Assembly (NCBI GenBank): GCA_002256345.1
Contig: NKIY01000014.1
Span: forward strand, 1 to 64,000
Direction of reading: 5' to 3'
Source: Bradyrhizobiaceae bacterium PARB1
Lineage (GTDB): Bacteria > Pseudomonadota > Alphaproteobacteria > Rhizobiales > Xanthobacteraceae
Length of the DNA stretch: 64,000 nucleotides
Notes under the pieces: generated by a model
What the model saw: only the letters and a program-made list of their open reading frames with translations
What the model was told of the DNA's origin: nothing
The model's database searches: none
Position numbers and translations under genes: made by a program
Shown: positions 1 to 64,000 of the stretch, piece after piece
Layout of the letters: every line of letters starts with the position of its first letter
Position numbering within the stretch: position 1 is the first letter of the stretch

Positions 1-667
1 CGCGGACTCATTCAGGGCCCGCGGCCGTATGCGCCGTCTTTGAGAGGCCGGACATATGGTAGCACCTGATCGAAACTGCACTTATGCTTCCTTTTTCTTC
101 TTCCCCCGGAGGGGGCGTCCACATATGTCTCGCGAGGAATGGGCGCGCAGCGAACAGGGGAAGAAAGCCGAGCACGGCCGTTGCGGTCTTGGGATCGAGG
201 AGAAGCGCAGCGACGACGGCCTTCGGTTAGACATGCCAAATCGAGGACGCACTGGGCGCGTCAGGCCGAACGATGGGGATATGACTGAGCGACAGACACG
301 CCACACCGCACGGCGATGGTCAGGGCACGTTCGTAGAAGAGACTCGCACGCGCCGCGTGGGCTTTCCTCCGGCCCAGAGGCCTCGACGAAACCCGGGTGG
401 TCGCATCGTGATGACATCAGGCTTCTGCCGGTGCGGGAAGACGCCAGCCCAGGAACAGGCCGGCATCTCGGGCAGAGCCAGGCAACCCACCCGCCACATT
501 CCGCCGCTGCGGCCCGGTCAGGCGATGGGCAAGCACCGCCATCCCCGGTCGCCAGCAATTACGTATGACGCTGCACGCAAGAAGGCCCCGCCGTGAGGCG
601 AGGCCTTCGTCTTGTCGAGAAAGGTAAACGATGAAGCGCAGGCGTCCGAGGCGCGGATGGTTGCGCC
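1..667. other. Left-edge stretch without a recognised gene
   Basis: Open frames exist on both strands, but none resembles a known protein. They are Arg/Pro/Ser-rich in the way of out-of-frame readings of GC-rich DNA. The only structure I can support is the hairpin at 581-608. The left end may hold the end of a gene lying outside the window. Confidence 0.5.
581..608 (-). terminator. Probable intrinsic terminator after the ArdC-like gene
   Basis: Two 12-base arms (581-592 and 597-608) pair around a 4-base loop. The single imperfect pair is G-U when read on the minus strand, which points to minus-strand transcription. It lies about 60 bases past the stop of the ArdC-like gene. The T-run after it is weak (TTGCG). 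Confidence 0.6.
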
Positions 668-1594
668 TCATGCCGTTTGGTCGATCTCGGCCGGCTTGGG
701 CTGAAGATCGTGCAGGTAGGTCACCGCGCGCTGCGCGTGCGCGGCTGCCGAGAAGATGAAACGCTTGTCGTTAGACAGCACCTCCAACCACGATGCAAGG
801 TAGCTCGCGTGATCCGCGCGCGGCTCCAGCTCGGGCACGATGCCGAGGTCTGCGCTGAGGAAACACGCGCCAAGCTCGGCGACCAGTTCTTCGCGGGCGC
901 GTTCGCTGCGATCCTTCGCGTAGCGGCTGAGATCGCGATTGGCACGATGCACCGGCGCGGTCCAATGCACACATTCATGCGCCAGCGTGGCGGCATAGCT
1001 CTCGGCGTTACGGAAGCTTTCGAACGATGGCATCTGGATGAGGTCGATCGCCGGCGCGAAAAATGCCTTGTCGCCGACATGCCGGATGGTCGCGCCGGTG
1101 TTGGCGAAGAAGGTGTCCACATGCGCGATGCGTTGCGCCGGTGCGATGCTCGGAGCCGGGCGCCCGTAATAGTGATCCGGCAGGTCGTCGATCTGATCGA
1201 CGCAAAACACCGTATAGGCGCGCAGGAACGGAACGGCCCGCTCGACTTCGTCACCATGCTCGTCGGTCTCGGTCTTGGTGATCTTGTTTGCATACACCAC
1301 CATCGTTCCGCTCTCACCTTTGCGGATGTGCCCGCCGAGTTCGAGCGACTGCTTGAACGTCATCCAGATCGGCGACGTGAAGCCGCGCGCGACGGCTTCC
1401 GACCAGAGCAGCACGACATTGATGCCCTGATAGGGCATGCCGTTATGGCGCAGCGGGCGCGTAATGCGTCCAGCCGCGTTGGTCGCGCTCCACGGTTTGA
1501 CCCACGGACGCACACCGCGCTCCAGATCCGCGATGATGCGATCGGTGATCCGCGCATAGATGTCGGCGCGGGGTTTCGTTTCCTTACCTTTCAT
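668..1594 (-). CDS. ArdC-like antirestriction protein with zincin metallopeptidase domain
   Basis: Predicted 308 residues. The N-terminal half (about 1-120) matches the ArdC/DUF1738 single-stranded-DNA-binding type (start MKGKETKPRADIYARITD, then a WVKPW motif). The C-terminal half carries a zincin HExxH site, HECVH, near residue 205. ArdC proteins of conjugative elements protect incoming single-stranded DNA from host restriction, so a role during establishment is likely (inference). The start at 1594 is preceded by GGAGG five bases upstream; the frame is open further upstream, but that extension is Arg/Pro-rich and lacks a ribosome site. A terminator-like hairpin follows. The protease fold is visible, but its activity cannot be judged. 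Confidence 0.85.
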   Translation of the reverse strand: MKGKETKPRADIYARITDRIIADLERGVRPWVKPWSATNAAGRITRPLRHNGMPYQGINVVLLWSEAVARGFTSPIWMTFKQSLELGGHIRKGESGTMVVYANKITKTETDEHGDEVERAVPFLRAYTVFCVDQIDDLPDHYYGRPAPSIAPAQRIAHVDTFFANTGATIRHVGDKAFFAPAIDLIQMPSFESFRNAESYAATLAHECVHWTAPVHRANRDLSRYAKDRSERAREELVAELGACFLSADLGIVPELEPRADHASYLASWLEVLSNDKRFIFSAAAHAQRAVTYLHDLQPKPAEIDQTA

Positions 1595-1858
1595 GATCCT
1601 ACCTCCGTTGGAGGCCGCGCCTGTCGCGGCCCGTGTCACGGCGGTCCGCTGCGAAGGCCTGCGGGGCCGCGCATCCGGTGGCGCTGGTGATCGGCGTGAC
1701 GACAGAGACGCCGGACCGGAACGCCAGTGGAGGACGGCAAAGCCGTTGCGCTGTCGCGCGGGCTGGAGCATCGACCGAAGGCCGGAACGGGCCGCGACGG
1801 GCGCTCCAGCCCGATTCATTTCTCTTGGCTCGTTTACGCCGTCGCGCCGTGCGACAGG

Positions 1859-1885
1859 AAAAAGGCCGGCCCCGGAGGACCGGCC
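1859..1885 (-). terminator. Rho-independent terminator
   Basis: On the minus strand, a 9-base-pair GC stem (one G-U pair, 4-base loop, arms at 1864-1872 and 1877-1885) is followed directly by five T residues (1863-1859). It lies about 50 bases past the stop of the 195-residue gene and should separate it from the ArdC-like gene. Confidence 0.8.
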
Positions 1886-1935
1886 GGCATCGGATTGTGG
1901 AAGAGGAGGGCGGGGCCGAAGCCCCGCCGGCGGCG

Positions 1936-2523
1936 TCACGTGAATGCCGCCATCTGAACCTCGGCCGCCTTGCGGCTAATGGTCTCGCCAGCATGTTCGA
2001 TCAGTCGTTCGAAGGGCTTCCAGCTCTCGCCGACGACGTGCTCGTAGGCGGCGACGGCGCCTTCGGCCGCCATGCGCAGCGCGTGAGCCTGAACGCCGAC
2101 CTCGGCAGCGAATTCGCGTTTGCGCTGCGCGGCGCTGTCGAAGCCGACGGGACCGTCGAGATCTTCGTCGCGGCGGTCATTGGAGAGTTTAGCAGTTGCG
2201 TCTCGCGCTTCGGTAACGGCGCGGGAGTAGAACTGGCCAGCGCCGTGGGCCGATCCGACATAGGAGCCGACGATGCGCTGTAGATGGATTTGCATTGCGC
2301 GCTCACTCAAGCCCTCCTTCAGGGCGTCGGCGGTTTCGACGATGAGCCGCTCGTGAAGGTCGCGGATGCCGTCGCTGTCGAGTGTGGCGAGGCCGAAGCT
2401 TTCGGAGATGCGATTGGCCTGTGCGGCATCGGGGCAGGCCAGTCGAACCATTTCAAGTGAAGTACCGCGACGAAGCGGAACGACAGTTGCCGATGAGCGA
2501 GGAGAGCGGGCGGTCTTTGCCAT
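1936..2523 (-). CDS. Conserved-type hypothetical protein of the mobile-element backbone
   Basis: Predicted 195 residues, Ala/Glu-rich and largely helical, with no transmembrane segment or signal peptide. The N-terminus is basic (MAKTARSPRSSATVVPLRRG), followed by acidic/Ala-rich helices. I do not recognise a domain. It stands alone between a terminator (1859-1885) and a long upstream leader (2524-3044) that carries a large inverted repeat. Stop and start are clean, and codon use looks like that of its neighbours. A DNA-associated or structural plasmid function is only a guess from context. Confidence 0.7.
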   Translation of the reverse strand: MAKTARSPRSSATVVPLRRGTSLEMVRLACPDAAQANRISESFGLATLDSDGIRDLHERLIVETADALKEGLSERAMQIHLQRIVGSYVGSAHGAGQFYSRAVTEARDATAKLSNDRRDEDLDGPVGFDSAAQRKREFAAEVGVQAHALRMAAEGAVAAYEHVVGESWKPFERLIEHAGETISRKAAEVQMAAFT

Positions 2524-3044
2524 GATAGGATCCTTTTTCGTTTTCGCCGAGGCAAGCCGTCGGCCCGTGCCGGCGCCCCCTCGGGTGCGGTCGCCAAGAA
2601 CCGGCGCAAGCGGAGCGCTTCAAGGGGCATTGACCGCGAAATCGAGCATGGGCGGGTTGCGGACAAGCGGGGCCGAAGGCCCTGCGCGTGACGCGGCCTG
2701 GCCATGACGAGAGGGCGGGCGATGATCGCTCGCGACTTGCCCTTGAAGCGATCCGTCGACGGTTCAGACCGCAGCAAACCCGAGGAGGCCCGGTACGGGA
2801 GACATCCAGCGCAACGAAAAGGGAAACGGCTTCCATCAAAGGCCGCCGCGATGCCATTGCCTATCATCGCATTGTCCGACCGCCGACGTGGCGTCGCGTG
2901 AGGCGCTGACGTCAGTCCCGCTGTCACCAGGCGTATCGATGGCAGCGTGACGGTCGCGCGATGACAGCGATCGACGCTGGCCACGTGGGTCAAACGACAC
3001 CGCATGCAACCCTCGCAGGCGAGTGATGGCGATGCGGACTGGCA
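2524..3044. other. 520-base leader region without a gene
   Basis: No coding frame here looks like a protein on either strand. The stretch contains the inverted repeat 2616-2626/2740-2750, one of four related copies, and presumably the promoter of the 195-residue gene. Confidence 0.5.
2616..2750. repeat. Inverted repeat, copy D of the CAAGGG/CCCTTG family
   Basis: Arms CGCTTCAAGGG (2616-2626) and CCCTTGAAGCG (2740-2750) are perfectly complementary over 11 bases, 113 bases apart. It lies 93 bases upstream of the start at 2523. Related copies are at 14543, 15142 and 16249, in the same relation to a start codon. Confidence 0.6.
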
Positions 3045-3401
3045 TCAAGGTCCCGTGTCGAAGTCTCCCGAGATGCCGCGCCGGCCAACCTTGATCCCAA
3101 GCCGCTGGCGGAGCGTTGCGGCTGCACTCTCCTGCCGCGTGATCTTGCGGATCAGCGCGTCGATCTCGGAGCGCCGCGCCAGCGTCAGAACCGTCATTGC
3201 CTCACGAAACATGCATTCGTCGACGCGAGTCCATGTCGATGTACCGCGAACCGTGTGGCGGCGCCTGGTGCGAGAGGTGATCGTTATGCGCTCGGCGCGA
3301 GCCGAGATCTGCCGTTCGATGAGCGCAAGGTTCCGGCACGTCTCGCGAAGTGCATTCTCCATGCGCGCGAGCAAGGCCGGGTGTTGGGGCATGGACGGCA
3401 T
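3045..3401 (-). CDS. Hypothetical protein, 118 residues, translationally coupled
   Basis: The start overlaps the stop of the preceding 49-residue gene (TGATG), and GGGGAGG stands just upstream, which fixes the start. The protein is basic and helical: a coiled segment of about 30 residues (ENALRETCRNLALIERQIS) leads into an Arg-rich stretch and a C-terminal helix (RRSEIDALIRKITRQESA). No known domain recognised. It is the last gene of an operon of five tightly spaced frames (5085 to 3045). Confidence 0.65.
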   Translation of the reverse strand: MPSMPQHPALLARMENALRETCRNLALIERQISARAERITITSRTRRRHTVRGTSTWTRVDECMFREAMTVLTLARRSEIDALIRKITRQESAAATLRQRLGIKVGRRGISGDFDTGP

Positions 3402-3550
3402 CAGAACATCCTCCCCGGCCAGAGAGGAAATGCGCTGTCGTCGGGTGCATCGTCGTCGGTGAGGATGCCGTGCAGGGCATCGGCGATCTCCGCATTGGGA
3501 CAGTCGTCCGCCTCCACGAGAAAATGAAAGGCCATGAGATAGGTCTTCAT
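3401..3550 (-). CDS. Small acidic hypothetical protein, 49 residues
   Basis: Begins MKTYLMAFHFLVEADD and ends in an acidic tail with Trp/Pro/Gly (PLWPGRMF). GGAGG lies at 14-10 bases before the ATG and AGGAG nearer. It overlaps the 118-residue gene downstream by one base, and its ATG overlaps the stop of the frameshifted gene upstream (ATGA). These two couplings argue that this short frame is real. Function unknown. Confidence 0.6.
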   Translation of the reverse strand: MKTYLMAFHFLVEADDCPNAEIADALHGILTDDDAPDDSAFPLWPGRMF

Positions 3551-3748
3551 GGCCGCTTCTCCTTTCCTCCAGAGAGGACGAGACCCGGTTGGGGTGCGTG
3601 GATGGACAGCAGCACGGCGTGCTTCCACGCTTCGCCCGCTGAAATGCCGGCGCAGACGCGGGTGCCAGCCGACGAGGATTGGCGCAGCGCCATCCTCGTC
3701 GGCTGCCGCACGCCATCCGAACGCTTTGGCGATGAGGTGCCACGGCAT
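3547..3748 (-). pseudogene. Small operon gene broken by a one-base frameshift
   Basis: The frame beginning MPWHLIAKAFGW at 3748 sits five bases after the DUF7007 gene and reads well for about 30 residues, then turns into Arg-rich nonsense. A second frame reads RVCAGISAGEAWKHAVLLS and ends in a TGA that forms a perfect ATGA overlap with the next gene at 3550. Joining both gives a sensible protein of about 66 residues. The total of 202 bases is one more than a multiple of three, so a single base was gained near 3655. It could be mutation, sequencing error or recoding. Confidence 0.55.
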
Positions 3749-3751
3749 GGG

Positions 3752-4624
3752 TCACCTCCAGCCGACGAAGCCCGACGGACCGTCGTAGAGACGGTGCCGG
3801 GCTTCATCGATCACGAAGCCGAAGCGGCCAATGCGATACTCGTCGGACGCTACGAGGTAGCGGCGTTGCTCGGCCGCACGGCGGTCGCCGCCGAGGCTCG
3901 CGACGCACTCCGTCATACCCGGATGCTGATTCGACCGGAGCGCCGAAATCACGATCCAATCGGAGGCATGTTCTTGTTCGAAGCGGCGCCGGTCCTTCTC
4001 GTGAGACTCGCCAGGTTGAAGCGTGCGGCCGTGAATGGCCTCCCATGTGTCCGGATACCAATCGCGGATCGTGTTGTCGGCCAAGCAGCGTTCGTAGTCG
4101 GTGAACAGCTCGGGGAAAGCTTGCGCCACGGCCGCCCAGGCACAGTCTTCCTCGTACCAGCCGCCGCGGACGCAAAGATTACGGTGGACCTTTGTGTTGT
4201 GTGCGGCATCGAGATGGAAGCCGCCATGGCTGGCCGTCGAATGACAGCCGACGCCATCGGCGTAGACGGTGGTCTGTTGCGATGGTCCCCACGGGGTGGA
4301 AGCCCGCGTAAAGACCTCGCGCCGGGTGAGCGCGGCACGCTGGCGCTGATGCTCGGCGTTTTCGTGAACGCGGACGCGGAAGGCGGCGATATCCGCGACC
4401 TCGCCGCTGTGGCCGTAGAAATCGGACCGCTTCCATTCTTCCATCGGGTCACGCAGCCGCCAGGCTGACGCGACAAAGAAGCTTCCGTTGGCGCCAGGAA
4501 CCATGGCGAAGGCAGTGTCGCCAACCTTTGCGACGAGCAGACCTCCATGAGTTTCGGCAAAGCAAACCCCCGGCGTGGAGGGGGTTTGACCGTCCAGGCG
4601 GTCGGAGGTGTGCGCGGTGGTCAT
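3752..4624 (-). CDS. DUF7007-type protein, 290 residues
   Basis: A soluble protein with no signal peptide, Trp/His/Asp-rich in the C-terminal half (VRGGWYEEDCAWAAVAQAFP, DWYPDTWEAIHG). It resembles the DUF7007 proteins of alphaproteobacterial conjugative plasmids; the family's function is not known to me. The ATG at 4624 has GGGAGG upstream and overlaps the stop of the 154-residue gene (ATGA), so the start is well fixed. The coupling places it in the 5085-3045 operon. Expression along with the maintenance genes is likely. Confidence 0.7.
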   Translation of the reverse strand: MTTAHTSDRLDGQTPSTPGVCFAETHGGLLVAKVGDTAFAMVPGANGSFFVASAWRLRDPMEEWKRSDFYGHSGEVADIAAFRVRVHENAEHQRQRAALTRREVFTRASTPWGPSQQTTVYADGVGCHSTASHGGFHLDAAHNTKVHRNLCVRGGWYEEDCAWAAVAQAFPELFTDYERCLADNTIRDWYPDTWEAIHGRTLQPGESHEKDRRRFEQEHASDWIVISALRSNQHPGMTECVASLGGDRRAAEQRRYLVASDEYRIGRFGFVIDEARHRLYDGPSGFVGWR

Positions 4625-5085
4625 GCCGCCCTCCCTTCCGCGACGACGGCGACCGGCTCGTTTGCCGTCACTTCGTCGAGTGTCGCACTGGGATAACCGT
4701 GCGATGCGAGCCATGCTTCGCCGGCGTTTCTATCCTGAGCGAGATGAACGAGTTCGCCCTGGCGATCGAGAACGCGTACCGAACCCGGTTTCGGCTGTTC
4801 GACCACGGCGAAGGTCAGGGTAGAGTCGACCGAAAAGGTCTTGAAGATCCTGAGTACAATGACACCGGAGCTGCCGAAGTCGCCCTGGTGCAGGGTGATG
4901 GTCTCAGGTGTCGTGTGGTTGCCGTGGGTGTGGGCTGCCGTCTTGCGGACGAGCCGGCCGTTATTGTTGCTGTTCTCCCAGGCGACGAGCTTCTTGCGAA
5001 ACCGTTCGGGCGGCCGCGACGTGCCATCCGAATAGCGAATGAGGGAGCCGAGGGGCGCGAGATCGTAGATGCGTTGAGCAGACAT
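4621..5085 (-). CDS. Hypothetical protein, 154 residues, first gene of its operon
   Basis: Starts MSAQRIYDLAPLGSLIRYSDGT behind AGGAGG (spacing 6). It is predicted as a small mixed alpha/beta protein without membrane segments. The middle holds TTPETITLHQGDFGSSGVIV and the C-terminal part resembles a short domain around SVRVLDRQGELVHLAQDRN. No known function recognised. It follows a strong terminator hairpin (5118-5146), so it probably has its own promoter or depends on read-through, and it opens a run of coupled genes down to 3045. Confidence 0.65.
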   Translation of the reverse strand: MSAQRIYDLAPLGSLIRYSDGTSRPPERFRKKLVAWENSNNNGRLVRKTAAHTHGNHTTPETITLHQGDFGSSGVIVLRIFKTFSVDSTLTFAVVEQPKPGSVRVLDRQGELVHLAQDRNAGEAWLASHGYPSATLDEVTANEPVAVVAEGRAA

Positions 5086-5117
5086 GATGTCCTCCTGTGA
5101 TGAGCGTGAAAACAGAA

Positions 5118-5146
5118 CCGCCGCCGGACAGATCGGCCGGCGGCGG
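5118..5146 (-). terminator. Intrinsic terminator after the ParB-like gene
   Basis: Perfect 10-base arms CCGCCGCCGG (5118-5127) and CCGGCGGCGG (5137-5146) enclose a 9-base loop. On the minus strand the hairpin is followed by TTCTGTTTTC. It lies 30 bases past the stop at 5177. Confidence 0.75.
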
Positions 5147-5176
5147 AAATCGTTCGGAAGGTGAGACGAGGTGCGG

Positions 5177-6853
5177 CTATTCGGCCGCGACGGCATAGGC
5201 GCCGGCGGGCTCGTCGATTTCGTCCCCGGCATCGCCGTCATCGAAATCGCCGGATGCCTGGTCCGGAGTTTCGAGTTCATCCTCGTCGGCCGAGGCGTGG
5301 CGCTCGGCCCAGGCGGTGATCGCGTCCGCCGCCGGGGCAAACAGCGCGGCGGGAGGCACGAAGCGACCCTCCGCGAAGTGCTTGACGAGCGCGGCACGGG
5401 TCTCCTTCACGCGGGGGCGCGGTAGCACCGACGTGCCCTCGCAGGTCGCTTCGAGCGCTATGCGGGAGAGGCAGGACAGGAAATCTTCCGTGCCCATGTT
5501 GGGCAGGAAGTTATCCGCGCCGATTGCGTCGCCGGCGATGCGCGCAACCACGCCGCTATCCGAACGGTTCTCGCGACAGGACAGTACGTCGACCAGCACG
5601 CCTCGCGCCGCCTGCTGCAAGGCCTCGCGATCGAATGCGAGTTTGCCGTCGTCGCCGAGCAGGCGTGCCGCATGGATAGCGGGCTTCGCGTAACCATCGG
5701 CGTGCCCGGAGGCGATGCTGACGTTCTGGCCGGCAAAGGCCAGCACGAGCAGGGCGAGCAGCGTATCGTCCTCGATGGGCGCGCGCACGAGCGCCTCATG
5801 CAAGGCATCGGTGCGAATGTCGCCGATCATTTCATGACCCTTGCGGGTCACGTCCGGCCGCGGCTTTGCGACCACCACGGCGGCATCGTCGTCGCCAGCG
5901 GAAGAACCCTTCGTCTTCTTTTCCGGTTTCGGCATCCGGTAGGCAACGGTCTGCACCGTGCCGCTGCGATCGAGATACATCCCGGTGCAGTCCGACTTGC
6001 CGGGCTTGCCATAAACGCGCTCGGCCTTAGCCGGCAGCTTCGGCTGCCCCCAGTCGTTGACCTCGACGATCGCGCCGCGCTTGGGCAGATGGTTCGCCAT
6101 CCACTCGTGCTGCGCGCCAAGGAAGGCGTCCACATCCGTGGTATAGCGGCTGTCTTCGTCGGCCGGGGCGAACAGGTCCTCCTGCCAGACGAGACCGTAG
6201 GCCTTGGCGAGATCGTCGTCGAAGCTGGCGTCGCGCGCGTACATGCGCGACCTGGTGAGAGCGCGCGCGACCTCGCCCCAGGAGACGGTCGGCTGTCCCT
6301 TCTTCGGCTTGTGCTTCTTCCAGACCTCGGCCTGCTCCTCGTCGCCGGCGGCTGCGATGACGCGAAGCTGCTGTTCGCTCGGCATGTCGCCGCGCGTCAT
6401 CTGGTCGAGCATCGCCGGCAGGACGTTGGCCAGCAACCGCAGCTTGCGGACCTGGCGCACGGACTGCGCGAGCGCGATGGCAATCGATTCCTCGGTCCAA
6501 CCGAGCGCGACGAGACGCTCGATCGAGCGCCAGAGATCGACCGGGTTCATGGCCTCGCGCGCGACATTCTCGACGACAGCGCGCAACGCATCCTTGTCCT
6601 CTTCGGGATCGGCCACCAGCACGTCAATCTCGGCGAGCTCGGCCGCGACCGCCTGCGTGACGCGGCGATGGCCGTACTGGATGGTATAGCCATTGCCGCC
6701 ATCCTGCTGCGGCGAAATGATCGGCGGCTGCACGATGCCGACCGCCTTGATGGTGGCGAGCAGCAGGGCGTCGGCCTGCGGCGTCGCAGGAGTCCGGCGC
6801 ATCGGGTCCGGATTGGGTTTCAGCGCGCGCGGATCGATGGTGATCAGTTTCAT
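5177..6853 (-). CDS. ParB/RepB-type partition-like protein
   Basis: Predicted 558 residues. The N-terminus (about 1-95) is a ParB/sulfiredoxin-type domain with GHRR at residues 61-64, the family's usual G-E-R-R box with His for Glu. A helix-turn-helix region follows (about 110-165, containing WTEESIAIALAQSVRQVRKL). The long C-terminal part is alpha-helical with an acidic tail (DEDELETPDQASGDFDDGD). ParB proteins bind centromere-like sites in a CTP-dependent way. No parA lies nearby, so an orphan regulatory or nuclease-like role is equally possible. GGAGA stands upstream of the ATG, and it is transcribed divergently from the toxin-antitoxin pair at 7184. Confidence 0.8.
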   Translation of the reverse strand: MKLITIDPRALKPNPDPMRRTPATPQADALLLATIKAVGIVQPPIISPQQDGGNGYTIQYGHRRVTQAVAAELAEIDVLVADPEEDKDALRAVVENVAREAMNPVDLWRSIERLVALGWTEESIAIALAQSVRQVRKLRLLANVLPAMLDQMTRGDMPSEQQLRVIAAAGDEEQAEVWKKHKPKKGQPTVSWGEVARALTRSRMYARDASFDDDLAKAYGLVWQEDLFAPADEDSRYTTDVDAFLGAQHEWMANHLPKRGAIVEVNDWGQPKLPAKAERVYGKPGKSDCTGMYLDRSGTVQTVAYRMPKPEKKTKGSSAGDDDAAVVVAKPRPDVTRKGHEMIGDIRTDALHEALVRAPIEDDTLLALLVLAFAGQNVSIASGHADGYAKPAIHAARLLGDDGKLAFDREALQQAARGVLVDVLSCRENRSDSGVVARIAGDAIGADNFLPNMGTEDFLSCLSRIALEATCEGTSVLPRPRVKETRAALVKHFAEGRFVPPAALFAPAADAITAWAERHASADEDELETPDQASGDFDDGDAGDEIDEPAGAYAVAAE

Positions 6854-7183
6854 GGGGATTCTCCATTGTTGGGTTGCGGGCGCCGCTCAGGCCACCCTTC
6901 ATCGTCTTCTTTCCGAAGACCCCATCCGCCGCGCGGAGCGGGCGGGACGGCGCAACTGCCGGCGAGCATCCCTGCCCGGCAGGCGGGAGCGGGGCGCACA
7001 GCGCCTTGCGAGCGCGCCGTGGCCGGGATGGCGAGGCGGTCGGTTGAGGTTCAGCGACGCCGAACCGTCCGCTCTGCGAGGAGGGTTTTCTCCCTCCTTG
7101 TCCCTCTTTATGTCCCTTGAATGCCACCCAGATAGACGCTATATTGCGTCATAATCTGAGGTTAAAGCCGAAAGAAGATCGAC
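6854..7183. promoter_or_regulatory. Divergent promoter region with a dyad before the Xre/RES pair
   Basis: This 330-base gap separates the ParB-like gene (minus) from the antitoxin gene (plus). A short dyad, GACGC (7135-7139), six AT bases, GCGTC (7146-7150), lies about 34 bases before the antitoxin start. Its spacer TATATT could be a -10 element. Autoregulation of the pair from this dyad is inference. Nothing else is recognised. Confidence 0.4.
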
Positions 7184-7534
7184 ATGGGCCTGACCCAATA
7201 TGCCGTCAACGGCTTCTTCGCCCCGCGCAAGATCGCCGAGGCTCTGCGCACGACGAGCGAGGAGGTGGCCCGTACCGCCGGGCTCGGCCGCGACGCCGTT
7301 CAGCGCAAGGACCGGGTGCAGTCTGACAGGACCCAGCGTCGGCTGCGCGAGATGGTTGAGGTGATCAACAAGGTCGAGCCGCGCTTTGGTTCGAGCTTGA
7401 TGGCCTATGCCTGGTATCGATCGGAACCGCTGCCGGGCTTTTCCGGCCAGACGGCGATGCAGCTCGTGCGCAACGGCCGCGCCGACGATGTGCTCGACTA
7501 CGTCGATGCGGTCGACGCCGGCGTTCACGCTTGA
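7184..7534 (+). CDS. Xre/MbcA/ParS-type antitoxin
   Basis: Predicted 116 residues. The N-terminal half holds a helix-turn-helix-like segment (APRKIAEALRTTSEEVARTA). The C-terminal half is the ParS/MbcA toxin-binding domain, seen from SSLMAYAWYRSEPLPGFSG and from MQLVRNGRADDVLDYVDAV at the end. In known Xre-RES pairs the antitoxin blocks the toxin's active site and represses the operon. The RES gene begins inside its last codons, an overlap typical of such pairs. A weak ribosome site (AAAGAAGA) precedes the ATG. Confidence 0.85.
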   Translation: MGLTQYAVNGFFAPRKIAEALRTTSEEVARTAGLGRDAVQRKDRVQSDRTQRRLREMVEVINKVEPRFGSSLMAYAWYRSEPLPGFSGQTAMQLVRNGRADDVLDYVDAVDAGVHA

Positions 7535-8036
7535 CGACGTGCAATATCGGGGAAAGCTCTATCGCGCGCTGAATCCGGTCTACGCGCGCGAACCGCTATC
7601 GGGCCGTGGCGCCGAGCTTTATAGCGGGCGGTTCAATCCGAAGGGCCTGCCCGCGCTTTATGCATCGTTGTCGGTGATGACGGCGCTCCATGAAGCCCAT
7701 CAGGTCGGCAATCTTCAGCCGACGACGCTCGTCTCCTATGACGCGGAGATCGATAACGTCTTCGATTGCCGTGCGGATCGTGCGCTCACGGCGGAGGACA
7801 TGGACGCCGCGGCGCTCGCCGACGACACATGGCGCGACCAGATGAAGGCGAGCGGGGAAGCGCGAACGCAAGCCTTTGCTCGCCGGCTGTTCGCCGGCGG
7901 CTATCACGGCCTGCTGGTGAGGAGCTTCGCCCCGGGCGCGATCGCCGCTGACCTGAATCTAGTGCTCTGGAGGTGGGGCGACGCAGCGCCGGCCCGACTG
8001 ATCCTGATCGACGACGAGAATCGCCTGTCGCGATAG
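7506..8036 (+). CDS. RES-domain toxin
   Basis: Predicted 176 residues from the ATG at 7506 (MRSTPAFTLDDVQYRG); a GTG at 7539 is an alternative start. The RES fold is clear: YRGKLYRALNP, then YSGRFNPKG with the conserved Arg, and SLSVMTALHEAH with the conserved Glu. Characterised RES toxins degrade NAD+ and stop growth. It overlaps the antitoxin by 29 bases and ends 4 bases from the convergent stop of the methylase/helicase gene, leaving no room for a separate terminator. Together with 7184-7534 it should act as an addiction module. Confidence 0.85.
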   Translation: MRSTPAFTLDDVQYRGKLYRALNPVYAREPLSGRGAELYSGRFNPKGLPALYASLSVMTALHEAHQVGNLQPTTLVSYDAEIDNVFDCRADRALTAEDMDAAALADDTWRDQMKASGEARTQAFARRLFAGGYHGLLVRSFAPGAIAADLNLVLWRWGDAAPARLILIDDENRLSR

Positions 8037-8040
8037 CTGC

Positions 8041-11000
8041 CTATGCGGCTACGCGATCTGCCGGCTGCGCGTTGCCGTCGGCGGCGGCGTCCGTATCGCG
8101 GGCGAGATCGGCATCGATCTCCGCCAGTTGCTCGCGCTTCATCTTGAACTCGGCGGCGAAAGCGAACTCTTCGCCAATGCGGGACTGGTAGGAGGACAGG
8201 CGCTTGCGCGCCTCAGCGAGCCGGCGACGATAATTCTGCTGTTCGTCGTCAAAGCCCGCGAGAGCATGTTCGACGCGCGCGACGGCGCCGATCGGCGTGA
8301 CGGTCACGGGAAGGCCGATTTCATAGTCGGCGCCCGTTCGCATCAGCGTCGTGGTAAAGTGGAAGCCGTCCTTGCCGAAGCGCTCACCCGAAAACTCCAG
8401 GTCGAACCCGCCGATCGAGACGATGACGACCTCGCCCTCGTGCTGGAGCTGCACGAGCGTCAGAATCTCCTTCATCAGAGCGCGACCGGCGAGCTTGCGC
8501 TCGTCATGGGCCTTTCCCATCACCGTCATGGTAAAGGCGTCACCCGCCGTCGGAACCAGGCGCTCGATATCCTGACCGATCTCCCCGATACGGCGCGTCG
8601 ACAGCTCGATCTCGCGTTCGGCGTCGCGGATCTGCCGGCGAATGGCGTGCTGATCGTCGACATGGGCGGCGCGCAGGCGGTCGAGCCGCGCAATCTCGGC
8701 TTCCAGCCCTGCCTTCTGCATCAGACGCTGATCGCCGGACGCGATGGCCTTGGCCATGGCGAACTGGTTCGCCTGCCCCTCGCCCATGTCTTCCAACCGG
8801 CGAATGCTGGTATCTCCTGACAGCGCCGCGGCGATGAACCTCGCCTTGCGCTCGTTGTTCTGCCACATCGTGGCGTCGAGCGAGCCGAGCGTGGCATAGG
8901 CGAAGATGTCGACGACATCATGCTGGTTGCCCTGCCGAACGATCCGACCCTCGCGCTGTTCAATCTGCGAGGGCAGCCACGGCACATCGAGGTGGTGCAG
9001 GGCCTTGAGGCGAAGCTGTGCATTGACGCCGGTGCCCATCGTATCGGACGAGCCGATCAGCACGCGCACCTTGCCGGACCGGACATCGCTGAACAATCGC
9101 TGCTTCGCCTCGGACTTCTTATAGTCCTGCATGAAGGCGATCTCGGAGGCCGGCACGCCCATGCGGATCAGTTCCTCCCGAATCCAGCGATAGGCCGAGA
9201 AGCCTCGGCTCTTCTCGACGCTGATCGTGCCGAGATCGGAGAAGATCATCTGCGCGGCGCCGGTCAGCTCAAAGGGCTTTCCGTCGCTGCGAACATAGGC
9301 GTTCGCCGCCGTGTCCTGCCAGATGCGGAAGGTGTTTGCGACAAGGAGGTTGAGCTTGTTGTCCACCTCATTGTCATTGCCAGGATCGACAAGCCGCAGG
9401 TCGATTGCCGCGTGACGGCCATCGGTGATGACCGAAAGCAGGATGTCGTCGCCGGGCTGCGGTGGACCATCGCGTTGCTCGATCGCCGTAATGCGAGCGT
9501 CGAGCAGACGCTGATAGGCCTTGAACGCCGCGGTCGGCGGCGCGGCGACGATCTGGCGCTTGCCGCCTGAAATCTCCGGCACCTTCACATACTCGCGCAA
9601 GTACGCCGGCATCACCACGTCGGCGAAGGAGCGGAACATGGCGATCAGTTCCGGTACATTGACGAACTGCGCGAAGCGTGTGACCGGCTTGTATTTGCCG
9701 GAGGGCTGGAGTTCGAGTTCGGTCGAGGCGTCGCCGAAGGTCGAAGCCCAGGCGTCGAACTCGTGCAGGCCGCGCTCGCGCAACGCCGCATGGCCGAGCA
9801 GCCGCTGCACGGTGAACATCTCACCCAACGTATTGGTGATCGGAGTGCCCGAAGCGAGGATAAGCGCTCTCGCCGGATTTTTCGTTTCGATGAAGCGGGA
9901 TTTGACATAAAGGTCCCAGGCGCGCTGCGAGCCATTTGGATCGACACCCTTCAGCGTGCTCATGTTCGTCGCGAACGAGAGCTTCCGAAACTCCTGGGCC
10001 TCGTCGACGATGATCTGGTCGACGCCGATCTCGGACATGGTCAGCAAATCATCCTTGCGGGTCGACAGGGATTCCAGCCGCTCCTTCAATCCCTCCTTCA
10101 ATCGCTCGAGGCGCTTGCGCGAGACGCGGTCGTCGCTTTCGACCTTGGTCAGCAGTTCCTCGTAGAGTTCGAGTTCGTCCTGGATCATCTGCTGTTCGAA
10201 GGCGGATGGCACGGCGATGAAGCGGAACGCCGAATGCGTGATGATGATGGCGTCCCAGGTCGCCGTCGCCGCCCGCGACAGGAAGCGGTGCCGCTTGGCT
10301 AAAGTGAAGTTGGTCTCATCGGCGACGAGGATACGGGCGTTCGGATAGAGCGCCAGGAACTCGCGCGCGGCCTGCGCCAGGCAATGGCCGGGAACGACGA
10401 GCATGGCCTTGGCGATCAAGCCGAGCCGGCGCTGCTCCATGATGGCGGCGGCAAACGTCATCGTCTTGCCGGCGCCGACGGCGTGGGCGAGGTAGGTCGA
10501 GCCCGCCGTGATGATGCGCCAGATGCCGCGCTTCTGGTGCCCATAGAGAGAAAAGGCACCAGAGGCGCCGGGTAACTGGAGATGCGAGCCGTCGAAGGCG
10601 CGTGGCGCGATATTGTTGAAGCGATCGTTGTAGATCCGCGCCAGCCGGTCCGTGCGATCGGGATCGGACCAGATCCAGTTCTGAAACGCCGTCTTGATCT
10701 TTTGCAGCTTCTCCTTCGCGGCTTCCGTGTCGACGACGTTGAGCACTCGACGTTCGCTGTCGCCGTCCTTCACGATGTCGAAGATCTGCGGCACGGAAGA
10801 GTTCAGCGCGTCCGAAAGGAGCTGACCGGCATGACGCCGATCGGTGCCCCACTCGGAGGTGCCGGCGGCCAGGTATCCAAGTTGCCGCGCCTCGACGGTC
10901 CACGATGCCAATTCCGGCATATGATGGATTCTGATCTCCGCGCCCATCGTCTCGTTGACGAAGGTGACGATGTCGGCGGCCGGGATCCACGGCGCGCCGA

Positions 11001-13146
11001 GACGCGCGGTGATGTCGGAAGGACGAAGGTCGGCGGGTTGTACCGCCTGCAACGCGGTGACATTGCGCTGATAGGCCGGATCAAGCGCGGCCGCGGCTTG
11101 CGCCATGACGAGCTTCGAGCGAACAGCGCCCGAGAGATAGGCGTCGGACGTCTGCCAGGAGCCATCGCCGGGATCGCGAAAGATCGCGCTGCCGAGTTCG
11201 GCAATCACGTCTTCGACATCGCGGTGTAGCAACTCGGCGACGTGATCGGGATCGACATGGCCCCGTTCGTTGAGCACCACGGCGAGTGCATCGGCCGCTG
11301 ATGTGATGACCGGCGGCGCGGGCGGCGCAATCACCCGCTCGGTAAAGATCGGTCCTGGCGTTGCGGTATTCGACTCAAGATCGTAATCTTCGATGGAGGC
11401 CACCAGCCAGCAATCGGGATCGTCGAGGAAGGGCTGGATGTTCGGGCGACGGTGCGTTTCCCGCACCTCGCCGGTTTCCTCGTCCTCGATGGTCGAGACC
11501 GTGGTGAAATTGATCGGCCCGAACGCGCGCACAAAGTTCGACCAGACGATGCGCAGCTTCACCTGCGCCGGCTTCCACGGCCGGTCGCACTCCTGCGCCT
11601 TCAGGACCTCGCGAACCGCATCGCGGATCGGGATCAGCTTGCGGATGATACGGACATGCTTGTCCGGGATACCGTCAGCGCTGCGTCCCTTGCGCACATG
11701 GATCGCGACCGGCGCACCATCGACGAGCTGCATGAGGCCATGCCGGTTGCCGATGAAGTAGCTGCCCTCGCGGACCTGCCGGTCGTCCGGCCGTCGTTCG
11801 AGGTCGCTGGCGACATCGTTCTCAAGCTCGATCTCGATCGCGTTCGGTTCGCCGTCATAGATGGCTTCCGGAAGGAGGCGGACGGCGGTGGTCAGTGCCG
11901 CGTCGAGATTCTCGCCTTTACGTGGACTACACGTATAGGTCTCGCCGAATGGGCCGGAGGTCAGCGCATGCGTCCCCAACACCATGCCGGGATGCCGCGC
12001 GAACCAGCGATTGACGCGGAGGGCGCTGTCGTCGCCGGCCGCCGGCCGAACCTCGTCGAGGTCCAGCCAGGAGAGGTCGCCGTCCGATTCGCCGTCCTTG
12101 CGCTTGCGGAAGAACAGGATGTCGACGACGACGTCAGTGCCGGCGTCGGCCCGGAAGCTGCCCTCGGGAAGCCGGATGGCGCCGACGAGATCGGCCATGC
12201 CGGCGATATGCGCACGCGCGCCATGGTCCGCCTTGTCCATCGTGCCATGGCTGGTCACGAAGGCGGCAAGCCCACCGGGCTTCAGCAACCCAAGCGCCTT
12301 CACGATGAAATAGTCGTGCAGGCGCAGACCCATTGAGCGCAGCGCCCGGTCCGAGCGCACGGTGCGATCGGAGAAGGGCGGGTTGCCGATGGCGAGGTCG
12401 AAATGCGCCGGCAGCTCGGTGCGCGCGAAGTCGCCCGCGATGATCCGGGCGCGCGGCTGCAGAAGACGGACGATACGCGCGGTGACGGGATCGAGTTCGA
12501 TGCCGGTGACGTGGGAGGCAGTTCGAAGCTCCTCCGGTATCAGCGCCGGGAACAGCCCGGTCCCGATGCCGGGTTCGAGCACCCGGCCGCCGCGCCATCC
12601 CAGGCGTTGCAGCCCGGCCCAGATTGCGCGAACGATGAATTCCGGCGTGAAATGCGCGTACTGCGTACAGCGCGCGAGCGAAGCATACTCGCCTGTCGCA
12701 ACAGCATCCTCGAGGTCGGCGCCGATCTCTTCCCAGCCCTTGCGGAAATCTGTTTCCCCCGGACGGCGGAAAACGCCGTTGGCGAGGTCGGATGCGCCGA
12801 AGCCGATGAATTTGATCAGCGCGGCTTGTTCTTTTGTCGTGGCTGGCCGCTGTGCCTGTTCGATCTCGCTGGCCAGACAGATGGCAGCGAGGTTGTCGCG
12901 CGCCCGCTCGCGCCAGGACGTCGCAAGTCCGCGGTGATCGCCGAGGTAAAAGTTCTCGCCCTTGAGTGGGGCGGGGGAGCGCCCCGCTGCTGTGACGGCC
13001 CGTGCAGGCGCCGGCGATGACGGAGATGGGTCATCGTCGCCGCCGACCTCGAGGGAGGATGGAAAGGCGGTGATGCCGAGGCCGAGGCCGGATGAAAGCG
13101 CGGTGTTCCCAAAGAGGTCGAGGGTGAAGGGATCATCATTGGACAT
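8041..13146 (-). CDS. Giant DNA methylase/superfamily 2 helicase fusion, 1701 residues
   Basis: The N-terminal third holds an N6-adenine methyltransferase core: VLEPGIGTGLF near residue 188 (SAM motif I) and NPPF near 251 (motif IV). The rest is a helicase-like ATPase with AHAVGAGKT near 885, VDEAQEF near 1045, ILASGTPITNT, and a C-terminal helicase domain with QREGRIVRQG near 1395. A coiled-coil tail follows (about 1450-1600). Proteins of this build are common on large alphaproteobacterial plasmids and phages and are often listed as strawberry-notch-like or SNF2-like. Methylating the element's own DNA against restriction is a reasonable inference. AAGGAG precedes the ATG. It is the largest gene in the window. 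Confidence 0.85.
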   Translation of the reverse strand: MSNDDPFTLDLFGNTALSSGLGLGITAFPSSLEVGGDDDPSPSSPAPARAVTAAGRSPAPLKGENFYLGDHRGLATSWRERARDNLAAICLASEIEQAQRPATTKEQAALIKFIGFGASDLANGVFRRPGETDFRKGWEEIGADLEDAVATGEYASLARCTQYAHFTPEFIVRAIWAGLQRLGWRGGRVLEPGIGTGLFPALIPEELRTASHVTGIELDPVTARIVRLLQPRARIIAGDFARTELPAHFDLAIGNPPFSDRTVRSDRALRSMGLRLHDYFIVKALGLLKPGGLAAFVTSHGTMDKADHGARAHIAGMADLVGAIRLPEGSFRADAGTDVVVDILFFRKRKDGESDGDLSWLDLDEVRPAAGDDSALRVNRWFARHPGMVLGTHALTSGPFGETYTCSPRKGENLDAALTTAVRLLPEAIYDGEPNAIEIELENDVASDLERRPDDRQVREGSYFIGNRHGLMQLVDGAPVAIHVRKGRSADGIPDKHVRIIRKLIPIRDAVREVLKAQECDRPWKPAQVKLRIVWSNFVRAFGPINFTTVSTIEDEETGEVRETHRRPNIQPFLDDPDCWLVASIEDYDLESNTATPGPIFTERVIAPPAPPVITSAADALAVVLNERGHVDPDHVAELLHRDVEDVIAELGSAIFRDPGDGSWQTSDAYLSGAVRSKLVMAQAAAALDPAYQRNVTALQAVQPADLRPSDITARLGAPWIPAADIVTFVNETMGAEIRIHHMPELASWTVEARQLGYLAAGTSEWGTDRRHAGQLLSDALNSSVPQIFDIVKDGDSERRVLNVVDTEAAKEKLQKIKTAFQNWIWSDPDRTDRLARIYNDRFNNIAPRAFDGSHLQLPGASGAFSLYGHQKRGIWRIITAGSTYLAHAVGAGKTMTFAAAIMEQRRLGLIAKAMLVVPGHCLAQAAREFLALYPNARILVADETNFTLAKRHRFLSRAATATWDAIIITHSAFRFIAVPSAFEQQMIQDELELYEELLTKVESDDRVSRKRLERLKEGLKERLESLSTRKDDLLTMSEIGVDQIIVDEAQEFRKLSFATNMSTLKGVDPNGSQRAWDLYVKSRFIETKNPARALILASGTPITNTLGEMFTVQRLLGHAALRERGLHEFDAWASTFGDASTELELQPSGKYKPVTRFAQFVNVPELIAMFRSFADVVMPAYLREYVKVPEISGGKRQIVAAPPTAAFKAYQRLLDARITAIEQRDGPPQPGDDILLSVITDGRHAAIDLRLVDPGNDNEVDNKLNLLVANTFRIWQDTAANAYVRSDGKPFELTGAAQMIFSDLGTISVEKSRGFSAYRWIREELIRMGVPASEIAFMQDYKKSEAKQRLFSDVRSGKVRVLIGSSDTMGTGVNAQLRLKALHHLDVPWLPSQIEQREGRIVRQGNQHDVVDIFAYATLGSLDATMWQNNERKARFIAAALSGDTSIRRLEDMGEGQANQFAMAKAIASGDQRLMQKAGLEAEIARLDRLRAAHVDDQHAIRRQIRDAEREIELSTRRIGEIGQDIERLVPTAGDAFTMTVMGKAHDERKLAGRALMKEILTLVQLQHEGEVVIVSIGGFDLEFSGERFGKDGFHFTTTLMRTGADYEIGLPVTVTPIGAVARVEHALAGFDDEQQNYRRRLAEARKRLSSYQSRIGEEFAFAAEFKMKREQLAEIDADLARDTDAAADGNAQPADRVAA

Positions 13147-13252
13147 CGAAAATTCTCCTTGTGATAAAGGCGCGCGCCGTCGTCCCGCGGGAGGCAGGCG
13201 ATGGCGTTGGGCTGGTGGAGGGACCGGACGATCTACCGGCGCCGGAAATACG

Positions 13253-13275
13253 AAGCCCGGCGCTTGGCCGGGCTT
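13253..13275 (-). terminator. Terminator-like hairpin
   Basis: Perfect 9-base arms AAGCCCGGC (13253-13261) and GCCGGGCTT (13267-13275) with a 5-base loop lie 28 bases past the stop of the 177-residue gene. A short AT stretch follows on the minus strand (CGTATTTCC). It may limit read-through into the methylase/helicase gene. Confidence 0.6.
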
Positions 13276-13302
13276 GTCGCTGAGTTTCAGGGACGCAGGC
13301 GG

Positions 13303-13836
13303 CTATGCGTCTTCGCCAGACGCTTTTGCGGCCTCGTTCCAGAACTCCTCAAGCATGTCGGTCGTGGACCGGTAGCGGATGGCATCTTCCGTGATGAGCA
13401 TGACGCTGCCGCCGAAGCCGTCCGGCCGCATCTTCGTGCAGGTGAATGCTGTTGTGACCACGATCTCCTCGATCGTGGCCGAGCGGCGTACGATGTCCTG
13501 GAATATCCGGTCCCACCCGTTGTCGGAGCCCGTGAGGTCGACGTCGATGTCGTCCGGCGGATCGTCACCGGCATTCGCGTCGTATCGGGCGAGCAGCGCG
13601 GCGACGTGATTGCCGATGCTGCTTTCGCGCTGTTGGCGCGAGGCATCGCAAGCGATGCGCAGATCATCGATGGACAAAGTGACGATGTCGCTCGGCCCGC
13701 ACCATGAATGATAGTAGAGACCGCCTTCCTCATTCTCGGCGTCGAAGACGAGGCCGAGGATCAGGCGCTCCAGCGGGGTCATGTCCGCAGCAGGAATGTT
13801 CGGCTGGATGACGGTCGGTGAGTGATAATCCGCCAT
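13303..13836 (-). CDS. Hypothetical protein, 177 residues
   Basis: Acidic soluble protein beginning MADYHSPTVIQPNIPAADMT, with a helical N-terminal half (TPLERLILGLVFDAENEEGG) and an acidic C-terminus. No known domain recognised. GGGAGG lies upstream of the ATG, and the start is 12 bases after the stop of the DUF1419-type gene, so the two form an operon. Such acidic proteins near antirestriction genes may be DNA mimics, but nothing here shows that. Confidence 0.65.
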   Translation of the reverse strand: MADYHSPTVIQPNIPAADMTPLERLILGLVFDAENEEGGLYYHSWCGPSDIVTLSIDDLRIACDASRQQRESSIGNHVAALLARYDANAGDDPPDDIDVDLTGSDNGWDRIFQDIVRRSATIEEIVVTTAFTCTKMRPDGFGGSVMLITEDAIRYRSTTDMLEEFWNEAAKASGEDA

Positions 13837-13848
13837 GGCATCCTCCCC

Positions 13849-14436
13849 TCACGCCGCGATCGCGTCGGGCAGGTAGCGCAGATGCACCGGCAGCTTGGCG
13901 GAAATCTCGTCGTCGCTCAGAGCGTCGAGCGCCTTCTCGATTGTGCCGCTCGTCTCACCATAGACGAGTACCGTCCTCTTGCCGCCGACACCGGCATAGC
14001 CACGATAATCGTCATGCGTGCTCGACCAGATGTGCTCGAGCCGTTCTTCACGCGTCATGGCCCGAACCGGGCGCGATTCACGCTCGATGATCGAGACCTT
14101 CAGGCGTTCCGGCGAGCCAAGCTCGGAAAGATCGCAATAGCCGTGGAAAAAGCGCCGGCGGCCGTCGATCGACAACGCCAAGAAGACGCTGGTGATGCTG
14201 CCGGTGAGATATTCGCGCATCGCGAACATATCGCCGCGCATGAATAGCGGCGGCAGGATCTCAAACATGTAGTTGTGGTCGCGCTCGGCGATCTCGAACC
14301 ACTCGCCCGCGAACAGATGTCCGGCATCGCCCGCGGCCGTGGCTGGATCGCCGCGATGACGATTGAACATGCGGTACATGTCGTGGCGCGTCGCGACGCC
14401 TTCGAAGACCTTTCGGATTGGGAGTGAGGTGTGCAT
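13849..14436 (-). CDS. DUF1419-type protein, 195 residues
   Basis: Begins MHTSLPIRKVFEGVATRHDM and contains EWFEIAERDHNYMFEILPPL, which resembles the DUF1419 proteins found on rhizobial plasmids; their function is unknown to me. It is soluble, with no signal peptide. AAAGGAG precedes the ATG at 14436. It is the first gene of a two-gene operon with the 177-residue gene. Its leader contains repeat copy A (14543-14605), suggesting shared regulation with the genes at 15081, 16141 and 2523. Confidence 0.7.
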   Translation of the reverse strand: MHTSLPIRKVFEGVATRHDMYRMFNRHRGDPATAAGDAGHLFAGEWFEIAERDHNYMFEILPPLFMRGDMFAMREYLTGSITSVFLALSIDGRRRFFHGYCDLSELGSPERLKVSIIERESRPVRAMTREERLEHIWSSTHDDYRGYAGVGGKRTVLVYGETSGTIEKALDALSDDEISAKLPVHLRYLPDAIAA

Positions 14437-14542
14437 GGCGGCTCCTTTCAGCCTGGCCGGGCTGAAGCGCGAACGATCCACTTGATCACCTCATCACTTC
14501 AGTCCTTGATCACCTCCTCCGCGGCCGCATCGAAGGTCCGGC

Positions 14543-14605
14543 GGGTCAAGGGCCGCGGAACGCGGGCGAAGCTTCACCCTTGACGCGGCGGCCGGGCATG
14601 CGGCA
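14543..14605. repeat. Leader repeat, copy A (inverted arms GTCAAGGG/CCCTTGAC)
   Basis: A 63-base unit starting GGGTCAAGGGCCGCG and ending GGGCATGCGGCA. Its internal arms GTCAAGGG and CCCTTGAC can pair. The unit recurs at 15142-15202 with only a few changes. It lies about 107 bases upstream of the start at 14436. Confidence 0.7.
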
Positions 14606-14682
14606 GCAGGTTTCATATTCCTCCCTCTTTTCCCTCTCCCCATTCCCAGCGGCGATCGGCCCGATGGGGCGCGCGGACTTCT

Positions 14683-15081
14683 TCAATCAGGATCGGGTTC
14701 GCCGGCAAGAATCGCTTCCGCCCTGGCGATCGCCGGTTGCGCGCGCTTGAGCCAGAAGGCGCGATCAGGGCGCTCGGCCTCGCCTGCATTCGCAAGAAGC
14801 TTGACCAGGCCGAGCAGCACCTCGAAGTGCAACGCAATGCGCTGCATCGTCTCGACATGTCGAGAGGGGATAGGCTGCGCGGGTCCGCTACAGGCGGCGT
14901 CCTCGCCCGACCAGACGCCCGTCACATAGGTCTCGCCGGCGGACTCGTCGTCGCGCTTTTCATCGGACCAATCATCGTCTTCGATGGCGAGGCGACAAGC
15001 TTCGTCGATGGCAGCAGCGCCATAAGTACGATGGCGGTAGACCGGCAGGCGATAGGTTGTTTCGATGGTATAGAGCGGCAT
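14683..15081 (-). CDS. Hypothetical protein, 132 residues
   Basis: Begins MPLYTIETTYRLPVYRHRTY. The first half resembles a small beta-rich fold with an acidic centre (IEDDDWSDEKRDDESAGETY); the second half is helical (HVETMQRIALHFEVLLGLVK). No domain recognised. It is a stand-alone gene between repeat copies A and B. AGAAGG lies upstream of the ATG. Size and position fit the short backbone proteins of conjugative plasmids. Confidence 0.65.
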   Translation of the reverse strand: MPLYTIETTYRLPVYRHRTYGAAAIDEACRLAIEDDDWSDEKRDDESAGETYVTGVWSGEDAACSGPAQPIPSRHVETMQRIALHFEVLLGLVKLLANAGEAERPDRAFWLKRAQPAIARAEAILAGEPDPD

Positions 15082-15141
15082 GGCGTGGCCCTTCTGTTGG
15101 GTGTTGCAGACACCCTCGGGCAGCCGCGTCACCGATCCGCT

Positions 15142-15202
15142 GGGTCAAGGGCCGCGCAACGCGGGCGCAGCTTCCCTTGACGCGGTGGTCGGGCATGCGG
15201 CA
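15142..15202. repeat. Leader repeat, copy B
   Basis: A 61-base near-copy of 14543-14605: same GGGTCAAGGGCCGCG start and GGGCATGCGGCA end, three bases shorter in the middle. Arms GTCAAGGG/CCCTTGAC are kept. It lies about 60 bases upstream of the start at 15081. Confidence 0.7.
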
Positions 15203-15220
15203 TTGGCTTGCTTGCATGTG

Positions 15221-16141
15221 CTACGCGACAAGCTCGCTCTGCGGTCTCTTGACCAGCCCCATCAGATCTTCATTCCAGTCATCGGCGCGCGGTCGCGATC
15301 GCGCATACTGCGCGCGCGTCTCCGCGGCGATGGCGCGAATACGCTCGGCGTAAACCTCGCCTTGCCGATTGTTGTCGGTTGCCGCCACAAGCCGGACGTT
15401 GGCGCGTTGGGCCAACAGGCGGATGGCTTGATCGGTCGCAGCGGACCAGCCGCCGCCGGTGCTGACATAAAGAGTATCAGAACGCAGCACCTCGATCACG
15501 GCGAGGCTCATGGCGTCGATCGCCGCCTCGGTGATGCAGATCCGCTCTGCTGCGGCGCGGCCGAGGCGAAACAATTCCTTGGTTCCGTCGGTGGCGAAGC
15601 CGCGCCATTCTGGTCCGCGCTCCTCCCACCCTGTTAACGTTCCATTGGAATCGCGATGCGCCGCCCACATGCTGCCATAGGGACCCTCGCGTAGCTGGTT
15701 GCCGGCGACGGCCTGCACCACGATGTCGGCCGGCAGAGCGCGCGCGCCGGTGAGATATTCCCAGGCCGACGAGCCGGGGCGCAGTCTGAAGCGATGACCC
15801 CACCGGTCCGCGATGGAGGCGATCGTCTTCACCTTGGCGGGGCGTTGCCAGGCCGGCGCGTTCGGGATGAAACCAACGACGCTTGCGACGCGATCGCAGG
15901 CATCGACAAAGCCGCCGGCGCCGAGATGCTCGGCGAGTGAGAAGACGTCACCCTTCGCGGTCGACAGCGGATCGAACCAGCCACGGCCGTCGTGAATGAC
16001 GATGACGATCTCGCCCTCGCCGCGCCGATACTTGATCGCGCGGCGGGTGCTTTCCTTGATGTCGACTTTCCATCCTTCTGTTTCGAGCAGGGCGGCGCAG
16101 CCGACCTTTTCGCGCAGCTGCTCAATCTCTCTCTTGTCCAT
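15221..16141 (-). CDS. DUF3991/TOPRIM-domain protein
   Basis: Predicted 306 residues. The N-terminal part (about 1-100) resembles DUF3991, containing GRGWFDPLSTAKGDVFSLAE, as in plasmid primase-like proteins. The C-terminal part is a TOPRIM fold: ICITEAAIDAMSLAVIE supplies the catalytic Glu near residue 200, and AATDNNRQGE the metal-binding Asp. TOPRIM proteins of mobile elements act as primases, nucleases or topoisomerase-like enzymes. Priming the complementary strand after transfer is a reasonable inference. The start at 16141 is chosen from homology to the domain start; its ribosome site is poor. Repeat copy C lies upstream. Confidence 0.8.
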   Translation of the reverse strand: MDKREIEQLREKVGCAALLETEGWKVDIKESTRRAIKYRRGEGEIVIVIHDGRGWFDPLSTAKGDVFSLAEHLGAGGFVDACDRVASVVGFIPNAPAWQRPAKVKTIASIADRWGHRFRLRPGSSAWEYLTGARALPADIVVQAVAGNQLREGPYGSMWAAHRDSNGTLTGWEERGPEWRGFATDGTKELFRLGRAAAERICITEAAIDAMSLAVIEVLRSDTLYVSTGGGWSAATDQAIRLLAQRANVRLVAATDNNRQGEVYAERIRAIAAETRAQYARSRPRADDWNEDLMGLVKRPQSELVA

Positions 16142-16248
16142 TTCGCTGCACCAGGCGCGCCACAGGCGGCACCAGGCCCTTTCTTCAGTTGATCTTTCCC
16201 GTTCCGCACTTGGCGAAGCATCTCCGACCGGCCGCGAAGCCTGCCGGA

Positions 16249-16313
16249 TGCAAGGGCGCGCTGACAAGCCATCCAACGTATGGGATTGCGGGCGCGGCGA
16301 AGCTTCCCTTGCA
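16249..16313. repeat. Leader repeat, copy C with compensatory arm change
   Basis: Arms TGCAAGGG (16249-16256) and CCCTTGCA (16306-16313) pair perfectly. Compared with copies A/B, the outer pairs changed together while the core CAAGGG/CCCTTG and the GCGAAGCTT segment are kept. It lies 108 bases upstream of the start at 16141. Confidence 0.6.
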
Positions 16314-16348
16314 ACCGGCGCGGCGCCAGCGGCAGCCGGTCACCCGGC

Positions 16349-16525
16349 TCAATGAGCCGGATGCCACGGATCGTATTCATGCACGATGGCATCTTCCTCG
16401 CCGTCGTACTCGCTGGAAACCATGACGCCGAATTCGTCGTCGACCTGGAAGAGGACCACCGGGACCATCAGCGTGCGGGCGAGATCGAAGGCGTGATTCT
16501 GTGAGAGGGTGAGATTCTGCGACAT
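16349..16525 (-). CDS. Small acidic hypothetical protein, 58 residues
   Basis: Begins MSQNLTLSQNHAFDLARTL, continues with VVLFQVDDEFGVMVSSEYDG and ends HPAH. The sequence looks like a folded small protein rather than a random frame, with an acidic, hydrophobic-patterned C-terminal half. GGGAGC lies 6 bases before the ATG. No family recognised. It stands upstream of the TOPRIM gene on the same strand and may share its transcript. Confidence 0.6.
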   Translation of the reverse strand: MSQNLTLSQNHAFDLARTLMVPVVLFQVDDEFGVMVSSEYDGEEDAIVHEYDPWHPAH

Positions 16526-16894
16526 TGTGAGGCTCCCGTCTTGGGGCGGGGACCATCCCCGCTCGACAGGCGCCGACGTGTTTGGGCGCGGCCGCGGTCA
16601 CCGCGCAGGCGAAGCCGCAGCGGTCGCACGCTTGCGTAGCAAACCCCTCGCGGGTTGATCGTGGAAGGCCGCGCCTGAACCAAGGAAAGCCCATTCGAGA
16701 GCGGGTGGTCCTTCCCGGAAGCATGGCGTGGCAAGCGTCACAGTCTCAACCACGGATCCTTGCCGCCGTGGTCTCCACACGAGATCAAACGTGATCCGGT
16801 CTCATGTTAGTCGACGAAGGCTAGTGGTCGCTGCGTGCGCACAAACGGGGCGTATGTACGATCCGAGCCCGAAGCGCAGAAGAGCGGGATGGCT
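16526..16894. other. Gap of 369 bases without a recognised gene
   Basis: No convincing frame, repeat or terminator is seen. It probably holds the promoter of the 58-residue gene and the 3' end of the transcript of the 88-residue gene. Confidence 0.4.
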
Positions 16895-17161
16895 CTACTT
16901 CCGCAACTCCTCGTCGGCGATCTTCTTGATGACCGTGATATCCATTTCAGCATTTGGCGCGATGCGCGCAATTTCGGCCGCAGTCTTGGCCCAGTGCAGG
17001 AAATCGCCGCTGGCACCCAGCGCTCGCGCGCGAGCGGCACGCCGCTGCGCTTCGTAATAGGCACCCGGCGCGTCACGTGTGAGAAGGAGCCGGGCGTCAG
17101 TCTGCCATCGCCGGCGGATCTCGCGACGTCTGTTGAGCCACCGGTTGAACGCGCGCAGCAT
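16895..17161 (-). CDS. Basic hypothetical protein, 88 residues
   Basis: Starts MLRAFNRWLNRRREIRRRWQ, strongly basic, followed by helices including YYEAQRRAARARALGASGDF and ending MDITVIKKIADEELRK. Composition suggests nucleic-acid contact, but no domain is recognised. The ATG at 17161 is preceded by GGAAGAATCGAAGG; an upstream in-frame extension is low-quality and was left out. It is the first gene of the minus-strand block, divergent from the plus-strand genes beginning at 17725. Confidence 0.6.
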   Translation of the reverse strand: MLRAFNRWLNRRREIRRRWQTDARLLLTRDAPGAYYEAQRRAARARALGASGDFLHWAKTAAEIARIAPNAEMDITVIKKIADEELRK

Positions 17162-17724
17162 CCTTCGATTCTTCCAACGAGGCACCGATTTATCGCAGGC
17201 CGGCACCGATATATCCAATGGCTGAGCTGATGCTGTGCTCCTTGGCGAGGCGTCGAAACTGATCGACCCGCACTCGTCTTGCGTCAGGGATGGCCGCCCG
17301 TGAGGGGGAAGACCCGATTGCGGGGCTTCAGCGTAGCCGCCAGCCCGGCCCTCAAGGGCGACGCCCACCTTCTCCGGAAGGGGTCGATGGAGAGACCTTC
17401 CGCCACAGTGCCGGACATTTCCAGCAATCGGTCATCTAAGCGATGAGAGCTAGAACGCGGGCCGCCGAAAGGTTATGAATCGGGCGGGGCGGTACGCGCT
17501 GCCCTGGGGCGTGGAAACCCCTACGAACGGTTTGGTGCCGGCCGTTACGGCGCCGCACTCCTTGACCTTATGGTCGGGGGGCCTGTGGCGTATGCAACAG
17601 GTTCACCCGAACTAAAGGCCACAGGGCCGTTTCGTACGGTTTCCAACTCCCCGATCACCAAGAGTCAGCGAGAGATGGTTTGCGGGGGCGTACCGCAGAC
17701 GCACTCTCACCAGGGGAGAGCGCG
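17162..17724. other. Divergent intergenic region of 563 bases
   Basis: No gene recognised. It separates the minus-strand maintenance block from the plus-strand toxin/quorum block. It contains an imperfect inverted repeat, GGCCTGTGGC (17580-17589) and GCCACAGGGCC (17618-17628), with one bulged base. Regions of this kind can hold promoters or a transfer origin; nothing here proves either. Confidence 0.4.
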
Positions 17725-18033
17725 GTGCCTCGATTTGAAACGGCACAAGCGGGATCATTGGAGGCGCGAACCATCGCCGCGCATCGGGCCTATGTGACTG
17801 CGCTGGCGGCATGGGAGCGGACCGTTCACCTGGCGACGTGCCCGGCCTGTCGGTCGGAGCACGTTTCCGCCGAGCAGCAGCAGCGTCTGTGCGACGCCGC
17901 AGAGGCCGAGAAAGAGCGCCGCCGCGCCGCCTTTCGCGACCTCTGCGACGAGCTCGGCTTCGTGCCGACCGGCCACGGGATCGGCTTGTCGGTCGAAGGG
18001 CAATCCTGTTGCCATGGCCGCTCAGCGAGCTGA
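17725..18033 (+). CDS. Hypothetical protein with CxxC and Cys/His residues, 102 residues
   Basis: GTG start chosen because GGGGAG lies 8 bases upstream; the frame is also open from 17680. The N-terminal helix (ARTIAAHRAYVTALAAWERT) leads to ATCPACRSEHVSAEQQQRLC, a possible small zinc site. A helical segment follows (AEKERRRAAFRDLCDELGF), then a Cys-Cys-His tail. I do not recognise the family. It is the first plus-strand gene before the second toxin-antitoxin pair. Confidence 0.6.
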   Translation: MPRFETAQAGSLEARTIAAHRAYVTALAAWERTVHLATCPACRSEHVSAEQQQRLCDAAEAEKERRRAAFRDLCDELGFVPTGHGIGLSVEGQSCCHGRSAS

Positions 18034-18077
18034 TGGCCGCCGGACGACCTCGGAGGAACCGCCAGACCACGATCTCC

Positions 18078-18104
18078 TGACGAAGTTGACGAAACTGACG
18101 AAAG
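18078..18104. repeat. Three tandem 9-base repeats before the second antitoxin gene
   Basis: TGACGAAGT, TGACGAAAC and TGACGAAAG stand head to tail, 33 bases upstream of the antitoxin start. Direct repeats at this place suit a regulator-binding site; that role is inference. Confidence 0.5.
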
Positions 18105-18137
18105 CCACCATATTGGGAGCGGCATTGGAGGTGGCAC

Positions 18138-18809
18138 ATGACGGTCACGCAAAAAAAGCGCGGGAATGCGCGGAAACGAGCCGCGCGGCGCGAGCCGCTG
18201 ACGCTCGGGTTTGTAACTTCGCTCCGGGCGATCGGAAAAGACGTGGTCAGCCGCAAGGCGGCACGGGGACTCTTGTCCGGTTTTGCAAGCGCCATGAAAC
18301 GCGCGGAACGGACCGGCAAGTCTGTGCGGATGACGGTCGTGGTCGATCCCAAGGCTGCCGCTCCACAAATCGCCGTCGAGGAGGTCTCGGCCCCAAAGGG
18401 GGATAGGCTTGATACAGCCTTGGCGGCCGCGCGTCAGCGCGGCTCTGCGCGGGTCGCTGAAATCTTGAACAGCGCTGACATGCTGTCAGCCGATGCGTTT
18501 GCCGAAGAAATCGGCGCTACCCGTGAAACGGTGCACAAGAAGCGCCAACGCCACGAAGTGCTTGGTCTCGAAGGCCCGAAACGCGGCGTTCGCTTTCCGA
18601 AGTGGCAAGTCAGCGAGTCGGGCGGCCTGATCCCGAGCCTGCCCCAACTCTTTGAGGTCTTGGGAGATTACCCTTGGACGATCTACCGGTTTTTGCTTGA
18701 AGAGCATGGCGAACTTGATGGCCGCACCGGTTTGGACGCGCTCCGCGCCGGCCGCATCGCCGACGTGATGGCGACTGCGGAGACCATCGGCAGAGGCACC
18801 TTCTCCTGA
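18138..18809 (+). CDS. Xre/ParS-family antitoxin, long form
   Basis: Predicted 223 residues. The N-terminus is basic (MTVTQKKRGNARKRAARRE), and the centre holds a helix-turn-helix (SADAFAEEIGATRETVHKKR). The C-terminal third has the features of a ParS/MbcA toxin-binding domain (LPQLFEVLGDYPWTIYRFL, then a GLDALRAGRIADVMATAE helix). It is directly followed by a RES toxin gene, 20 bases away. GGAGG lies 6 bases before the ATG. It is about twice as long as the antitoxin at 7184, so the two pairs are not a recent duplication. Confidence 0.8.
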   Translation: MTVTQKKRGNARKRAARREPLTLGFVTSLRAIGKDVVSRKAARGLLSGFASAMKRAERTGKSVRMTVVVDPKAAAPQIAVEEVSAPKGDRLDTALAAARQRGSARVAEILNSADMLSADAFAEEIGATRETVHKKRQRHEVLGLEGPKRGVRFPKWQVSESGGLIPSLPQLFEVLGDYPWTIYRFLLEEHGELDGRTGLDALRAGRIADVMATAETIGRGTFS

Positions 18810-18829
18810 CTGGGTCGTCCCTAGGACCC

Positions 18830-19432
18830 TTGCCGCCGGCCGGGTTTGCATCGCGCACGCTATCGCTTGTCGATGTTGCGCGTGGTGCGGTATGGCGGCG
18901 GCTTTACCAGAACCGCTTTCCGAACGCGCTTGGGTACGGTTTCAGCCCTAGCCGGTTCAGCGATCCTGAGACGACATTGGTTTTCCCCGAGCGTTTCGGC
19001 GTCGTTTACTTCGGTAACAGCATCAAGGTGTGTTTCGTCGAAGCAATTCTGCGGGACCGAGGGGTCGCCCGAACCCATACCTTCCCGATCGAATGGTCGG
19101 AGCTCGAGGCCTGGACTTGCGCTGAGGTTCGGGTCGAGGATCCGTTACGGGTCGTCGATCTGCGTGGCGATGGTCTGGTTCGGATGGGAATTCCGACCGA
19201 TGTCGCTCGCGCAAGCTCGCAGGGTCTTGCCCGCATCTGGTCGCGGGCACTATGGGCGCATGACGCGCACCCTGACGGCCTCATGTATGACTCGCGGCTC
19301 AACGGGGAGACGAACGTCGTTGTCTTCGATCGAGCTATACCAAAGCTCACAACGATCACCACGCCACGACTCGTCGATTGCCGCGACGATCTTGCGACGA
19401 TCCTCACCGATTTGGACCTAGCCATCGTCTGA
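18830..19432 (+). CDS. RES-domain toxin, second pair
   Basis: Predicted 200 residues with a TTG start: an in-frame stop just upstream (18821-18823) leaves no ATG or GTG near the domain start, and AGGA lies 5 bases before it. RES features are AVWRRLYQNRFPNALGYGF, SRFSDPE with the conserved Arg, FGVVYFGNSIKVCFVEAI with the conserved Glu, and RASSQG with the Ser. The family is known for NAD+ cleavage. Weak TTG initiation would keep toxin output low relative to the antitoxin (inference). It has little similarity to the RES protein at 7506 outside the family core. Confidence 0.8.
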   Translation: MPPAGFASRTLSLVDVARGAVWRRLYQNRFPNALGYGFSPSRFSDPETTLVFPERFGVVYFGNSIKVCFVEAILRDRGVARTHTFPIEWSELEAWTCAEVRVEDPLRVVDLRGDGLVRMGIPTDVARASSQGLARIWSRALWAHDAHPDGLMYDSRLNGETNVVVFDRAIPKLTTITTPRLVDCRDDLATILTDLDLAIV

Positions 19433-19571
19433 ACTGCGATAAAGCCCTGTGACTTACCGACTGGAGCCTGCCCACCGCGGTCAGAACGCTTCTAAAGTTG
19501 TGCAACCCGTGGGCGCACCGTCGCGCAATGGTGCTTTGTGACCATACCGCTCAGATGCGGTTCATGACCAA

Positions 19572-19594
19572 CTCGGCTTGTCCCACAAGCCGAG
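19572..19594 (+). promoter_or_regulatory. Perfect hairpin/dyad touching the LuxI ribosome site
   Basis: Arms CTCGGCTTGT (19572-19581) and ACAAGCCGAG (19585-19594) are perfectly complementary with a 3-base CCC spacer. The right arm shares three bases with the Shine-Dalgarno GAGGAG (19592-19597), and the ATG follows at 19604. As DNA it could be an operator; as RNA it could hide the ribosome site. Confidence 0.7.
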
Positions 19595-19603
19595 GAGTCT
19601 TCA

Positions 19604-20227
19604 ATGCTCATGGTTATTCCCGGCTCGGACATCAGTCGGCATGCCACACTGATGGATCGAGTCTTCCGTTTCCGTCATGCTATATTTGTCGAGGAGAAGG
19701 GCTGGACTGAGCTGCGCCAGCCGAACGGCCTGGAGCGCGATCGCTTCGACGATGTTCACGCCATCCACCATATCTGCCTGCGCGGCGATGAGATCGTTGG
19801 GTATCAGCGTCTTCTGCCGACCAACAGGCCACATCTTCTCAGCGACGTCCTGGCCGATTTGTGCCATCGCCGGCCGCCTCGCGGCCCGCGCGTCTTCGAG
19901 TGGACGCGCTTCTGTGTCGCCCCTGGTAGCCGCGAGATGCGGCCGCGCGCCGATGGTCCGTTTCTCGAGCTCGCGCAAGGCGTCGTCGAATGGGGGATGG
20001 CACACCGGGTCGATACCGTCACGGTCGCGATCGATTGGCGTCTCATGGTGATCGCCATGCAGTTGCGCTTCTTCGTACGACCTCTGGGCTTTCCCAAGCG
20101 CATCGGCCGCGACGAAGTGGTCGCGCTGCGAATGTCCTTCAACCGCGAGACGCTTGCCACGATCCGCCAAGCGCGTGGGTGTGATGAGCCAGTGCTGCCG
20201 AACCTGCCGCTACCGACGGCGGCTTAA
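19604..20227 (+). CDS. LuxI-family acyl-homoserine-lactone synthase
   Basis: Predicted 207 residues, the usual family length. Conserved residues are in place: Arg24, Phe28 and Trp34 (FRFRHAIFVEEKGW), Asp46/Asp49, Arg69 (VGYQRLLPT), and Glu99/Arg102 (FEWTRFCV). Such enzymes build acyl-homoserine lactones from SAM and an acyl donor. On conjugative elements (TraI type) the signal usually switches on transfer. No LuxR-type receptor lies within the window. GAGGAG is 6 bases upstream, overlapped by the hairpin at 19572-19594. The gene is followed by a small gene behind AGGAGG. Confidence 0.9.
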   Translation: MLMVIPGSDISRHATLMDRVFRFRHAIFVEEKGWTELRQPNGLERDRFDDVHAIHHICLRGDEIVGYQRLLPTNRPHLLSDVLADLCHRRPPRGPRVFEWTRFCVAPGSREMRPRADGPFLELAQGVVEWGMAHRVDTVTVAIDWRLMVIAMQLRFFVRPLGFPKRIGRDEVVALRMSFNRETLATIRQARGCDEPVLPNLPLPTAA

Positions 20228-20264
20228 CCGCGCACGCGTCAAGACAGGATAGGAGGAACGTCAG

Positions 20265-20510
20265 GTGATTCGGACCACCGATACAAAGATTGTCGCTCAG
20301 GAGCTGCTCACGCGGTACGACCATGCACGTGCTGTGACACTCATTGGACGAACGCTGCAGAAGGCGTTGTTTGCAGGCCGCTCCGATGAGGTTGTCTTCT
20401 GGGCGCTTGTGCATGCGCACTATCGCGGTGGCGATCTTTGCGGGTCGATCGAAGAGCAACTGAGCGCCTTTTCGGCCTTCATTATTCGCGATCCCAGCGA
20501 AATGAACTGA
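20265..20510 (+). CDS. Small hypothetical protein downstream of the LuxI gene, 81 residues
   Basis: GTG start with a strong AGGAGG 8 bases upstream, 37 bases after the synthase stop, so very likely co-transcribed. It is a soluble helical protein beginning MIRTTDTKIVAQELLTRYDH, with YRGGDLCGSIEEQLSAFSAF near the end. No family recognised. The position suggests a role tied to quorum sensing, but nothing in the sequence shows it. Confidence 0.6.
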   Translation: MIRTTDTKIVAQELLTRYDHARAVTLIGRTLQKALFAGRSDEVVFWALVHAHYRGGDLCGSIEEQLSAFSAFIIRDPSEMN

Positions 20511-20632
20511 GACGCAAAGACATCCTGAGAGCGTCCTTGCCGCTAGCGGGATGCCCAAAATCTGGCTACTCGGAACAGCGATGGCGAGGACGCGGCCATT
20601 TCGTGGCGCCCCACCCATCGCGGGTCGAGACG

Positions 20633-21337
20633 CTAGACATCGGTTGGCGATACGACGATCGATGCGCTGTTGGCTGGCGGCGGGTTGGCGGCGATGCCGG
20701 TCGAGGTGGGGAAGTCGCCGGGCCCGGAGGGGCCGCAGACGGCTTGGCCGTCCTGGCAGTTTGGATTTGCCATCGCCCGCGCATTATTCGCCATGCGGCA
20801 GATGGTGGTTCCGTTGATATCCGCGAAGCCGGAGCATTTGCCGGAGTTCAGCATCTTCTGGCAATTGCCGGCGCCGAGCTGAATGCAGGCGGCAATAAAG
20901 CTGGCGTCGACCTTTTGGCCGTCGAAGGTCGACATCGAGGCCAGCTGTCTTACCGCGGGTGAATTGTAGCCGTCATTGGTCAGCTTGGCCCAGGCGTCGA
21001 CTTGGTTCTGCAGCGACATACAGCCGTAGCCCGCCCGATCGGTGCCGGCATATTTTTGGACATTGGCATTGTTGAGCTGGAAGATGCCAGTGCAGCAGCT
21101 GCCATTGTAGTTGCCTTTGTTGCCGCCCGACTCGAAGCGCCCCAATCCACCAAGCGAACAGGATGTGCCTTTGAGGTCATCCCGCAGTGGAGAGCTCCTC
21201 ACGGCATCGGTGATGTCCTGAGCAGAGTAATTGGTGCGCTCGCAATATTGCGCTGCCATCGCCTGTCCGGCGCCAAATAAAAGAACGCTAGAGCGAAGAA
21301 CAAGGAATAATACTCGACTACTGACGCGCATGCACAT
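20633..21337 (-). CDS. Exported lysozyme-like (transglycosylase-like) conjugation-associated protein
   Basis: Predicted 234 residues with a signal peptide (MRVSSRVLFLVLRSSVLLFG, cleavage after QAMA). The mature part has FESGGNKGNYNG and CCTGIFQLNN, which look like the Glu-Ser-Gly and G-x-x-Q segments of lysozyme-like transglycosylases, plus eight or more Cys. It could open peptidoglycan for the transfer channel, parallel to VirB1; this is inference. The start at 21337 has GGAGG 6 bases upstream. It is the last gene of the minus operon that begins at 25326. Confidence 0.6.
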   Translation of the reverse strand: MCMRVSSRVLFLVLRSSVLLFGAGQAMAAQYCERTNYSAQDITDAVRSSPLRDDLKGTSCSLGGLGRFESGGNKGNYNGSCCTGIFQLNNANVQKYAGTDRAGYGCMSLQNQVDAWAKLTNDGYNSPAVRQLASMSTFDGQKVDASFIAACIQLGAGNCQKMLNSGKCSGFADINGTTICRMANNARAMANPNCQDGQAVCGPSGPGDFPTSTGIAANPPPANSASIVVSPTDV

Positions 21338-21361
21338 CGATTCCCTCCGCATCCTAGAACG

Positions 21362-21928
21362 TCATTTGAGCGAATACACTCGCGCGCAGCTCGGCACATC
21401 ATGGCCGCCAATCGTGGTGCGGAAGCTGATCGTGCCGGCGGCCGGATCGTAGCGCGTGTAGGAACTATCATTGCGGTTCTTCGCTGGCAGGTCGGGATCC
21501 GCGTGATCCGTGTAGCAGCCGGTGTCGGACTTGATGGTTAGGACCTTGCCGTTCTCGATCGTGACAATGCGCAGAGGGCAAGTTGACGGTTCGATCTCGG
21601 CCCCCTTGTCATTGGCTCCGCTGTCGCAGGCGCGAGACAGCGCTGTGCTGACAATGATGGTGCGGTTGCCGTCGCGATAGGTCGAGGCGAGCGCGGTGAC
21701 CAGCGCGTTTCTGCCGCCGAGGGGCCGCTTGAGCTCGGTGGTCACGTAGGCGTTGGCCTCGCGGATAACGTCGGGCCAGACTAGCGTCTGTAACAGATCA
21801 GTCGTCGATGGGATTTGGAAATTATAATAGCTCATTGGCTGCCAGCGACTGGCAGATTGATCCTGCGCGACTGCGATGCCTGGAATGGCGAGCAGCGCAA
21901 TGATCGGGACGGTGAACATAAATCGCAT
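21362..21928 (-). CDS. Exported hypothetical protein, paralogue of the next gene
   Basis: Predicted 188 residues with signal peptide MRFMFTVPIIALLAIPGIAV. The mature part begins near SRWQPMSYYNFQ and includes a CPLRIV motif and two further Cys. The gene at 22072 shows the same layout (WRPLSYANLQ, CPLRIA, Cys near the C-terminus), so they are diverged tandem duplicates. Function unknown; an envelope role in transfer, such as entry exclusion, is possible. AGGAGG precedes the ATG. Confidence 0.7.
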   Translation of the reverse strand: MRFMFTVPIIALLAIPGIAVAQDQSASRWQPMSYYNFQIPSTTDLLQTLVWPDVIREANAYVTTELKRPLGGRNALVTALASTYRDGNRTIIVSTALSRACDSGANDKGAEIEPSTCPLRIVTIENGKVLTIKSDTGCYTDHADPDLPAKNRNDSSYTRYDPAAGTISFRTTIGGHDVPSCARVYSLK

Positions 21929-22071
21929 CGAAGCCTCCTGACGCTGGGACGGCCAACCAGCATGGCACGGCCGCACGCGCGGTCCAGGCCGCGCGCTAGC
22001 GCGCCCCGCAGGGGTCACCTTGACGGCGCCTGAAGCGGGCGTGGCACGATGATGGGCAGGCCTGCGGCGTT

Positions 22072-22725
22072 TCATTGTGGATAAAGCGCGATGTTTTGAG
22101 AGCAGCCATCGAGAGCATGGTGATCGATGACGACGCCGGTCTTCACGGTCTTGGTAGCAACATCGTAGGAGGCGTAAGAAACAGCCTGGTCCGGATCGGT
22201 GCTCTTGCCGGCGAGGGGCGAAGCGAGTTCGAGAAAACAGGCGCGGCCGCCGTCGAGGGTCCGAACTTGGGTACCCTCATAAACAGCAATCCGTAGCGGG
22301 CAGAGTTTTACGGTCGCGCCGGCGGCCGGGCGCACCTCCTTGAGCGTGCAGCCGGTGACCGTGTTGAGGATCGAGAGGACGACGGACTTCGTGGGGCTCC
22401 AAATCACAAAATGGGCCTCCGTCACGGGAGCGTTGCCGTGAGAGTATCGAAGATCACCACGTACCTTGTAAGCGCGATTATTGGCGTCAATGGCGTCCTT
22501 CCAGATATCGAGATAGGTCTCGGTCTGCGGTGAGGACTCCTGCAGGTTCGCATACGACAGCGGCCGCCAAGCTCCTGGGTCGGGCGTCAGCGATTGTGTG
22601 TGAGCGCCAGTTGTAAGTTGGACCATCATCATCCCCGCGACCAAGGCGCGCGCGCAGCGCCATCCGAGCCCGCTTCCTTTCAAAGGAAGATAACATCTAA
22701 TATATTGTCTTTGCTTTGTCGACAC
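22072..22725 (-). CDS. Exported hypothetical protein, paralogue of the previous gene
   Basis: Predicted 217 residues from a GTG with AAGGAAG 6 bases upstream. A TTG at about 22683 is an alternative start and would give a more usual signal peptide. The hydrophobic segment (ARALVAGMMMVQLTTGAH) is followed by WRPLSYANLQ, CPLRIAVYEG and a Cys-containing C-terminus, mirroring the 188-residue protein. The first codons overlap the 19-base repeated motif at 22692-22710, which makes the exact start uncertain. It lies 10 bases after the lipoprotein gene. Confidence 0.65.
   Translation of the reverse strand: MSTKQRQYIRCYLPLKGSGLGWRCARALVAGMMMVQLTTGAHTQSLTPDPGAWRPLSYANLQESSPQTETYLDIWKDAIDANNRAYKVRGDLRYSHGNAPVTEAHFVIWSPTKSVVLSILNTVTGCTLKEVRPAAGATVKLCPLRIAVYEGTQVRTLDGGRACFLELASPLAGKSTDPDQAVSYASYDVATKTVKTGVVIDHHALDGCSQNIALYPQ
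22692..22710. repeat. 19-base motif, copy 1
   Basis: AACATCTAATATATTGTCT is identical to 25384-25402. It is AT-rich against a GC-rich background and sits at the start of the 217-residue gene. It lacks the right-hand arm that makes the other copy a full dyad. Confidence 0.7.
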
Positions 22726-22735
22726 GACCGCTTCC

Positions 22736-23284
22736 TTATTCGTAGCGGGGCCGACCCGGCACCCACCACCAGAAGTCCTTCGGTGAGTGCTCGCGATTGC
22801 GCCACGGGGCAGCCGTCACAGGCGGATCGACGGGCTGCATGTTCCACACCGCGCCGTAGTAATAAAAATTCACCGTCTCGCGGCGTAGCTTCCTCCCGGA
22901 AGCGTCGAGGAAATCCGTGGCGCAATGCACGACGGGGCCGCGGTAGCGGGTCACGCGCTCGGTCTGTTCGTCAAGGGCGCCTGGCTTGCATCCGAACAGC
23001 CAGATCGACGGCGGGTCAGGGCGCTCCGCCGGCGCGGCGGCGATCAGGCGAAGATAGGCGGCGTTTGCCTCCAGCTGCGTGGGATAGGGGAAGCGCTCGG
23101 TGAGCAGCGGCGCGAAGGTCGAGCGATCCGGCGCATATTCGAGTCGGCCCGGGCTGACCTGAGCAGGACTGTAAAGCGGCTCCGGCGCGGGCGATCCGAG
23201 ATCCACCACCGGCGCGGCCGGTGTGGCGCAGCCGGCCAGGATGATCAGCAGCGGCACGATCAGACCATGGGTTCGGTGGATCAT
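22736..23284 (-). CDS. Predicted outer-membrane lipoprotein, 182 residues
   Basis: Signal peptide MIHRTHGLIVPLLIILAGC with lipobox LAGC, so lipid attachment at Cys19 is expected. The mature part is Pro-rich at first, then YPTQLEANAAYLRLIAAAP, and ends WWWVPGRPRYE. No known domain. The start overlaps the stop of the nuclease-like gene upstream (ATGA), so the two are coupled. It is part of the minus-strand exported-protein operon facing the virB genes. Confidence 0.75.
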   Translation of the reverse strand: MIHRTHGLIVPLLIILAGCATPAAPVVDLGSPAPEPLYSPAQVSPGRLEYAPDRSTFAPLLTERFPYPTQLEANAAYLRLIAAAPAERPDPPSIWLFGCKPGALDEQTERVTRYRGPVVHCATDFLDASGRKLRRETVNFYYYGAVWNMQPVDPPVTAAPWRNREHSPKDFWWWVPGRPRYE

Positions 23285-23871
23285 GGTGTTACCTCGCCGC
23301 TCGCCGTCGCCCGGCGTTTGCCGTCGGAACCAACCCGCCAATCCCACGGCATCTGAAAGGTGCTGGACCATAGACCGCGATAGGCTTTGCGGGCGTCCTG
23401 TTCTGCGAGCGCATAGGCGCGGATGCCGGGATCATGCGGGGAGGGCGGCCGTGCGACAGCGATGCCCTCGCGCACCATGTCCGCGGCGATATCCGGATGA
23501 CCCGCCGAAGCGCAGCGCACGAGATGCTCACCAGCGTCATCGCGCAGCGTGCTGCAGGCGAGCCAGACGTTAAGCGTCGCCGTCACGAGCCAGGCGATCG
23601 CCATTGTGCCGCAAGGCCAGGGCTGGCGGCCGCGCTGCGCGGTTTGATCCGGCGCGCAGGTGTCGATTCCATAGAGCCGATAGACCGCATGAGTCTCGAT
23701 GTCGCGGAAGCGCGTGCCGTCAATCACCTCAACCCGCAATGGCGGCGACTGTACCGCGGCCTTCGGTGAATAGAGTCCCGAAGCCGCATCGGGCGTCTGA
23801 GCAAGGCTCGCCCCGCCGCCGAGAACTGCCAGTCCAGACAGTGCAGCAACAACGAGTTTAGGCGGCGACAT
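23281..23871 (-). CDS. Exported thermonuclease-like (SNase-fold) protein
   Basis: Predicted 196 residues with an N-terminal signal segment (LVVAALSGLAVLGGGASLAQ). The core RVEVIDGTRFRDI and VYRLYGIDTCAPDQ matches the start of the staphylococcal-nuclease fold. The usual catalytic Arg-Asp-Glu set is not obvious, so it may be inactive. Homologues occur in conjugation operons of this type. It overlaps the SSB gene by 14 bases and the lipoprotein gene by 4. A related protein is encoded at 24228. Confidence 0.65.
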   Translation of the reverse strand: MSPPKLVVAALSGLAVLGGGASLAQTPDAASGLYSPKAAVQSPPLRVEVIDGTRFRDIETHAVYRLYGIDTCAPDQTAQRGRQPWPCGTMAIAWLVTATLNVWLACSTLRDDAGEHLVRCASAGHPDIAADMVREGIAVARPPSPHDPGIRAYALAEQDARKAYRGLWSSTFQMPWDWRVGSDGKRRATASGEVTP

Positions 23872-24196
23872 CGTCGCGCGATCCGAGATCGAATTTGTGG
23901 AAGACAGTGGCGATAATGTCGGTCGTGTAGACTGTTTCGCCGTCTTTCTTGTAGGAGCCGTCCGCGATGCGACATTCGGCATAGACTGCATCGCCCTTCG
24001 CGATATTCGCGATCGCCCATTCGGCCGCCTTCTCATTGAGGATCGTGACCGTCACCCAATCGGTCTCTTCCCGGCGCTCGCCCTTGGCGTCGGTCCAGGC
24101 GCGGTCGGTCGCCACGTTGATCTTGGCAGCCTTGCTGAACGCCTTGGGCGTTTGGCCGACACGGCCGCGCAAGATGAACAGATTTGTCGTTCTCAT
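23858..24196 (-). CDS. ssb: Single-stranded-DNA-binding protein
   Basis: Predicted 112 residues, a single OB fold: MRTTNLFILRGRVGQTPKA, the ATDRAWTDAKGERREETDWV strand pair, and VTILNEKAAEWAIANIAKGD. It lacks the long acidic tail of chromosomal SSB. Plasmid SSBs coat the transferred strand in the recipient. AGGAGG lies 6 bases before the ATG. It sits inside an operon of exported proteins, which is unusual for a cytoplasmic protein. Confidence 0.8.
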   Translation of the reverse strand: MRTTNLFILRGRVGQTPKAFSKAAKINVATDRAWTDAKGERREETDWVTVTILNEKAAEWAIANIAKGDAVYAECRIADGSYKKDGETVYTTDIIATVFHKFDLGSRDDVAA

Positions 24197-24227
24197 GGAT
24201 CTTCCTCCTTGGGTTGCTGGATGGTTG

Positions 24228-24830
24228 TCAGGGTGTTGGTGATCTGGATGCAGGCGCAGGAGAGGTGGCCGGCGCATTTTGATGCAGCGCGCGCAGGATG
24301 ATGGCGTTTGGATCGGGCAGGTCGGCAAAATCCCAAAGACCCGCTTTGGCGCGCTGCGCCACGAGCTGCGCGACGAAATAAGGTGGGTGCACCGGCTGGC
24401 CGTCAGGCTTCAGGGCCGCAAAGGCAAAGCCCGTTGCGATCAAAGCGGTGCCGAGATCGATTCGCGAACCAGCCCCCGCGCCCCTGACGCGCGTTGCCAG
24501 GCAGAATACGAAGACGGTGCGCGTCTCAGGTTGCTCGGCTGCGTGGTAGCATTCGGGACGCAGATCGCGCGTCAGCGCCACCAGCATCGCGAGCGACGCC
24601 TCACCGCAGTCGCGCTTGAGACCATGGACATTGGTGAAGCTCGTTCCGCGCAGGCAGGCCTGCACACCGTAAAGCCGATAGGTGACGCCGGCGTCGGACC
24701 AACTGTCTCCGGTAAGATAAAGCGCCGTGGCGGGAACTGCAAACCAGCGGGACTCAGCGGCTTGCGCCGGTGTCGCGCCGAAGCCGGTGAGCAACGCAAA
24801 GAAAGCGACGGCGGCTCGTGCACACCGCAT
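24228..24830 (-). CDS. Exported SNase-like paralogue
   Basis: Predicted 200 residues. Signal peptide MRCARAAVAFFALLTGFGAT (cleavage near QAAES), then LYLTGDSWSDAGVTYRLYGV, matching the VYRLYGID core of the 23281 protein. Conserved Cys pairs are shared (ACLRG, KRDCGEA). It is probably a diverged paralogue, again without a clear catalytic set. The start follows the stop of the Cys-rich gene by one base. Function in the transfer apparatus is inferred from context only. Confidence 0.6.
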   Translation of the reverse strand: MRCARAAVAFFALLTGFGATPAQAAESRWFAVPATALYLTGDSWSDAGVTYRLYGVQACLRGTSFTNVHGLKRDCGEASLAMLVALTRDLRPECYHAAEQPETRTVFVFCLATRVRGAGAGSRIDLGTALIATGFAFAALKPDGQPVHPPYFVAQLVAQRAKAGLWDFADLPDPNAIILRALHQNAPATSPAPASRSPTP

Positions 24831-24831
24831 T

Positions 24832-25326
24832 CTAGTAGCCCTGCAAAGAGAAATAGAAGCGTTGGCTGCCGCTCGCCGTGCTGATATCGACGTAGTAGGG
24901 CTCGCTGCGTGAATCGCGCGGTGTTGTCGGATAACTCGTGCTACAGCCACCATCCCCGCCCGAGCAGATCTGCTGTGGCTTGGAGAGATCGGCGCAGAGA
25001 CTGCCGTTCGGCGCAGGTATGAAGTCGGCCCCACCATCCGTCGGTGACTGCACTGACGTCAGGCCGGCACGACAGGCCCGATAGGGCTCATAGCCGAGAC
25101 CGCTGGCGTTGCCCTCCGGGCAGGATGGCCAGCCGCCGCCTTTCGCCAGTTGGCGAAACAGCGTCTGCATGACCGGTACGCAGTAAGGAATACCCGGCCA
25201 GCCTGGCGCGGTCGCCGCCGCGCATAACAGCACCTTGCATCCGAACGATGCGTCTTGGGCGCGCGCGCCCGCCACGAGCACGAATCCGAGGCCGAAAGCC
25301 ACGAGCAAAGCTGCACTGCGCTTCAT
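24832..25326 (-). CDS. Exported Cys-rich hypothetical protein, first gene of the minus operon
   Basis: Predicted 164 residues. Signal peptide MKRSAALLVAFGLGFVLVAG with cleavage near ARAQD. The mature part has eight Cys (GCKVLLCAA, YCVP, SCPEG, RACRAG, LCADL, QICSGG, GCSTS), suggesting disulfide bonds in the periplasm. No family recognised. GGGGA lies near the ATG. It starts the minus-strand operon and is divergent from virB1 across a 100-base promoter region with a strong dyad. Confidence 0.65.
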   Translation of the reverse strand: MKRSAALLVAFGLGFVLVAGARAQDASFGCKVLLCAAATAPGWPGIPYCVPVMQTLFRQLAKGGGWPSCPEGNASGLGYEPYRACRAGLTSVQSPTDGGADFIPAPNGSLCADLSKPQQICSGGDGGCSTSYPTTPRDSRSEPYYVDISTASGSQRFYFSLQGY

Positions 25327-25386
25327 CTAGTCCCCGGGATTAGAGCTTCGGTAGGCATGCTGTTACGCTATTGCCAAGATACCAAC

Positions 25387-25409
25387 ATCTAATATATTGT
25401 CTATTAGAT
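25387..25409. promoter_or_regulatory. Perfect dyad in the divergent virB promoter region
   Basis: ATCTAATA (25387-25394) and TATTAGAT (25402-25409) are perfect inverted arms around a 7-base spacer, 17 bases before the virB1 ATG and close to its GGAGG. Positions 25384-25402 are identical to 22692-22710. A shared regulator site for both divergent operons is likely. Confidence 0.65.
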
Positions 25410-25426
25410 AATGGAGGTGGGGTGGC

Positions 25427-26167
25427 ATGTCGATTCGCTTCGCGGCGATCGGATTCAGCGTCCTGGCGGGTGTGGCAATGGCCAACGCGCAGGACGCCAA
25501 GCCTGCGCGCATGGCCGCCGTCGACGCTTCAGGCCGCATCCTGCCGCTCGCGGGCGCGCCTGCCGCGATTCAACGGATCGACGGCACATCGGTTGGCACT
25601 TCGCCCTGCCCGAACGCCAAGGCGATGGCGGCGGATGAAGCCCGCGCACTGATCGTTCGCATCGCCACGGAGGAGGACTTCAATCCAGGCTTTGTCCAAT
25701 CGGTCGCTAAAATCGAAAGCCACTTCAATTCTACCGCACTGTCCGACAAGGGCGCGTTCGGCCTGATGCAGTTGGAGCCGGAGACGGCGCAACGCTTCAA
25801 GGTCGATCGCTGCGATCCCACCGACAATGTCCGTGGCGGTGTTCGTTTTCTCCGCGCCCTGCATAACAAGTACCGGAATCCGTTTTTCATCCTCGCGGCT
25901 TACAACGCCGGTGAGGGCGCCGTGGACAGCAATCGCGGCGTGCCCCCGTTTCCCGAAACCGTCCGTTTCGTCGCGCGGGTGTTCAACGACTTCTACACCT
26001 GGCCGGCGCCGGGCCAGGCGGATTCCCGGCGCCAGCTCCACCGCAACGTCGCCGATCGGTCTGACCTGATCGAACCGGGATCAACGAACGCTCCGCCGCA
26101 GACCTCCGCGCCGCCGCCGCCGGGCCCGGCACGCTGGAATGACGGCTTTGTCATGCATGTCGATTGA
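25427..26167 (+). CDS. virB1: VirB1-type lytic transglycosylase
   Basis: Predicted 246 residues with a signal peptide (about 1-21). The SLT domain is clear: KIESHFN with catalytic Glu97, then GAFGLMQLEPETA and FILAAYNAGEGAV. It would cut peptidoglycan locally to let the type IV channel assemble. The C-terminus is Pro-rich. GGAGG lies upstream. It is the first gene of the virB operon, whose members are spaced by a few bases or overlap. Confidence 0.88.
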   Translation: MSIRFAAIGFSVLAGVAMANAQDAKPARMAAVDASGRILPLAGAPAAIQRIDGTSVGTSPCPNAKAMAADEARALIVRIATEEDFNPGFVQSVAKIESHFNSTALSDKGAFGLMQLEPETAQRFKVDRCDPTDNVRGGVRFLRALHNKYRNPFFILAAYNAGEGAVDSNRGVPPFPETVRFVARVFNDFYTWPAPGQADSRRQLHRNVADRSDLIEPGSTNAPPQTSAPPPPGPARWNDGFVMHVD

Positions 26168-26180
26168 AAGAGAGGACTGG

Positions 26181-26486
26181 ATGAAGAGATTGCTTTCACG
26201 CGTCCCGCTGGCCGGAACGCTCCTGTTACAAACGATCGTGACCGCCGCGGCGCAGTCGAGCGGCGGCACGCTGCAACCCGTTCAATCGACGCTGACGCAA
26301 TTGGTGTCCGCGCTCACCGGGCCGATCGCCACGGCACTGGCGACGCTCGCCGTGATCGCCTGCGGATTCTTCGCCTGGTCGGGCCGATTGACCTGGGGCA
26401 TCGCCGGCAGCGTCATTTTCGGAATCGTGCTGGTGTTCGGCTCGGCGCAGATCGTCCAGTTTTTCCAGTCGGCGGTCGGGCAATGA
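26181..26486 (+). CDS. virB2: VirB2/TrbC-type pilin
   Basis: Predicted 101 residues. A long signal peptide (MKRLLSRVPLAGTLLLQTIV ending near AAAQS) precedes two hydrophobic helices (PIATALATLAVIACGFFAWS and GIAGSVIFGIVLVFGSAQIV) joined by a short polar loop (GRLTW). This is the standard pilin layout. It forms the conjugative pilus. The ATG at 26181 follows AGAGGA; the gene overlaps virB3 by 4 bases. Confidence 0.85.
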   Translation: MKRLLSRVPLAGTLLLQTIVTAAAQSSGGTLQPVQSTLTQLVSALTGPIATALATLAVIACGFFAWSGRLTWGIAGSVIFGIVLVFGSAQIVQFFQSAVGQ

Positions 26487-26779
26487 CCGAAGACGAGCTC
26501 GAGGACCCGATGATCACACCGCTGGTCAAGGCGTTGACCCGGGCGCCGACGCTGATGGGGGTGCCGTACATGTATTTTATGTTCAACGGCGTGGTCTCGA
26601 GCGTCTGCTTCCTGGTCACGCATAATCTTTTCATGCTGCTGGTGGCCATTCCGCTGCACCTGTTCGGCTACGTGATGACGCTGCGCGACGACCGCATCTT
26701 CGAAATCCTGTTCGTCAAATTCACCAAATGCCCGCCTCGCTCGCGCGCCTTCTGGGCCGCGGACAGCTACTCTGCCTGA
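26483..26779 (+). CDS. virB3: VirB3-type inner-membrane protein
   Basis: Predicted 98 residues: DPMITPLVKALTRAPTLMGV, then two membrane segments (MYFMFNGVVSSVCFLVTHNL and FMLLVAIPLHLFGYVMTL) and a cytoplasmic RDDRIFEIL tail, the typical VirB3 pattern. It works with the VirB4 ATPase, encoded 9 bases downstream. The start overlaps the virB2 stop (ATGA). Confidence 0.85.
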   Translation: MTEDELEDPMITPLVKALTRAPTLMGVPYMYFMFNGVVSSVCFLVTHNLFMLLVAIPLHLFGYVMTLRDDRIFEILFVKFTKCPPRSRAFWAADSYSA

Positions 26780-26788
26780 GGACTCGAC

Positions 26789-29200
26789 ATGGTCGCGCGT
26801 GCCCTGCTTGACGAATTGACCTTCGGCGCCGTCTCGCGGCGCGAGCGTCCTGTCGCCTCGCATGTTCCCTATACGCGCCATGTTGACGACCACATCATCA
26901 AGACCCGCGACGGCCTTGTCCTGACGATCCTCAAACTCGACGGTTATTCATTCGAGACGTCCGACATGAGTGAAGTCAACTCGCGCCTGCTTGGACGCAA
27001 CGACGTCATTCGGACTCTCGCCAATTCGAGATTCGCGATCGTCTCCCACATCATCCGGCGCGAGGTCCAGCCAAGAATTGGCTCGACCTTCGACAATCCG
27101 TTGTGCCGCGAGCTCGACGAGCGCTACGACGCGGCGCTGTCGCAGCGGCGCATGTTCGTCAACGATATCTACCTGACCATCGTGCGGCGGCCCTTGCAGG
27201 GCCAGGCTGGCACCTTCGATGTCATGCTGACGACGCTGCTCGGCCGCAAGGACGAGGCCGGCGAGTCGGTCGCGATGCAGACCGCGCTGACCGAGCTGCG
27301 TGATGCGGCGACCGCGGTGCGCGAAACTCTCGCCGGTTATGGCGCCCGCCAGCTCGGCGTGGTGCGCCGCGATGGCATCTGGTTCTCCGAGCCGCTCGAA
27401 TTCCTGGTACAGATCCTCGATGGCGGCGTCCCGCGCCCGATGCATCTGCCGCGCATGGACATCGCCGACGCGCTGTCAATGAGACGCATCTTCTTCGGCC
27501 GTAACGCCATCGAAATTCGCGGCGCGGGTCCGGAGGATACCGGCTTCGGCGCCATGGTCTCGATCCGGGAATACCCGGCGCAGACCGGGCCCGGGTCGTT
27601 CGACAACCTGCTGCGCGTGCCGCACGAATTCATTGCCACACAGAGCTTCGCCATCGTCGACCGGCCCGAGGCTGCCAAGCAGATCGATCGGGTGTCGCGC
27701 CAGGTCGACATGTCGGATGAGGCCGGATCGATCGTCGCGGAGCATCTCGATGATGCCCGCGATGAACTGCTGGCCTCGGAAGCGATCTATGGCGAGCACC
27801 ACATGACGGTGATGTGCCTCGGCCGCAACTTGTCCGAGGTCGGCGCCGCCGTCACGGCGGTCGGCGCAGCGCTCACGGACCGCTCGGTGATCTGGACGCG
27901 CGAGGACCTCAATTGCGAGCCGGCGTTCTGGGCGCAGCTTCCCGGCAATTTTGCCTACATCGCCCGCAAGGGCGTAATCTCGTCGAAAAACTTTGCCGGC
28001 TTTACCTCGCTGCACAATTATCCGAGCGGTCGGCCGACCGGCAATCACTGGGGGCCGGCCATTTCCGTGTTCGAGACGACGTCGCAGACCGCCTATTATT
28101 ACAACCATCACGTCCGCGACATCGGCAACTTCACCGTCGTCGGCCCGACCGGGTCGGGCAAGACGGTGTTTCTGTCCTTCATCGCGGCGCAGACGCAGCG
28201 CATCAAGCCGCGGCCGAAGCTGCTGTTCATCGACAAGGATCGCGGCGCCGAGATCTTCATCCGGGCGCTCGGAGGACAATATGAGACGCTCGTCCCCGGC
28301 GAGCCGACCGGTTTCAATCCACTGTCGCTCCCGGACACGGCGCCCAACCGGGAATTTCTCTATCAGCTGTTCGCCTTCATGTTGCGGCCTGCGAATGGCG
28401 CGGATCTCACCGCGTCCGAAGAGCAGGTCATCCGCAACGCCATCGCGGCGGCGATCGCCGGCGGTTCGGCGGGTCGGACGCTGAAAGCCTTCTCCACCTT
28501 GCTGCGCGGCCGCATCCGGGCGGGGGAGGGTGACCTTCTGGCGCGACTCGAAAGCTGGATGCGGCCCGACCAGCGTGGCTGGCTGTTCAACAATGACGAG
28601 GATCAGTTCTCGTTATCGAGCGTGTTCGGATTCGACATGACGCGTGTGCTCGACGATCCGGTGATCCGCACTGCGGCGCTGATGTACATTTTCCACCGGA
28701 CGGAAGAGCTCCTGACCGGTGACCCGGTGATGATTTTCCTCGATGAAGGCTGGCGCCTTCTCGACGATGACGTATTCGCCTTCTTCATCCGCGACAAGCT
28801 CAAGACCATTCGCAAGCAGAACGGCATCGTCGGCTTCGGCACGCAATCGGCCGCCGACATCGTGCGCTCGAAGGCATCGAACACGCTGATCGAACAGACC
28901 AGCACCAACATCTTCTTTCCGAATCCGAAAGCCGATGACGAAAGCTACAAGCAGGCGTTCCGTCTGTCGGGACGAGAAGTCGCCTGGATTCGCGGCACGG
29001 TGCCGGAGAGCCGATCCTTCCTGATCAAACATGGCCGAGACAGTGTGGTGGCGAAGCTCAATCTCGCCAGCATGCCGGACCTGATCAAGGTGTTGTCCGG
29101 GCGCACCGAGACGGTCGCTGAGCTCGATGCGCTGCGGGCGCGGGTCGGCAACGACCCCGCCGTGTGGCTCCCGATCTTCATGGGCAGGAGCGAAGCATGA
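26789..29200 (+). CDS. virB4: VirB4-type ATPase
   Basis: Predicted 803 residues. The N-terminal CagE/TrbE/VirB domain (about 1-400) is followed by the ATPase core: Walker A GPTGSGKT near residue 452 and Walker B VMIFLDEGW near 646. It energises pilus assembly and substrate transfer at the inner membrane. The length is usual for the family. TGAGGA precedes the ATG. The stop overlaps the next start (ATGA). Confidence 0.93.
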   Translation: MVARALLDELTFGAVSRRERPVASHVPYTRHVDDHIIKTRDGLVLTILKLDGYSFETSDMSEVNSRLLGRNDVIRTLANSRFAIVSHIIRREVQPRIGSTFDNPLCRELDERYDAALSQRRMFVNDIYLTIVRRPLQGQAGTFDVMLTTLLGRKDEAGESVAMQTALTELRDAATAVRETLAGYGARQLGVVRRDGIWFSEPLEFLVQILDGGVPRPMHLPRMDIADALSMRRIFFGRNAIEIRGAGPEDTGFGAMVSIREYPAQTGPGSFDNLLRVPHEFIATQSFAIVDRPEAAKQIDRVSRQVDMSDEAGSIVAEHLDDARDELLASEAIYGEHHMTVMCLGRNLSEVGAAVTAVGAALTDRSVIWTREDLNCEPAFWAQLPGNFAYIARKGVISSKNFAGFTSLHNYPSGRPTGNHWGPAISVFETTSQTAYYYNHHVRDIGNFTVVGPTGSGKTVFLSFIAAQTQRIKPRPKLLFIDKDRGAEIFIRALGGQYETLVPGEPTGFNPLSLPDTAPNREFLYQLFAFMLRPANGADLTASEEQVIRNAIAAAIAGGSAGRTLKAFSTLLRGRIRAGEGDLLARLESWMRPDQRGWLFNNDEDQFSLSSVFGFDMTRVLDDPVIRTAALMYIFHRTEELLTGDPVMIFLDEGWRLLDDDVFAFFIRDKLKTIRKQNGIVGFGTQSAADIVRSKASNTLIEQTSTNIFFPNPKADDESYKQAFRLSGREVAWIRGTVPESRSFLIKHGRDSVVAKLNLASMPDLIKVLSGRTETVAELDALRARVGNDPAVWLPIFMGRSEA

Positions 29201-30084
29201 GATCTGCGATCATTGTTTGCATTCTCGCGCTCGGCGCTACGCCGGCGCTGGCCGATATCCCGGTCAACGATGCCGCGCAACTGACGCAGCGTTCCCAGAC
29301 TGCCAGCACGACGGTGAAGCTCGTGCCCGTCACGACGCAGCGACAGGACGCCAATAACGGCGTCAAATGCGCGGTGACCACGGGCAAGAAAGCCAGCGTC
29401 ACCGACCCGGCTGTGCAGCCGCAAAGCGGGGTCGGTAGCCAGGCGATCCAGTCCTACGCTCCTGATCTTCCGGCGACCTCCGATCCGAACGCGCAAGGCG
29501 CGACCCTCAACAGCCAGACGCTCTTCAAGTCGAGCGGCGATGTCGTCGCCGGCCTCGATGCCAGCCGCCAGACCATGAGCGCGGCGCAGTCGGCGTTCCA
29601 CGCTGCAGGACAGCAGGTCGGGACCGCGCAGACGGTCATGGCGGCGATCGACATGAACAGCGCCGCGCGATTGCAAAACAATCTCGTCTGGAATGGCGCG
29701 ATCGGCTCCGCCAACCTCTGGGTCACGGCGCTGAACGCGTTGAACCTGGCGCTCAACAGCGACATGAGCCGGGCCGCGACGGGGATGCGGGCGACCGTGA
29801 CCAGCACCCAGGCGGTGCCGGGGCCGACCTGCCCCGTCGGCATGGTCGGCGCGGGGACAGCCGCGCAACCTTGCCGGACGCCGACGACCTGTTCGACCAC
29901 GGCGCCCGGCGCGCCGGTCGATCCATCCTGTGTCAGCGCCCGCACCGTCGATACCGACGGCAACGTCATCTTTTACCTCGTTCAGGCGCAGAACACCGCG
30001 AACGTTGGAACTAATTCCATCGCCGCGCTCACTGCCGCCGACGTCACTGCGGCTCTTGCCGCGATTGCCGCCAACAGCCGCTAG
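29197..30084 (+). CDS. Exported conjugal-transfer protein of the virB operon
   Basis: Predicted 295 residues. Signal peptide MRSAIIVCILALGATPALA. The mature part is Ala/Ser/Thr/Gln-rich and helical (SAAQSAFHAAGQQVGTAQTV), with a small Cys-rich segment in the last third (GPTCPVGM, PCRTPTTCS, PSCVSAR). It stands at the place of a second VirB5-like protein, before the clearer VirB5 gene. It overlaps virB4 by 4 bases. A pilus-tip or adhesin-like role is inference. Confidence 0.65.
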   Translation: MRSAIIVCILALGATPALADIPVNDAAQLTQRSQTASTTVKLVPVTTQRQDANNGVKCAVTTGKKASVTDPAVQPQSGVGSQAIQSYAPDLPATSDPNAQGATLNSQTLFKSSGDVVAGLDASRQTMSAAQSAFHAAGQQVGTAQTVMAAIDMNSAARLQNNLVWNGAIGSANLWVTALNALNLALNSDMSRAATGMRATVTSTQAVPGPTCPVGMVGAGTAAQPCRTPTTCSTTAPGAPVDPSCVSARTVDTDGNVIFYLVQAQNTANVGTNSIAALTAADVTAALAAIAANSR

Positions 30085-30094
30085 GGAGGCTTCG

Positions 30095-30811
30095 ATGCGC
30101 TTGATTGTCCTGCTCACGTGGTACGCGCTGGCCGTAGTGGGGGCCTCGCCGGTGATGGCGCAGGTTCCTGTGCTCGACAACGCCAACCTCGCCAAGGCGC
30201 AGCAGATCGCGACCAGCACGCAGCAGATTCTTGCCGCGGATCAGCACATTTTGCAGTTTACGCAAAAGACCTTGCAGGCCGTTACCGGCGATCGGTCGTC
30301 GCAGGCCCAAGGCACGCTCGCCCAGATGGCGCTCGGCGGCGGCTTCTCGATGGCGCAGGCGCCCTCCCTCGGCTCGGTGATTTCCGGGGGCGCGTTGTCA
30401 TTTGCCGGTATGGGCTCGGCGTCTCAGAATATTGTCTCGACGCTGATCAACGGCTTGCAGCTCGTCCAGACCATCACCGGTCTCGTCAGTGGCCAGAGCC
30501 ATCCGGCCGACACCGCATACAAGAATTCCGTCAACGTCGCCGCGACGCTGTCGGGCCTCATCAACTCGACGCAGGGCGCCGTGCAGCAAAGGTCCTCGGC
30601 GTTCACGCAGGGCGGCCAGCAGATCGGCAAGGCACAGGACCTGAAAGGCAGCGTCGATCAGAACACGCAGGTGCAGATCCAGACCGGGCAAACGATCAAC
30701 GAGCTGAACGGCGTTGTCAACAACGCGGCGGCAGCGGCCAATCAGGCCAACCTCGACCGGATCGCGGCAGAGTCGTCGGCGGCGCGCGCCATGAAATTCA
30801 CACAGCAGTAA
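30095..30811 (+). CDS. virB5: VirB5-like minor pilin component
   Basis: Predicted 238 residues with signal peptide (cleavage near PVMAQ). The mature part is a Gln-rich helical protein beginning NANLAKAQQIATSTQQILAA, resembling the helical VirB5/TrbJ proteins that sit at the pilus tip. It ends with RAMKFTQQ, a tail also found at the end of the next protein. AGGGAGG lies 7 bases before the ATG. VirB5 is assigned by order and features. Confidence 0.65.
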   Translation: MRLIVLLTWYALAVVGASPVMAQVPVLDNANLAKAQQIATSTQQILAADQHILQFTQKTLQAVTGDRSSQAQGTLAQMALGGGFSMAQAPSLGSVISGGALSFAGMGSASQNIVSTLINGLQLVQTITGLVSGQSHPADTAYKNSVNVAATLSGLINSTQGAVQQRSSAFTQGGQQIGKAQDLKGSVDQNTQVQIQTGQTINELNGVVNNAAAAANQANLDRIAAESSAARAMKFTQQ

Positions 30812-30831
30812 GCCGAGCGGGAGAGCGACGC

Positions 30832-31017
30832 TTGTCCAAACGTATTGCCATCCTTGTCGCCATCGTCGCGATCGCTGCCGTCTTCATCGGTCGCTATGGC
30901 TTCAACCACGCGCCGGCACCGGCAGTGGGCGTCAGCGCAACCAGCGCGCAGGATGAGGCAGCAAAGGCCGCCTCGCGGGCGATGACGTTCACGCAGCCGA
31001 AGGCGTCGGCGCAATGA
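30832..31017 (+). CDS. Small membrane protein with TTG start, 61 residues
   Basis: Starts at TTG (LSKRIAILVAIVAIAAVFIG), as no ATG or GTG fits and GGGAGAG lies upstream. One N-terminal membrane helix or signal anchor precedes a short periplasmic part that ends SRAMTFTQPKASAQ, echoing the RAMKFTQQ end of VirB5. Its position and size fit small entry-exclusion or stabilising proteins of such operons. The stop overlaps the next start by 4 bases. Confidence 0.6.
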   Translation: MSKRIAILVAIVAIAAVFIGRYGFNHAPAPAVGVSATSAQDEAAKAASRAMTFTQPKASAQ

Positions 31018-31208
31018 AGCTGATCACTTCGTTTGCATTCATGACACTGATGGCGACGTTGCTCGCAGGCTGCGCCTACAAACCCCTAAAAGCGCCTTGC
31101 TCGCCGGATGAGGGCGGAGCGCCGCTCGCCTATTCAGACGCGACGCCGCCTACCGAGCCTGATGCTCTGAAAAGGTTCGACCGCTGCGGCCCGATGCGGC
31201 CGATCTGA
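31014..31208 (+). CDS. VirB7-like small lipoprotein
   Basis: Predicted 64 residues. Signal peptide MKLITSFAFMTLMATLLAGC with lipobox LAGC, so lipid attachment at Cys20. Two further Cys (APCSPDE, DRCGPM) could form a disulfide, as VirB7 does with VirB9. It lies between VirB5 and VirB6 as expected for virB7, and overlaps the previous stop by 4 bases. Confidence 0.7.
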   Translation: MKLITSFAFMTLMATLLAGCAYKPLKAPCSPDEGGAPLAYSDATPPTEPDALKRFDRCGPMRPI

Positions 31209-31216
31209 GAGGGGCG

Positions 31217-32347
31217 ATGGGAAACAGCTTCAGCATTACCTCGCTTCTGCAATCGGTCGACCAGCTCGGTCAGAACTATGTATCGACCGCCTACCAGGCC
31301 TTGGCAAACGCGGCGACCTCGGGCGGCGCGACCAGCGTCGCCGGCTTGCTGTTCACGCTCTACGTGATCTTTTGGGGCGTCGGCATCTGGCAAGGCACCG
31401 CGACGGGCGGTCCCGCTGACCATGCGTTTCGCCTGTTCCGTGCCGTGCTGATTTACGCCATGGCCACGAAATGGGGCGACTTCCAGACGCTGGTCTACAA
31501 CGCTCTCAATGACGGCCCCTCGGCTATCGGCAACGCGCTGCTGAGCGCGGTGACGTCGGCGAACAACACCGGCACGTCCGTGAATCTGACGTCGGTGAAT
31601 GGCGTTCAGTCGGCTCTGCAGAACATGTGGGACACAACCAACAGCGCGACCGAAGCGTTCCTCCAGAACGCCGGCATCACCAATTGGGGGCCCTACATCT
31701 TTGCCGCTGTCTTCTATGTGGTGATGGCGATCCTGATCGGCTTCGCGATCTTTCTCATCGTGCTGTCGAAGATGTTCATGTGGTTGCTGCTGGCGTTGGC
31801 GCCGCTGTTTATCATCCTGCTGCTGTTTGGCGTCACGACGCGGTTCTTCAGCGGCTGGATGAGCGCGCTGGTCCAGTATTTCCTGGTGCAGGTCCTCGTC
31901 TATGCGTTCCTCGCCTTCTATGTCTCGCTGATCCAGCAGACGATCGATACGCTCAACGGCGTTGCCAATTCAAAGTCCGCGACCTGGGCAACCATCGGCC
32001 CGGTCGTGCTGCTCGCGATCATCGGCATTCTGCTGCTCAGCCAGATCAACAATATGGCGGCGGCGATCGCCGGCGGCGTTCCGATCTTTGCACCGCGCAT
32101 CGGCGCGGTGCTGGCGACCGCAACCGGCTATCGGCTCGGCGCGGCCGCAAATCGGGCCAGGCTTGCTTTCCGCAACCCGCTCAATCCCGCCTCGATGTCG
32201 CGGCGTGAGGAGGTGGCGTCCCGCCAACGCGCGCGCGTCGGCTTGCGCGCGGCGTCATGGGCGCAATCAGCAGAATTCCGGCGCCTGGCTGACCAGCTCC
32301 GCAATCCCAGCGTGCTGCCGACGGCGAGTGGAGGAAACCGGCCATGA
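31217..32347 (+). CDS. virB6: VirB6-type polytopic membrane protein
   Basis: Predicted 376 residues with at least five membrane helices, including LFTLYVIFWGVGIWQGTATG and MFMWLLLALAPLFIILLLFG, the latter typical of the TrbL/VirB6 family. The C-terminal 70 residues are basic and cytoplasmic. VirB6 forms part of the inner-membrane channel. GAGAGGGG lies just before the ATG, and the stop overlaps virB8 by 4 bases. Confidence 0.88.
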   Translation: MGNSFSITSLLQSVDQLGQNYVSTAYQALANAATSGGATSVAGLLFTLYVIFWGVGIWQGTATGGPADHAFRLFRAVLIYAMATKWGDFQTLVYNALNDGPSAIGNALLSAVTSANNTGTSVNLTSVNGVQSALQNMWDTTNSATEAFLQNAGITNWGPYIFAAVFYVVMAILIGFAIFLIVLSKMFMWLLLALAPLFIILLLFGVTTRFFSGWMSALVQYFLVQVLVYAFLAFYVSLIQQTIDTLNGVANSKSATWATIGPVVLLAIIGILLLSQINNMAAAIAGGVPIFAPRIGAVLATATGYRLGAAANRARLAFRNPLNPASMSRREEVASRQRARVGLRAASWAQSAEFRRLADQLRNPSVLPTASGGNRP

Positions 32348-33060
32348 CAGAGATGACCGCTGCGGAGCCCACGCGGGTCGATCCGCGTTATTACGCCGAC
32401 GGCGCGACATGGGAGCGCGATATCGCGCGCCGCAATCGTAATTCCCGGGCGCTCGCATGGATCGTCGCCGCGGTGATGACGATCGTGGCCGTCGGCGCGC
32501 TTGGCACGCTGGCCTTGCTGGTGCCGCTCAAGACCTATGAGCCGTATATGGTGGTCGTCGACAAGACCACCGGCTTCGTCGAGGTCAAGCGCCCGATGGC
32601 CGAGGGCCCGCTGAGCCAGGACGAAGCGGTGACGACCTTCAATGTCGTTCGCTACATCAAGGCGCGGGAGACCTATGATCCGAAGGCTCTCAAGGACAAC
32701 TTCGATCTGGCGCAACTGCTGGCGAGTGGGGATGCAAGCCGCGAACTGACCGAAATCTATTCGCCCGCCAACCCCAACAACCCTGTGAAAGTCTTCGGTT
32801 CGAATACCGTGATCTCGGTCAACATCAAGTCCGTGACCTTCCCGAACAACCGCACGGCGCTCGCGCGTTTCTCCACCGAGGAGAAGTCCTCGACCAACAT
32901 CATCACCCGCAACTGGGTGTCGCTGGTGCGCTTCCGCTATACCTCCGCACCGATGCGCAACGAATGGCGGTTCGACAACCCCCTCGGCTTTCAGGTCCTC
33001 GAGTATCGCCGCGATCAGGAAACCGCGCCTTCACCGGGCACGGCAGGGGCGCAGCAATGA
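32344..33060 (+). CDS. virB8: VirB8-type inner-membrane assembly factor
   Basis: Predicted 238 residues: a cytoplasmic N-terminus, one membrane helix (about 36-56), then a periplasmic domain with LVPLKTYEPYMVVVDKTTG and YSPANPNNPVKVFG, characteristic of VirB8. It nucleates assembly of the transfer channel. Start and stop are both in ATGA overlaps. Confidence 0.9.
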   Translation: MTEMTAAEPTRVDPRYYADGATWERDIARRNRNSRALAWIVAAVMTIVAVGALGTLALLVPLKTYEPYMVVVDKTTGFVEVKRPMAEGPLSQDEAVTTFNVVRYIKARETYDPKALKDNFDLAQLLASGDASRELTEIYSPANPNNPVKVFGSNTVISVNIKSVTFPNNRTALARFSTEEKSSTNIITRNWVSLVRFRYTSAPMRNEWRFDNPLGFQVLEYRRDQETAPSPGTAGAQQ

Positions 33061-33860
33061 TCAAGGGTTGTGTCGCGTTAACGCTTGTCCTCTTCATCAC
33101 CGCCGGCACCGCCTTCGCAGAGGCATTGCCACGGCCGGGCCCCGTCGATTCGCGGGTGCGGGACGTCATCTATAACAAGGACAACGTCACGGCGATCGAT
33201 GCCAGCTATGGCACCTCGACGATGATCGAGCTGCAATCCGATGAGAAGATCGAAACGCTGGCGCTCGGTGACTCGATTGCCTGGAAGGTCGAGCCGAACC
33301 GCAAGGGCGACATCATCTTCGTCAAGCCGGTCGAGAAGAACGCTCAGTCGAACCTCAACGTCGTCACCGACAAGCGCATCTACTCGTTCCTGTTGCGCTC
33401 AAACACGCGGCCGCCGGGCGGACAGATCTATGCGGTACGATTCCGGTTTCCGGATGATGAGGCGAGCGCCAAGCTCCTGGCCGAAGCGAAGGAGCGCGCC
33501 GCCAATCCGAACCTCAAAAACCTCAATATCGCCAATGCCAACAGCGATTACGGCTACAAGGGATCGTCGGTGAACAAGCCGGTTGCGGTGTTCGATGACG
33601 GCACCAAGACCTGGTTTCGCTTCGAGGGCGAGACGCCGGCGATCTACATCGTCGATGGCGAACGCAACGAGAGCCTCGTCAATTTCCGGACCGAGGGACC
33701 TTACGTCATCGTCGACAAGGTCTCGCCGCAATGGACGTTGCGCAACGGCCAGGAATCGACCTGCGTCTTCAATCGCCGTCTGACCAACGTGCATGAACCG
33801 AACGGACTCGAACCCTATGCGCCGCAGCGTGTGGGCGCGGCCACGACTCTGGGAGGTTGA
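33057..33860 (+). CDS. virB9: VirB9-type outer-core protein
   Basis: Predicted 267 residues with signal peptide (cleavage near AFAEA). Family features include DSRVRDVIYNKDNVTAIDAS, EPNRKGDIIFVKP, and the C-terminal beta domain with FDDGTKTWFRFEGETPAIYI. VirB9 with VirB7 and VirB10 forms the outer-membrane core ring. The start overlaps the virB8 stop (ATGA). Confidence 0.92.
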   Translation: MIKGCVALTLVLFITAGTAFAEALPRPGPVDSRVRDVIYNKDNVTAIDASYGTSTMIELQSDEKIETLALGDSIAWKVEPNRKGDIIFVKPVEKNAQSNLNVVTDKRIYSFLLRSNTRPPGGQIYAVRFRFPDDEASAKLLAEAKERAANPNLKNLNIANANSDYGYKGSSVNKPVAVFDDGTKTWFRFEGETPAIYIVDGERNESLVNFRTEGPYVIVDKVSPQWTLRNGQESTCVFNRRLTNVHEPNGLEPYAPQRVGAATTLGG

Positions 33861-33866
33861 CGCGCA

Positions 33867-35213
33867 ATGCCGAGCGCCGACGACTATCGCTCATTCGAAC
33901 TCGAAGCGGCGGCGGCCACCTCCGTCGCGCGTGGCCGCACCGCGCTCGGCAGCTTCCTGAAGTTCGGGGTGCCGATCGGCGCGCTGCTGGTCGCCGCCTG
34001 GATGATCTACAGCTCGGTGGCGCGGCGCGCCCCCACGCTGACGACGCCCGACAAGGAGGAGTTCACAACGACGCAGTTTCCGGCGCCCTCGCTGGCGTCA
34101 CCGCGGACGCAAACCAACCAGGGCACCATCGTCATCCCGCGAGCGCCACCGGAACCTGCCCCACCGCCCCCTCCGGTTGCCCCTCCCTTGGCGCTGCCAG
34201 CGCCTCCGCCACCTGAACCGCCGCTGGCAGCGGCGCCGCCCAATGACGACGAGGCGCGTCGTCTCGCCGAACTTGAACGGCAGCGCCGGGAGGAAGAGCG
34301 GCGAAAATGGGAACGGCTACGGGCTCCTCAGGTGATCACCGATAGCGCCGCGGCGGCCGCTGCTGGAAACGCCGAGAACGCCAGCAGTGCGGCAGCGGGT
34401 GCGGACGACGATCCCAATCGCCGATTTCTGGCCTCCGTGTCGGCGGCAGGCGTCGAGGTATCGCGCGCCACCAAGAACAACCGGATCGATGCGCTGGTCG
34501 CTCAAGGCACGATGATCCGCGGCGTATTGGAGACGGCGCTCCAGAGCGATCTGCCCGGCATGGTCCGGGCGGTCGTCAGCGAGAACGTCTGGTCCTTCGA
34601 TGGCCGCCGTGTGCTGATCCCGGCCGGCAGCCGCCTCGTCGGTGAATACAAGTCGGGGATCGCGCAAGGGCAGACCCGCGTCTTCGTGGTGTGGACGCGC
34701 ATGCTGCGATCCGACGGGGTCTCCGTTCAGCTCGGCTCGAACGGCACGGATGATCTCGGGCGGGCCGGCAATGCCGGATTCGTCGACAACCATTATCTGG
34801 AGCGCTTCGGCTCCGCGATCATGCTGTCGCTCGTCGGTGGCGTCTCGCAATTTCTGAGCGGCTACGGCCAGAATACCAGCAACACCGGCAACGGCACGAT
34901 CATCACCACGACCGATCCCGTCACAGGCGCGGTGACGCAGACGCAAACGGGCCTGAACCAGAACCAGTTGAGCCTGCAGGCGCGGCAGATCGCAGCTCAG
35001 AACGTATCGCAGACCCTTACCACCATCGCCCAGGAGGCGTTGCGCAACTCGATCAACATTCCACCCACCATCCATCTCGATCAGGGGACACGGATCATCG
35101 TCTTCGTGCGACGCGACCTCGACTTCTCCGCGCTCTATCCCGACCCGGTCAAGGAAGCCTTGAGGGAACTGAAGCGTGAACGCACCGGCGCGAAGCGTGA
35201 CAGTCTTCGTTGA
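33867..35213 (+). CDS. virB10: VirB10-type core protein
   Basis: Predicted 448 residues: cytoplasmic N-terminus, one membrane helix (about 32-52), a Pro-rich periplasmic linker (about 92-125), a charged coil (LAELERQRREEERRKWERL) and the C-terminal TrbI/VirB10 beta domain with RGVLETALQSDLPGMVRAVV and GTRIIVFVRRDLDFS. It spans the envelope and relays ATP energy. GGGAGG precedes the ATG. The last 38 bases overlap virB11. Confidence 0.92.
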   Translation: MPSADDYRSFELEAAAATSVARGRTALGSFLKFGVPIGALLVAAWMIYSSVARRAPTLTTPDKEEFTTTQFPAPSLASPRTQTNQGTIVIPRAPPEPAPPPPPVAPPLALPAPPPPEPPLAAAPPNDDEARRLAELERQRREEERRKWERLRAPQVITDSAAAAAAGNAENASSAAAGADDDPNRRFLASVSAAGVEVSRATKNNRIDALVAQGTMIRGVLETALQSDLPGMVRAVVSENVWSFDGRRVLIPAGSRLVGEYKSGIAQGQTRVFVVWTRMLRSDGVSVQLGSNGTDDLGRAGNAGFVDNHYLERFGSAIMLSLVGGVSQFLSGYGQNTSNTGNGTIITTTDPVTGAVTQTQTGLNQNQLSLQARQIAAQNVSQTLTTIAQEALRNSINIPPTIHLDQGTRIIVFVRRDLDFSALYPDPVKEALRELKRERTGAKRDSLR

Positions 35214-36234
35214 TCGGGCGCTCGATCCGATCCGCCCCTGGCTTGACGACGACCAGATCGTCGAGATCTGCGCCAATGGCCCGGGCGAGGTGTGGGTTGA
35301 ACGCTTCGGTCGTTCCGCGATGGAGCGCCACGAAGTTCCACGTCTCACCGAGCATGCGATCCGTCATCTCGCTGAGCGTGTCGCCGGTCATTCGGGCCAG
35401 AGCGTCAATGAGGAGCATCCGCTGCTCTCGGCCGCACTGCCGACAGGCGAGCGTTTCCAGGGCGTGATGCCGCCGGCGACGACAGCGGGCGGCGCCTTCG
35501 CGATCCGAAAGCAGGTCATCAAAGAAATGCGGCTCGATGATTACCGAAAGCTCGGCTCCTTCGACAAGGTGACGACAGCGGGCGAGGGGGCGCTGTCGGA
35601 GACCGACCGGCGGCTGTGCGAACATCTCGACGCCGGCCGGATCGAAGAGTTCATCCGGCTCGCGGTCTTGAACCGCTATTCGATCCTTTTGTCCGGCGGC
35701 ACGAGCTCGGGCAAGACAACGTTCTTGAATGCGATCCTCAAGGAAGTGCCAGTCGACGAGCGCATCGTCACCATCGAGGACACGCGCGAGGTCAATCCGA
35801 TTCAGAGGAACTACCTGCCGCTCGTCGCCTCAAAGGGCGACCAGGGCGAGGCGCGGGTGACCGTGGAGACGCTGTTGCAGGCCTCGATGCGGCTGCGGCC
35901 CGACCGCATCTTTCTCGGCGAGATCCGCGGCGCCGAGGCCTACTCGTTCCTGCGTGCGATCAACACCGGCCATCCCGGCAGCATCACGACTGTGCACGCC
36001 GACAGTCCGGCGGGTGCCTTTGAACAACTCGCGCTCATGGTGATGCAAGCCGGTCTCGGCCTGCGGCGCGAGGAAATCATCGGCTACATCCGATCGGTTC
36101 TGCCGATCGTGATTCAGCAGACCAAGGTCGGCGGCTGGCGCGGTACCTCGGCTGTGTATTTTTCGCGCATGGCCGAATGGCGTCAGGAGAGCGCAGGGAG
36201 GAAAACCCGTCATGGCGCGCGTCGTCGCTTATAA
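35176..36234 (+). CDS. virB11: VirB11-type traffic ATPase
   Basis: Predicted 352 residues from a GTG with GAGGGA upstream, inside the end of virB10. Hexameric ATPase motifs: Walker A GGTSSGKTT near residue 175, Asp box TIEDTREVN, Walker B RPDRIFLGEIRG, His box TGHPGSITTVHAD. It switches the system between pilus building and DNA transfer. The end overlaps virD4 by 23 bases. A broken relative lies at 58621. Confidence 0.93.
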   Translation: MNAPARSVTVFVDRALDPIRPWLDDDQIVEICANGPGEVWVERFGRSAMERHEVPRLTEHAIRHLAERVAGHSGQSVNEEHPLLSAALPTGERFQGVMPPATTAGGAFAIRKQVIKEMRLDDYRKLGSFDKVTTAGEGALSETDRRLCEHLDAGRIEEFIRLAVLNRYSILLSGGTSSGKTTFLNAILKEVPVDERIVTIEDTREVNPIQRNYLPLVASKGDQGEARVTVETLLQASMRLRPDRIFLGEIRGAEAYSFLRAINTGHPGSITTVHADSPAGAFEQLALMVMQAGLGLRREEIIGYIRSVLPIVIQQTKVGGWRGTSAVYFSRMAEWRQESAGRKTRHGARRRL

Positions 36235-38353
36235 GCTCGGCATCGCGATCCTTACCTTGCTCGCCTTCTGGCTGCTGTGGAGCATGGCCTATGAGGTCGT
36301 CGTCGCACTCCGCTGGGCACCAGCACGCTTTCCCAGCGAAGGCGCAAGCCGCTGGGCTCTCTTCCGGATGCAGAATGCCGACCGCTCGGCCGACTTCTTC
36401 CTGATTGCCTGGCGGCATTTCTATGATCGGCTGCTTTTCGCCCCGACGCGCTTCGAGGCGCTCATCCGCGCTGGCTACGCCGTGGCAACCGTCGGCGCGC
36501 TAGGGCTGGCCGGATTGCTCTTCGCCATCATCAACCGGCGCCAAATGCCGTATGGCGCCGCGCGCTTTGGCACATTGATGGAGGCGGCGAAGCAAGGCCT
36601 CACAGCCAAACGCGGCATTGTGCTCGGAACGCTCGGCGGGGCGACGATCCGCTCCGACGAACCCGCCCACATCCTGGTCGTCGGGCCATCGCGGTCGGGG
36701 AAGGGCACCGGTTTTGTGCTTCCGAACGGCTATCTCTGGCAGGGTTCGGCGGTGTTCTTCGATCCCAAGCGCGAGAACTTCGAGGCGCTGGCGAACCATC
36801 GCGCTGCGATGGGCAACAAGGTCTTCATGTTCTCGCCCGGCTCCAACGACACGCATCGCTACAATCCGCTCGACTTCGTCCGCCGCGACGAGCGCATGGC
36901 AACCGATTGTCTGGTGGTCGCCTCGTTCGTGATCCCGGAAAAAGCCGACGATACCTGGGCCGGCGCTGGTCGGCTGCTGCTGTCGGCGCTGATCGGTTAC
37001 GTGCTGTCGTCACCCTTGATCGCGGGCGCGCAGCATATGCGCACGGTGGCGCGCATGACGACCACCGGCAAGGATATTTCGTCGTTGTTGCGCACCATCG
37101 TCAAGACCGGGCGCCAGCATCTGCCGACCTGGATCATCGACAATTTCAACCAATACATCGCGCTTGAGCCTGAGACGCGTAACAGCGCCGTGTTTAACGT
37201 CAACATGGCGATGTCGCTGTGGAACAACGGCTTGATCTCGGCCGCAACAGAGACGTCGGACTTCGACATCCGCGAACTGCGTCGCCAGCCGATGACCATT
37301 TTCATTGGCTGCACCATCGCCGAGCTTTCGATCTTCCGGCCACTGATCAGGATTCTCTTTCAGCAGATCCATGATCTGATGATGGTGAATATCCCAGGCG
37401 ACGACGAACCGCATCAGGTGCTTCTCATGCTCGACGAGTTCTACCATGTCGGCCGCATGGACTCGCTGATCTCAAAGATCACGATCAGTGCCGGTTACGG
37501 CTTCCGCATGGCAATCGTGATGCAGGACATCTCGCAGCTCGATGAACTCTATGGCAGGAACACTCGGATCACGACGGTGTCGGGCTCGCAAATCAAGCTG
37601 TTCATCCAGATCAACGATCTCGAGACCTCGGAATTCGTCTCTGAAATGCTCGGCGAGACGACGCAGGTCTACAAGACGCCAGTGATGCGGCCGGGGCAGG
37701 GAATCTTCGCACCGCGCGTTTGGACGCCGCACTACACACCGCGCCCGCTACGCAGTCCGCTCGAACTGCGCGAGATGTCAGCGAGGGTCGCCATCTTAAT
37801 GGTCAAGAACTCGCGCTCGTTCGAGCTCACTAAGATACGTCATTATCAGGACAAGCCTTACCGACGGCTCTACGAGGCCGCCAAGGGAAAGCCGGACCTG
37901 CCAACGTTGCGTAAATGGCGGGATGAAGTGCTTGGCGGCGTCATCAATCCGGCCACGGCAATGGAGGATGTGCCGGAAGAGAATAGGATCGCACAACCTT
38001 CGCGCGACGGCCGCAAGGCCGCAAGAAAGAGTCCGGTCAGAAAGGCTCCGGCCAAGTCACGGTCCACACCTGAACCCACTCTCCTTCCGACCCCGCTCGT
38101 CATTGCCAAGGCGCCTACCGGCGGCAAAGCGCCTCGAAAGTCGCTGTCTTTTGGCGACATGCCGAAGGCTCCACGCGGAGAGACCTGCGATATTCGGGAA
38201 GTTCTGGCCGCCTCGGAAACCGTTCAACGCGATGATTTCGAAGCAATGATTTCTCCTGCAACTGGGACCGGCACAAACGACAAGATTCACGATGCGATCG
38301 CGACATTGTCCCGCTTGCAAGACGGGTTTGGAGACGACGAGCCGACGGAGTAA
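36212..38353 (+). CDS. virD4: VirD4/TraG-type coupling ATPase
   Basis: Predicted 713 residues. Two membrane helices in the first 110 residues, then the ATPase: Walker A VGPSRSGKGTG near 157 and Walker B LLMLDEFYHVG near 405. The C-terminal 130 residues are Lys/Arg/Pro-rich and less structured (RKAARKSPVRKAPAKSRS), possibly a DNA- or relaxase-docking tail. It brings the relaxase-DNA complex to the channel. GGGAGG precedes the ATG. No relaxase gene follows; the next genes are convergent. Confidence 0.92.
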   Translation: MARVVAYKLGIAILTLLAFWLLWSMAYEVVVALRWAPARFPSEGASRWALFRMQNADRSADFFLIAWRHFYDRLLFAPTRFEALIRAGYAVATVGALGLAGLLFAIINRRQMPYGAARFGTLMEAAKQGLTAKRGIVLGTLGGATIRSDEPAHILVVGPSRSGKGTGFVLPNGYLWQGSAVFFDPKRENFEALANHRAAMGNKVFMFSPGSNDTHRYNPLDFVRRDERMATDCLVVASFVIPEKADDTWAGAGRLLLSALIGYVLSSPLIAGAQHMRTVARMTTTGKDISSLLRTIVKTGRQHLPTWIIDNFNQYIALEPETRNSAVFNVNMAMSLWNNGLISAATETSDFDIRELRRQPMTIFIGCTIAELSIFRPLIRILFQQIHDLMMVNIPGDDEPHQVLLMLDEFYHVGRMDSLISKITISAGYGFRMAIVMQDISQLDELYGRNTRITTVSGSQIKLFIQINDLETSEFVSEMLGETTQVYKTPVMRPGQGIFAPRVWTPHYTPRPLRSPLELREMSARVAILMVKNSRSFELTKIRHYQDKPYRRLYEAAKGKPDLPTLRKWRDEVLGGVINPATAMEDVPEENRIAQPSRDGRKAARKSPVRKAPAKSRSTPEPTLLPTPLVIAKAPTGGKAPRKSLSFGDMPKAPRGETCDIREVLAASETVQRDDFEAMISPATGTGTNDKIHDAIATLSRLQDGFGDDEPTE

Positions 38354-38449
38354 AAAGCGCAAATGACGAAATGTCACACGGGCAGGCCGGCTTTCGGCCC
38401 CGCGAAGGTCGCTCGTGTCCTCGTTACAGGTTCAATCGTCCTTGCTGGG

Positions 38450-38911
38450 TCAGCTCGGCGCAACCCCAGGCAAAGGGGGAAGCGTGTCGAAAGGGTTCAG
38501 GATCGGACCGCCGAGAGATTCAAAATGCTTGCGATTACGGGTCAGGATGGTGAGGCCATGAGCATCAGCTGTCGCGGCTATCACCACATCGGCGAAGCCC
38601 GGCGCCTGTCCGGCGGCCCTTGCGATATCCATCATCGAGCCAGCGATCGCTGCTGCGCGCAGATCGAAGTCAAGAATGCGATTTCCATAGAAATGTTCGA
38701 CGGCCGTCCACCAGGCTTTCAAGGTCGCGGCTTTTCGCGTCGCACCCTCGCGTGCGGCCTTGGCGATGCCGTCTCTGATCTCCGCAACCGTTACGACCGA
38801 AAGATAGAGACTGTCCGACGCTTGATCGAGCCACTCGACCAGCTCGATAGGGCGCCCTTGCTTCGTCGGTGCGACCGCCGAGATCACATTCGTATCGAGC
38901 AGATAGGTCAA
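38450..38911 (-). CDS. vapC: VapC-type PIN-domain toxin
   Basis: Predicted 153 residues. PIN-domain acidic residues are present: LLDTNVIS (Asp6), VAEIRDG (Glu), and GFADVVIAATADAHG with the third and fourth acidic positions, then TRNRKHF. VapC toxins are RNases that cut tRNA or rRNA. The ATG overlaps the antitoxin stop by 4 bases. It lies convergent to virD4, 96 bases from its stop. Confidence 0.88.
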   Translation of the reverse strand: MTYLLDTNVISAVAPTKQGRPIELVEWLDQASDSLYLSVVTVAEIRDGIAKAAREGATRKAATLKAWWTAVEHFYGNRILDFDLRAAAIAGSMMDIARAAGQAPGFADVVIAATADAHGLTILTRNRKHFESLGGPILNPFDTLPPLPGVAPS

Positions 38912-39150
38912 AGATCGCTGCCTCGCAGCGCGGTGTGGTCCCGTTCGGGAATATCGCCTTCCTCCAGTGGCGAGCCGGTGAGAAGACGGCCGAAGCTCGG
39001 AATATTCGACAGGCGCTGCCAGGTCGTCCAGGAAATCACCACGACCTCTTTACGACCGTGGCGTGTGATGGCGAACTCCTCGCCACGCAGCGCGTCATCG
39101 ACGACAGCCGAGAGCGTTGCCTTGGCGTCCTTCAATTGAATCTCGCGCAT
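38908..39150 (-). CDS. Phd/YefM-type antitoxin
   Basis: Predicted 80 residues: MREIQLKDAKATLSAVVDDA and EEFAITRHGRKEVVVIS are the N-terminal DNA-binding beta-alpha pattern of Phd/YefM antitoxins; the acidic C-terminus should bind VapC. GGAGG lies 5 bases before the ATG, and a perfect palindrome stands directly next to it, the usual autoregulatory site. Confidence 0.88.
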   Translation of the reverse strand: MREIQLKDAKATLSAVVDDALRGEEFAITRHGRKEVVVISWTTWQRLSNIPSFGRLLTGSPLEEGDIPERDHTALRGSDL

Positions 39151-39158
39151 GATACCTC

Positions 39159-39181
39159 CATATGACCACTGTGGTCATATG
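39159..39181. promoter_or_regulatory. Operator palindrome of the VapC/Phd-type pair
   Basis: CATATGACCAC (39159-39169) and GTGGTCATATG (39171-39181) are perfect 11-base arms around one central T. It abuts the antitoxin's Shine-Dalgarno. Phd-type antitoxins repress through such dyads. Confidence 0.8.
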
Positions 39182-39356
39182 TAATAGTCGCGCGGACGGG
39201 TTGTCCAGTCCGATGCTGACGGAACCGGAGTTCTTGCGTTGGGAAAAGATTGACGCTAATCTAATTTGTTGTTTAGAATCAATTAGTTATATTCCATAAT
39301 CTATGTTATGCGAAGGCGCGGGAATGTGGCGATCCTCATCCTTGTATCCCTGCACA

Positions 39357-39617
39357 TCACTGTGATTTCGGACCACCGTGGTAGCGCCAAACGTGTCCAT
39401 CCTCATGTGCTTTCGGCGCAATCCGGAAACGCGGTGCCGTTCTGCCGGTTGTGAACGCGCCGTTCTGGTCGTATCGGGCGTCAGCATGGACAGCGGTCCG
39501 CCTCGCCTCGTTCGGCCAGTAGCTCTTGTCGGTGATAGTCGAGCCCGCGTAGGCCACCGCGGAGGCCATTGCGAGTGGCAACACCAGCGACATCGTGATG
39601 ATCGGTTTCCTAAACAT
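39357..39617 (-). CDS. Small exported protein with ECF-type promoter, 86 residues
   Basis: Signal peptide MFRKPIITMSLVLPLAMASA with cleavage near AYAGS. The mature part is about 62 residues, polar, without Cys (ITDKSYWPNEARRTAVHADA). GGAGCC precedes the ATG at 39617. About 55 bases upstream is GTAACC-N16-CGAA, the same as before the neighbouring ECF sigma gene, so it is probably a target of that sigma factor. Function unknown; an envelope stress role is inference. Confidence 0.65.
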   Translation of the reverse strand: MFRKPIITMSLVLPLAMASAVAYAGSTITDKSYWPNEARRTAVHADARYDQNGAFTTGRTAPRFRIAPKAHEDGHVWRYHGGPKSQ

Positions 39618-39671
39618 GATCCGGCTCCATTTCTTTGGAAGACGCGCGCGATGTACGCCTCCCAATAGGAG

Positions 39672-39697
39672 TTCGGAGCATTCGAGGGGCCGGTTAC
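39672..39697 (-). promoter_or_regulatory. ECF-type promoter of the small exported protein
   Basis: Minus strand: GTAACC (39697-39692), 16 bases, CGAA (39675-39672). The identical arrangement precedes the sigma gene (40977-40952). This resembles the SigF-type promoters of Caulobacter and relatives. Confidence 0.7.
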
Positions 39698-39734
39698 ACG
39701 CTCACGCCGACGTGAACGTTCTCGATCGACCCCG

Positions 39735-40376
39735 CTACCAGCGCAACAAACGCGGCCCAAGCATCGCCCCCGCCAAGGTGCAGAGCACAATCGTGCCGCC
39801 GTACCAAACCGCAACGAACGGCAACGAATCTTCGGTGCAATGGAATGCGTAGGCCATCGCGCTTATGCTGCCCGAGATCAGTCCGGCAAAGGCACCCGCG
39901 CGAACGAGATCGGTAGGAGCCGCCTGGCGCATCGCCCAAATCACCGCGGCGAACGGGAGGATCGCGATGATCGGCACCGACAGCAGGCATTCCAGCCATT
40001 CGTCTCCCACGATCATCTGGTCCCAGTGCGAGCGGGGCGCCATCGCTAGATTCACCGTTGCGAGAAGCATGATGATCACAAAGGGCGATGCCGCCACCAT
40101 AGGCGAGATTCGCCGTTCGCCGCCGGGTCGCGCCAGCCGCGTCAAATAGAGCGTCGCCACCGCGACAACCGCGACGGTGAAACCGAGTTTGACGAAAACG
40201 AAAGTCAACGCGCGCGCCGTGTCCAGGTCCGGACGGATTCCGAGCCCGGCGATCGTGAGACCGACGGCCACGGCAACACCGGTGGCCAAGGCGATATTAA
40301 CAGTCCGCCCGACGAGTCGGCGGTCGACGGGCTCGGTGTTGTTGCTGAGCACGCTTACCAGTTCTTCCGTCTTCAT
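39735..40376 (-). CDS. NrsF-like (DUF1109) anti-sigma factor
   Basis: Predicted 213 residues, six membrane helices (for example NIALATGVAVAVGLTIAGLG and FVFVKLGFTVAVVAVATLYL). This fits the DUF1109/NrsF family, whose members hold SigF-type ECF factors at the membrane until stress. Two conserved Cys (EWLECLL, AFHCTED) match the known sensing Cys of the family. The start overlaps the sigma gene stop (ATGA). Confidence 0.8.
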   Translation of the reverse strand: MKTEELVSVLSNNTEPVDRRLVGRTVNIALATGVAVAVGLTIAGLGIRPDLDTARALTFVFVKLGFTVAVVAVATLYLTRLARPGGERRISPMVAASPFVIIMLLATVNLAMAPRSHWDQMIVGDEWLECLLSVPIIAILPFAAVIWAMRQAAPTDLVRAGAFAGLISGSISAMAYAFHCTEDSLPFVAVWYGGTIVLCTLAGAMLGPRLLRW

Positions 40377-40930
40377 GCCCTGGTCTCCCTGCCGATCAGT
40401 TTCGCCAAAGCCTTGATGCCGCGATGGATGCTGACCTTAACGCCCGATTCCGTCATATCGTACCGGACGGCTGTTTCTGCAACGCTTCGACCCTCGAGCT
40501 TCACGCTCTCGATCGCATGACGGACCTTCGTTGGCAGACGGTTCAGCAATTGCCCAATGTCGTGCGTGCTCTCGACGGCGATTTGATCGTCGGCCGCCGC
40601 GAGTTCATTGTGGTCCCCGATCGGCAAATTCGCCTGCGATGCGCGATTGCGCCTGAGATAGTCGATCAGCTTGTAGCGCGCGATCGCATGTACCCACGGG
40701 GTCAGCAACGTCTCGACGTCGAACGTATGGCGCTTGAGATGGATTGCCAGCAGGGCTTCCTGCACCAGATCCTCCGCCTCCTCGGGACCCCGCCCGATGC
40801 GGGCCAAATGCCGTTTGTAGAACGCCCGTAGATGACGGCTCAATTGATCAAGCAGCGTGCGGTGCGAGGCCGCGTCGCCATCCAGGCTGGCAAGCATAAG
40901 TGCCTTCAGTTCGGTCTCGTGGCTCGTCAT
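40373..40930 (-). CDS. ECF sigma factor, SigF type
   Basis: Predicted 185 residues. Region 2 has AEDLVQEALLAIHLKRHTFD and PWVHAIARYKLIDYLRR; region 4 has SVAETAVRYDMTESGVKVSI. The ATG at 40930 is chosen because the matching promoter's -10 lies at 40952-40955; a TTG further up would fall in the promoter itself. Likely autoregulated and controlled by the NrsF-like protein. Confidence 0.85.
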   Translation of the reverse strand: MTSHETELKALMLASLDGDAASHRTLLDQLSRHLRAFYKRHLARIGRGPEEAEDLVQEALLAIHLKRHTFDVETLLTPWVHAIARYKLIDYLRRNRASQANLPIGDHNELAAADDQIAVESTHDIGQLLNRLPTKVRHAIESVKLEGRSVAETAVRYDMTESGVKVSIHRGIKALAKLIGRETRA

Positions 40931-40951
40931 GCTTGACGTCTTCTCTGTCAA

Positions 40952-40977
40952 TTCGCTGGTCAATCTGGTTCGGTTAC
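40952..40977 (-). promoter_or_regulatory. ECF-type promoter of the sigma gene
   Basis: Minus strand: GTAACC (40977-40972), 16 bases, CGAA (40955-40952), giving a leader of roughly 15 bases. The same spacing and boxes as at 39697-39672 support autoregulation. Confidence 0.7.
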
Positions 40978-41051
40978 AAACGATGGCGCCTCGCGGATAA
41001 TAAATCCGGCATCGACGGGGAAACCGACCAGGGACGGACCGATCTCACCAC

Positions 41052-41792
41052 CTAGCAATGCGGCTCGATGAACCTGCCGATCTCTCCCGGTTCGGCAAAG
41101 ATTATCGCGGCACGATCACCCATCATTCCCGCAGGCATAATCGCGGGCGCATTTTTCTCCGGTCCATCCTTGCTTGTGTCCGTCATGAAGCGGAGGTTGC
41201 GTTCCCAGAACGCGCGCGTCTTGCCGTCGGCGGTAGTGACGCGATAGGTGTCGCGACAATAGGTAATCGTTTTGACCTGGCTGGCGGGCTCCAGGCTTTT
41301 CAGATTGGGGTCGTGGCCGCCGCCCATCATTCCCCCCATAGCCTTCATGCTGCCCTTCCCCTTCATGCTGCCCATCCCCTTCATCTGGGCCTCAGCGGTT
41401 CGCTCGGGTGCGGCCCCCGGCTTGGTCGCCTCCCTGAGGAACGCCAGCAGGTCGGCGCGAGCGCCTGCGTCCTTGATACCCTCGAACGGCATCTGGTTGT
41501 CCGGCACCATACCTTGCGGATCGGTCAGCCATTGGTTGAGCGCGCGGTCATCCCAGATGATTCCAGACGCTTTGAGCGCATCGGAATAGCGATCGAAACT
41601 CGGAAGCGATCCCGCCTTCCGTCCCCACAAATCAGCGAGACTTGGCCCCGTCATATTGCGGCCGGGCTCAAGCGAATGACATGACGCACAGGCTCTAAAG
41701 TCCCGCTGACCGCGCGCCGCGTCCCCCTGCTCGGCAAGAGCCGGCGACAGCGATGCGATGGCGAACAGTACCGCAATCCCGAATTTGCTCAT
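41052..41792 (-). CDS. c-type cytochrome with Met-rich linker
   Basis: Predicted 246 residues. Signal peptide ending near ALAEQ; CASCH haem site at 35-39 and MPFEGIKD supplying a Met ligand, a class I cytochrome. Then a Met/Gly/Lys-rich stretch (about 137-158, GSMKGKGSMKAMGGMMGGG), typical of copper-binding linkers, and a C-terminal domain with YCRDTYRV and IEPHC. Together with the truncated Cus-type pump it may serve copper handling or detoxification. It overlaps the Met-rich peptide gene upstream (ATGA). Confidence 0.75.
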   Translation of the reverse strand: MSKFGIAVLFAIASLSPALAEQGDAARGQRDFRACASCHSLEPGRNMTGPSLADLWGRKAGSLPSFDRYSDALKASGIIWDDRALNQWLTDPQGMVPDNQMPFEGIKDAGARADLLAFLREATKPGAAPERTAEAQMKGMGSMKGKGSMKAMGGMMGGGHDPNLKSLEPASQVKTITYCRDTYRVTTADGKTRAFWERNLRFMTDTSKDGPEKNAPAIMPAGMMGDRAAIIFAEPGEIGRFIEPHC

Positions 41793-41923
41793 TGTCGGTC
41801 TCCCTTTCCGGACCGCAGATATTTAATGAGCCCCGCCGCCGTCAGGACCAGCACGACGACCACCAACAGCCACACCAGCGCCATGCCCCACATCATTCCG
41901 GGCATCATCATTCCGTTCATCAT
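41789..41923 (-). CDS. Met-rich single-helix membrane peptide, 44 residues
   Basis: Starts MMNGMMMPGMMWGMALVW, followed by one membrane helix (about 15-33) and a short basic tail (RSGKGDRQ). Nine of the first fourteen residues are Met. GAGGTG precedes the first ATG; the stop overlaps the cytochrome start by 4 bases, and it follows the cusA remnant by 8 bases. The Met cluster suggests copper or silver binding at the outer face of the inner membrane (inference). Confidence 0.7.
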   Translation of the reverse strand: MMNGMMMPGMMWGMALVWLLVVVVLVLTAAGLIKYLRSGKGDRQ

Positions 41924-41931
41924 GGTTCACC

Positions 41932-43104
41932 TCATTCGGCTGGTTCCGGAATGCGCTGTGTCGCCCTCGCCGCCAGAGCCGCCAGCGTGGTAGATCGATT
42001 GCCGCTGCCATCGTCATTCGACAACCGGAATTCCTTCACCAATCCGTAGATCGCGGGAATTACAATCAGCGTTAGCAGCGTCGACGAGATCATGCCGCCG
42101 ATCATCGGTACCGCGATGCGTTGCATGATTTCGGAGCCGGTCCCGGTGCTCCACATGATCGGCAGCAGACCGGCGATGATGGCGACGACGGTCATCATCT
42201 TCGGCCGCACCCGCTCCACCGCGCCTTCCATAATCGCATCGTAGAGGTCGCTACGCGTCAGTGCATTCCCCTCGGCATCGCGTCGCGCCTTGATCCCCGC
42301 CAAGGCGTGATCGAGATAAATCAACATGACAACGCCAGTCTCGGCGGCGACGCCAGCCAGGGCAATGAAGCCGACGACAACGGCGACCGACAGATTGAAG
42401 CCAAGCCACCACATCAGCCAGAGGCCGCCGACCAGAGAGAATGGTAGCGACAGCATGACGATCAAGGTCTCCGTGATGGAGCGGAAGTTGAGGTACAGCA
42501 GCAGGAAGATGATCAGCAGCGTCACCGGCACCACAATCTTCAGACGCGCGGTGGCCCGCTCGAGATATTCGTACTGCCCGCTCCAAACGACATAATATCC
42601 CGGTGGAAATTGAATGCTGGCCTGCACCGCTTTCTGCGCGTCGGCGACGTAACCGCCGAGATCACGGTCCCGGATGTCGACATAGACGTAGCTGGCCAAC
42701 TGGCCGTTCTCGGTCCGGATCGACGTAGGTCCCCGTGCTAATGCGACCTTGGCGACTTCGGCGAGCGGCACGGCACCGCCGCCCGGCATTGGCACCAGGA
42801 CATCATTGGCGATCGCCTGCGGATTGTCCCGCAGATCGCGTGGATAGCGCATGTTGACGGTGAAACGCTGGCGCCCCTCCACCGTCGTCGTTACGGTCTG
42901 CCCACCCAGCGCCGTCGCGATGACGTCCTGCACGTCCTGAACCATGATGCCGTAACGGGCGAGCGCCGCACGATCCGGCGTGATGTCGAGATAATAGCCG
43001 CCGATGCCGCGTTCGGCATAAGCCGACGACGTTCCGGGCACTGCTTTCAGGACTTGCTCCACCTGCTTGGCGAGTTTGTCGATCTCGACAAGATCGGTGC
43101 CGAT
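41932..43104 (-). pseudogene. 3' part of a CusA-type metal efflux pump, cut by an IS element
   Basis: About 390 codons of an RND permease whose full length is about 1050. The reading frame begins at the IS border with IGTDLVEIDKLAKQVEQV and keeps the last third, including membrane helices (VVVGFIALAGVAAETGVVML) typical of the copper/silver group. The N-terminal two thirds are gone. The nearest in-frame start is an internal GTG at 43062. Without the front part it cannot transport. The gene's usual partners (cusB, cusC) are missing too. Confidence 0.85.
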
Positions 43105-43140
43105 TGACCTGACGGATATTTTGGACCAGCGAGATAGAGA

Positions 43141-44007
43141 CTACTGCATAGCCACGCTCCGATCCAGATGCAGCACTTCCGGCGACGATGTCTGCGGCGC
43201 CGGTGGCCGGTAATTCAGCGATGAGTGCGGTCTGATCGTGTTGTAGTGCTTGCGCCATTGCTCGATGACGACAATGGCCTCCTTCAGGCTGTAGAAGATT
43301 TCACCGTTCAGGCATTCGTCGCGCAGCTTTCCGTTGAAGGATTCGCAATAGCCGTTCTCCCAGGGACTGCCGGGCTCGATGTAGAGCGTCTTTGCGCCGA
43401 GCTTTGCGAACCAGCTGCGCACAATCCTGGCGGTCATCTCCGCACCGTTGTCGGACCGAACGTGTTCCGGCACGCCCCTGGTGAGCATCACGTCGGCCAT
43501 GGTCTCGATGACGCCGAAGCTGTTGATGCGACGAGCCACCCGGACCGCCAGGCATTCCCGAGTGAACTCGTCGATCAAGGTCATCAGCCGAAGTTTGCGG
43601 CCGTCATGGGTTTGGGCTTCGACGAAGTCGTAACTCCACACATGGTTGCGATGCTGCGGCCTCAAACGGATGCAGGATCCGTCGTTGAGCCACAGCCGGC
43701 CCCGTGGCCGCTGTTTCCTTGGTACTTTTAGCCCCTCTCGGCGCCAGATCCGCTGAACGCGATCACATCCGACCCGCCAGCCAGCATCAACCAGCAGCGA
43801 TGTGATCCGGCGATAGCCGTAGCGTCCGTATTGGGATGCAAGAGAGACAATCGCTCTTGTCAGCGCATCCTCATCAGCCCGGACGATCGTGCTGTATCGC
43901 TGCGTCCCGCGGGGTTGGCCGACGATCCGGCAGGCCTGGCGCTCTGAGAGACCATACTTCCCTCGAATGCCCTCTACCGCCTGCCGGCGCCGTTCGGGGC
44001 TTACAAG
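43141..44007 (-). CDS. IS3-family transposase OrfB (catalytic part)
   Basis: About 288 codons, open from the end of OrfA, in the -1 frame relative to it. It reads VSPERRRQAVEGIRGKYGLS, then YGRYGYRRITSLLVDAGW, and the rve integrase core with WSYDFVEAQTHDG (first Asp), VRSDNGAEM (second Asp) and NGYCESFNGKLRDE (Glu). There is no ATG or GTG before the catalytic core; the first possible start is a TTG at 43665, after the beginning of the domain. Translation therefore probably needs -1 frameshifting from OrfA, the family norm. Confidence 0.85.
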   Translation of the reverse strand, partial: LVSPERRRQAVEGIRGKYGLSERQACRIVGQPRGTQRYSTIVRADEDALTRAIVSLASQYGRYGYRRITSLLVDAGWRVGCDRVQRIWRREGLKVPRKQRPRGRLWLNDGSCIRLRPQHRNHVWSYDFVEAQTHDGRKLRLMTLIDEFTRECLAVRVARRINSFGVIETMADVMLTRGVPEHVRSDNGAEMTARIVRSWFAKLGAKTLYIEPGSPWENGYCESFNGKLRDECLNGEIFYSLKEAIVVIEQWRKHYNTIRPHSSLNYRPPAPQTSSPEVLHLDRSVAMQ

Positions 44008-44285
44008 TTTCCCGAGGCAACGTCCTTGAGCACCTGCTTCTCAAGCGACAGGTCCGCAACAAGACGCTTGAGACGGACGTTCTCCCGCTCCAGGTCCTTC
44101 ATCCGCTTGGCCTGATCGAGCTCAAGACCACCGTATTCCTTCCGCCAGCGATAATAGCTTTGCTGCGATATCCCGGCTTCCCGACACGCCACCGGCGCCG
44201 CCTTGCCCTGCGACATCAACACTTCAATCTGGCGCAGCAGCACCACGATCTGCTCCGCCTTGAACCTCTTCTTCGGCATGACCAA
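44001..44285 (-). CDS. IS3-family transposase OrfA
   Basis: Predicted 94 residues: helix-turn-helix (SQGKAAPVACREAGISQQSY, then YRWRKEYGG) and a leucine-zipper-like coil (MKDLERENVRLKRLVADLSL), the OrfA layout of the IS407-like group. It binds the terminal repeats. It ends in the slippery overlap with OrfB. Confidence 0.88.
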   Translation of the reverse strand: MVMPKKRFKAEQIVVLLRQIEVLMSQGKAAPVACREAGISQQSYYRWRKEYGGLELDQAKRMKDLERENVRLKRLVADLSLEKQVLKDVASGNL

Positions 44286-44341
44286 AGCTCCTTTCCAAGC
44301 TCACTTTCTCACAAAGCTTGGTCCAAAAAAGTCCGGTCAGG

Positions 44342-45169
44342 TCAGGCGCCCAACAGAGATAGTAGACGATTATCGCGTGCGGTCGGCTCAAGGCTGACAA
44401 ATCCCGCAACAATCAGGACGCTCGGCGCTCCCCAGTACAGCAACCTTCGAAAACTAAGATCGGCTGCAGAGTCAGTACCTGCAACGCAAAGCAAGACGAC
44501 CCCGAGGATGCAGAGCGTAACGCCTAGAGAAGGTCGCGGCAGCAGTTGGTATTGATAGATCAATCCTAGCAAACAGCCCAAAGCAAATTCTAACAGAAGT
44601 GGACTGGTATAAGTTATCATCACCGGGTTCGATGACGAGAAAACCTGACCAATCATTACCAGTGACGTGAGAACGGAGAAAACGAGAATTGCTCTATATC
44701 GCCCAGACAACAGCAGCGAGAGGGCAAATATCGCATAGAAGAACATTTCAAAATTGAGCGTCCATCCGGCGATCAGAAGTGGCTCAATTTGTCCGGTTCG
44801 GGCCGAGATGTGGGGAATGAACAGCAGGGACTTCAGAAGATTCTCGAGCGGCGGGAGCGGCGTTGAATTTCGGAATATGACCCAACTCGAAAATAGCGCC
44901 AAGGTCACGCACCAGTAGAGTGGCACGACTCTGACGATGCGGTGCTGGATAAACGAGGCAGGCGTTCGCCTTGCCCCAGTCGTAACCCACATGATGAATC
45001 CGCTAATGACGAAAAAGATATCGACGCCGGCGGCGCCAAGCGGCGACCATGTCGAGCCAAAATACTCTGCTGTCATGCCATTCGCGTGGAAGAACACCAC
45101 CATCATCGCGGCAATGCCGCGCAGATATTGAATACTGGAAAGCTGGGGCTGCACTTCCAACTGGGTCAT
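44342..45169 (-). pseudogene. Acyltransferase-3 family membrane protein, C-terminus cut by the IS
   Basis: About 275 codons beginning MTQLEVQPQLSSIQYLRGIA, with family features FFHANG, GVDIFFVISGFIMW and multiple membrane helices. The frame ends in RLLSLLGA and a stop supplied by the IS end; the family normally continues for 60-100 residues. The start is uncertain; an upstream ATG at 45193 is possible, and neither has a good ribosome site. Intact relatives O-acetylate surface sugars. Not related to the metal genes next to it. Confidence 0.7.
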
Positions 45170-45518
45170 GGACAAAGGATAAACTCGAAGCATGAAAAAA
45201 ATCAGAAAATTGCAGCCAATAAAGCGGACATGATGGCCCAACCCTTCATTAACCCTAAACTGCCGAGCATACCTCTCGACCATGAAGCGATTGGCATCAA
45301 CAGAGACCTGTTTGAACGAACAGAGACGGTGTGACCAATCGCTAGCGCTGACCATCATGGTCACGGCTGCAGTGAAAACTCACCAAATCGTCGACGCCCA
45401 CGGCATCTTGAAGTCTGGCAATCCGTTCGCCTGAAGCAGACGACCTGCCATAAGAAAGCAGAGTTCATATTCCGTGGCTCACGACCTGATTTTATGAACA
45501 GCGCACATTGTCGGAATT

Positions 45519-47267
45519 TCAATCTTGTCGGGCAACGCCCGGGTTTTCGGCGACATCCTTTAGCGTCACTCCGGCTTCTTTTCTGGAGATGACTTTGCCG
45601 CTTCGTAGATATTTTGCGAATACGTCCCAGACTGGCGCGCCCTTTTGCTCGTTGACGGAAGCCCAGCCAGCCACCCGATAGCTCTTGTAAGCCTCGATCG
45701 CGCCGCCATTTTCAAGCTTCAAGTCAGATATCCGCCGTCCTACTATTCCCTTTGGTGCGCAGGTGTATGTCATGCCGCCGATGCGGACCATATCGCCACC
45801 TTGCTGATAATAGGGATTATCGTTGAAGAGATTGTCGCAGACGTCTTCCATGACGTCCTTGATCTGACTACCGGTCATGGTAAGTGGATAGATCTCCGGA
45901 TAAGTGATTGCCGTTTCGGTGAGAATGTCCTCCATGGTTATGGACTGACCGGACAGCACCGTCGTTCCCCACCGAAAGCCCGGCGACAAGGCAATTTCCG
46001 TATCAAGCTCCTGCCGCAAGGCGTCGCAAATCAACTGATCCATGGTGCCGTTGAAATTTCCACGGCGATAAAGCAGATGATCCGCGGTTGCAATTTTATC
46101 TGCATACGCAACGGCATAAGGCGCGCGCAAGCGTTCAATCAGCGCGGTCATTTCCGGGGCCGGCTTGATCAGGTTCGCGAACACGGGGAGCAACGTGTAG
46201 CGCACATCGCGGACGTGGCCTTTTGCGAGATCGAGATCGAGTACAGCAAGGAATTTTCCGGCCGAACCAGCATTCGTCACAAGCGTCTTCCCGCCCGGAT
46301 TCGCGACGCTGACAGGCCGTGGAACGGCGTCATGGGTATGGCCGCCGAGAATAACGTCGATACCGCTCACTTTGCTGGCGAGCTTGAGGTCAACGTCCAT
46401 TCCGTTGTGTGAGAGCAGAACGACCGCATCTACCTTGTCATTTGCGCGCAAGGAATTGACCAGTTTTTGCAGTTCTTCGTCGCGGATGCCGAACGTCCAA
46501 TCTGGTGTAAACCGCTTGGGATGGGCGATCGGCACGTACGGGAGAGCCTGTCCGATCACGGCAACGCGGAACCCACCCAGTTCCTTGATCGTCGCTGGTT
46601 TGAAAACCCGTCCGGATGCGGTGTCGAACGCCTCGGCGTCATTGAATGCGGCCTCTTCTGTCAGAAACACATTTTGCGCGAGAAATTCGCCTTTGAAGTT
46701 CTTAAGGTTGCGACGCAAAACATCTTCGCCATAGGTAAACTCCCAATGCCCCGTCATTGCCTCGATGCCGAGCAGGTTCGCCACCTCGACCATGTCGGCT
46801 CCTTGCATGGTATTGGCGAGACCACTGCCCTGCCAAAGATCTCCACCGTCCAGAAGAAGCGATCGCCCGGGTCCGGCTTCGCTGCGCAAGCGGTCAATCA
46901 GTGTTTTGAGATTGGCGAAGCCACCCAATTTGCCATAACGTTCTGCCGATTTCTCGAAATCGAGATATGTAAATGCGTGCGCGTTCGCGCTTCCCGGCTC
47001 GATTTGAAAGTAGTCGAGAAAGGCGCGGCCAACGAGATGCGGCGGACGGCCCTGCATGACGCCAACACCGAGATTGATGTTCGGTTCACGGAAATGATTT
47101 GGTAAAAGCTGCGCGTGGGTATCGGTCATATGTAGAATCCGCGCATTGCCGAAGCGTTCGAGATCGTAAACGTTGGCGTCGCCCGCAGCGCGACCGATGC
47201 GTGGCATACCCGTCGATACGACGGCCGCGCTCGCGAATTTAAGCAAATCCCGGCGGCGGAGTTTCAT
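45519..47267 (-). CDS. soxB: SoxB thiosulfohydrolase
   Basis: Predicted 582 residues with a twin-arginine signal (RRRDLLKFASAAVV) for folded export. Dinuclear manganese site motifs: HMTDTHAQ near 46-52, LLDGGDLWQGSG, GHWEFTYG, LLSHNGMD and LGGHTHDAV. The His-Trp-Glu-Phe form in place of Asn-His-Glu is typical for SoxB within the 5'-nucleotidase family. SoxB releases sulfate from the SoxY carrier. No soxXAYZ lies near it, so it is solitary here. GGGAGG precedes the ATG. Confidence 0.9.
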   Translation of the reverse strand: MKLRRRDLLKFASAAVVSTGMPRIGRAAGDANVYDLERFGNARILHMTDTHAQLLPNHFREPNINLGVGVMQGRPPHLVGRAFLDYFQIEPGSANAHAFTYLDFEKSAERYGKLGGFANLKTLIDRLRSEAGPGRSLLLDGGDLWQGSGLANTMQGADMVEVANLLGIEAMTGHWEFTYGEDVLRRNLKNFKGEFLAQNVFLTEEAAFNDAEAFDTASGRVFKPATIKELGGFRVAVIGQALPYVPIAHPKRFTPDWTFGIRDEELQKLVNSLRANDKVDAVVLLSHNGMDVDLKLASKVSGIDVILGGHTHDAVPRPVSVANPGGKTLVTNAGSAGKFLAVLDLDLAKGHVRDVRYTLLPVFANLIKPAPEMTALIERLRAPYAVAYADKIATADHLLYRRGNFNGTMDQLICDALRQELDTEIALSPGFRWGTTVLSGQSITMEDILTETAITYPEIYPLTMTGSQIKDVMEDVCDNLFNDNPYYQQGGDMVRIGGMTYTCAPKGIVGRRISDLKLENGGAIEAYKSYRVAGWASVNEQKGAPVWDVFAKYLRSGKVISRKEAGVTLKDVAENPGVARQD

Positions 47268-47384
47268 ATGTTCCTCCCAACTAGACCTGTCGAGGGTCTA
47301 CAAAATTTTTGAAGTAGCTAACGTTCTCGCCAATCTTCTCCAGAGAGTCGGCCCCATGACTCAGCATTCTTCGCTTGAAGATTG

Positions 47385-48587
47385 TCATGCAAGACTCGAC
47401 AGCACGCCGGCGCCGGCCAGGAGCGCCACCACGATCCATGGCGGCGCCTTCCATACGGTGAGGAGGAGGAAGCCCGCGAGCGCGAGCGCAAAATCGCGCG
47501 GCGTCAGGACTGCGCTGATCCAGACCGGATTGTAGAGGGCTGCACCGAGAATGCCGACCACAGCTGCATTGCTACCACGCATCGCGGCCTGAGCGGAGGG
47601 GCGCGTGCGCATCGCATCCCAAAACGGCAACGCACCATAGACGAGCAGCATACCCGGAAGGAACACTGCGACGAGAGCAATGGCTGCGCCAGCAAGGCCG
47701 CTCGGCGCGGCTCCCATCACGGCCCCAAGATATGCGGAGAAAGTGAAGAGCGGTCCCGGCACCGCCTGTGCCAGCCCATAACCTGCCAGAAACGCCTCGT
47801 TGGTAACCCATCCGGGTGTGGCAACTTGCGCCTGAAGCAGAGGCAGCACGACATGACCGCCGCCAAAGACAAACGCGCCAGACCGGTAGAACGCGTCGAA
47901 CAAGGCGAGCCCCTGGGAACTGGTCGCAGTAACGACGATCGGAGGAATCAGAAGAAGCGCCGCGAAGAGAACGAGCGCGATAATACCTCTCCGTCGCGTA
48001 ACCGGGAAATTCAGATGCCCGGAAAGCGGCGCGACCTCCCCCTGACAGAGCCAAAGCCCCGCGCAGGCACCGATCGCAATCGCCGCGATCTGTCCGAACG
48101 ATCCGACGAAAACGACAACGATCGCAACTGCGGAAAGTGCAATGCCAGCGCGGGCTCGATCGGGTGTCAGGGTTCGCGCCATGCCCCAGATGGCTTGTGC
48201 GACGACGGCGACAGCGACGAGCTTGAGACCGTGTAGGAAGCCTTCGGCAACCGGTCCTGTGAACACGGCTGCGCCCATCGCAAAGGCGAACAGGATCAGG
48301 GCCGACGGCATGGTGAAGGCGAACCACGCGGCAAGGCCACCAAAAAGGCCATTGCCGCGCAGAACACCGAGAGAAAAACCAACTTGGCTGGAGGCAGGTC
48401 CGGGAAGAAACTGACACAACGCGACCAGGTCCGCATAGGCTGTCTCGTCGAGCCATTTGCGCCGCACCACAAATTCATCGCGGAAGTATCCGAGATGGGC
48501 AATGGGGCCGCCGAAAGACGTCAGGCCTAACTTCAGGAATGCCGTAAAGACCTCCCTGACCCGGCCTTCGGTTGCATCACTGCTCAT
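47385..48587 (-). CDS. chrA: Chromate transporter ChrA
   Basis: Predicted 400 residues with two CHR domains, each opening with a Gly-rich membrane motif: LGLTSFGGPIAHLGYFRDEF in the first and GAFVFGGGHVVLPLL in the second. About ten to twelve membrane helices. ChrA exports chromate. It follows the PadR regulator gene by 22 bases on the same strand. Confidence 0.92.
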   Translation of the reverse strand: MSSDATEGRVREVFTAFLKLGLTSFGGPIAHLGYFRDEFVVRRKWLDETAYADLVALCQFLPGPASSQVGFSLGVLRGNGLFGGLAAWFAFTMPSALILFAFAMGAAVFTGPVAEGFLHGLKLVAVAVVAQAIWGMARTLTPDRARAGIALSAVAIVVVFVGSFGQIAAIAIGACAGLWLCQGEVAPLSGHLNFPVTRRRGIIALVLFAALLLIPPIVVTATSSQGLALFDAFYRSGAFVFGGGHVVLPLLQAQVATPGWVTNEAFLAGYGLAQAVPGPLFTFSAYLGAVMGAAPSGLAGAAIALVAVFLPGMLLVYGALPFWDAMRTRPSAQAAMRGSNAAVVGILGAALYNPVWISAVLTPRDFALALAGFLLLTVWKAPPWIVVALLAGAGVLSSLA

Positions 48588-48609
48588 AGGCGAGCACTGG
48601 CGATTGGCG

Positions 48610-48912
48610 TTAACGCTCCACCGCTTCGCCGATAAACTCCCGAACCCGAGCCTTCGCCAATTTGAGCCCCTGTTTGCCCAATCTGGTAGCCTTGTAGAGT
48701 TTTCGCCCGACGCTCCCTTCGCGCTGCACGCGCGAAGTCAGATAGCCCTTGCGTTCCATCGCATGGAGCATCGGGTACAGGGTTCCCGGACTGAGCCGAT
48801 AGCCGTGGCGTGACAGCTCGTCGATCATCCACTGGCCGTAGATCTCCATCTCTGCCGCGTGGTGCAGGATGTGGAGCCGAATGAAACCGGTGAGGAGATC
48901 GTCGAACTTCAT
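48610..48912 (-). CDS. PadR-type repressor beside chrA
   Basis: Predicted 100 residues: winged-helix motif MIDELSRHGYRLSPGTLYPM, LHAMERKGYLTSR, then a helical tail. PadR-type regulators next to chrA are known as chromate-responsive repressors. A 27-base palindrome lies 24 bases upstream of its ATG, between it and the divergent 70-residue gene. The ribosome site is weak. Confidence 0.85.
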   Translation of the reverse strand: MKFDDLLTGFIRLHILHHAAEMEIYGQWMIDELSRHGYRLSPGTLYPMLHAMERKGYLTSRVQREGSVGRKLYKATRLGKQGLKLAKARVREFIGEAVER

Positions 48913-48935
48913 TGTCCAGATTCATTTGATTCGAT

Positions 48936-48962
48936 TCCCGATATCGATATACGATATCGGGA
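48936..48962. promoter_or_regulatory. Probable PadR operator
   Basis: TCCCGATATCG (48936-48946) and CGATATCGGGA (48952-48962) are perfect 11-base arms with a 5-base spacer. Located between the PadR gene and the divergent gene at 49017, it could control both. Confidence 0.75.
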
Positions 48963-49016
48963 GCCGATACTGTAGCCAAGCGTTTCCGCTTATGGTGTAA
49001 ACCAGAGGAGATCATA

Positions 49017-49229
49017 ATGGCTTCCGTATCCGACAGAAACCCACAACATCACACCCAGAATATGAAAAGGCGCCTTTCCGAGACAGTGACACATCTCCGA
49101 GAGGACATTGGCAAAGTGGACGACCCCCAATTGAAGGCCATGTTTGAAACCTCGGCCGAGGTTCTAGGTGGGCTGATCAAGGCATTCGAGGACTATGAAA
49201 GGAAGAACGAGGCGGCCTGGCGGAAATAA
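49017..49229 (+). CDS. Small helical hypothetical protein, 70 residues
   Basis: Starts MASVSDRNPQHHTQNMKRRL and is helical throughout (LREDIGKVDDPQLKAMFETS). GAGGAG lies 7 bases before the ATG. It is divergent from the PadR gene and shares its palindromic operator region, so co-regulation with chrA is likely. No known domain. Confidence 0.65.
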   Translation: MASVSDRNPQHHTQNMKRRLSETVTHLREDIGKVDDPQLKAMFETSAEVLGGLIKAFEDYERKNEAAWRK

Positions 49230-49351
49230 GTCCTTTCAGGTCGCGCGCGATGGCTATCCCGTGAAAAGCCCCGTTAAACATTATCTAGACTATTGCATTT
49301 CGATAGTGCAACTCAGCAGTGGTCGATTTGGTTGCTACGCCGGAGGCTCGC

Positions 49352-50545
49352 ATGACAATGGATCGGCGTCGACTGCTGCAAGCTGGGGGAATTACAGCGC
49401 TCTCGGCTGCGCTCCCCGAATTGGTCCAGGCTCAGGCTTCCTTATCGCCCCAAGGCGCAGCAGATCATACGATCCGGATTGGCAATGGGCTCGTTGAACT
49501 GGCGCCCGATCGGATCATTTCCACCACCACCTATAACGGGCAGTTTCCCGGGCCCCTTCTGCGCTTCAAGGAAGGCCAGCAGGTCGTTGTCGATATCCAT
49601 AACGACACCGATACGCCCGAACAACTGCACTGGCATGGGCAGACCATACCGGTGGATGTGGATGGCGCATCCGAAGAAGGAACGCCCTTTGTCCCTGCGC
49701 ATGCCATGCGCGCCTCCTTGGCCAAGGGCATGCCGCACGGTTTCGAGGTCGGTTACAGCCTGTTCTCGATCAATGGCCGAATATTGGGTCACGGCGACCC
49801 AATCCGCGTGAAGGCAGGTGAGCGCGTCTTGTTTCATATCGTCAACGGAAGCGCGACTGAAATCCGGAGCCTCGCCTTGCCGGGGCATAGCTTTGACGTG
49901 ATCGCATTGGACGGCAATCCCGTTCCCACACCAGCACGTGCGCCGGTCCTGTGGTTGGGAACCGCCGAACGTATATCGGCGATCGTTGAGATGAATCATC
50001 CCGGCGTGTGGGTGATGGGCGACCTTGCGGACGACGACCGCACAAGGGGCATGGGCATCGTGATCGAGTATGCCGGGAAAACCGGGAAACCAAAATGGAC
50101 TAAGCCCGCGCCATACAAATGGGACTACACGCATTTCGGGAAGTCTGATGCCGACGGACCTGCCCCGGATGAAACCATCGAGATGATGTTCACCAAAAAG
50201 AACGCGGCCAATCAAGGCTTCAACGAATGGCGCATCAATGACATGGCGTTCTCAATGGACAAAATGGAGCCGATGTTTCATCTGCGTCAAGGGAAACGTT
50301 ATCGACTTCGCATGCGCAACGCCAGCGATGACATCCATCCTGTTCATCTGCATCGGCATAGCTTCGAATTGACTCGGATCGCTGGCAAAGCAACAGCCGG
50401 GATCATGAAGGATGTCGTCATGTTGGGTGGTTATCAGGAGGTGGAAGTGGACTTTGTGGCGGACAACCCCGGCTTGACTCTTTTCCATTGCCACCGACAG
50501 CTGCATATGGACTTCGGCTTCATGGCGCTTTTCGATTACGTCTAG
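49352..50545 (+). CDS. Multicopper oxidase with one copper-ligand motif missing
   Basis: Predicted 397 residues with a twin-arginine signal (MDRRRLLQAGGITALSAALP). Copper motifs present: HWHG at 93-96, HPVHLHRH at 329-336 and HCHRQLH at 389-395. The second His-x-His motif, usually 40-60 residues after HWHG, is absent: the sequence passes from TPFVPAHAMR straight to ASLAKGMPHG. An in-frame internal deletion is the simplest explanation. The trinuclear centre would lack ligands, so activity is doubtful. GGAGG fixes the start. Relatives oxidise copper(I) in the periplasm. Confidence 0.8.
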   Translation: MTMDRRRLLQAGGITALSAALPELVQAQASLSPQGAADHTIRIGNGLVELAPDRIISTTTYNGQFPGPLLRFKEGQQVVVDIHNDTDTPEQLHWHGQTIPVDVDGASEEGTPFVPAHAMRASLAKGMPHGFEVGYSLFSINGRILGHGDPIRVKAGERVLFHIVNGSATEIRSLALPGHSFDVIALDGNPVPTPARAPVLWLGTAERISAIVEMNHPGVWVMGDLADDDRTRGMGIVIEYAGKTGKPKWTKPAPYKWDYTHFGKSDADGPAPDETIEMMFTKKNAANQGFNEWRINDMAFSMDKMEPMFHLRQGKRYRLRMRNASDDIHPVHLHRHSFELTRIAGKATAGIMKDVVMLGGYQEVEVDFVADNPGLTLFHCHRQLHMDFGFMALFDYV

Positions 50546-50993
50546 CGCCATGCTGTTTAACTCCTACCCGGTGTACCGCCCGGAACGTCACGAGACATTC
50601 GTCGCACTCGTTCAAATTAAAGAAGGCGCGTTCTGTAAAAAAATCAACTCGGCGCCAATTTACAATCACGTCCGCCGCAGTCGCCAAGACCGCACTTTCC
50701 GGTTGGAATCGTTTGAATGCCTGATGGGTCGGATCGGCTAAAGATGTCGCGCTTCCAGTCTTTATCGAGCCGACAACACCAGACGGCGGGTGATTGTCGA
50801 TGGTCGTTCAACTGATGCTCTCGGTCGGCACGAGCGGCAACATTATTGGGCAATGTGCTGATTTTGAGTGGTTTGCTCATCCTTTCCGACCTCGATAAAG
50901 TGCTGGAAGGTTAGCTCCTTCAAAACCTTCCCCATTCTCTACACGACCTAGCCGGCGGCCATTGGAGTGTGAGGATCGCGAGATATTGCCCCG
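50546..50993. other. Gap of 448 bases between the oxidase and ynfA
   Basis: An ATG frame of 63 codons starts 4 bases after the oxidase stop (50550-50741), but it resembles nothing and I do not call it. A GGAAGGTT/AACCTTCC inverted repeat spaced by 11 bases lies at about 50908-50935; it may be a regulator site or a remnant of one. Confidence 0.4.
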
Positions 50994-51320
50994 ATGTTAA
51001 TGAGTGTTCTGGCTTACGTTGGTGCCGCTGTAGCGGAGATCGCAGGATGCTTCACCTTTTGGGCGTGGCTGCGGCTCGGCAAATCGGCGCTCTGGCTGTT
51101 GCCAGGTATGGTCTCTCTAGCGCTCTTCGCTTATCTGCTCACTCTTGTTGACAGCGAAGCCGCCGGTCGGACTTACGCCGCATATGGCGGAGTTTACATT
51201 TTGGCGTCGATTACGTGGCTTTGGCTTGTCGAGGGGCAGCGACCCGACCGCTGGGACTTGTCCGGCGGTTTCATTTGTCTAGCTGGCGCTGCGGTAATCT
51301 TGTTTGCTCCGAGGTCGTAG
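50994..51320 (+). CDS. ynfA: YnfA-family (UPF0060) membrane protein
   Basis: Predicted 108 residues, four membrane helices. Family motifs: [40 protein letters not shown], and [20 protein letters not shown]. It is a small-multidrug-resistance-like protein; substrate not established. A second ATG six bases downstream is equally possible as start. Confidence 0.88.
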
Positions 51321-51848
51321 ATTCTATTCCAGCGCAATCAGACCGTGTTGGCGCGACGAAAGGTGCTGAACTGGCGTCGATGAACGGCGTCCTAAGCACC
51401 GCATGGCCGTGGGTCGCATCTATCCGGATTTGGATTGGAGGCATAGCTGGCATCGGCGATTGCCATTTCTAAAGCTCGCAGAGCGCTTGCCGAGCGGTTC
51501 AGGGACATAATTCCGCAAGTGAATAGGCGTTGATCCACTCGCGGTCGCGCGGAGCTTCGTGGCAGTTATGCACCGCGTTCGGCGCTGACAGACTATCCTC
51601 CCTCGGCTCAACGGGGACCTCGAGTCGATGTCAGGGGACTGAGATCCAATCGCGCTGAATGCACGGGATGCTACATGCCAAGCAGTCCGATTCAGGTCGC
51701 TAAGATCTTATGATTTGTCGGGGTCAACGATTTCGCGAATTCTGGCACCGACTTGGAATCGCGCCGAATTGCCGTCACCGATTAGAGCACCCCAACGGTG
51801 CGACAACGACGCTGTTGCATCATCCCCCTAGGGGGGATACAATTGAGT
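51321..51848. other. Gap of 528 bases before the metal regulator gene
   Basis: No convincing gene. Short frames are present but look like noise or decayed sequence. The last 30 bases hold the GC-rich operator of the CsoR/RcnR-type gene. Confidence 0.45.
51822..51838. promoter_or_regulatory. CsoR/RcnR-type operator
   Basis: ATCCCCCTAGGGGGGAT, a G/C-tract dyad (five C, six G) 11 bases before the regulator ATG. This form is known for the RcnR/NreA/DmeR branch, so autoregulation by the downstream gene is likely. Confidence 0.75.
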
Positions 51849-52127
51849 ATGCCACACGGTCATGTCCACGAATCCCATCCGAAAATCGTCAAACGGCTGA
51901 AGCGGGCCGAGGGTCACCTTCGTCGTGTCATCGAGATGTTTGACGAGCATCGATCCTGCCTCGATCTGGCCCAACAGCTTCACGCCGTCGAAAGAGCTGT
52001 CAGCGAAGCAAAGCGTACGTTAATCTACGATCACGTCGATCACTGCCTCAACACTGCGGCGAACGGAACCGGAAAATCCACGGTGGCCGTCGTCGATGAG
52101 TTCAAGGCCATTTCCAAATACCTGTGA
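51849..52127 (+). CDS. CsoR/RcnR-family (DUF156) metal-sensing repressor
   Basis: Predicted 92 residues, all helical. HPKIVKRLKRAEGHLRRVIE is the DNA-binding helix, Cys37 (RSCLDL) and His/Cys residues in DHVDHCL supply metal ligands, and the His-rich start (MPHGHVHESH) resembles the nickel/cobalt branch. It should repress the downstream pump and exporter until metal binds. It ends 35 bases before the adaptor ATG. Confidence 0.85.
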   Translation: MPHGHVHESHPKIVKRLKRAEGHLRRVIEMFDEHRSCLDLAQQLHAVERAVSEAKRTLIYDHVDHCLNTAANGTGKSTVAVVDEFKAISKYL

Positions 52128-52162
52128 CGGCTCCCACGCGGGATCCAAGTCGGAAAAGCACC

Positions 52163-53380
52163 ATGGCAAGCCGCTCGACCATCTTTGTTGTCGCGTTCGC
52201 GGCAGGAGCCGGGATTTTCGCGCTCGCGCCGGGGCTATCGACGACGGTTCAACGGGCAATCGGGATAGGACCGCAGGCCAACACGGCAATTCCGCCCAAG
52301 CCGTCGGCACCGGAGCCGATCTCCGGCCTTCTGCCAATGAACGATGAACAGATCAAGCTCGCGCAGATCGATCTGGTCGAGGTAGGACCGGCAGCAATCG
52401 CAAAGCGTCTCGTTGTTCCGAGTTCGATCGTTCCGCATGGCGACCGGATCGCGCACGTCTCGGTCAAGCTGTCCGGCACGGTCGCGGAGTTGCGCAAGAA
52501 TATCGGCGACGACGTCGTCAAGGATGAGGTGATCGCGGTCCTCGAGAGCCGCGAGGTTGCCGACGCCAAGAGCGAGTACCTGGCAGCCCGCCTGACGAAC
52601 GATCTGCAACAGGATCTGTTCAACCGGGACCGGCTCCTTTGGGAAGCTAAAACCGGCACCGAACAACAATATCTCCGCTCCCGCAACGCCGCTGCGCAGA
52701 CCAGCATGAGGGTCAATATCGCGCGGCAGAAGCTGATGGCTCTCGGCCTCGCCGAGAGCGAGATCAAGGCGCTTCCGGATGCGCCGGAGGCCCGCCTGCG
52801 GCGGCAGGACGTCGTGGCCCCGATCACCGGGCGCGTCGTCGAACGCAAGGTCGAGCTTGGCACGGCGGTCGGCCGCGACAATCTTGAAACGGAACTGTTC
52901 GTCATCGTCGACCTCAGCCGTGTCTGGGTGGAATTGTCGGTGGCCTCCTCCGACCTTCCTTTGATCCAGGAAGGGCAATCGGTCAAAATTTCCGCGCGAG
53001 GTCTTACCAAGACAACCATCGGCAAGATCGTCTTCGTGAGCCCGCTGGTCGACAAGGATACGCGCACGGCGCGCGTCGTGGCTGAAATCCCCAACGCTGA
53101 GCGGACCTGGCGTCCGGGATCGTTCGTCACCGCGGCGATCGCCCTCAACGAGCGGACCGTGCCCGTCGTCGTGCCCGCGACCGCAATTCAAAAGCTGGAA
53201 GGCCAACCGATCGTATTCGTCCGGACCAAAGACGGCTTCGAGAAGCGGGACGTCGTGCTTGGCGAGAGAGAGGATCAAGCCCTCGAGATCGTGTCCGGCC
53301 TGACGCCCGGCGAGGCCATTGCCGCGACGAACACGTTCTCGCTCAAGGCCGAGCTTTCGAAGCCAAGGGACGAGGACTAA
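52163..53380 (+). CDS. RND membrane-fusion (periplasmic adaptor) protein, CzcB type
   Basis: Predicted 405 residues: N-terminal anchor (STIFVVAFAAGAGIFALAPG), barrel-sandwich segments (VSVKLSGTVAELRKNIGDDV and DVVAPITGRVVERKVELGTA) flanking a helical hairpin, then the beta-barrel. GGAAAA precedes the ATG at 52163. It links the inner-membrane pump to an outer-membrane channel, which is not encoded nearby. The pump gene follows by 3 bases. Confidence 0.85.
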   Translation: MASRSTIFVVAFAAGAGIFALAPGLSTTVQRAIGIGPQANTAIPPKPSAPEPISGLLPMNDEQIKLAQIDLVEVGPAAIAKRLVVPSSIVPHGDRIAHVSVKLSGTVAELRKNIGDDVVKDEVIAVLESREVADAKSEYLAARLTNDLQQDLFNRDRLLWEAKTGTEQQYLRSRNAAAQTSMRVNIARQKLMALGLAESEIKALPDAPEARLRRQDVVAPITGRVVERKVELGTAVGRDNLETELFVIVDLSRVWVELSVASSDLPLIQEGQSVKISARGLTKTTIGKIVFVSPLVDKDTRTARVVAEIPNAERTWRPGSFVTAAIALNERTVPVVVPATAIQKLEGQPIVFVRTKDGFEKRDVVLGEREDQALEIVSGLTPGEAIAATNTFSLKAELSKPRDED

Positions 53381-53383
53381 GCG

Positions 53384-56300
53384 ATGATCGAACGCATCAT
53401 CGATTTTTCGGTCCGGCGCCGATGGCTGGTCCTACTGATCACGCTGGCGGCGGTCGTATCGGGCTTCTGGTCCCTGACCAAGCTTCCGATCGATGCGGTT
53501 CCCGACGTCACCAACGTCCAGGTCCAGGTCAACGCCGTGGCCCCGGCGCTGACGCCTGTCGAAATCGAGAAGCAGGTCACCGTCGCGCTGGAGACGGTGC
53601 TGGCCGGCACGCCCGGTTTGGAATCGACGCGGTCCTTTTCGCGAAACGGTTTTGCCCAGATCACGGCCGTGTTCACCGACCGCACGAACATCTACTTCGC
53701 GCGCCAGCAGGTCTCGGAACGTATCAACGAGGCCAAGGCCAATCTTCCGCCCGGTGTGGACATCAAGCTTGGGCCGATCTCGACGGGTCTGGGCGAGATC
53801 TACTGGTGGGCGGTCGAGTACGCCAAGCCTGGCGCAATTGCGCCGGTGCGCGACGGGCAGCCCGGATGGCAATCCGACGGGACCTACCTCACGCCCGAAG
53901 GTGAGCGCCTGACCGACGATTTTCAGCGCACCGTATATCTGCGCACCGTACAGGACTGGATCATCCGCCCGCAGATGAAGACGGTCCCCGGGGTGGCTGG
54001 CGCCGACGCCATCGGTGGCTTCGTCAAGCAGTTTCAGGTGCAGCCCGACCCAACGCGGCTGATCAGCTTTGGACTGTCGCTCGACCAGGTAATCGCGGCC
54101 ATCGAGGCCAACAACGTCAGTCGCGGCGCCAACTACATCGAACAAAATGGCGAAGGTTACGTGGTACGCGCCAGCGGCCGCGTCGAAAATATCGAAGACA
54201 TCTCGCAGATCGTCGTCGCCACGCGGGCCGGCGTGCCGGTCCGCGTCAAGGATGTCGCCGACGTCGCAATCGGAAAGGAATTGCGCACCGGCAGCGCCAG
54301 CGTCAACGGCCGCGAGGTTGTCCTTGGAACGGCGCTGATGCTGATCGGAGGCAACAGCCGCACGGTCGCGGCGGCGGCGGATGCGAAGATCAAAGAGATC
54401 AGCCGCACGCTTCCGCCCGGCATCTATGCCCACACCGTGCTCAACCGCACGCAATTGGTCGATGCCACCATCGAGACTGTCGCCACCAACCTGGCGGAAG
54501 GCGCACTGCTCGTCATCGTCGTGCTCTTTCTCTTGTTGGGCAACCTGCGGGCTGCCGTGGTGACCGCGTGCGTCATCCCGGTCACCATGATGTTGACCGC
54601 AACGGGCATGCTGCAGGGCAAGATCAGCGCCAATCTCATGAGCCTGGGCGCCTTGGATTTCGGACTGATCGTGGACGGCGCCGTGATCATCGCGGAGAAC
54701 TGCCTCCGCCATCTTTCCGAGCGCCAGCGCGAGCTTGGGCGGGCGCTGGCGCTGGACGAACGGCTCCAGACCGTCAAGGAATCGGCCATCGAAATGATCC
54801 GGCCGACGGTCTACGGCCAGCTCATCATCATTCTCGTCTACGTGCCGCTGCTGACGTTCACGGGCGTTGAGGGCAAGACGTTCGAGCCGATGGCGCTGAC
54901 GGTCATCATCGCGCTCGTCGCGGCCTTCGTCGTCTCGCTGACGTTCGTCCCGGCCATGGTCGCGCTGACCGTCACCAAACCTGTCAGCGAGCAGGAAAAC
55001 GCCATCATCCGCACGCTGAAGGCCGGCTATGCGCCGCTGTTGACGCGGGTGATCGCGTCACCGCTGCCGGCCATCGGCGTTGCCGCGGTTCTGTTCATCG
55101 CCGCGGGTTTGCTGTTCACGCGGCTGGGACAGGAGTTCACGCCGACGCTGGACGAAAAGAACATCGTGATGGAGGTCAAGCGTGTCCCGAGCACGTCCAT
55201 AACCCAATCGCAGGCGATGCAACTCCAGATCGAGAGCGTCGTCAGCAAATTTCCCCAAGTGGCGTTCGTGTTCTCCCGCACCGGAACGCCGGACCTCGCC
55301 GCCGACCCGATGCCACCGAGCGCGTCCGACACCTACATCATCGTCAAGCCGCAGGCCGAGTGGCCCGACCCGTCGATGACGAAAGACGATCTCATCAAGC
55401 AGATCGAAGCGGAAGCCTCGAAACTTCCGGGCAACAAGCTGGGCTTCTCCCAGCCCATCGAAATGCGGTTCAATGAGCTAATCGCGGGCGTACGCGAGGA
55501 TCTGGCGGTCAAGGTCTTCGGCGACGATTTCGAGGAGATGCAGCGGACCGCGGGCAGCATCGCCAGTGTGCTGCGCCGCATCGACGGCGCCCAGAACGTC
55601 AAGGTGGAAGAGACCACCGGTCTTCCGTTCCTGGAGATCAAGATCGACAAGGCCGAAATCGCCCGCCGCGGCCTCAGCCTGCTCGCGGTCCAGGATGTGA
55701 TCGAAGCCGCGGTCGGCGGCCGGGTTGCCGGGCTGGTGTTCGAGGGCGATCGGCGTTTCCAGATCATCGTCAGGCTGAACGATGCGCTGCGCAACGATAT
55801 CGCGGCGCTGGAAAACCTGCCGGTCCAATTGCCGCGACTGACTGCAAATGCCGCCGTGGCGTCCGTGCCCCTTCGCGCTCTGGCGACCTTCGAGCAAACC
55901 GAAGGCGCCAACCAGATCAGCCGCGAGAACGGCAAGCGGCGTGTCGTCGCGACGGCCGAAGTCCGTGGACGGGATATCGGATCGCTGGTTGCCGAGGCAC
56001 AGGCGGCCGTTGGCGAGAAGGTCAAACTGGCACCAGGGACCTGGCTCTCCTGGGGCGGGCAGTTCGAGAATTTCTCCGTCGCCCGGCAGCGTCTGATGTT
56101 CGTGGTCCCCGGCTGTTTCCTCTTAATATTTCTGCTGCTGTTCGGTGCCCTCGGTTCGGCGCGGGACGCGCTTCTGGTCTTCAGCGCGGTGCCCCTCGCG
56201 CTCACGGGAGGCATCGCTGCGCTATGGTTGCGCGGCATGCCATTCTCGATCTCGGCCGCCGTCGGCTTTATCGCACTCTCCGGGGTCGCGGTCCTGAACG

Positions 56301-56623
56301 GATTGGTGATGCTCAGCCAGATTCGAAGACTGATTTCGGAAGGTGTGGGTACAAGCGCGGCCATCAGCCAAGGCGCTCTGACACGGTTTCGTCCGGTCAT
56401 CATGACGGCATTGGTCGCCTCGCTCGGCTTTGTGCCGATGGCGCTTGCGACGGGTACAGGGGCCGAGGTGCAGAAGCCGCTGGCGACCGTAGTGATCGGC
56501 GGGCTGTTGAGCGCGACACTGCTTACCTTGCTCGTCTTGCCGGCGCTCTATTCCTACTTCGCGTCCGTCGAAAGCCAGACAAAGTCCGACCGTGCGTTCG
56601 CTCCACGCCGGGCCGCCGAATAG
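53384..56623 (+). CDS. HME-RND metal efflux pump, CzcA type
   Basis: Predicted 1079 residues, full length, twelve membrane helices in the standard two blocks. The signature LGALDFGLIVDGAVIIAEN near residue 420 is typical for the divalent-cation HME group (Co/Zn/Cd/Ni) and differs from the copper-type remnant at 41932. It exports cations using the proton gradient. Immediately behind the adaptor gene; GAGGA upstream. The metal cannot be named from sequence alone; the regulator points to nickel or cobalt. Confidence 0.9.
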   Translation: MIERIIDFSVRRRWLVLLITLAAVVSGFWSLTKLPIDAVPDVTNVQVQVNAVAPALTPVEIEKQVTVALETVLAGTPGLESTRSFSRNGFAQITAVFTDRTNIYFARQQVSERINEAKANLPPGVDIKLGPISTGLGEIYWWAVEYAKPGAIAPVRDGQPGWQSDGTYLTPEGERLTDDFQRTVYLRTVQDWIIRPQMKTVPGVAGADAIGGFVKQFQVQPDPTRLISFGLSLDQVIAAIEANNVSRGANYIEQNGEGYVVRASGRVENIEDISQIVVATRAGVPVRVKDVADVAIGKELRTGSASVNGREVVLGTALMLIGGNSRTVAAAADAKIKEISRTLPPGIYAHTVLNRTQLVDATIETVATNLAEGALLVIVVLFLLLGNLRAAVVTACVIPVTMMLTATGMLQGKISANLMSLGALDFGLIVDGAVIIAENCLRHLSERQRELGRALALDERLQTVKESAIEMIRPTVYGQLIIILVYVPLLTFTGVEGKTFEPMALTVIIALVAAFVVSLTFVPAMVALTVTKPVSEQENAIIRTLKAGYAPLLTRVIASPLPAIGVAAVLFIAAGLLFTRLGQEFTPTLDEKNIVMEVKRVPSTSITQSQAMQLQIESVVSKFPQVAFVFSRTGTPDLAADPMPPSASDTYIIVKPQAEWPDPSMTKDDLIKQIEAEASKLPGNKLGFSQPIEMRFNELIAGVREDLAVKVFGDDFEEMQRTAGSIASVLRRIDGAQNVKVEETTGLPFLEIKIDKAEIARRGLSLLAVQDVIEAAVGGRVAGLVFEGDRRFQIIVRLNDALRNDIAALENLPVQLPRLTANAAVASVPLRALATFEQTEGANQISRENGKRRVVATAEVRGRDIGSLVAEAQAAVGEKVKLAPGTWLSWGGQFENFSVARQRLMFVVPGCFLLIFLLLFGALGSARDALLVFSAVPLALTGGIAALWLRGMPFSISAAVGFIALSGVAVLNGLVMLSQIRRLISEGVGTSAAISQGALTRFRPVIMTALVASLGFVPMALATGTGAEVQKPLATVVIGGLLSATLLTLLVLPALYSYFASVESQTKSDRAFAPRRAAE

Positions 56624-56639
56624 ACCTTGAAGGTACCAC

Positions 56640-57965
56640 ATGCTGACGAAAATACAGGATTGGTTCGGTCTGTCGCCGCAACGGCAATCAGTTGACCTCG
56701 GTCACGGGCATGACGACGGCCGGGGCCATGGCCACACACACGGTACGATAGACCCCACCATCGCGACGACAACGCGGGGCATCTGGGCTATCAAATGGTC
56801 GTTCATCGTGTTGGCGATCACGTCCATTCTCCAGCTTGGAGTCGTTACGATTTCGGGCAGCGTCGCGTTGCTCGCCGACACGATCCATAACGTCGGAGAC
56901 GCGGTGACCGCAATCCCTCTCTGGATTGCTTTCATGTTGGCACGCCGCAAGCCGAGCAAGACGTTCACCTATGGTCTGGGGCGCGTCGAGGATCTGGCGG
57001 GCGTGATCATTGTCGCGATCATCCTGTTCAGTGCCGTCTTCGCCGGCTATGAGGCGATCGAGCGCCTGATCCATCCGCAGAGTATTGATTTCATTCCGTG
57101 GGTGGTTGCCGCCGGCATCATCGGATTCATCGGCAACGAAGCCGTGGCGGTATTCCGCATTCGGGTCGGGCGCGAAATCAACAGCGTGGCTCTCATCGCC
57201 GATGGTTATCATGCGCGCACCGATGGTTTCACAAGCCTGGCCGTCGTCGCGGGTGCGATCGGCGTTTGGCTAGGATTTCCGCTTGCAGACCCCATCGTGG
57301 GTCTCCTCATTACGATCGCCATCTTCGGCATCGTCTGGCAGTCGTCCAAGGCGGCGTTTGTCCGGATGCTGGACGGCGTCGATCCCGCCATCACCGACGA
57401 AGTCATACACGCTGTCGAGCATGTCAAAGGTGTCCGCCGGATTCTTGAAGTCAAGGCACGTTGGCTTGGACATCGCCTGCTCGCTGATATCGGCATCCAG
57501 ATCGACGCCGACATGACGATGGCCGACGCCGACCGTTTGGCGGACAACCTCAAACATGAGCTGTTCGAGCATATTCCCGGCCTCAGCGTGGCCAACGTTC
57601 GCGTTTCGTCGCGATTTGCCGGCGATACGGTGGCGCCCGCGAACCATCATGCGCCGGAGCCGTTCCAGGTGCGGAGCCATCTGGCGGAAGGAGCGCTTTC
57701 GATCGCGAGCACACCGGCGGGCGAGCGGATGCGGCTCACCTTGAATCGCCCCATTGATGGATTGAACGCCGTCGTAGTGATCGCGCGCGCCGGCCTTGCC
57801 GAGACGCTTGTGCTTTCTCCATCTTCGTCGAGTCCTTCAATGCTCGAAAGCACGTCCGCGCCCGCCGAGCCGCATGAATTCGACGCGCGGCTTATTCTGT
57901 CGATAAATGGCGAAGAGGACGTTCAGGAATTTCGTATGGAGGAGCCGGCGGGCCACGGTCATTGA
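56640..57965 (+). CDS. CDF-family metal exporter with His-rich ends
   Basis: Predicted 441 residues. His-rich N-terminus (LGHGHDDGRGHGHTHG), then six membrane helices with metal-site residues in ADTIHNVGD and ADGYHARTDG, a cytoplasmic dimer domain (VKGVRRILEVKARWLGHRLL), and an unusually long C-terminus of about 110 residues ending GHGH. It pumps divalent cations from cytoplasm to periplasm, where the RND pump can take them out. It is 16 bases behind the pump gene, in the same operon. Confidence 0.88.
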   Translation: MLTKIQDWFGLSPQRQSVDLGHGHDDGRGHGHTHGTIDPTIATTTRGIWAIKWSFIVLAITSILQLGVVTISGSVALLADTIHNVGDAVTAIPLWIAFMLARRKPSKTFTYGLGRVEDLAGVIIVAIILFSAVFAGYEAIERLIHPQSIDFIPWVVAAGIIGFIGNEAVAVFRIRVGREINSVALIADGYHARTDGFTSLAVVAGAIGVWLGFPLADPIVGLLITIAIFGIVWQSSKAAFVRMLDGVDPAITDEVIHAVEHVKGVRRILEVKARWLGHRLLADIGIQIDADMTMADADRLADNLKHELFEHIPGLSVANVRVSSRFAGDTVAPANHHAPEPFQVRSHLAEGALSIASTPAGERMRLTLNRPIDGLNAVVVIARAGLAETLVLSPSSSSPSMLESTSAPAEPHEFDARLILSINGEEDVQEFRMEEPAGHGH

Positions 57966-58022
57966 AACTCCGAGCAGCCGCCCGCTATGCAACTTGGGTA
58001 TCCGCCTAGCTAAGACGTCGGC

Positions 58023-58211
58023 TCAGGCCTCGCCATTCCGGTTGCTGAACCGAACGCCGAGTGTCGGGAATTCCGGACGGCGACGCCACCCAAGCGACGC
58101 GCCGGTTGCCGAGTGGTTGCGCACCGTGCAGCTAATCGCCCCTCCCCCGAAGGAAATCGTCGCGGCCTTCGGGATCCGGTGGCGCGGCGCCGATCTATTG
58201 TCATCTTCCAT
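58023..58211 (-). pseudogene. PilZ-domain protein, frameshifted
   Basis: Begins MEDDNRSAPRHRIPKAATIS, then GGGAISCTVRNHSATGASL: the Arg-x-x-x-Arg and Asn-x-Ser-x-x-Gly motifs of c-di-GMP-binding PilZ domains. After GASL the reading turns to nonsense, while another frame continues VASPSGIPDT, which fits the family. A one-base loss near 58114 explains it. GGAGG lies before the ATG. The C-terminal half of the domain is not readable further. Confidence 0.55.
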
Positions 58212-58256
58212 CCAACATCCTCCGCTTCCTCCGGCCGACCAACGCTCGCCTTCGGC

Positions 58257-58620
58257 TCAGTGCTTGTGTTCGCCCCTCTGCGCAGTCTGCATCCCGGCCC
58301 CGGCCTTCCCGCCTTTATCCGGTTTCTTATCGCCGCCCTTGTTCATCGACTCCATCTCTTCGTCCGGCGGTGCCCTCGCCACCACGTCCTTGTAGTGCTC
58401 TGCGGACAGGCCGGGCAGCTTGGTGACGAAAGCGACGATACTCCAGATGGTCGCATCATCGTGCCCGAGCCCCCAGGCCGGCATGCCACTCATCTTCAAG
58501 ACATGCTTCGTGACCCAGAACGCCGTCTTTGGATCGATGCGCTGCTCCGTGAGATTCGGGGGCTTCAGGTAGAGGCCGGGCCGGATTTCAGAATCCGATT
58601 GCTCCGGCGCAAGATGGCAA
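58257..58620 (-). pseudogene. C-terminal part of a class I cytochrome c, cut at the haem motif
   Basis: The readable part begins right at Cys-His of the haem site (NCHLAPEQSDSEIRPG); the first Cys of CxxCH and everything before it are missing. The rest is normal for the family: LKPPNLTEQRIDPKTAFWVT, then MSGMPAWGLGHDD with the Met ligand, and a Lys/Gly/His-rich end. The break coincides with the start of the virB11-like remnant at 58621. Without haem attachment it is not functional. Confidence 0.75.
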
Positions 58621-59551
58621 TTCATCCGCCTCGCCGTGATCAACCGCTATTCGATCCTGCTGTCGGGCGGGACGAGCTCGGGCAAGACCACGTTCGTGAA
58701 TGCGATCCTCAAGGAAGTGCCGGTCGACGAGCGCATCATCACCATCGAGGATACGCGGGAGATCAACCCGGTCCAGAAGAACTACCTGCCGCTCATTGCC
58801 TTCAAGAGCGACCAAGGAGAGCGACAACATTTGCCGACATGGGTCGTCGACAGTTTCAATCAATATATCGCGCTCGAGCCGGAGACGCGCAACAGCGCCG
58901 TCTTCAATGTCAACATGGCGATGTCGCTCTGGAACAACGGGCTGATTTCAGCGGCAACGGAGACCTCAGACTTCGACATTCGCGAGCTACGCCGCCGGCC
59001 GATGACGATCTTCATCGGTTGCACCATCGCACAGTTATCGATCTTCCGACCGCTGATCCGCATCCTGTTTCAGCAGGTCCATGATCTGATGATGGTGAAG
59101 ATCCCCCGCGAGGACGAGCCACACCAAGTGCTGCTGATGCTCGACGAGTTCTATCATGTCGGAAGGATGGACTCGCTGATCTCGAAGATCACGATCAGCG
59201 CCGGCTATGGCTTCCGCATGGCCATCATCATGCAGGACATTGCGCAGCTCGATGAGCTCTACGAACACGCGCATCACGACGGTGTCCGGTTCCCAGATCA
59301 AGCTGTTCATCCAGATCAACGACCTCGTGACGTCGGAGTTCGTGTCGGAGGTGCTGGGCGAGACAACGCAGGTCTACCAGACACCAATCCAGCGGCCCGG
59401 GCAGGGGATATTCGCGCCGCGCGTCTGGTCTCCCCACTACACGCCGCGGCCGCTGCGCAGCCCGCTCGAGCTGCGCGAGATGTCGGCACGGCGTTCAATC
59501 CTGCTGGTGAAAAACTCGCGATCGTTCGAACTGACCAAAATCCGACACTAG
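58621..59551 (+). pseudogene. Chimeric remnant: virB11 fragment fused to virD4 fragment
   Basis: The first part (58621 to about 58820) reads FIRLAVINRYSILLSGGTSS and continues through the Walker A and Asp box of a VirB11. It then passes in frame into VirD4 at RQHLPTWVVDSFNQYIALEP, about 1.26 kb being absent relative to the intact operon at 35176-38353. Near 59265 about five bases are lost (ELYEHAHHDG), and the rest (ITTVSGSQIKLFIQ up to SFELTKIRH) is in another frame. Protein identity to the intact genes is high but not complete, so it stems from a related, different element. Confidence 0.85.
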
Positions 59552-59738
59552 ACGCCCACGCTGGCCGCAAAGAAGGACGACCGTCGCGCCGCCGTTGTCT
59601 CAACGGTGCGTCAAAACTCCTGTTATATTCATGGGAACGTCACGGCGCTTGGCACCGCGGGTCGTCATCCACGCCTGCGTGGAGCCGTGCGGCCACCGGG
59701 CGTTTCGAGAGGTCGTTAAGCTCAAGCGGTGCGTTGAC

Positions 59739-60719
59739 TCACTCATTTTTTGCAGGTGCCCCGAGTGAGGAGCTCTGGCCAAGCACGACGCCATTCACCG
59801 ATTGGCCATACATCGACATGGGTGAGTCGTGATACTTCTTGCGGGTTTCGGCAACCGAGCCCGAGAATCGCGGATCCTGAGGACGCTCCTGGCTATCGAT
59901 AAAGGTCGCCACGTCCCAGGCTTCCTGATCGCTGAGCGTGTTGCCCTGGCTCAGCGGCATGTTCGCTTTGATAAAGCCGGCGGCATTCGTAATGGAGCTC
60001 ATGCCGGCTCCCCAGTTGTACGAGCGCGCTCCCCATAGGGGCGGAAACACCACCGTGCCGTCGGACGAGTTTTGTCCCTGCCCCGTAACTCCATGGCAGA
60101 CAGCGCATTTTTGCACATAGACCTGCTCCCCGTGACCATAGTCGAGCTTGGCAGGCTTCGGTAGTTTCGGATAACCGCGACCGGGCAAATCGACGCCGGT
60201 CGGCGCACCCTTCGCCAGGAAATAGGCATAGGTTTCGATGGCGACGAGAACGTTGTCGCCCAAGGGGGGCGCCTTCCCGTTCATGCTATAACGAAAGCAG
60301 CCCTGTACTCGCTGCTGAAATGTGTTCACATGACCGTTCTTGTCGCGGTACGCCGGATAGGCGACGTATGCGGCCCAGAGAGGCGCGGAGTTCGCGAGCC
60401 GGCCTCTGTCGATATGGCAGTTCGCGCACTGAAGCGCGTTACCGACGAATTCCTTGGCATTGTTCTGAGTATCATGGAAAATATCCGAGCCGAGCCTGAC
60501 CATTTTGCCGAAATCGTCGTCGGGTATTTCGTCGTCGCGCGGAGGCGTGAAGACCTGCTTCGCCTGCGCGCCCTTGTCAGTCGCATTTGTGTCCTTCGTT
60601 GATGTCCCCGCGGTCTTCGGGTTTTCTGGCCGCGGAAGCGAATAGCCGACAAATCCGGCCAGCCCGAGAAAGAGCAAGCCCGCTGCCCAGGTTTGCGGGT
60701 TGGGTCGGCTTTCGCTCAT
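59739..60719 (-). CDS. tsdA: Thiosulfate dehydrogenase TsdA (dihaem cytochrome)
   Basis: Predicted 326 residues with an N-terminal membrane anchor or signal (TWAAGLLFLGLAGFVGYSLP). Two haem sites: CANCH at 98-102 and CAVCH at 205-209. Between them, QGCFRYSMNGKAPPLGD holds the Cys (141) that is the unusual axial ligand of haem 1 in TsdA, and NSAPLWAAYVAYPAYR is also family-typical. It joins two thiosulfates to tetrathionate in the periplasm. The start overlaps the tsdB stop (ATGA). Confidence 0.9.
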   Translation of the reverse strand: MSESRPNPQTWAAGLLFLGLAGFVGYSLPRPENPKTAGTSTKDTNATDKGAQAKQVFTPPRDDEIPDDDFGKMVRLGSDIFHDTQNNAKEFVGNALQCANCHIDRGRLANSAPLWAAYVAYPAYRDKNGHVNTFQQRVQGCFRYSMNGKAPPLGDNVLVAIETYAYFLAKGAPTGVDLPGRGYPKLPKPAKLDYGHGEQVYVQKCAVCHGVTGQGQNSSDGTVVFPPLWGARSYNWGAGMSSITNAAGFIKANMPLSQGNTLSDQEAWDVATFIDSQERPQDPRFSGSVAETRKKYHDSPMSMYGQSVNGVVLGQSSSLGAPAKNE

Positions 60720-61495
60720 GGCTTCGTTCCTTTCTGCCCTGCAGATGCCGAAGCGACTACTGGCAGGCTGGCATAGTATGCGCCGACCGCGGCCATCTGC
60801 GCTTCATCGAGCTTGCTCGCGATCCCCGTCATCAAATTCAACGGATCGTTGCCGCGCTTTCCTTCCTTCCACGCTTTCAGCTCTTTTACGATATATTCGG
60901 CGGATTGGGCGGCCAGCTTCGGAAACGAATCACCAACACCTTGTCCGGCCCGGCCGTGACATTGCCCACAGCCCGGCAAGCCCTTGGACCAATCTCCTCG
61001 CAGCGCGAGAGCAGCACCTATGGCGAGGGTCTTGTCATCCGGCTTTTTCGGCTCCTGCACTTTGGGGGCCGACAATGCGCCGTAAAAGGACGCCACCGCT
61101 CCGCGCTCGTCCGCGCCAAGCGCCTTGGCGATGGGGTGCATGGTTTCACTTTCGCGTTTTCTGTCGGCAAAATCGTTGAGCTGGCGCAGAAGATATCCGC
61201 TATCAAGTCCGGCAAGCCTCGGATAAGCGGCATCGAGCCGCCCCTCGCCTTGATTGCCATGGCAGGCGGAACAGGCAGGCGCCCCCTTATCGTTGCCATT
61301 CGCTGCTATGCCGCTGCCGTCCGCCGCAATCGCGGTCGCGATGAACAGTCTTGCCAGCAAGATCATGAAACAGCCAGCCGAGACTAGCGCGAGAAGGTTG
61401 ACAGACGTCGTCGACCGAGCAGGCAAGTTCTCGGGAGCTTCCGCGCATTCCGCTGCCCTTTGATCCCCGGATGGTGGTAGCGACTGGAATGCCAA
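60716..61495 (-). CDS. tsdB: Dihaem cytochrome c4-type TsdB, partner of TsdA
   Basis: Two haem sites, CSACHGNQGEG and CGQCHGRAGQG, each with a following Met region, the c4 layout; such cytochromes accept electrons from TsdA. The start is uncertain: a TTG at 61495 gives 259 residues with a long n-region, and an ATG at 61366 gives 216 residues with a short signal (MILLARLFIATAIA). Neither has a clear ribosome site. Coupled to tsdA by a 4-base overlap, and 30 bases behind the SoxB-like gene. Confidence 0.82.
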   Translation of the reverse strand: MAFQSLPPSGDQRAAECAEAPENLPARSTTSVNLLALVSAGCFMILLARLFIATAIAADGSGIAANGNDKGAPACSACHGNQGEGRLDAAYPRLAGLDSGYLLRQLNDFADRKRESETMHPIAKALGADERGAVASFYGALSAPKVQEPKKPDDKTLAIGAALALRGDWSKGLPGCGQCHGRAGQGVGDSFPKLAAQSAEYIVKELKAWKEGKRGNDPLNLMTGIASKLDEAQMAAVGAYYASLPVVASASAGQKGTKP

Positions 61496-61525
61496 AATGT
61501 ATGTCCCGTAAGTCCTGCGATTTCA

Positions 61526-62974
61526 TCACACAGGAATAAACCGCCCCAGACCCTCGTTCGGATGAGTTGATTGCCTCCGAAAATAGTCTTGTAGTGCATT
61601 GATCGCCTTGACCGGCAAGTCTTGCCGATTCCGACCAAATTTCTGAGGCACACCTTGGGCGGTCACGAAGGCTGCTTTGTAGCTGTGGTCCGCCGCTAGG
61701 GCCGCGTCTGCCGTAAAGATGTGCTCGATTCGATGGCCCGGAGGATTTTCAAGCTTGCCGTAGATGGTCAATCCCCTGAAGCGCTTGAGGTAGCCGCCCA
61801 TCTGCCCGAAAGGATCGGCTGAAAATGTCCGCTCTAGGCTCTCCTCCATCATCTCTTGGATTTCCACGCCGGTAAGGTCTACGGTCGAGATCGGCGGATT
61901 GCTCGGAATGATATTCCAGAGATCGTTCATGGTAACCGGGCCTGGTGGGACCGGTGCACCATATCGCCAACCATTTGAAAATGCGATATCCGTTTCCCCG
62001 GCTTTCGCAGCGGCCGCAAGGAGCACATCGTCCATCGACGCGGAAAGGATCGTGTCGCGGTGCAATCCGATAGGTGTATTGCCGACAATCTCTGCCAACA
62101 TGGCGCGATGGGGACTCATTACTTCGTCAACAAGGCGCTGCATCACCGGGTCCGGCTCTATAGCATCGCTGACGGAAATAAGCTGATGCTGTACATCAGA
62201 AATCCTTCCGTCGGTTACGTTCAGGTCCAGCCGTCCAACAAAGGATCCATGGCAACCGGACTGAATGATGAGTGTGTTCCCGATCCGGGCGGGGCGTTCG
62301 AGCCGGTTGTGCGTGTGACCGCTGACGAGGATGTCGATGCCCTTAACGGAGGCCGCGAGTTTGACATCTTGAGGAAAACCCAAATGCGACAATACGACAA
62401 TCAGGTCGACTCTCTCGGCGCACTTTAGCCGATTGATCTCTGCAGGTAGCTCATCTAGACCCAAGGTGAAGCGGAGGCCCTCGCTGAAATGTGGCGGCAT
62501 GCTTTTGTCAAGGATTGTAGCTGCGATTCCGATCACGCCGACGCGCAGTCCGGCGCACTCGAGAGCCACGGATGCGGGAAAAGCTCGATCACCGGTCGCC
62601 TTGTCGTAGCAGTTGATGGCGAGCATCGGGTGGTCAAGCCGATCGACCACCTTGCGGAAGTGCGCGGGGCCCCAGGCAAACTCCCAATGCGCCGTCATAG
62701 CGTCGAGTTTCAGCGCGTTGACGAGCGGGATCAAAGCTTCACCGCGACTTACGGCGGCGGGGTATGTCCCATGAAACGTATCACCATTGTCGAGAACCAA
62801 GACATTGCCAGGATTTTCACGACGCGCGGAATTTAACAGCGAAGCGATTCGCGCGTATCCTCCGAGCGTGGGGTAAGACGCTTTGCTTCCGCTCCAGACA
62901 AGCTCTGGATGGGGTTCCAGGTAGCCATGTGTGTCGTTGATCTGAATAACTGTCAGATTGCAGGATTGTGTCAT
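61526..62974 (-). CDS. SoxB-like metallophosphoesterase/5'-nucleotidase-family protein
   Basis: Predicted 482 residues without the twin-arginine signal of SoxB. Metal-site motifs: INDTHGYLEPH, LDNGDTFHG, AHWEFAWG (the His-Trp-Glu-Phe form shared with SoxB), LSHLGFPQD and SGHTHNRL. The C-terminal domain is the 5'-nucleotidase type. GGAGG fixes the start at 62974. Placed in an operon with tsdBA, a DUF302 and a DoxX-like gene, it likely acts on a sulfur intermediate. Lacking an export signal it may be cytoplasmic, unlike true SoxB. Confidence 0.75.
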   Translation of the reverse strand: MTQSCNLTVIQINDTHGYLEPHPELVWSGSKASYPTLGGYARIASLLNSARRENPGNVLVLDNGDTFHGTYPAAVSRGEALIPLVNALKLDAMTAHWEFAWGPAHFRKVVDRLDHPMLAINCYDKATGDRAFPASVALECAGLRVGVIGIAATILDKSMPPHFSEGLRFTLGLDELPAEINRLKCAERVDLIVVLSHLGFPQDVKLAASVKGIDILVSGHTHNRLERPARIGNTLIIQSGCHGSFVGRLDLNVTDGRISDVQHQLISVSDAIEPDPVMQRLVDEVMSPHRAMLAEIVGNTPIGLHRDTILSASMDDVLLAAAAKAGETDIAFSNGWRYGAPVPPGPVTMNDLWNIIPSNPPISTVDLTGVEIQEMMEESLERTFSADPFGQMGGYLKRFRGLTIYGKLENPPGHRIEHIFTADAALAADHSYKAAFVTAQGVPQKFGRNRQDLPVKAINALQDYFRRQSTHPNEGLGRFIPV

Positions 62975-62984
62975 TCGACCTCCG

Positions 62985-63395
62985 CTACGCTGGCGGAGCT
63001 TGCTTGGCTCCAATGTCTGCAATTACTTCCTGCAGCGCAGCGCGGACGCTTGCTGCAATTCCAGCGAGCTTGGGGTTCTCGATTGCTTGCATAGACGCTA
63101 CCGGATCCACAGCTGAAATTTCAGTACGACCCGAATCACGCTCTTGCAGGACAACATTGCAAGGAAGCATGGTGCCGATTTTATCCTCAGCCTGGAGCGC
63201 TTGGTACGCCATTTTTGGGTTGCAAGCGCCCAGGATACGGTAAGGATGAAAGTCCACATCCAGCTTCTTCTTTAATGTTTGCTGCACATCAATCTCGGTG
63301 AGCACACCAAAACCATGTTTCTTCAAGGCTTCGGTAGTCGCAGAAACGGCGGCTTCCATCGGCAAATCGACAGTCTTAGAAAAATGGTAGCTCAT
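62985..63395 (-). CDS. DUF302-family protein
   Basis: Predicted 136 residues: MSYHFSKTVDLPMEAAVSAT, TEALKKHGFGVLTEIDVQQT, and GACNPKMAYQALQAEDKIGT with MLPCNVVLQE, all typical of DUF302. The single Cys residues in GACNP and LPCNV are family-conserved. The family is common near sulfur-oxidation and metal genes; its reaction is not known to me. TGGAGA precedes the ATG; it ends 10 bases before the SoxB-like start. Confidence 0.88.
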   Translation of the reverse strand: MSYHFSKTVDLPMEAAVSATTEALKKHGFGVLTEIDVQQTLKKKLDVDFHPYRILGACNPKMAYQALQAEDKIGTMLPCNVVLQERDSGRTEISAVDPVASMQAIENPKLAGIAASVRAALQEVIADIGAKQAPPA

Positions 63396-63583
63396 GAGCG
63401 TTTCTCCAGGCGCGGTAAAATATGCGGGGTTAGCTTCGCTGTTAACGCCGTTCGACAGCTAAGGTTCACTGACATCGCGAATGGCTCGGGTCGAACGACA
63501 GCACGCCTACCACTAGCCGCGTTCAGTCGGCGGCAGCAGCACCGGCCGTCGCGGTGACTCCAGCCGCGACCGAGAGCTATTTC

Positions 63584-64000
63584 CTAGCTCGCCTTCGCAC
63601 GATTCGTAGCACTCCCGTCCACAGTAGGTTCAACGGCTAAAGCTAACGCGCGGTCGATTGCAATCGCACCCGATCCGTTAAAGGCGAAATGAATCAACGC
63701 GCCAAGGATAGCTATATTCTTGAACAACGGCCCGGCGTGGCCGGGAGCCACGTGCAGCGTAATCGTAATCGGCACCAGAGTCATGAAAAGCGCGACGGAC
63801 GACAGCCGGGTCATAAAACCGATAGCAAGCGCGACCCCGGCCGGAACGAAAATAGCTCCGGAAACCCAGAGCAAAACAGATGGATTGCCGATCGTGTTGA
63901 TTGTATTTGCCCACGGCGATTCAGCTATCCGCTCAAGCATCTGACGATGCTCCACGAAATGTCCGAGCCCGCCAACGATGAAAATGAGGCTGAGGCAACC
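63584..64000 (-). CDS. DoxX-family membrane protein, open at the right edge
   Basis: The frame stays open to the window edge: upstream of a GTG at 63955 it reads SLIFIVGGLGHFVEHRQMLE, which fits the DoxX start, so the gene begins outside the window. Visible features are SVLLWVSGAIFVPAGVALAI and further helices (four in total expected). DoxX/DoxD-type proteins include subunits of thiosulfate:quinone oxidoreductase. Together with tsdBA this suggests thiosulfate use, but the match is only at family level. Confidence 0.75.
   Translation of the reverse strand, partial: GCLSLIFIVGGLGHFVEHRQMLERIAESPWANTINTIGNPSVLLWVSGAIFVPAGVALAIGFMTRLSSVALFMTLVPITITLHVAPGHAGPLFKNIAILGALIHFAFNGSGAIAIDRALALAVEPTVDGSATNRAKAS

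Follow-up and report, generated by a model that had tools for sequence, protein, structure and literature searches.

How the genes of the leading region of a conjugative plasmid are activated in a fresh recipient has been worked out for few plasmids, among which the passages cited here name F and ColIb-P9 (PMC11541004, PMC8708921). The Frpo/ssi elements described there are hairpins of the transferred strand (T-strand), situated in the leading region before establishment and anti-restriction genes for which the T-strand serves as template (PMC11541004, PMC8708921). The EGeRS1 elements of the pLS20 family are inverted-repeat-rich leaders of 400-600 bp, several to a plasmid, with ardC among the genes concerned; for one of them, EGeRS1-B, the cited passages report that a constitutive promoter was not found and that the element prevents read-through in Bacillus, and the strand that pLS20 transfers is the non-template one (PMC8708921).

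The locus considered here lies in a window of 64,000 nucleotides (positions 1 to 64,000 of contig NKIY01000014.1 of Bradyrhizobiaceae bacterium PARB1), and comprises a module of minus-strand genes together with structured leaders that were assigned to types A to E:

668..1594, minus strand: ardC-like gene (ArdcN + MPTase-PolyVal, Pfam)
1617..1804 (approximate), minus strand: type D long-range stem leader of ardC (long stems in relatives)
1936..2523, minus strand: 195-aa conserved gene (relatives in 14/397 genomes, own included)
2564..2799 (approximate), minus strand: type C long-range stem leader of the 195-aa gene (holds the pair 2621-2745; in relatives, long stems whose arms vary)
5177..6853, minus strand: ParB-like gene (Pfam ParB_N)
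6900..7085 (approximate), minus strand: type E structured leader of the ParB-like gene (conservation, judged by eye)
8041..13146, minus strand: methylase/helicase gene, 1701 aa (Pfam N6_Mtase and Helicase_C above cut-off)
13849..14436, minus strand: DUF1419 gene (Pfam)
14522..14606, minus strand: type A hairpin leader of the DUF1419 gene, core 14547-14582 (model R1, E 4.9e-17)
14613..14642, minus strand: tract rich in purines (pyrimidines on the T-strand) preceding the type A hairpin (limits are an average over copies)
14683..15081, minus strand: p132, 132-aa gene (conserved hairpin leader)
15121..15203, minus strand: type A hairpin leader of p132, core 15146-15179 (model R1, E 4.5e-17)
15221..16141, minus strand: DUF3991/toprim gene (Pfam)
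16215..16339, minus strand: type B hairpin leader of the DUF3991/toprim gene, core 16251-16311 (R2, E 1.8e-17; R1, E 7.6e-6)

R1 and R2 are covariance models built from homologues of types A and B, respectively. At E 0.001, neither the 195-aa gene nor p132 matched any family of Pfam or NCBIfam. The genes led by A and B are probably needed by a conjugative plasmid on entering a new cell.

Types A and B resemble Frpo/ssi of F and ColIb-P9 in that each forms an imperfect T-strand hairpin before an establishment gene, in the leading region and with the T-strand as template (in 7/7 relatives with a usable nic-like site, taken as a putative nic by similarity). They differ in having no -35/-10 hexamers and another architecture, and in belonging to Hyphomicrobiales plasmids; the comparison is one of described role, with transcription from single-stranded DNA presumed. 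Because a sigma-70 promoter is absent, we do not call A and B Frpo promoters. With EGeRS1 the module shares the occurrence of several structured leaders on one plasmid (here types A to E, ardC included) and the lack of any constitutive promoter that could be found. The copies of EGeRS1, however, form one sequence family, whereas A/B, C, D and E differ mutually; the T-strand is here the putative template rather than the non-template strand; and matches to A and B are only about 75-145 bp long. We propose, with about even confidence, that A and B are conserved leading-region elements of Hyphomicrobiales conjugative plasmids which fold on the single-stranded T-strand to start the expression of establishment genes.

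Core pairs in the window

The original prediction was of four related CAAGGG...CCCTTG hairpins, each preceding a minus-strand start. Core pairs are present at 2621-2745, 14547-14582, 15146-15179 and 16251-16311, all four upstream of the starts that had been named, but only the last three belong to types A and B. The first, which neither R1 nor R2 matches, lies in another leader and is, to judge from its relatives, a conserved stem inside a structured leader of its own (type C); in these relatives a TTCAAG-type arm is kept and the complementary arm follows about 100-140 nt on, with paired changes in some of them (in L108, for example, CGCTTCAAGACC with GGTCTTGAAGCG).

For gaps of 5-40, 5-60 and 5-120 nt, the window holds 2, 3 and 4 pairs, compared with means of 0.10, 0.14 and 0.28 and maxima of 1, 2 and 4 in 200 first-order Markov sequences, and a separate short-gap count agrees (2 core pairs observed, 0.10 expected). 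Chance, which the prediction had named as the alternative, is exceeded by the close-spaced pairs from the window alone, but not by the widely spaced pair 2621-2745 taken by itself.

Distribution and gene linkage of types A and B

A and B recur at corresponding places in Hyphomicrobiales plasmids, including one Ti plasmid, with paired changes in their arms. The two types cross-recognise, each model finding the other type more weakly, and differ in the spacing of the core 6-mers, which from start to start is 19-31 in type A but 51-75 in type B. Type A lies upstream of DUF1419 in 84/85 loci checked, and all 202 A/B copies in a count that was not de-duplicated and required exact core 6-mers lie upstream of DUF1419 (93), toprim (88), p132 (20) or helicase (1) genes; the linkage to DUF1419 is partly the result of selection, because loci were picked by the DUF1419 protein (80 kept of 286). 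The distance to the start codons is regular, and in Shinella a separated helicase gene has an A/B copy of its own. Nine whole plasmids gave no A/B match at E 0.01 outside the module, and in two loci (L101, L105) DUF1419 is diverged and the hairpin absent. In genome samples R1 was matched in 4/297 genomes from the order and 1/289 from the class (the window's own genome), low counts that are no proof of absence, at most 15 candidates per genome having been scored. Type A excludes an unrelated palindrome (L009_32087) and type B excludes nested A-in-B matches, and L052, missed by the type A regular expression, nevertheless has a copy with shorter spacing.

The purine fraction at -60 to -31 is 0.83-0.92 in 97 distinct type A copies, and on the downstream side conservation of the sequence extends some 60 nt beyond the hairpin (97 leaders). 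One arm of type B (GCGCCCTTGC) resembles the Ti-type nic (GCG/CCCTTGG); the resemblance, which also occurs in MOBP plasmids, was taken as coincidence.

The transferred strand

Usable nic-like sites were found in 7/15 plasmids searched. The Ti-type pattern matched in 5/9 plasmids, in all five between traC and traA, and a second pattern matched exactly in 2/6, both times upstream of mobC; at every one of these sites the module lies in the leading region and the T-strand is the template. A match with three mismatches in NC_007960 has the opposite polarity, but lies inside an AAA-ATPase gene, another such match in NZ_CP051294 is uninformative as to polarity, and a reversed control pattern gave one match too. 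By synteny with the relatives that carry nic-like sites, the plus strand of the window, whose own oriT is out of view, would be the T-strand.

Covariation

In both alignments, 0/500 shuffles reach the covariation score, the number of two-sided changed cells or the percentage paired, and 25 two-sided changes were reconstructed on a tree in which identical protein-plus-leader rows had been collapsed, with inner-stem counts taken from perfect stems only and the relatedness of the copies handled by parsimony only. The covariation of A and B passes most controls; the exceptions are A4, in which 318/500 shuffles reach the pairs with a two-sided change and 427/500 the pair types, and A3, in which 295/500 reach the pair types. 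The shuffles and the tree support the view that selection has acted on the hairpin rather than on plain sequence. The statement that the flanking arms always pair, by comparison, holds for the bases adjoining the core, but not for the outer arms of the copy at 15121-15203, which contain mismatches, nor for a C.C mismatch that is nearly invariant in type A (89/92 copies).

The folding strand

DNA mini-hairpins of the GCGAAGC type (GNA triloops) are stable and play roles in phage N4 promoters and in the origins of ssDNA phages. The present elements share this structural motif, as GCGNAGC, without being a homologous system: it occurs on the T-strand in 134/140 copies, a GNA triloop being found on that strand in 87/92 copies of A and 47/48 of B (134/140 in total) and in 0 on the mRNA strand. 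When all triloop hairpins with stems of at least 4 in types A to D are counted, GNA loops number 107 on the T-strand versus 8 on the sense strand, the coding background being 162 versus 193 of 3715. Gains of wobble-type mismatches likewise number 43 for the T-strand versus 11 for the mRNA strand (two-sided p 1.4e-5; with measured mutation spectra, one-sided 2.7e-7 and 2.5e-11), the Shinella tip in this count being its helicase copy. An earlier, tree-free count was ambiguous (A, 8 vs 22; B, 69 vs 11 towards the mRNA strand); it included several type B columns that are not true pairs, and was replaced after its result was known. Both the triloops and the wobble gains speak for folding of the T-strand. 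The long stems of C and D show no wobble bias (17 vs 22 and 4 vs 6).

Consensus folding energies for the T-strand versus the sense strand are -27.0 vs -17.2 in A and -31.3 vs -21.4 in B, and in the 4.5S RNA control, from which 1 of 30 loci was not extracted, -39.2 for the true strand vs -14.1. Single-sequence fold energy also favours the T-strand, but it fails the same control and carries little weight (4.5S is lower on the true strand in 10/29 loci as RNA and 6/29 as DNA). The ybhL RNA (RF00520), tried as a control, gave 3/121 genomes.

The main rival to folding on the T-strand is that A and B are structured mRNA leaders (5' UTR or intercistronic) which control read-through or translation, a reading that we consider rather unlikely. 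EGeRS1 of pLS20 may act so for establishment genes, and the report on EGeRS1-B, with its prevention of read-through and no constitutive promoter found, would suit such a role (PMC8708921), as would the regular spacing to start codons, the conserved sequence between hairpin and gene, and the lower single-sequence energy of type B, folded as RNA, on the sense strand (32/48). The wobble gains and the GNA triloops, however, favour the other strand, and G-U pairs make up 0-0.2% on the mRNA strand of the hairpins versus 15% in the 4.5S RNA of the same order, a percentage that separates RNA from the A/B hairpins but not strand from strand, because the 4.5S complement has 13% G-T in its own predicted structure. 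Rfam also gave 0 matches at the gathering score over the window, and in 1-20000 none at the hairpins even with E as high as 5. Inspection spoke against a leader peptide read through the hairpin, since the loop lengths vary out of frame.

Discussion

Types A and B are conserved, linked to particular genes and covarying, and they carry loop and wobble signatures of the T-strand. Under the proposal of T-strand folding, the hairpins would have been selected to fold on this strand while it is single-stranded, just upstream of establishment genes that use it as template, and would act as start sites in the form of promoters, primers or both. On entry, the folded strand would allow RNA synthesis (transcription and/or a primer) to begin at the hairpin and to proceed across toprim, p132 and DUF1419; by analogy, the helicase, ParB-like, 195-aa and ardC genes may likewise be read from the entering T-strand. 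Once the complementary strand had been made, the hairpin would be lost in the duplex, so that expression would be early and transient. The mode would be like that of Frpo/ssi, but the architecture is another one: a core stem of CAAGGG/CCCTTG, mini-hairpins with GNA triloops, a pyrimidine tract flanking on the T-strand, and no sigma-70 hexamers. The earlier suggestion of single-stranded promoters for establishment genes fits the leading-region position, the template polarity and the strand signals, but the promoter hexamers it would call for were not found: in 97 type A leaders the 12-base sigma-70 scores are no better than those of shuffles and TATAAT inside the hairpin reaches at best 3 of 6 positions, and 14400-16600 of the window holds no sigma-70 promoter.

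It is improbable that the elements are single-stranded initiation sites which take no part in transcription and serve solely for the priming of the complementary strand by a primase of the host or the plasmid. The T-strand folding signals, the pyrimidine tract beside the hairpin on that strand and the module's toprim protein, which could be primase-like, would agree with this, but for priming alone a few sites would do and they would not have to be linked to genes, whereas each gene or gene block has one element at a regular distance from the start codon, even the separated Shinella helicase. It is very unlikely that the elements serve a plasmid regulator or the ParB-like protein as a double-stranded operator or as a cruciform site: the core 6-mers are palindromic and invariant in the collected copies (in part since these were collected with them), but their distance varies within each type, the arms, both flanking and inner, vary without loss of pairing, and asymmetric strand signals are unexpected for duplex binding. 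Nor do we favour the plain operator or recombination site of the original prediction. Scarcely credible is mutational correction at imperfect palindromes without selection on structure, for although changes between standard pairs are mostly two-sided, as from template-switch correction, the conserved C.C mismatch, the GNA loops and the gene linkage need selection.

A wider proposal, less likely than not, can be added: types A to E may form a new class of single-stranded start sites, with GNA-triloop mini-hairpins and no sigma-70 hexamers, before most leading-region genes of Ti-type and related plasmids, so that the T-strand would be a self-contained programme of early expression, which the RNA polymerase of the host, a primase or a protein of the plasmid would read in a manner unlike Frpo. 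Wobble direction, loop type and nic polarity together offer a means of distinguishing ssDNA elements from RNA leaders on sequence evidence only. For types A and B the exact coordinates are given, two covariance models are available and the strand-specific prediction is directly testable; they constitute a compact and strongly conserved candidate in a large group of plasmids that includes Ti and rhizobial plasmids.

Hairpin leaders and the module that carries them

The original prediction placed four related CAAGGG/CCCTTG hairpins ahead of minus-strand genes, and all four pairs are present at the places claimed. In the window alone, close-spaced pairs occur above chance, and the pair at 2621-2745, taken singly, shows no excess over chance. 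That the copies are of one kind is borne out for three of them, which form two related types, A and B, but not for 2621-2745, a conserved stem that belongs to another leader, type C. Searches with R1 and R2, the covariance models of types A and B built from homologues, find that each model also matches the other type; neither matches type E.

Structured leaders in the window
14522-14606: type A hairpin, upstream of the DUF1419 gene
15121-15203: type A hairpin, upstream of the 132-aa gene (p132)
16215-16339: type B hairpin, upstream of the DUF3991/toprim gene
16251-16311: core of the type B hairpin, with the nic-like arm GCGCCCTTGC (also in related loci, at 5186-5208 of L095 and 5868-5890 of L094)
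6900-7085, minus strand: type E, a block of about 190 nt that precedes the ParB-like gene, follows a purine-rich tract and is strongly conserved

The minus-strand module (toprim, p132, DUF1419, a 177-aa gene, methylase/helicase, ParB-like, DUF7007, a 195-aa gene and ardC) is conserved in Hyphomicrobiales plasmids; the regions examined include the Ti plasmid pTiKerr27 and plasmids of Aminobacter, Rhizobium, Shinella, Afipia, Nitrobacter and Bradyrhizobium. Matches to the 3-kb stretch 13840-16800 occur in 648 of 72,556 plasmid records, and matches to DUF1419 in 499. A LuxI-type autoinducer synthase adjoins the module at 19604-20227 (+), and the same side of the module in the related CP069301 carries genes for VirB-type transfer and an autoinducer-binding regulator, which suggests quorum-controlled transfer. 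An ORF at 58636-59832 (+) starts out like a VirB11-type ATPase (T2SSE match), goes on as a coupling protein (T4SS-DNA_transf) and has the appearance of fused transfer-gene remnants. Close to an integrase-core (transposase) ORF the window also has a C-terminal RND efflux pump fragment (ACR_tran), and an RND pump of full length follows further along (41932-43062 and 53384-56623).

Linkage to genes was evaluated in 85 loci, namely the best 80 of 286 DUF1419-encoding contig stretches, L009, L010, L011, L013 and the window. In 84 of them a type A hairpin precedes DUF1419, its CAAGGG 142-182 nt ahead of the point where the protein match starts; the lone exception, L052, has a copy with shorter spacing. 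Exact core 6-mers give 202 copies (114 A and 88 B, not de-duplicated), all of which tblastn places upstream of DUF1419 (93), toprim (88), p132 (20) or helicase (1); CCCTTG lies 108-122, 72-113, 6-69 (median 68) and 171 nt from the first residue, respectively. A Shinella plasmid has extra genes between helicase and DUF1419, and there the helicase is preceded by a type A hairpin of its own. In nine plasmids scanned whole, A/B matches at E 0.01 are confined to the module, with strong matches on the gene strand and weak mirror matches at identical places; the diverged DUF1419 loci L101 and L105 have no A/B match.

Architecture and covariation

Within the core stem lie a mini-hairpin on the 5' side, GCNNNGC, and an inner hairpin, short in type A, longer in type B; the outer arms are paired too, and in A they carry a C.C mismatch that hardly varies. 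In the alignments A3 (31 rows) and A4 (27 rows), the covariation score, the two-sided-change cells and the percentage paired are reached by none of 500 shuffles, and every slid register scores below the true one. The number of pairs with two-sided change passes this test in A3 and is reached by 318 of 500 shuffles in A4; the number of pair types fails in both. Reconstruction on the DUF1419 tree (85 tips, inner-stem counts from perfect stems only) gives, for type A, 25 two-sided changes between standard pairs versus 93 pairing losses, pairs -6 and -7 being loosely kept.

Long-range stems are found in the type C leader of the 195-aa gene. They pair perfectly over 22-25 bp in L004, L005 and L009 and score lower at other loci, and their arms, about 200 nt apart, vary in sequence by lineage with pairing kept. 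Similar stems occur in type D, the ardC leader (1595-1935, minus strand), where most of 14 loci carry a mini-hairpin AACGGC-NNN-GCCGT with variable loop. In relatives this loop is often TNC on the mRNA strand, equivalent to GNA on the transferred strand (T-strand); in the window it is TTT.

The transferred strand

Aminobacter pAA03 and pTiKerr27 have, between traC and traA, a sequence that we take to resemble the RSF1010 nic, on the strand leading through traC, traD and traG into the module. The pattern is matched in five of nine plasmids searched, always between traC and traA and with identical polarity in all five. CP069301 has what is presumably an IncP-like nic upstream of mobC; an exact copy of this pattern is present in two of six plasmids searched, in each case upstream of mobC and with the polarity of the traC-traA plasmids. 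Two matches with three mismatches were set aside, one within an ATPase gene with opposite polarity and one uninformative. The polarity of the nic-like sites thus points to the T-strand as the template for the module genes; by synteny, the window's transferred strand would be the + strand. The type B arm resembles the inferred Ti-type nic, GCG/CCCTTGG, but lies on the non-transferred strand.

Strand-specific signals

Read on the T-strand, 87 of 92 A and 47 of 48 B copies have a GNA loop in the mini-hairpin; on the mRNA strand none has. Among perfect triloop hairpins with stems of at least 4, the T-strand counts of GNA are 72, 10, 12 and 13 for types A, B, C and D, versus 3, 0, 2 and 3 for the sense strand; the coding background of 3715 hairpins gives 162 versus 193. 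By parsimony, mismatch gains in A and B comprise 43 G.T on the T-strand versus 11 on the mRNA, a bias not accounted for by mutation spectra (30 four-fold columns, 76 spacer columns); no comparable bias is seen in the long stems of C and D.

G-U makes up 0-0.2% on the mRNA in A/B, and G-T about 1.5% on the T-strand. In the control set, 29 4.5S RNAs from the same order, the RNA strand has 130 G-U and 5 A-C in 869 cells, but the predicted structure of the 4.5S complement has 13% G-T, so that the percentage alone cannot name the folding strand. Consensus folding energy does name the true strand for 4.5S (-39.2 versus -14.1 for the complement), and it is lower on the T-strand than on the mRNA strand in A (-27.0 versus -17.2), B (-31.3 versus -21.4) and a larger B set (-26.4 versus -14.9). 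In single-sequence DNA folding, a measure that fails on the 4.5S control, the T-strand has the lower energy in 91/92 A, 32/48 B, 23/24 C, 10/14 D and 9/9 E, and 159 coding fragments show no clear strand difference; folded as RNA, type B goes in the opposite direction, the sense strand being lower in 32 of 48.

Relation to known systems and proposed role

Among the matches listed from the open literature, which mostly leaves subscription papers outside and so gives no proof of novelty, no title or abstract start describes these hairpins, and "DUF1419" was found in none of the open papers searched. PMC12826799, as far as its excerpts go, covers DUF3085 and Frpo, the known single-stranded promoter of the plasmid leading region, in plasmids of Enterobacterales and PLSDB; neither Agrobacterium nor Rhizobium was found in the main-text portions of PMC11541004 and PMC12826799, nor a nic sequence in passages of PMC5924552 and PMC7755788.

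In type A leaders a purine tract (pyrimidine on the T-strand) runs from about -65 to -31 and is followed by the hairpin; the sequence is conserved to about +60, with little conservation further upstream, and no sigma-70 promoter in these leaders exceeds shuffles. The A/B hairpins lack the promoter hexamers and for that reason are not classed as Frpo. The nearest multi-operon analogue, in the excerpts of PMC8708921, is EGeRS1 of pLS20, in which the transferred strand is the non-template strand, unlike in the A/B hairpins, where it is probably the template. The best-supported reading is that the hairpin acts as folded single-stranded DNA on the incoming strand. Its position, its polarity and the analogy with Frpo, as described in passages of PMC11541004, suggest that the hairpin, once folded on that strand, would start RNA synthesis for the establishment genes.
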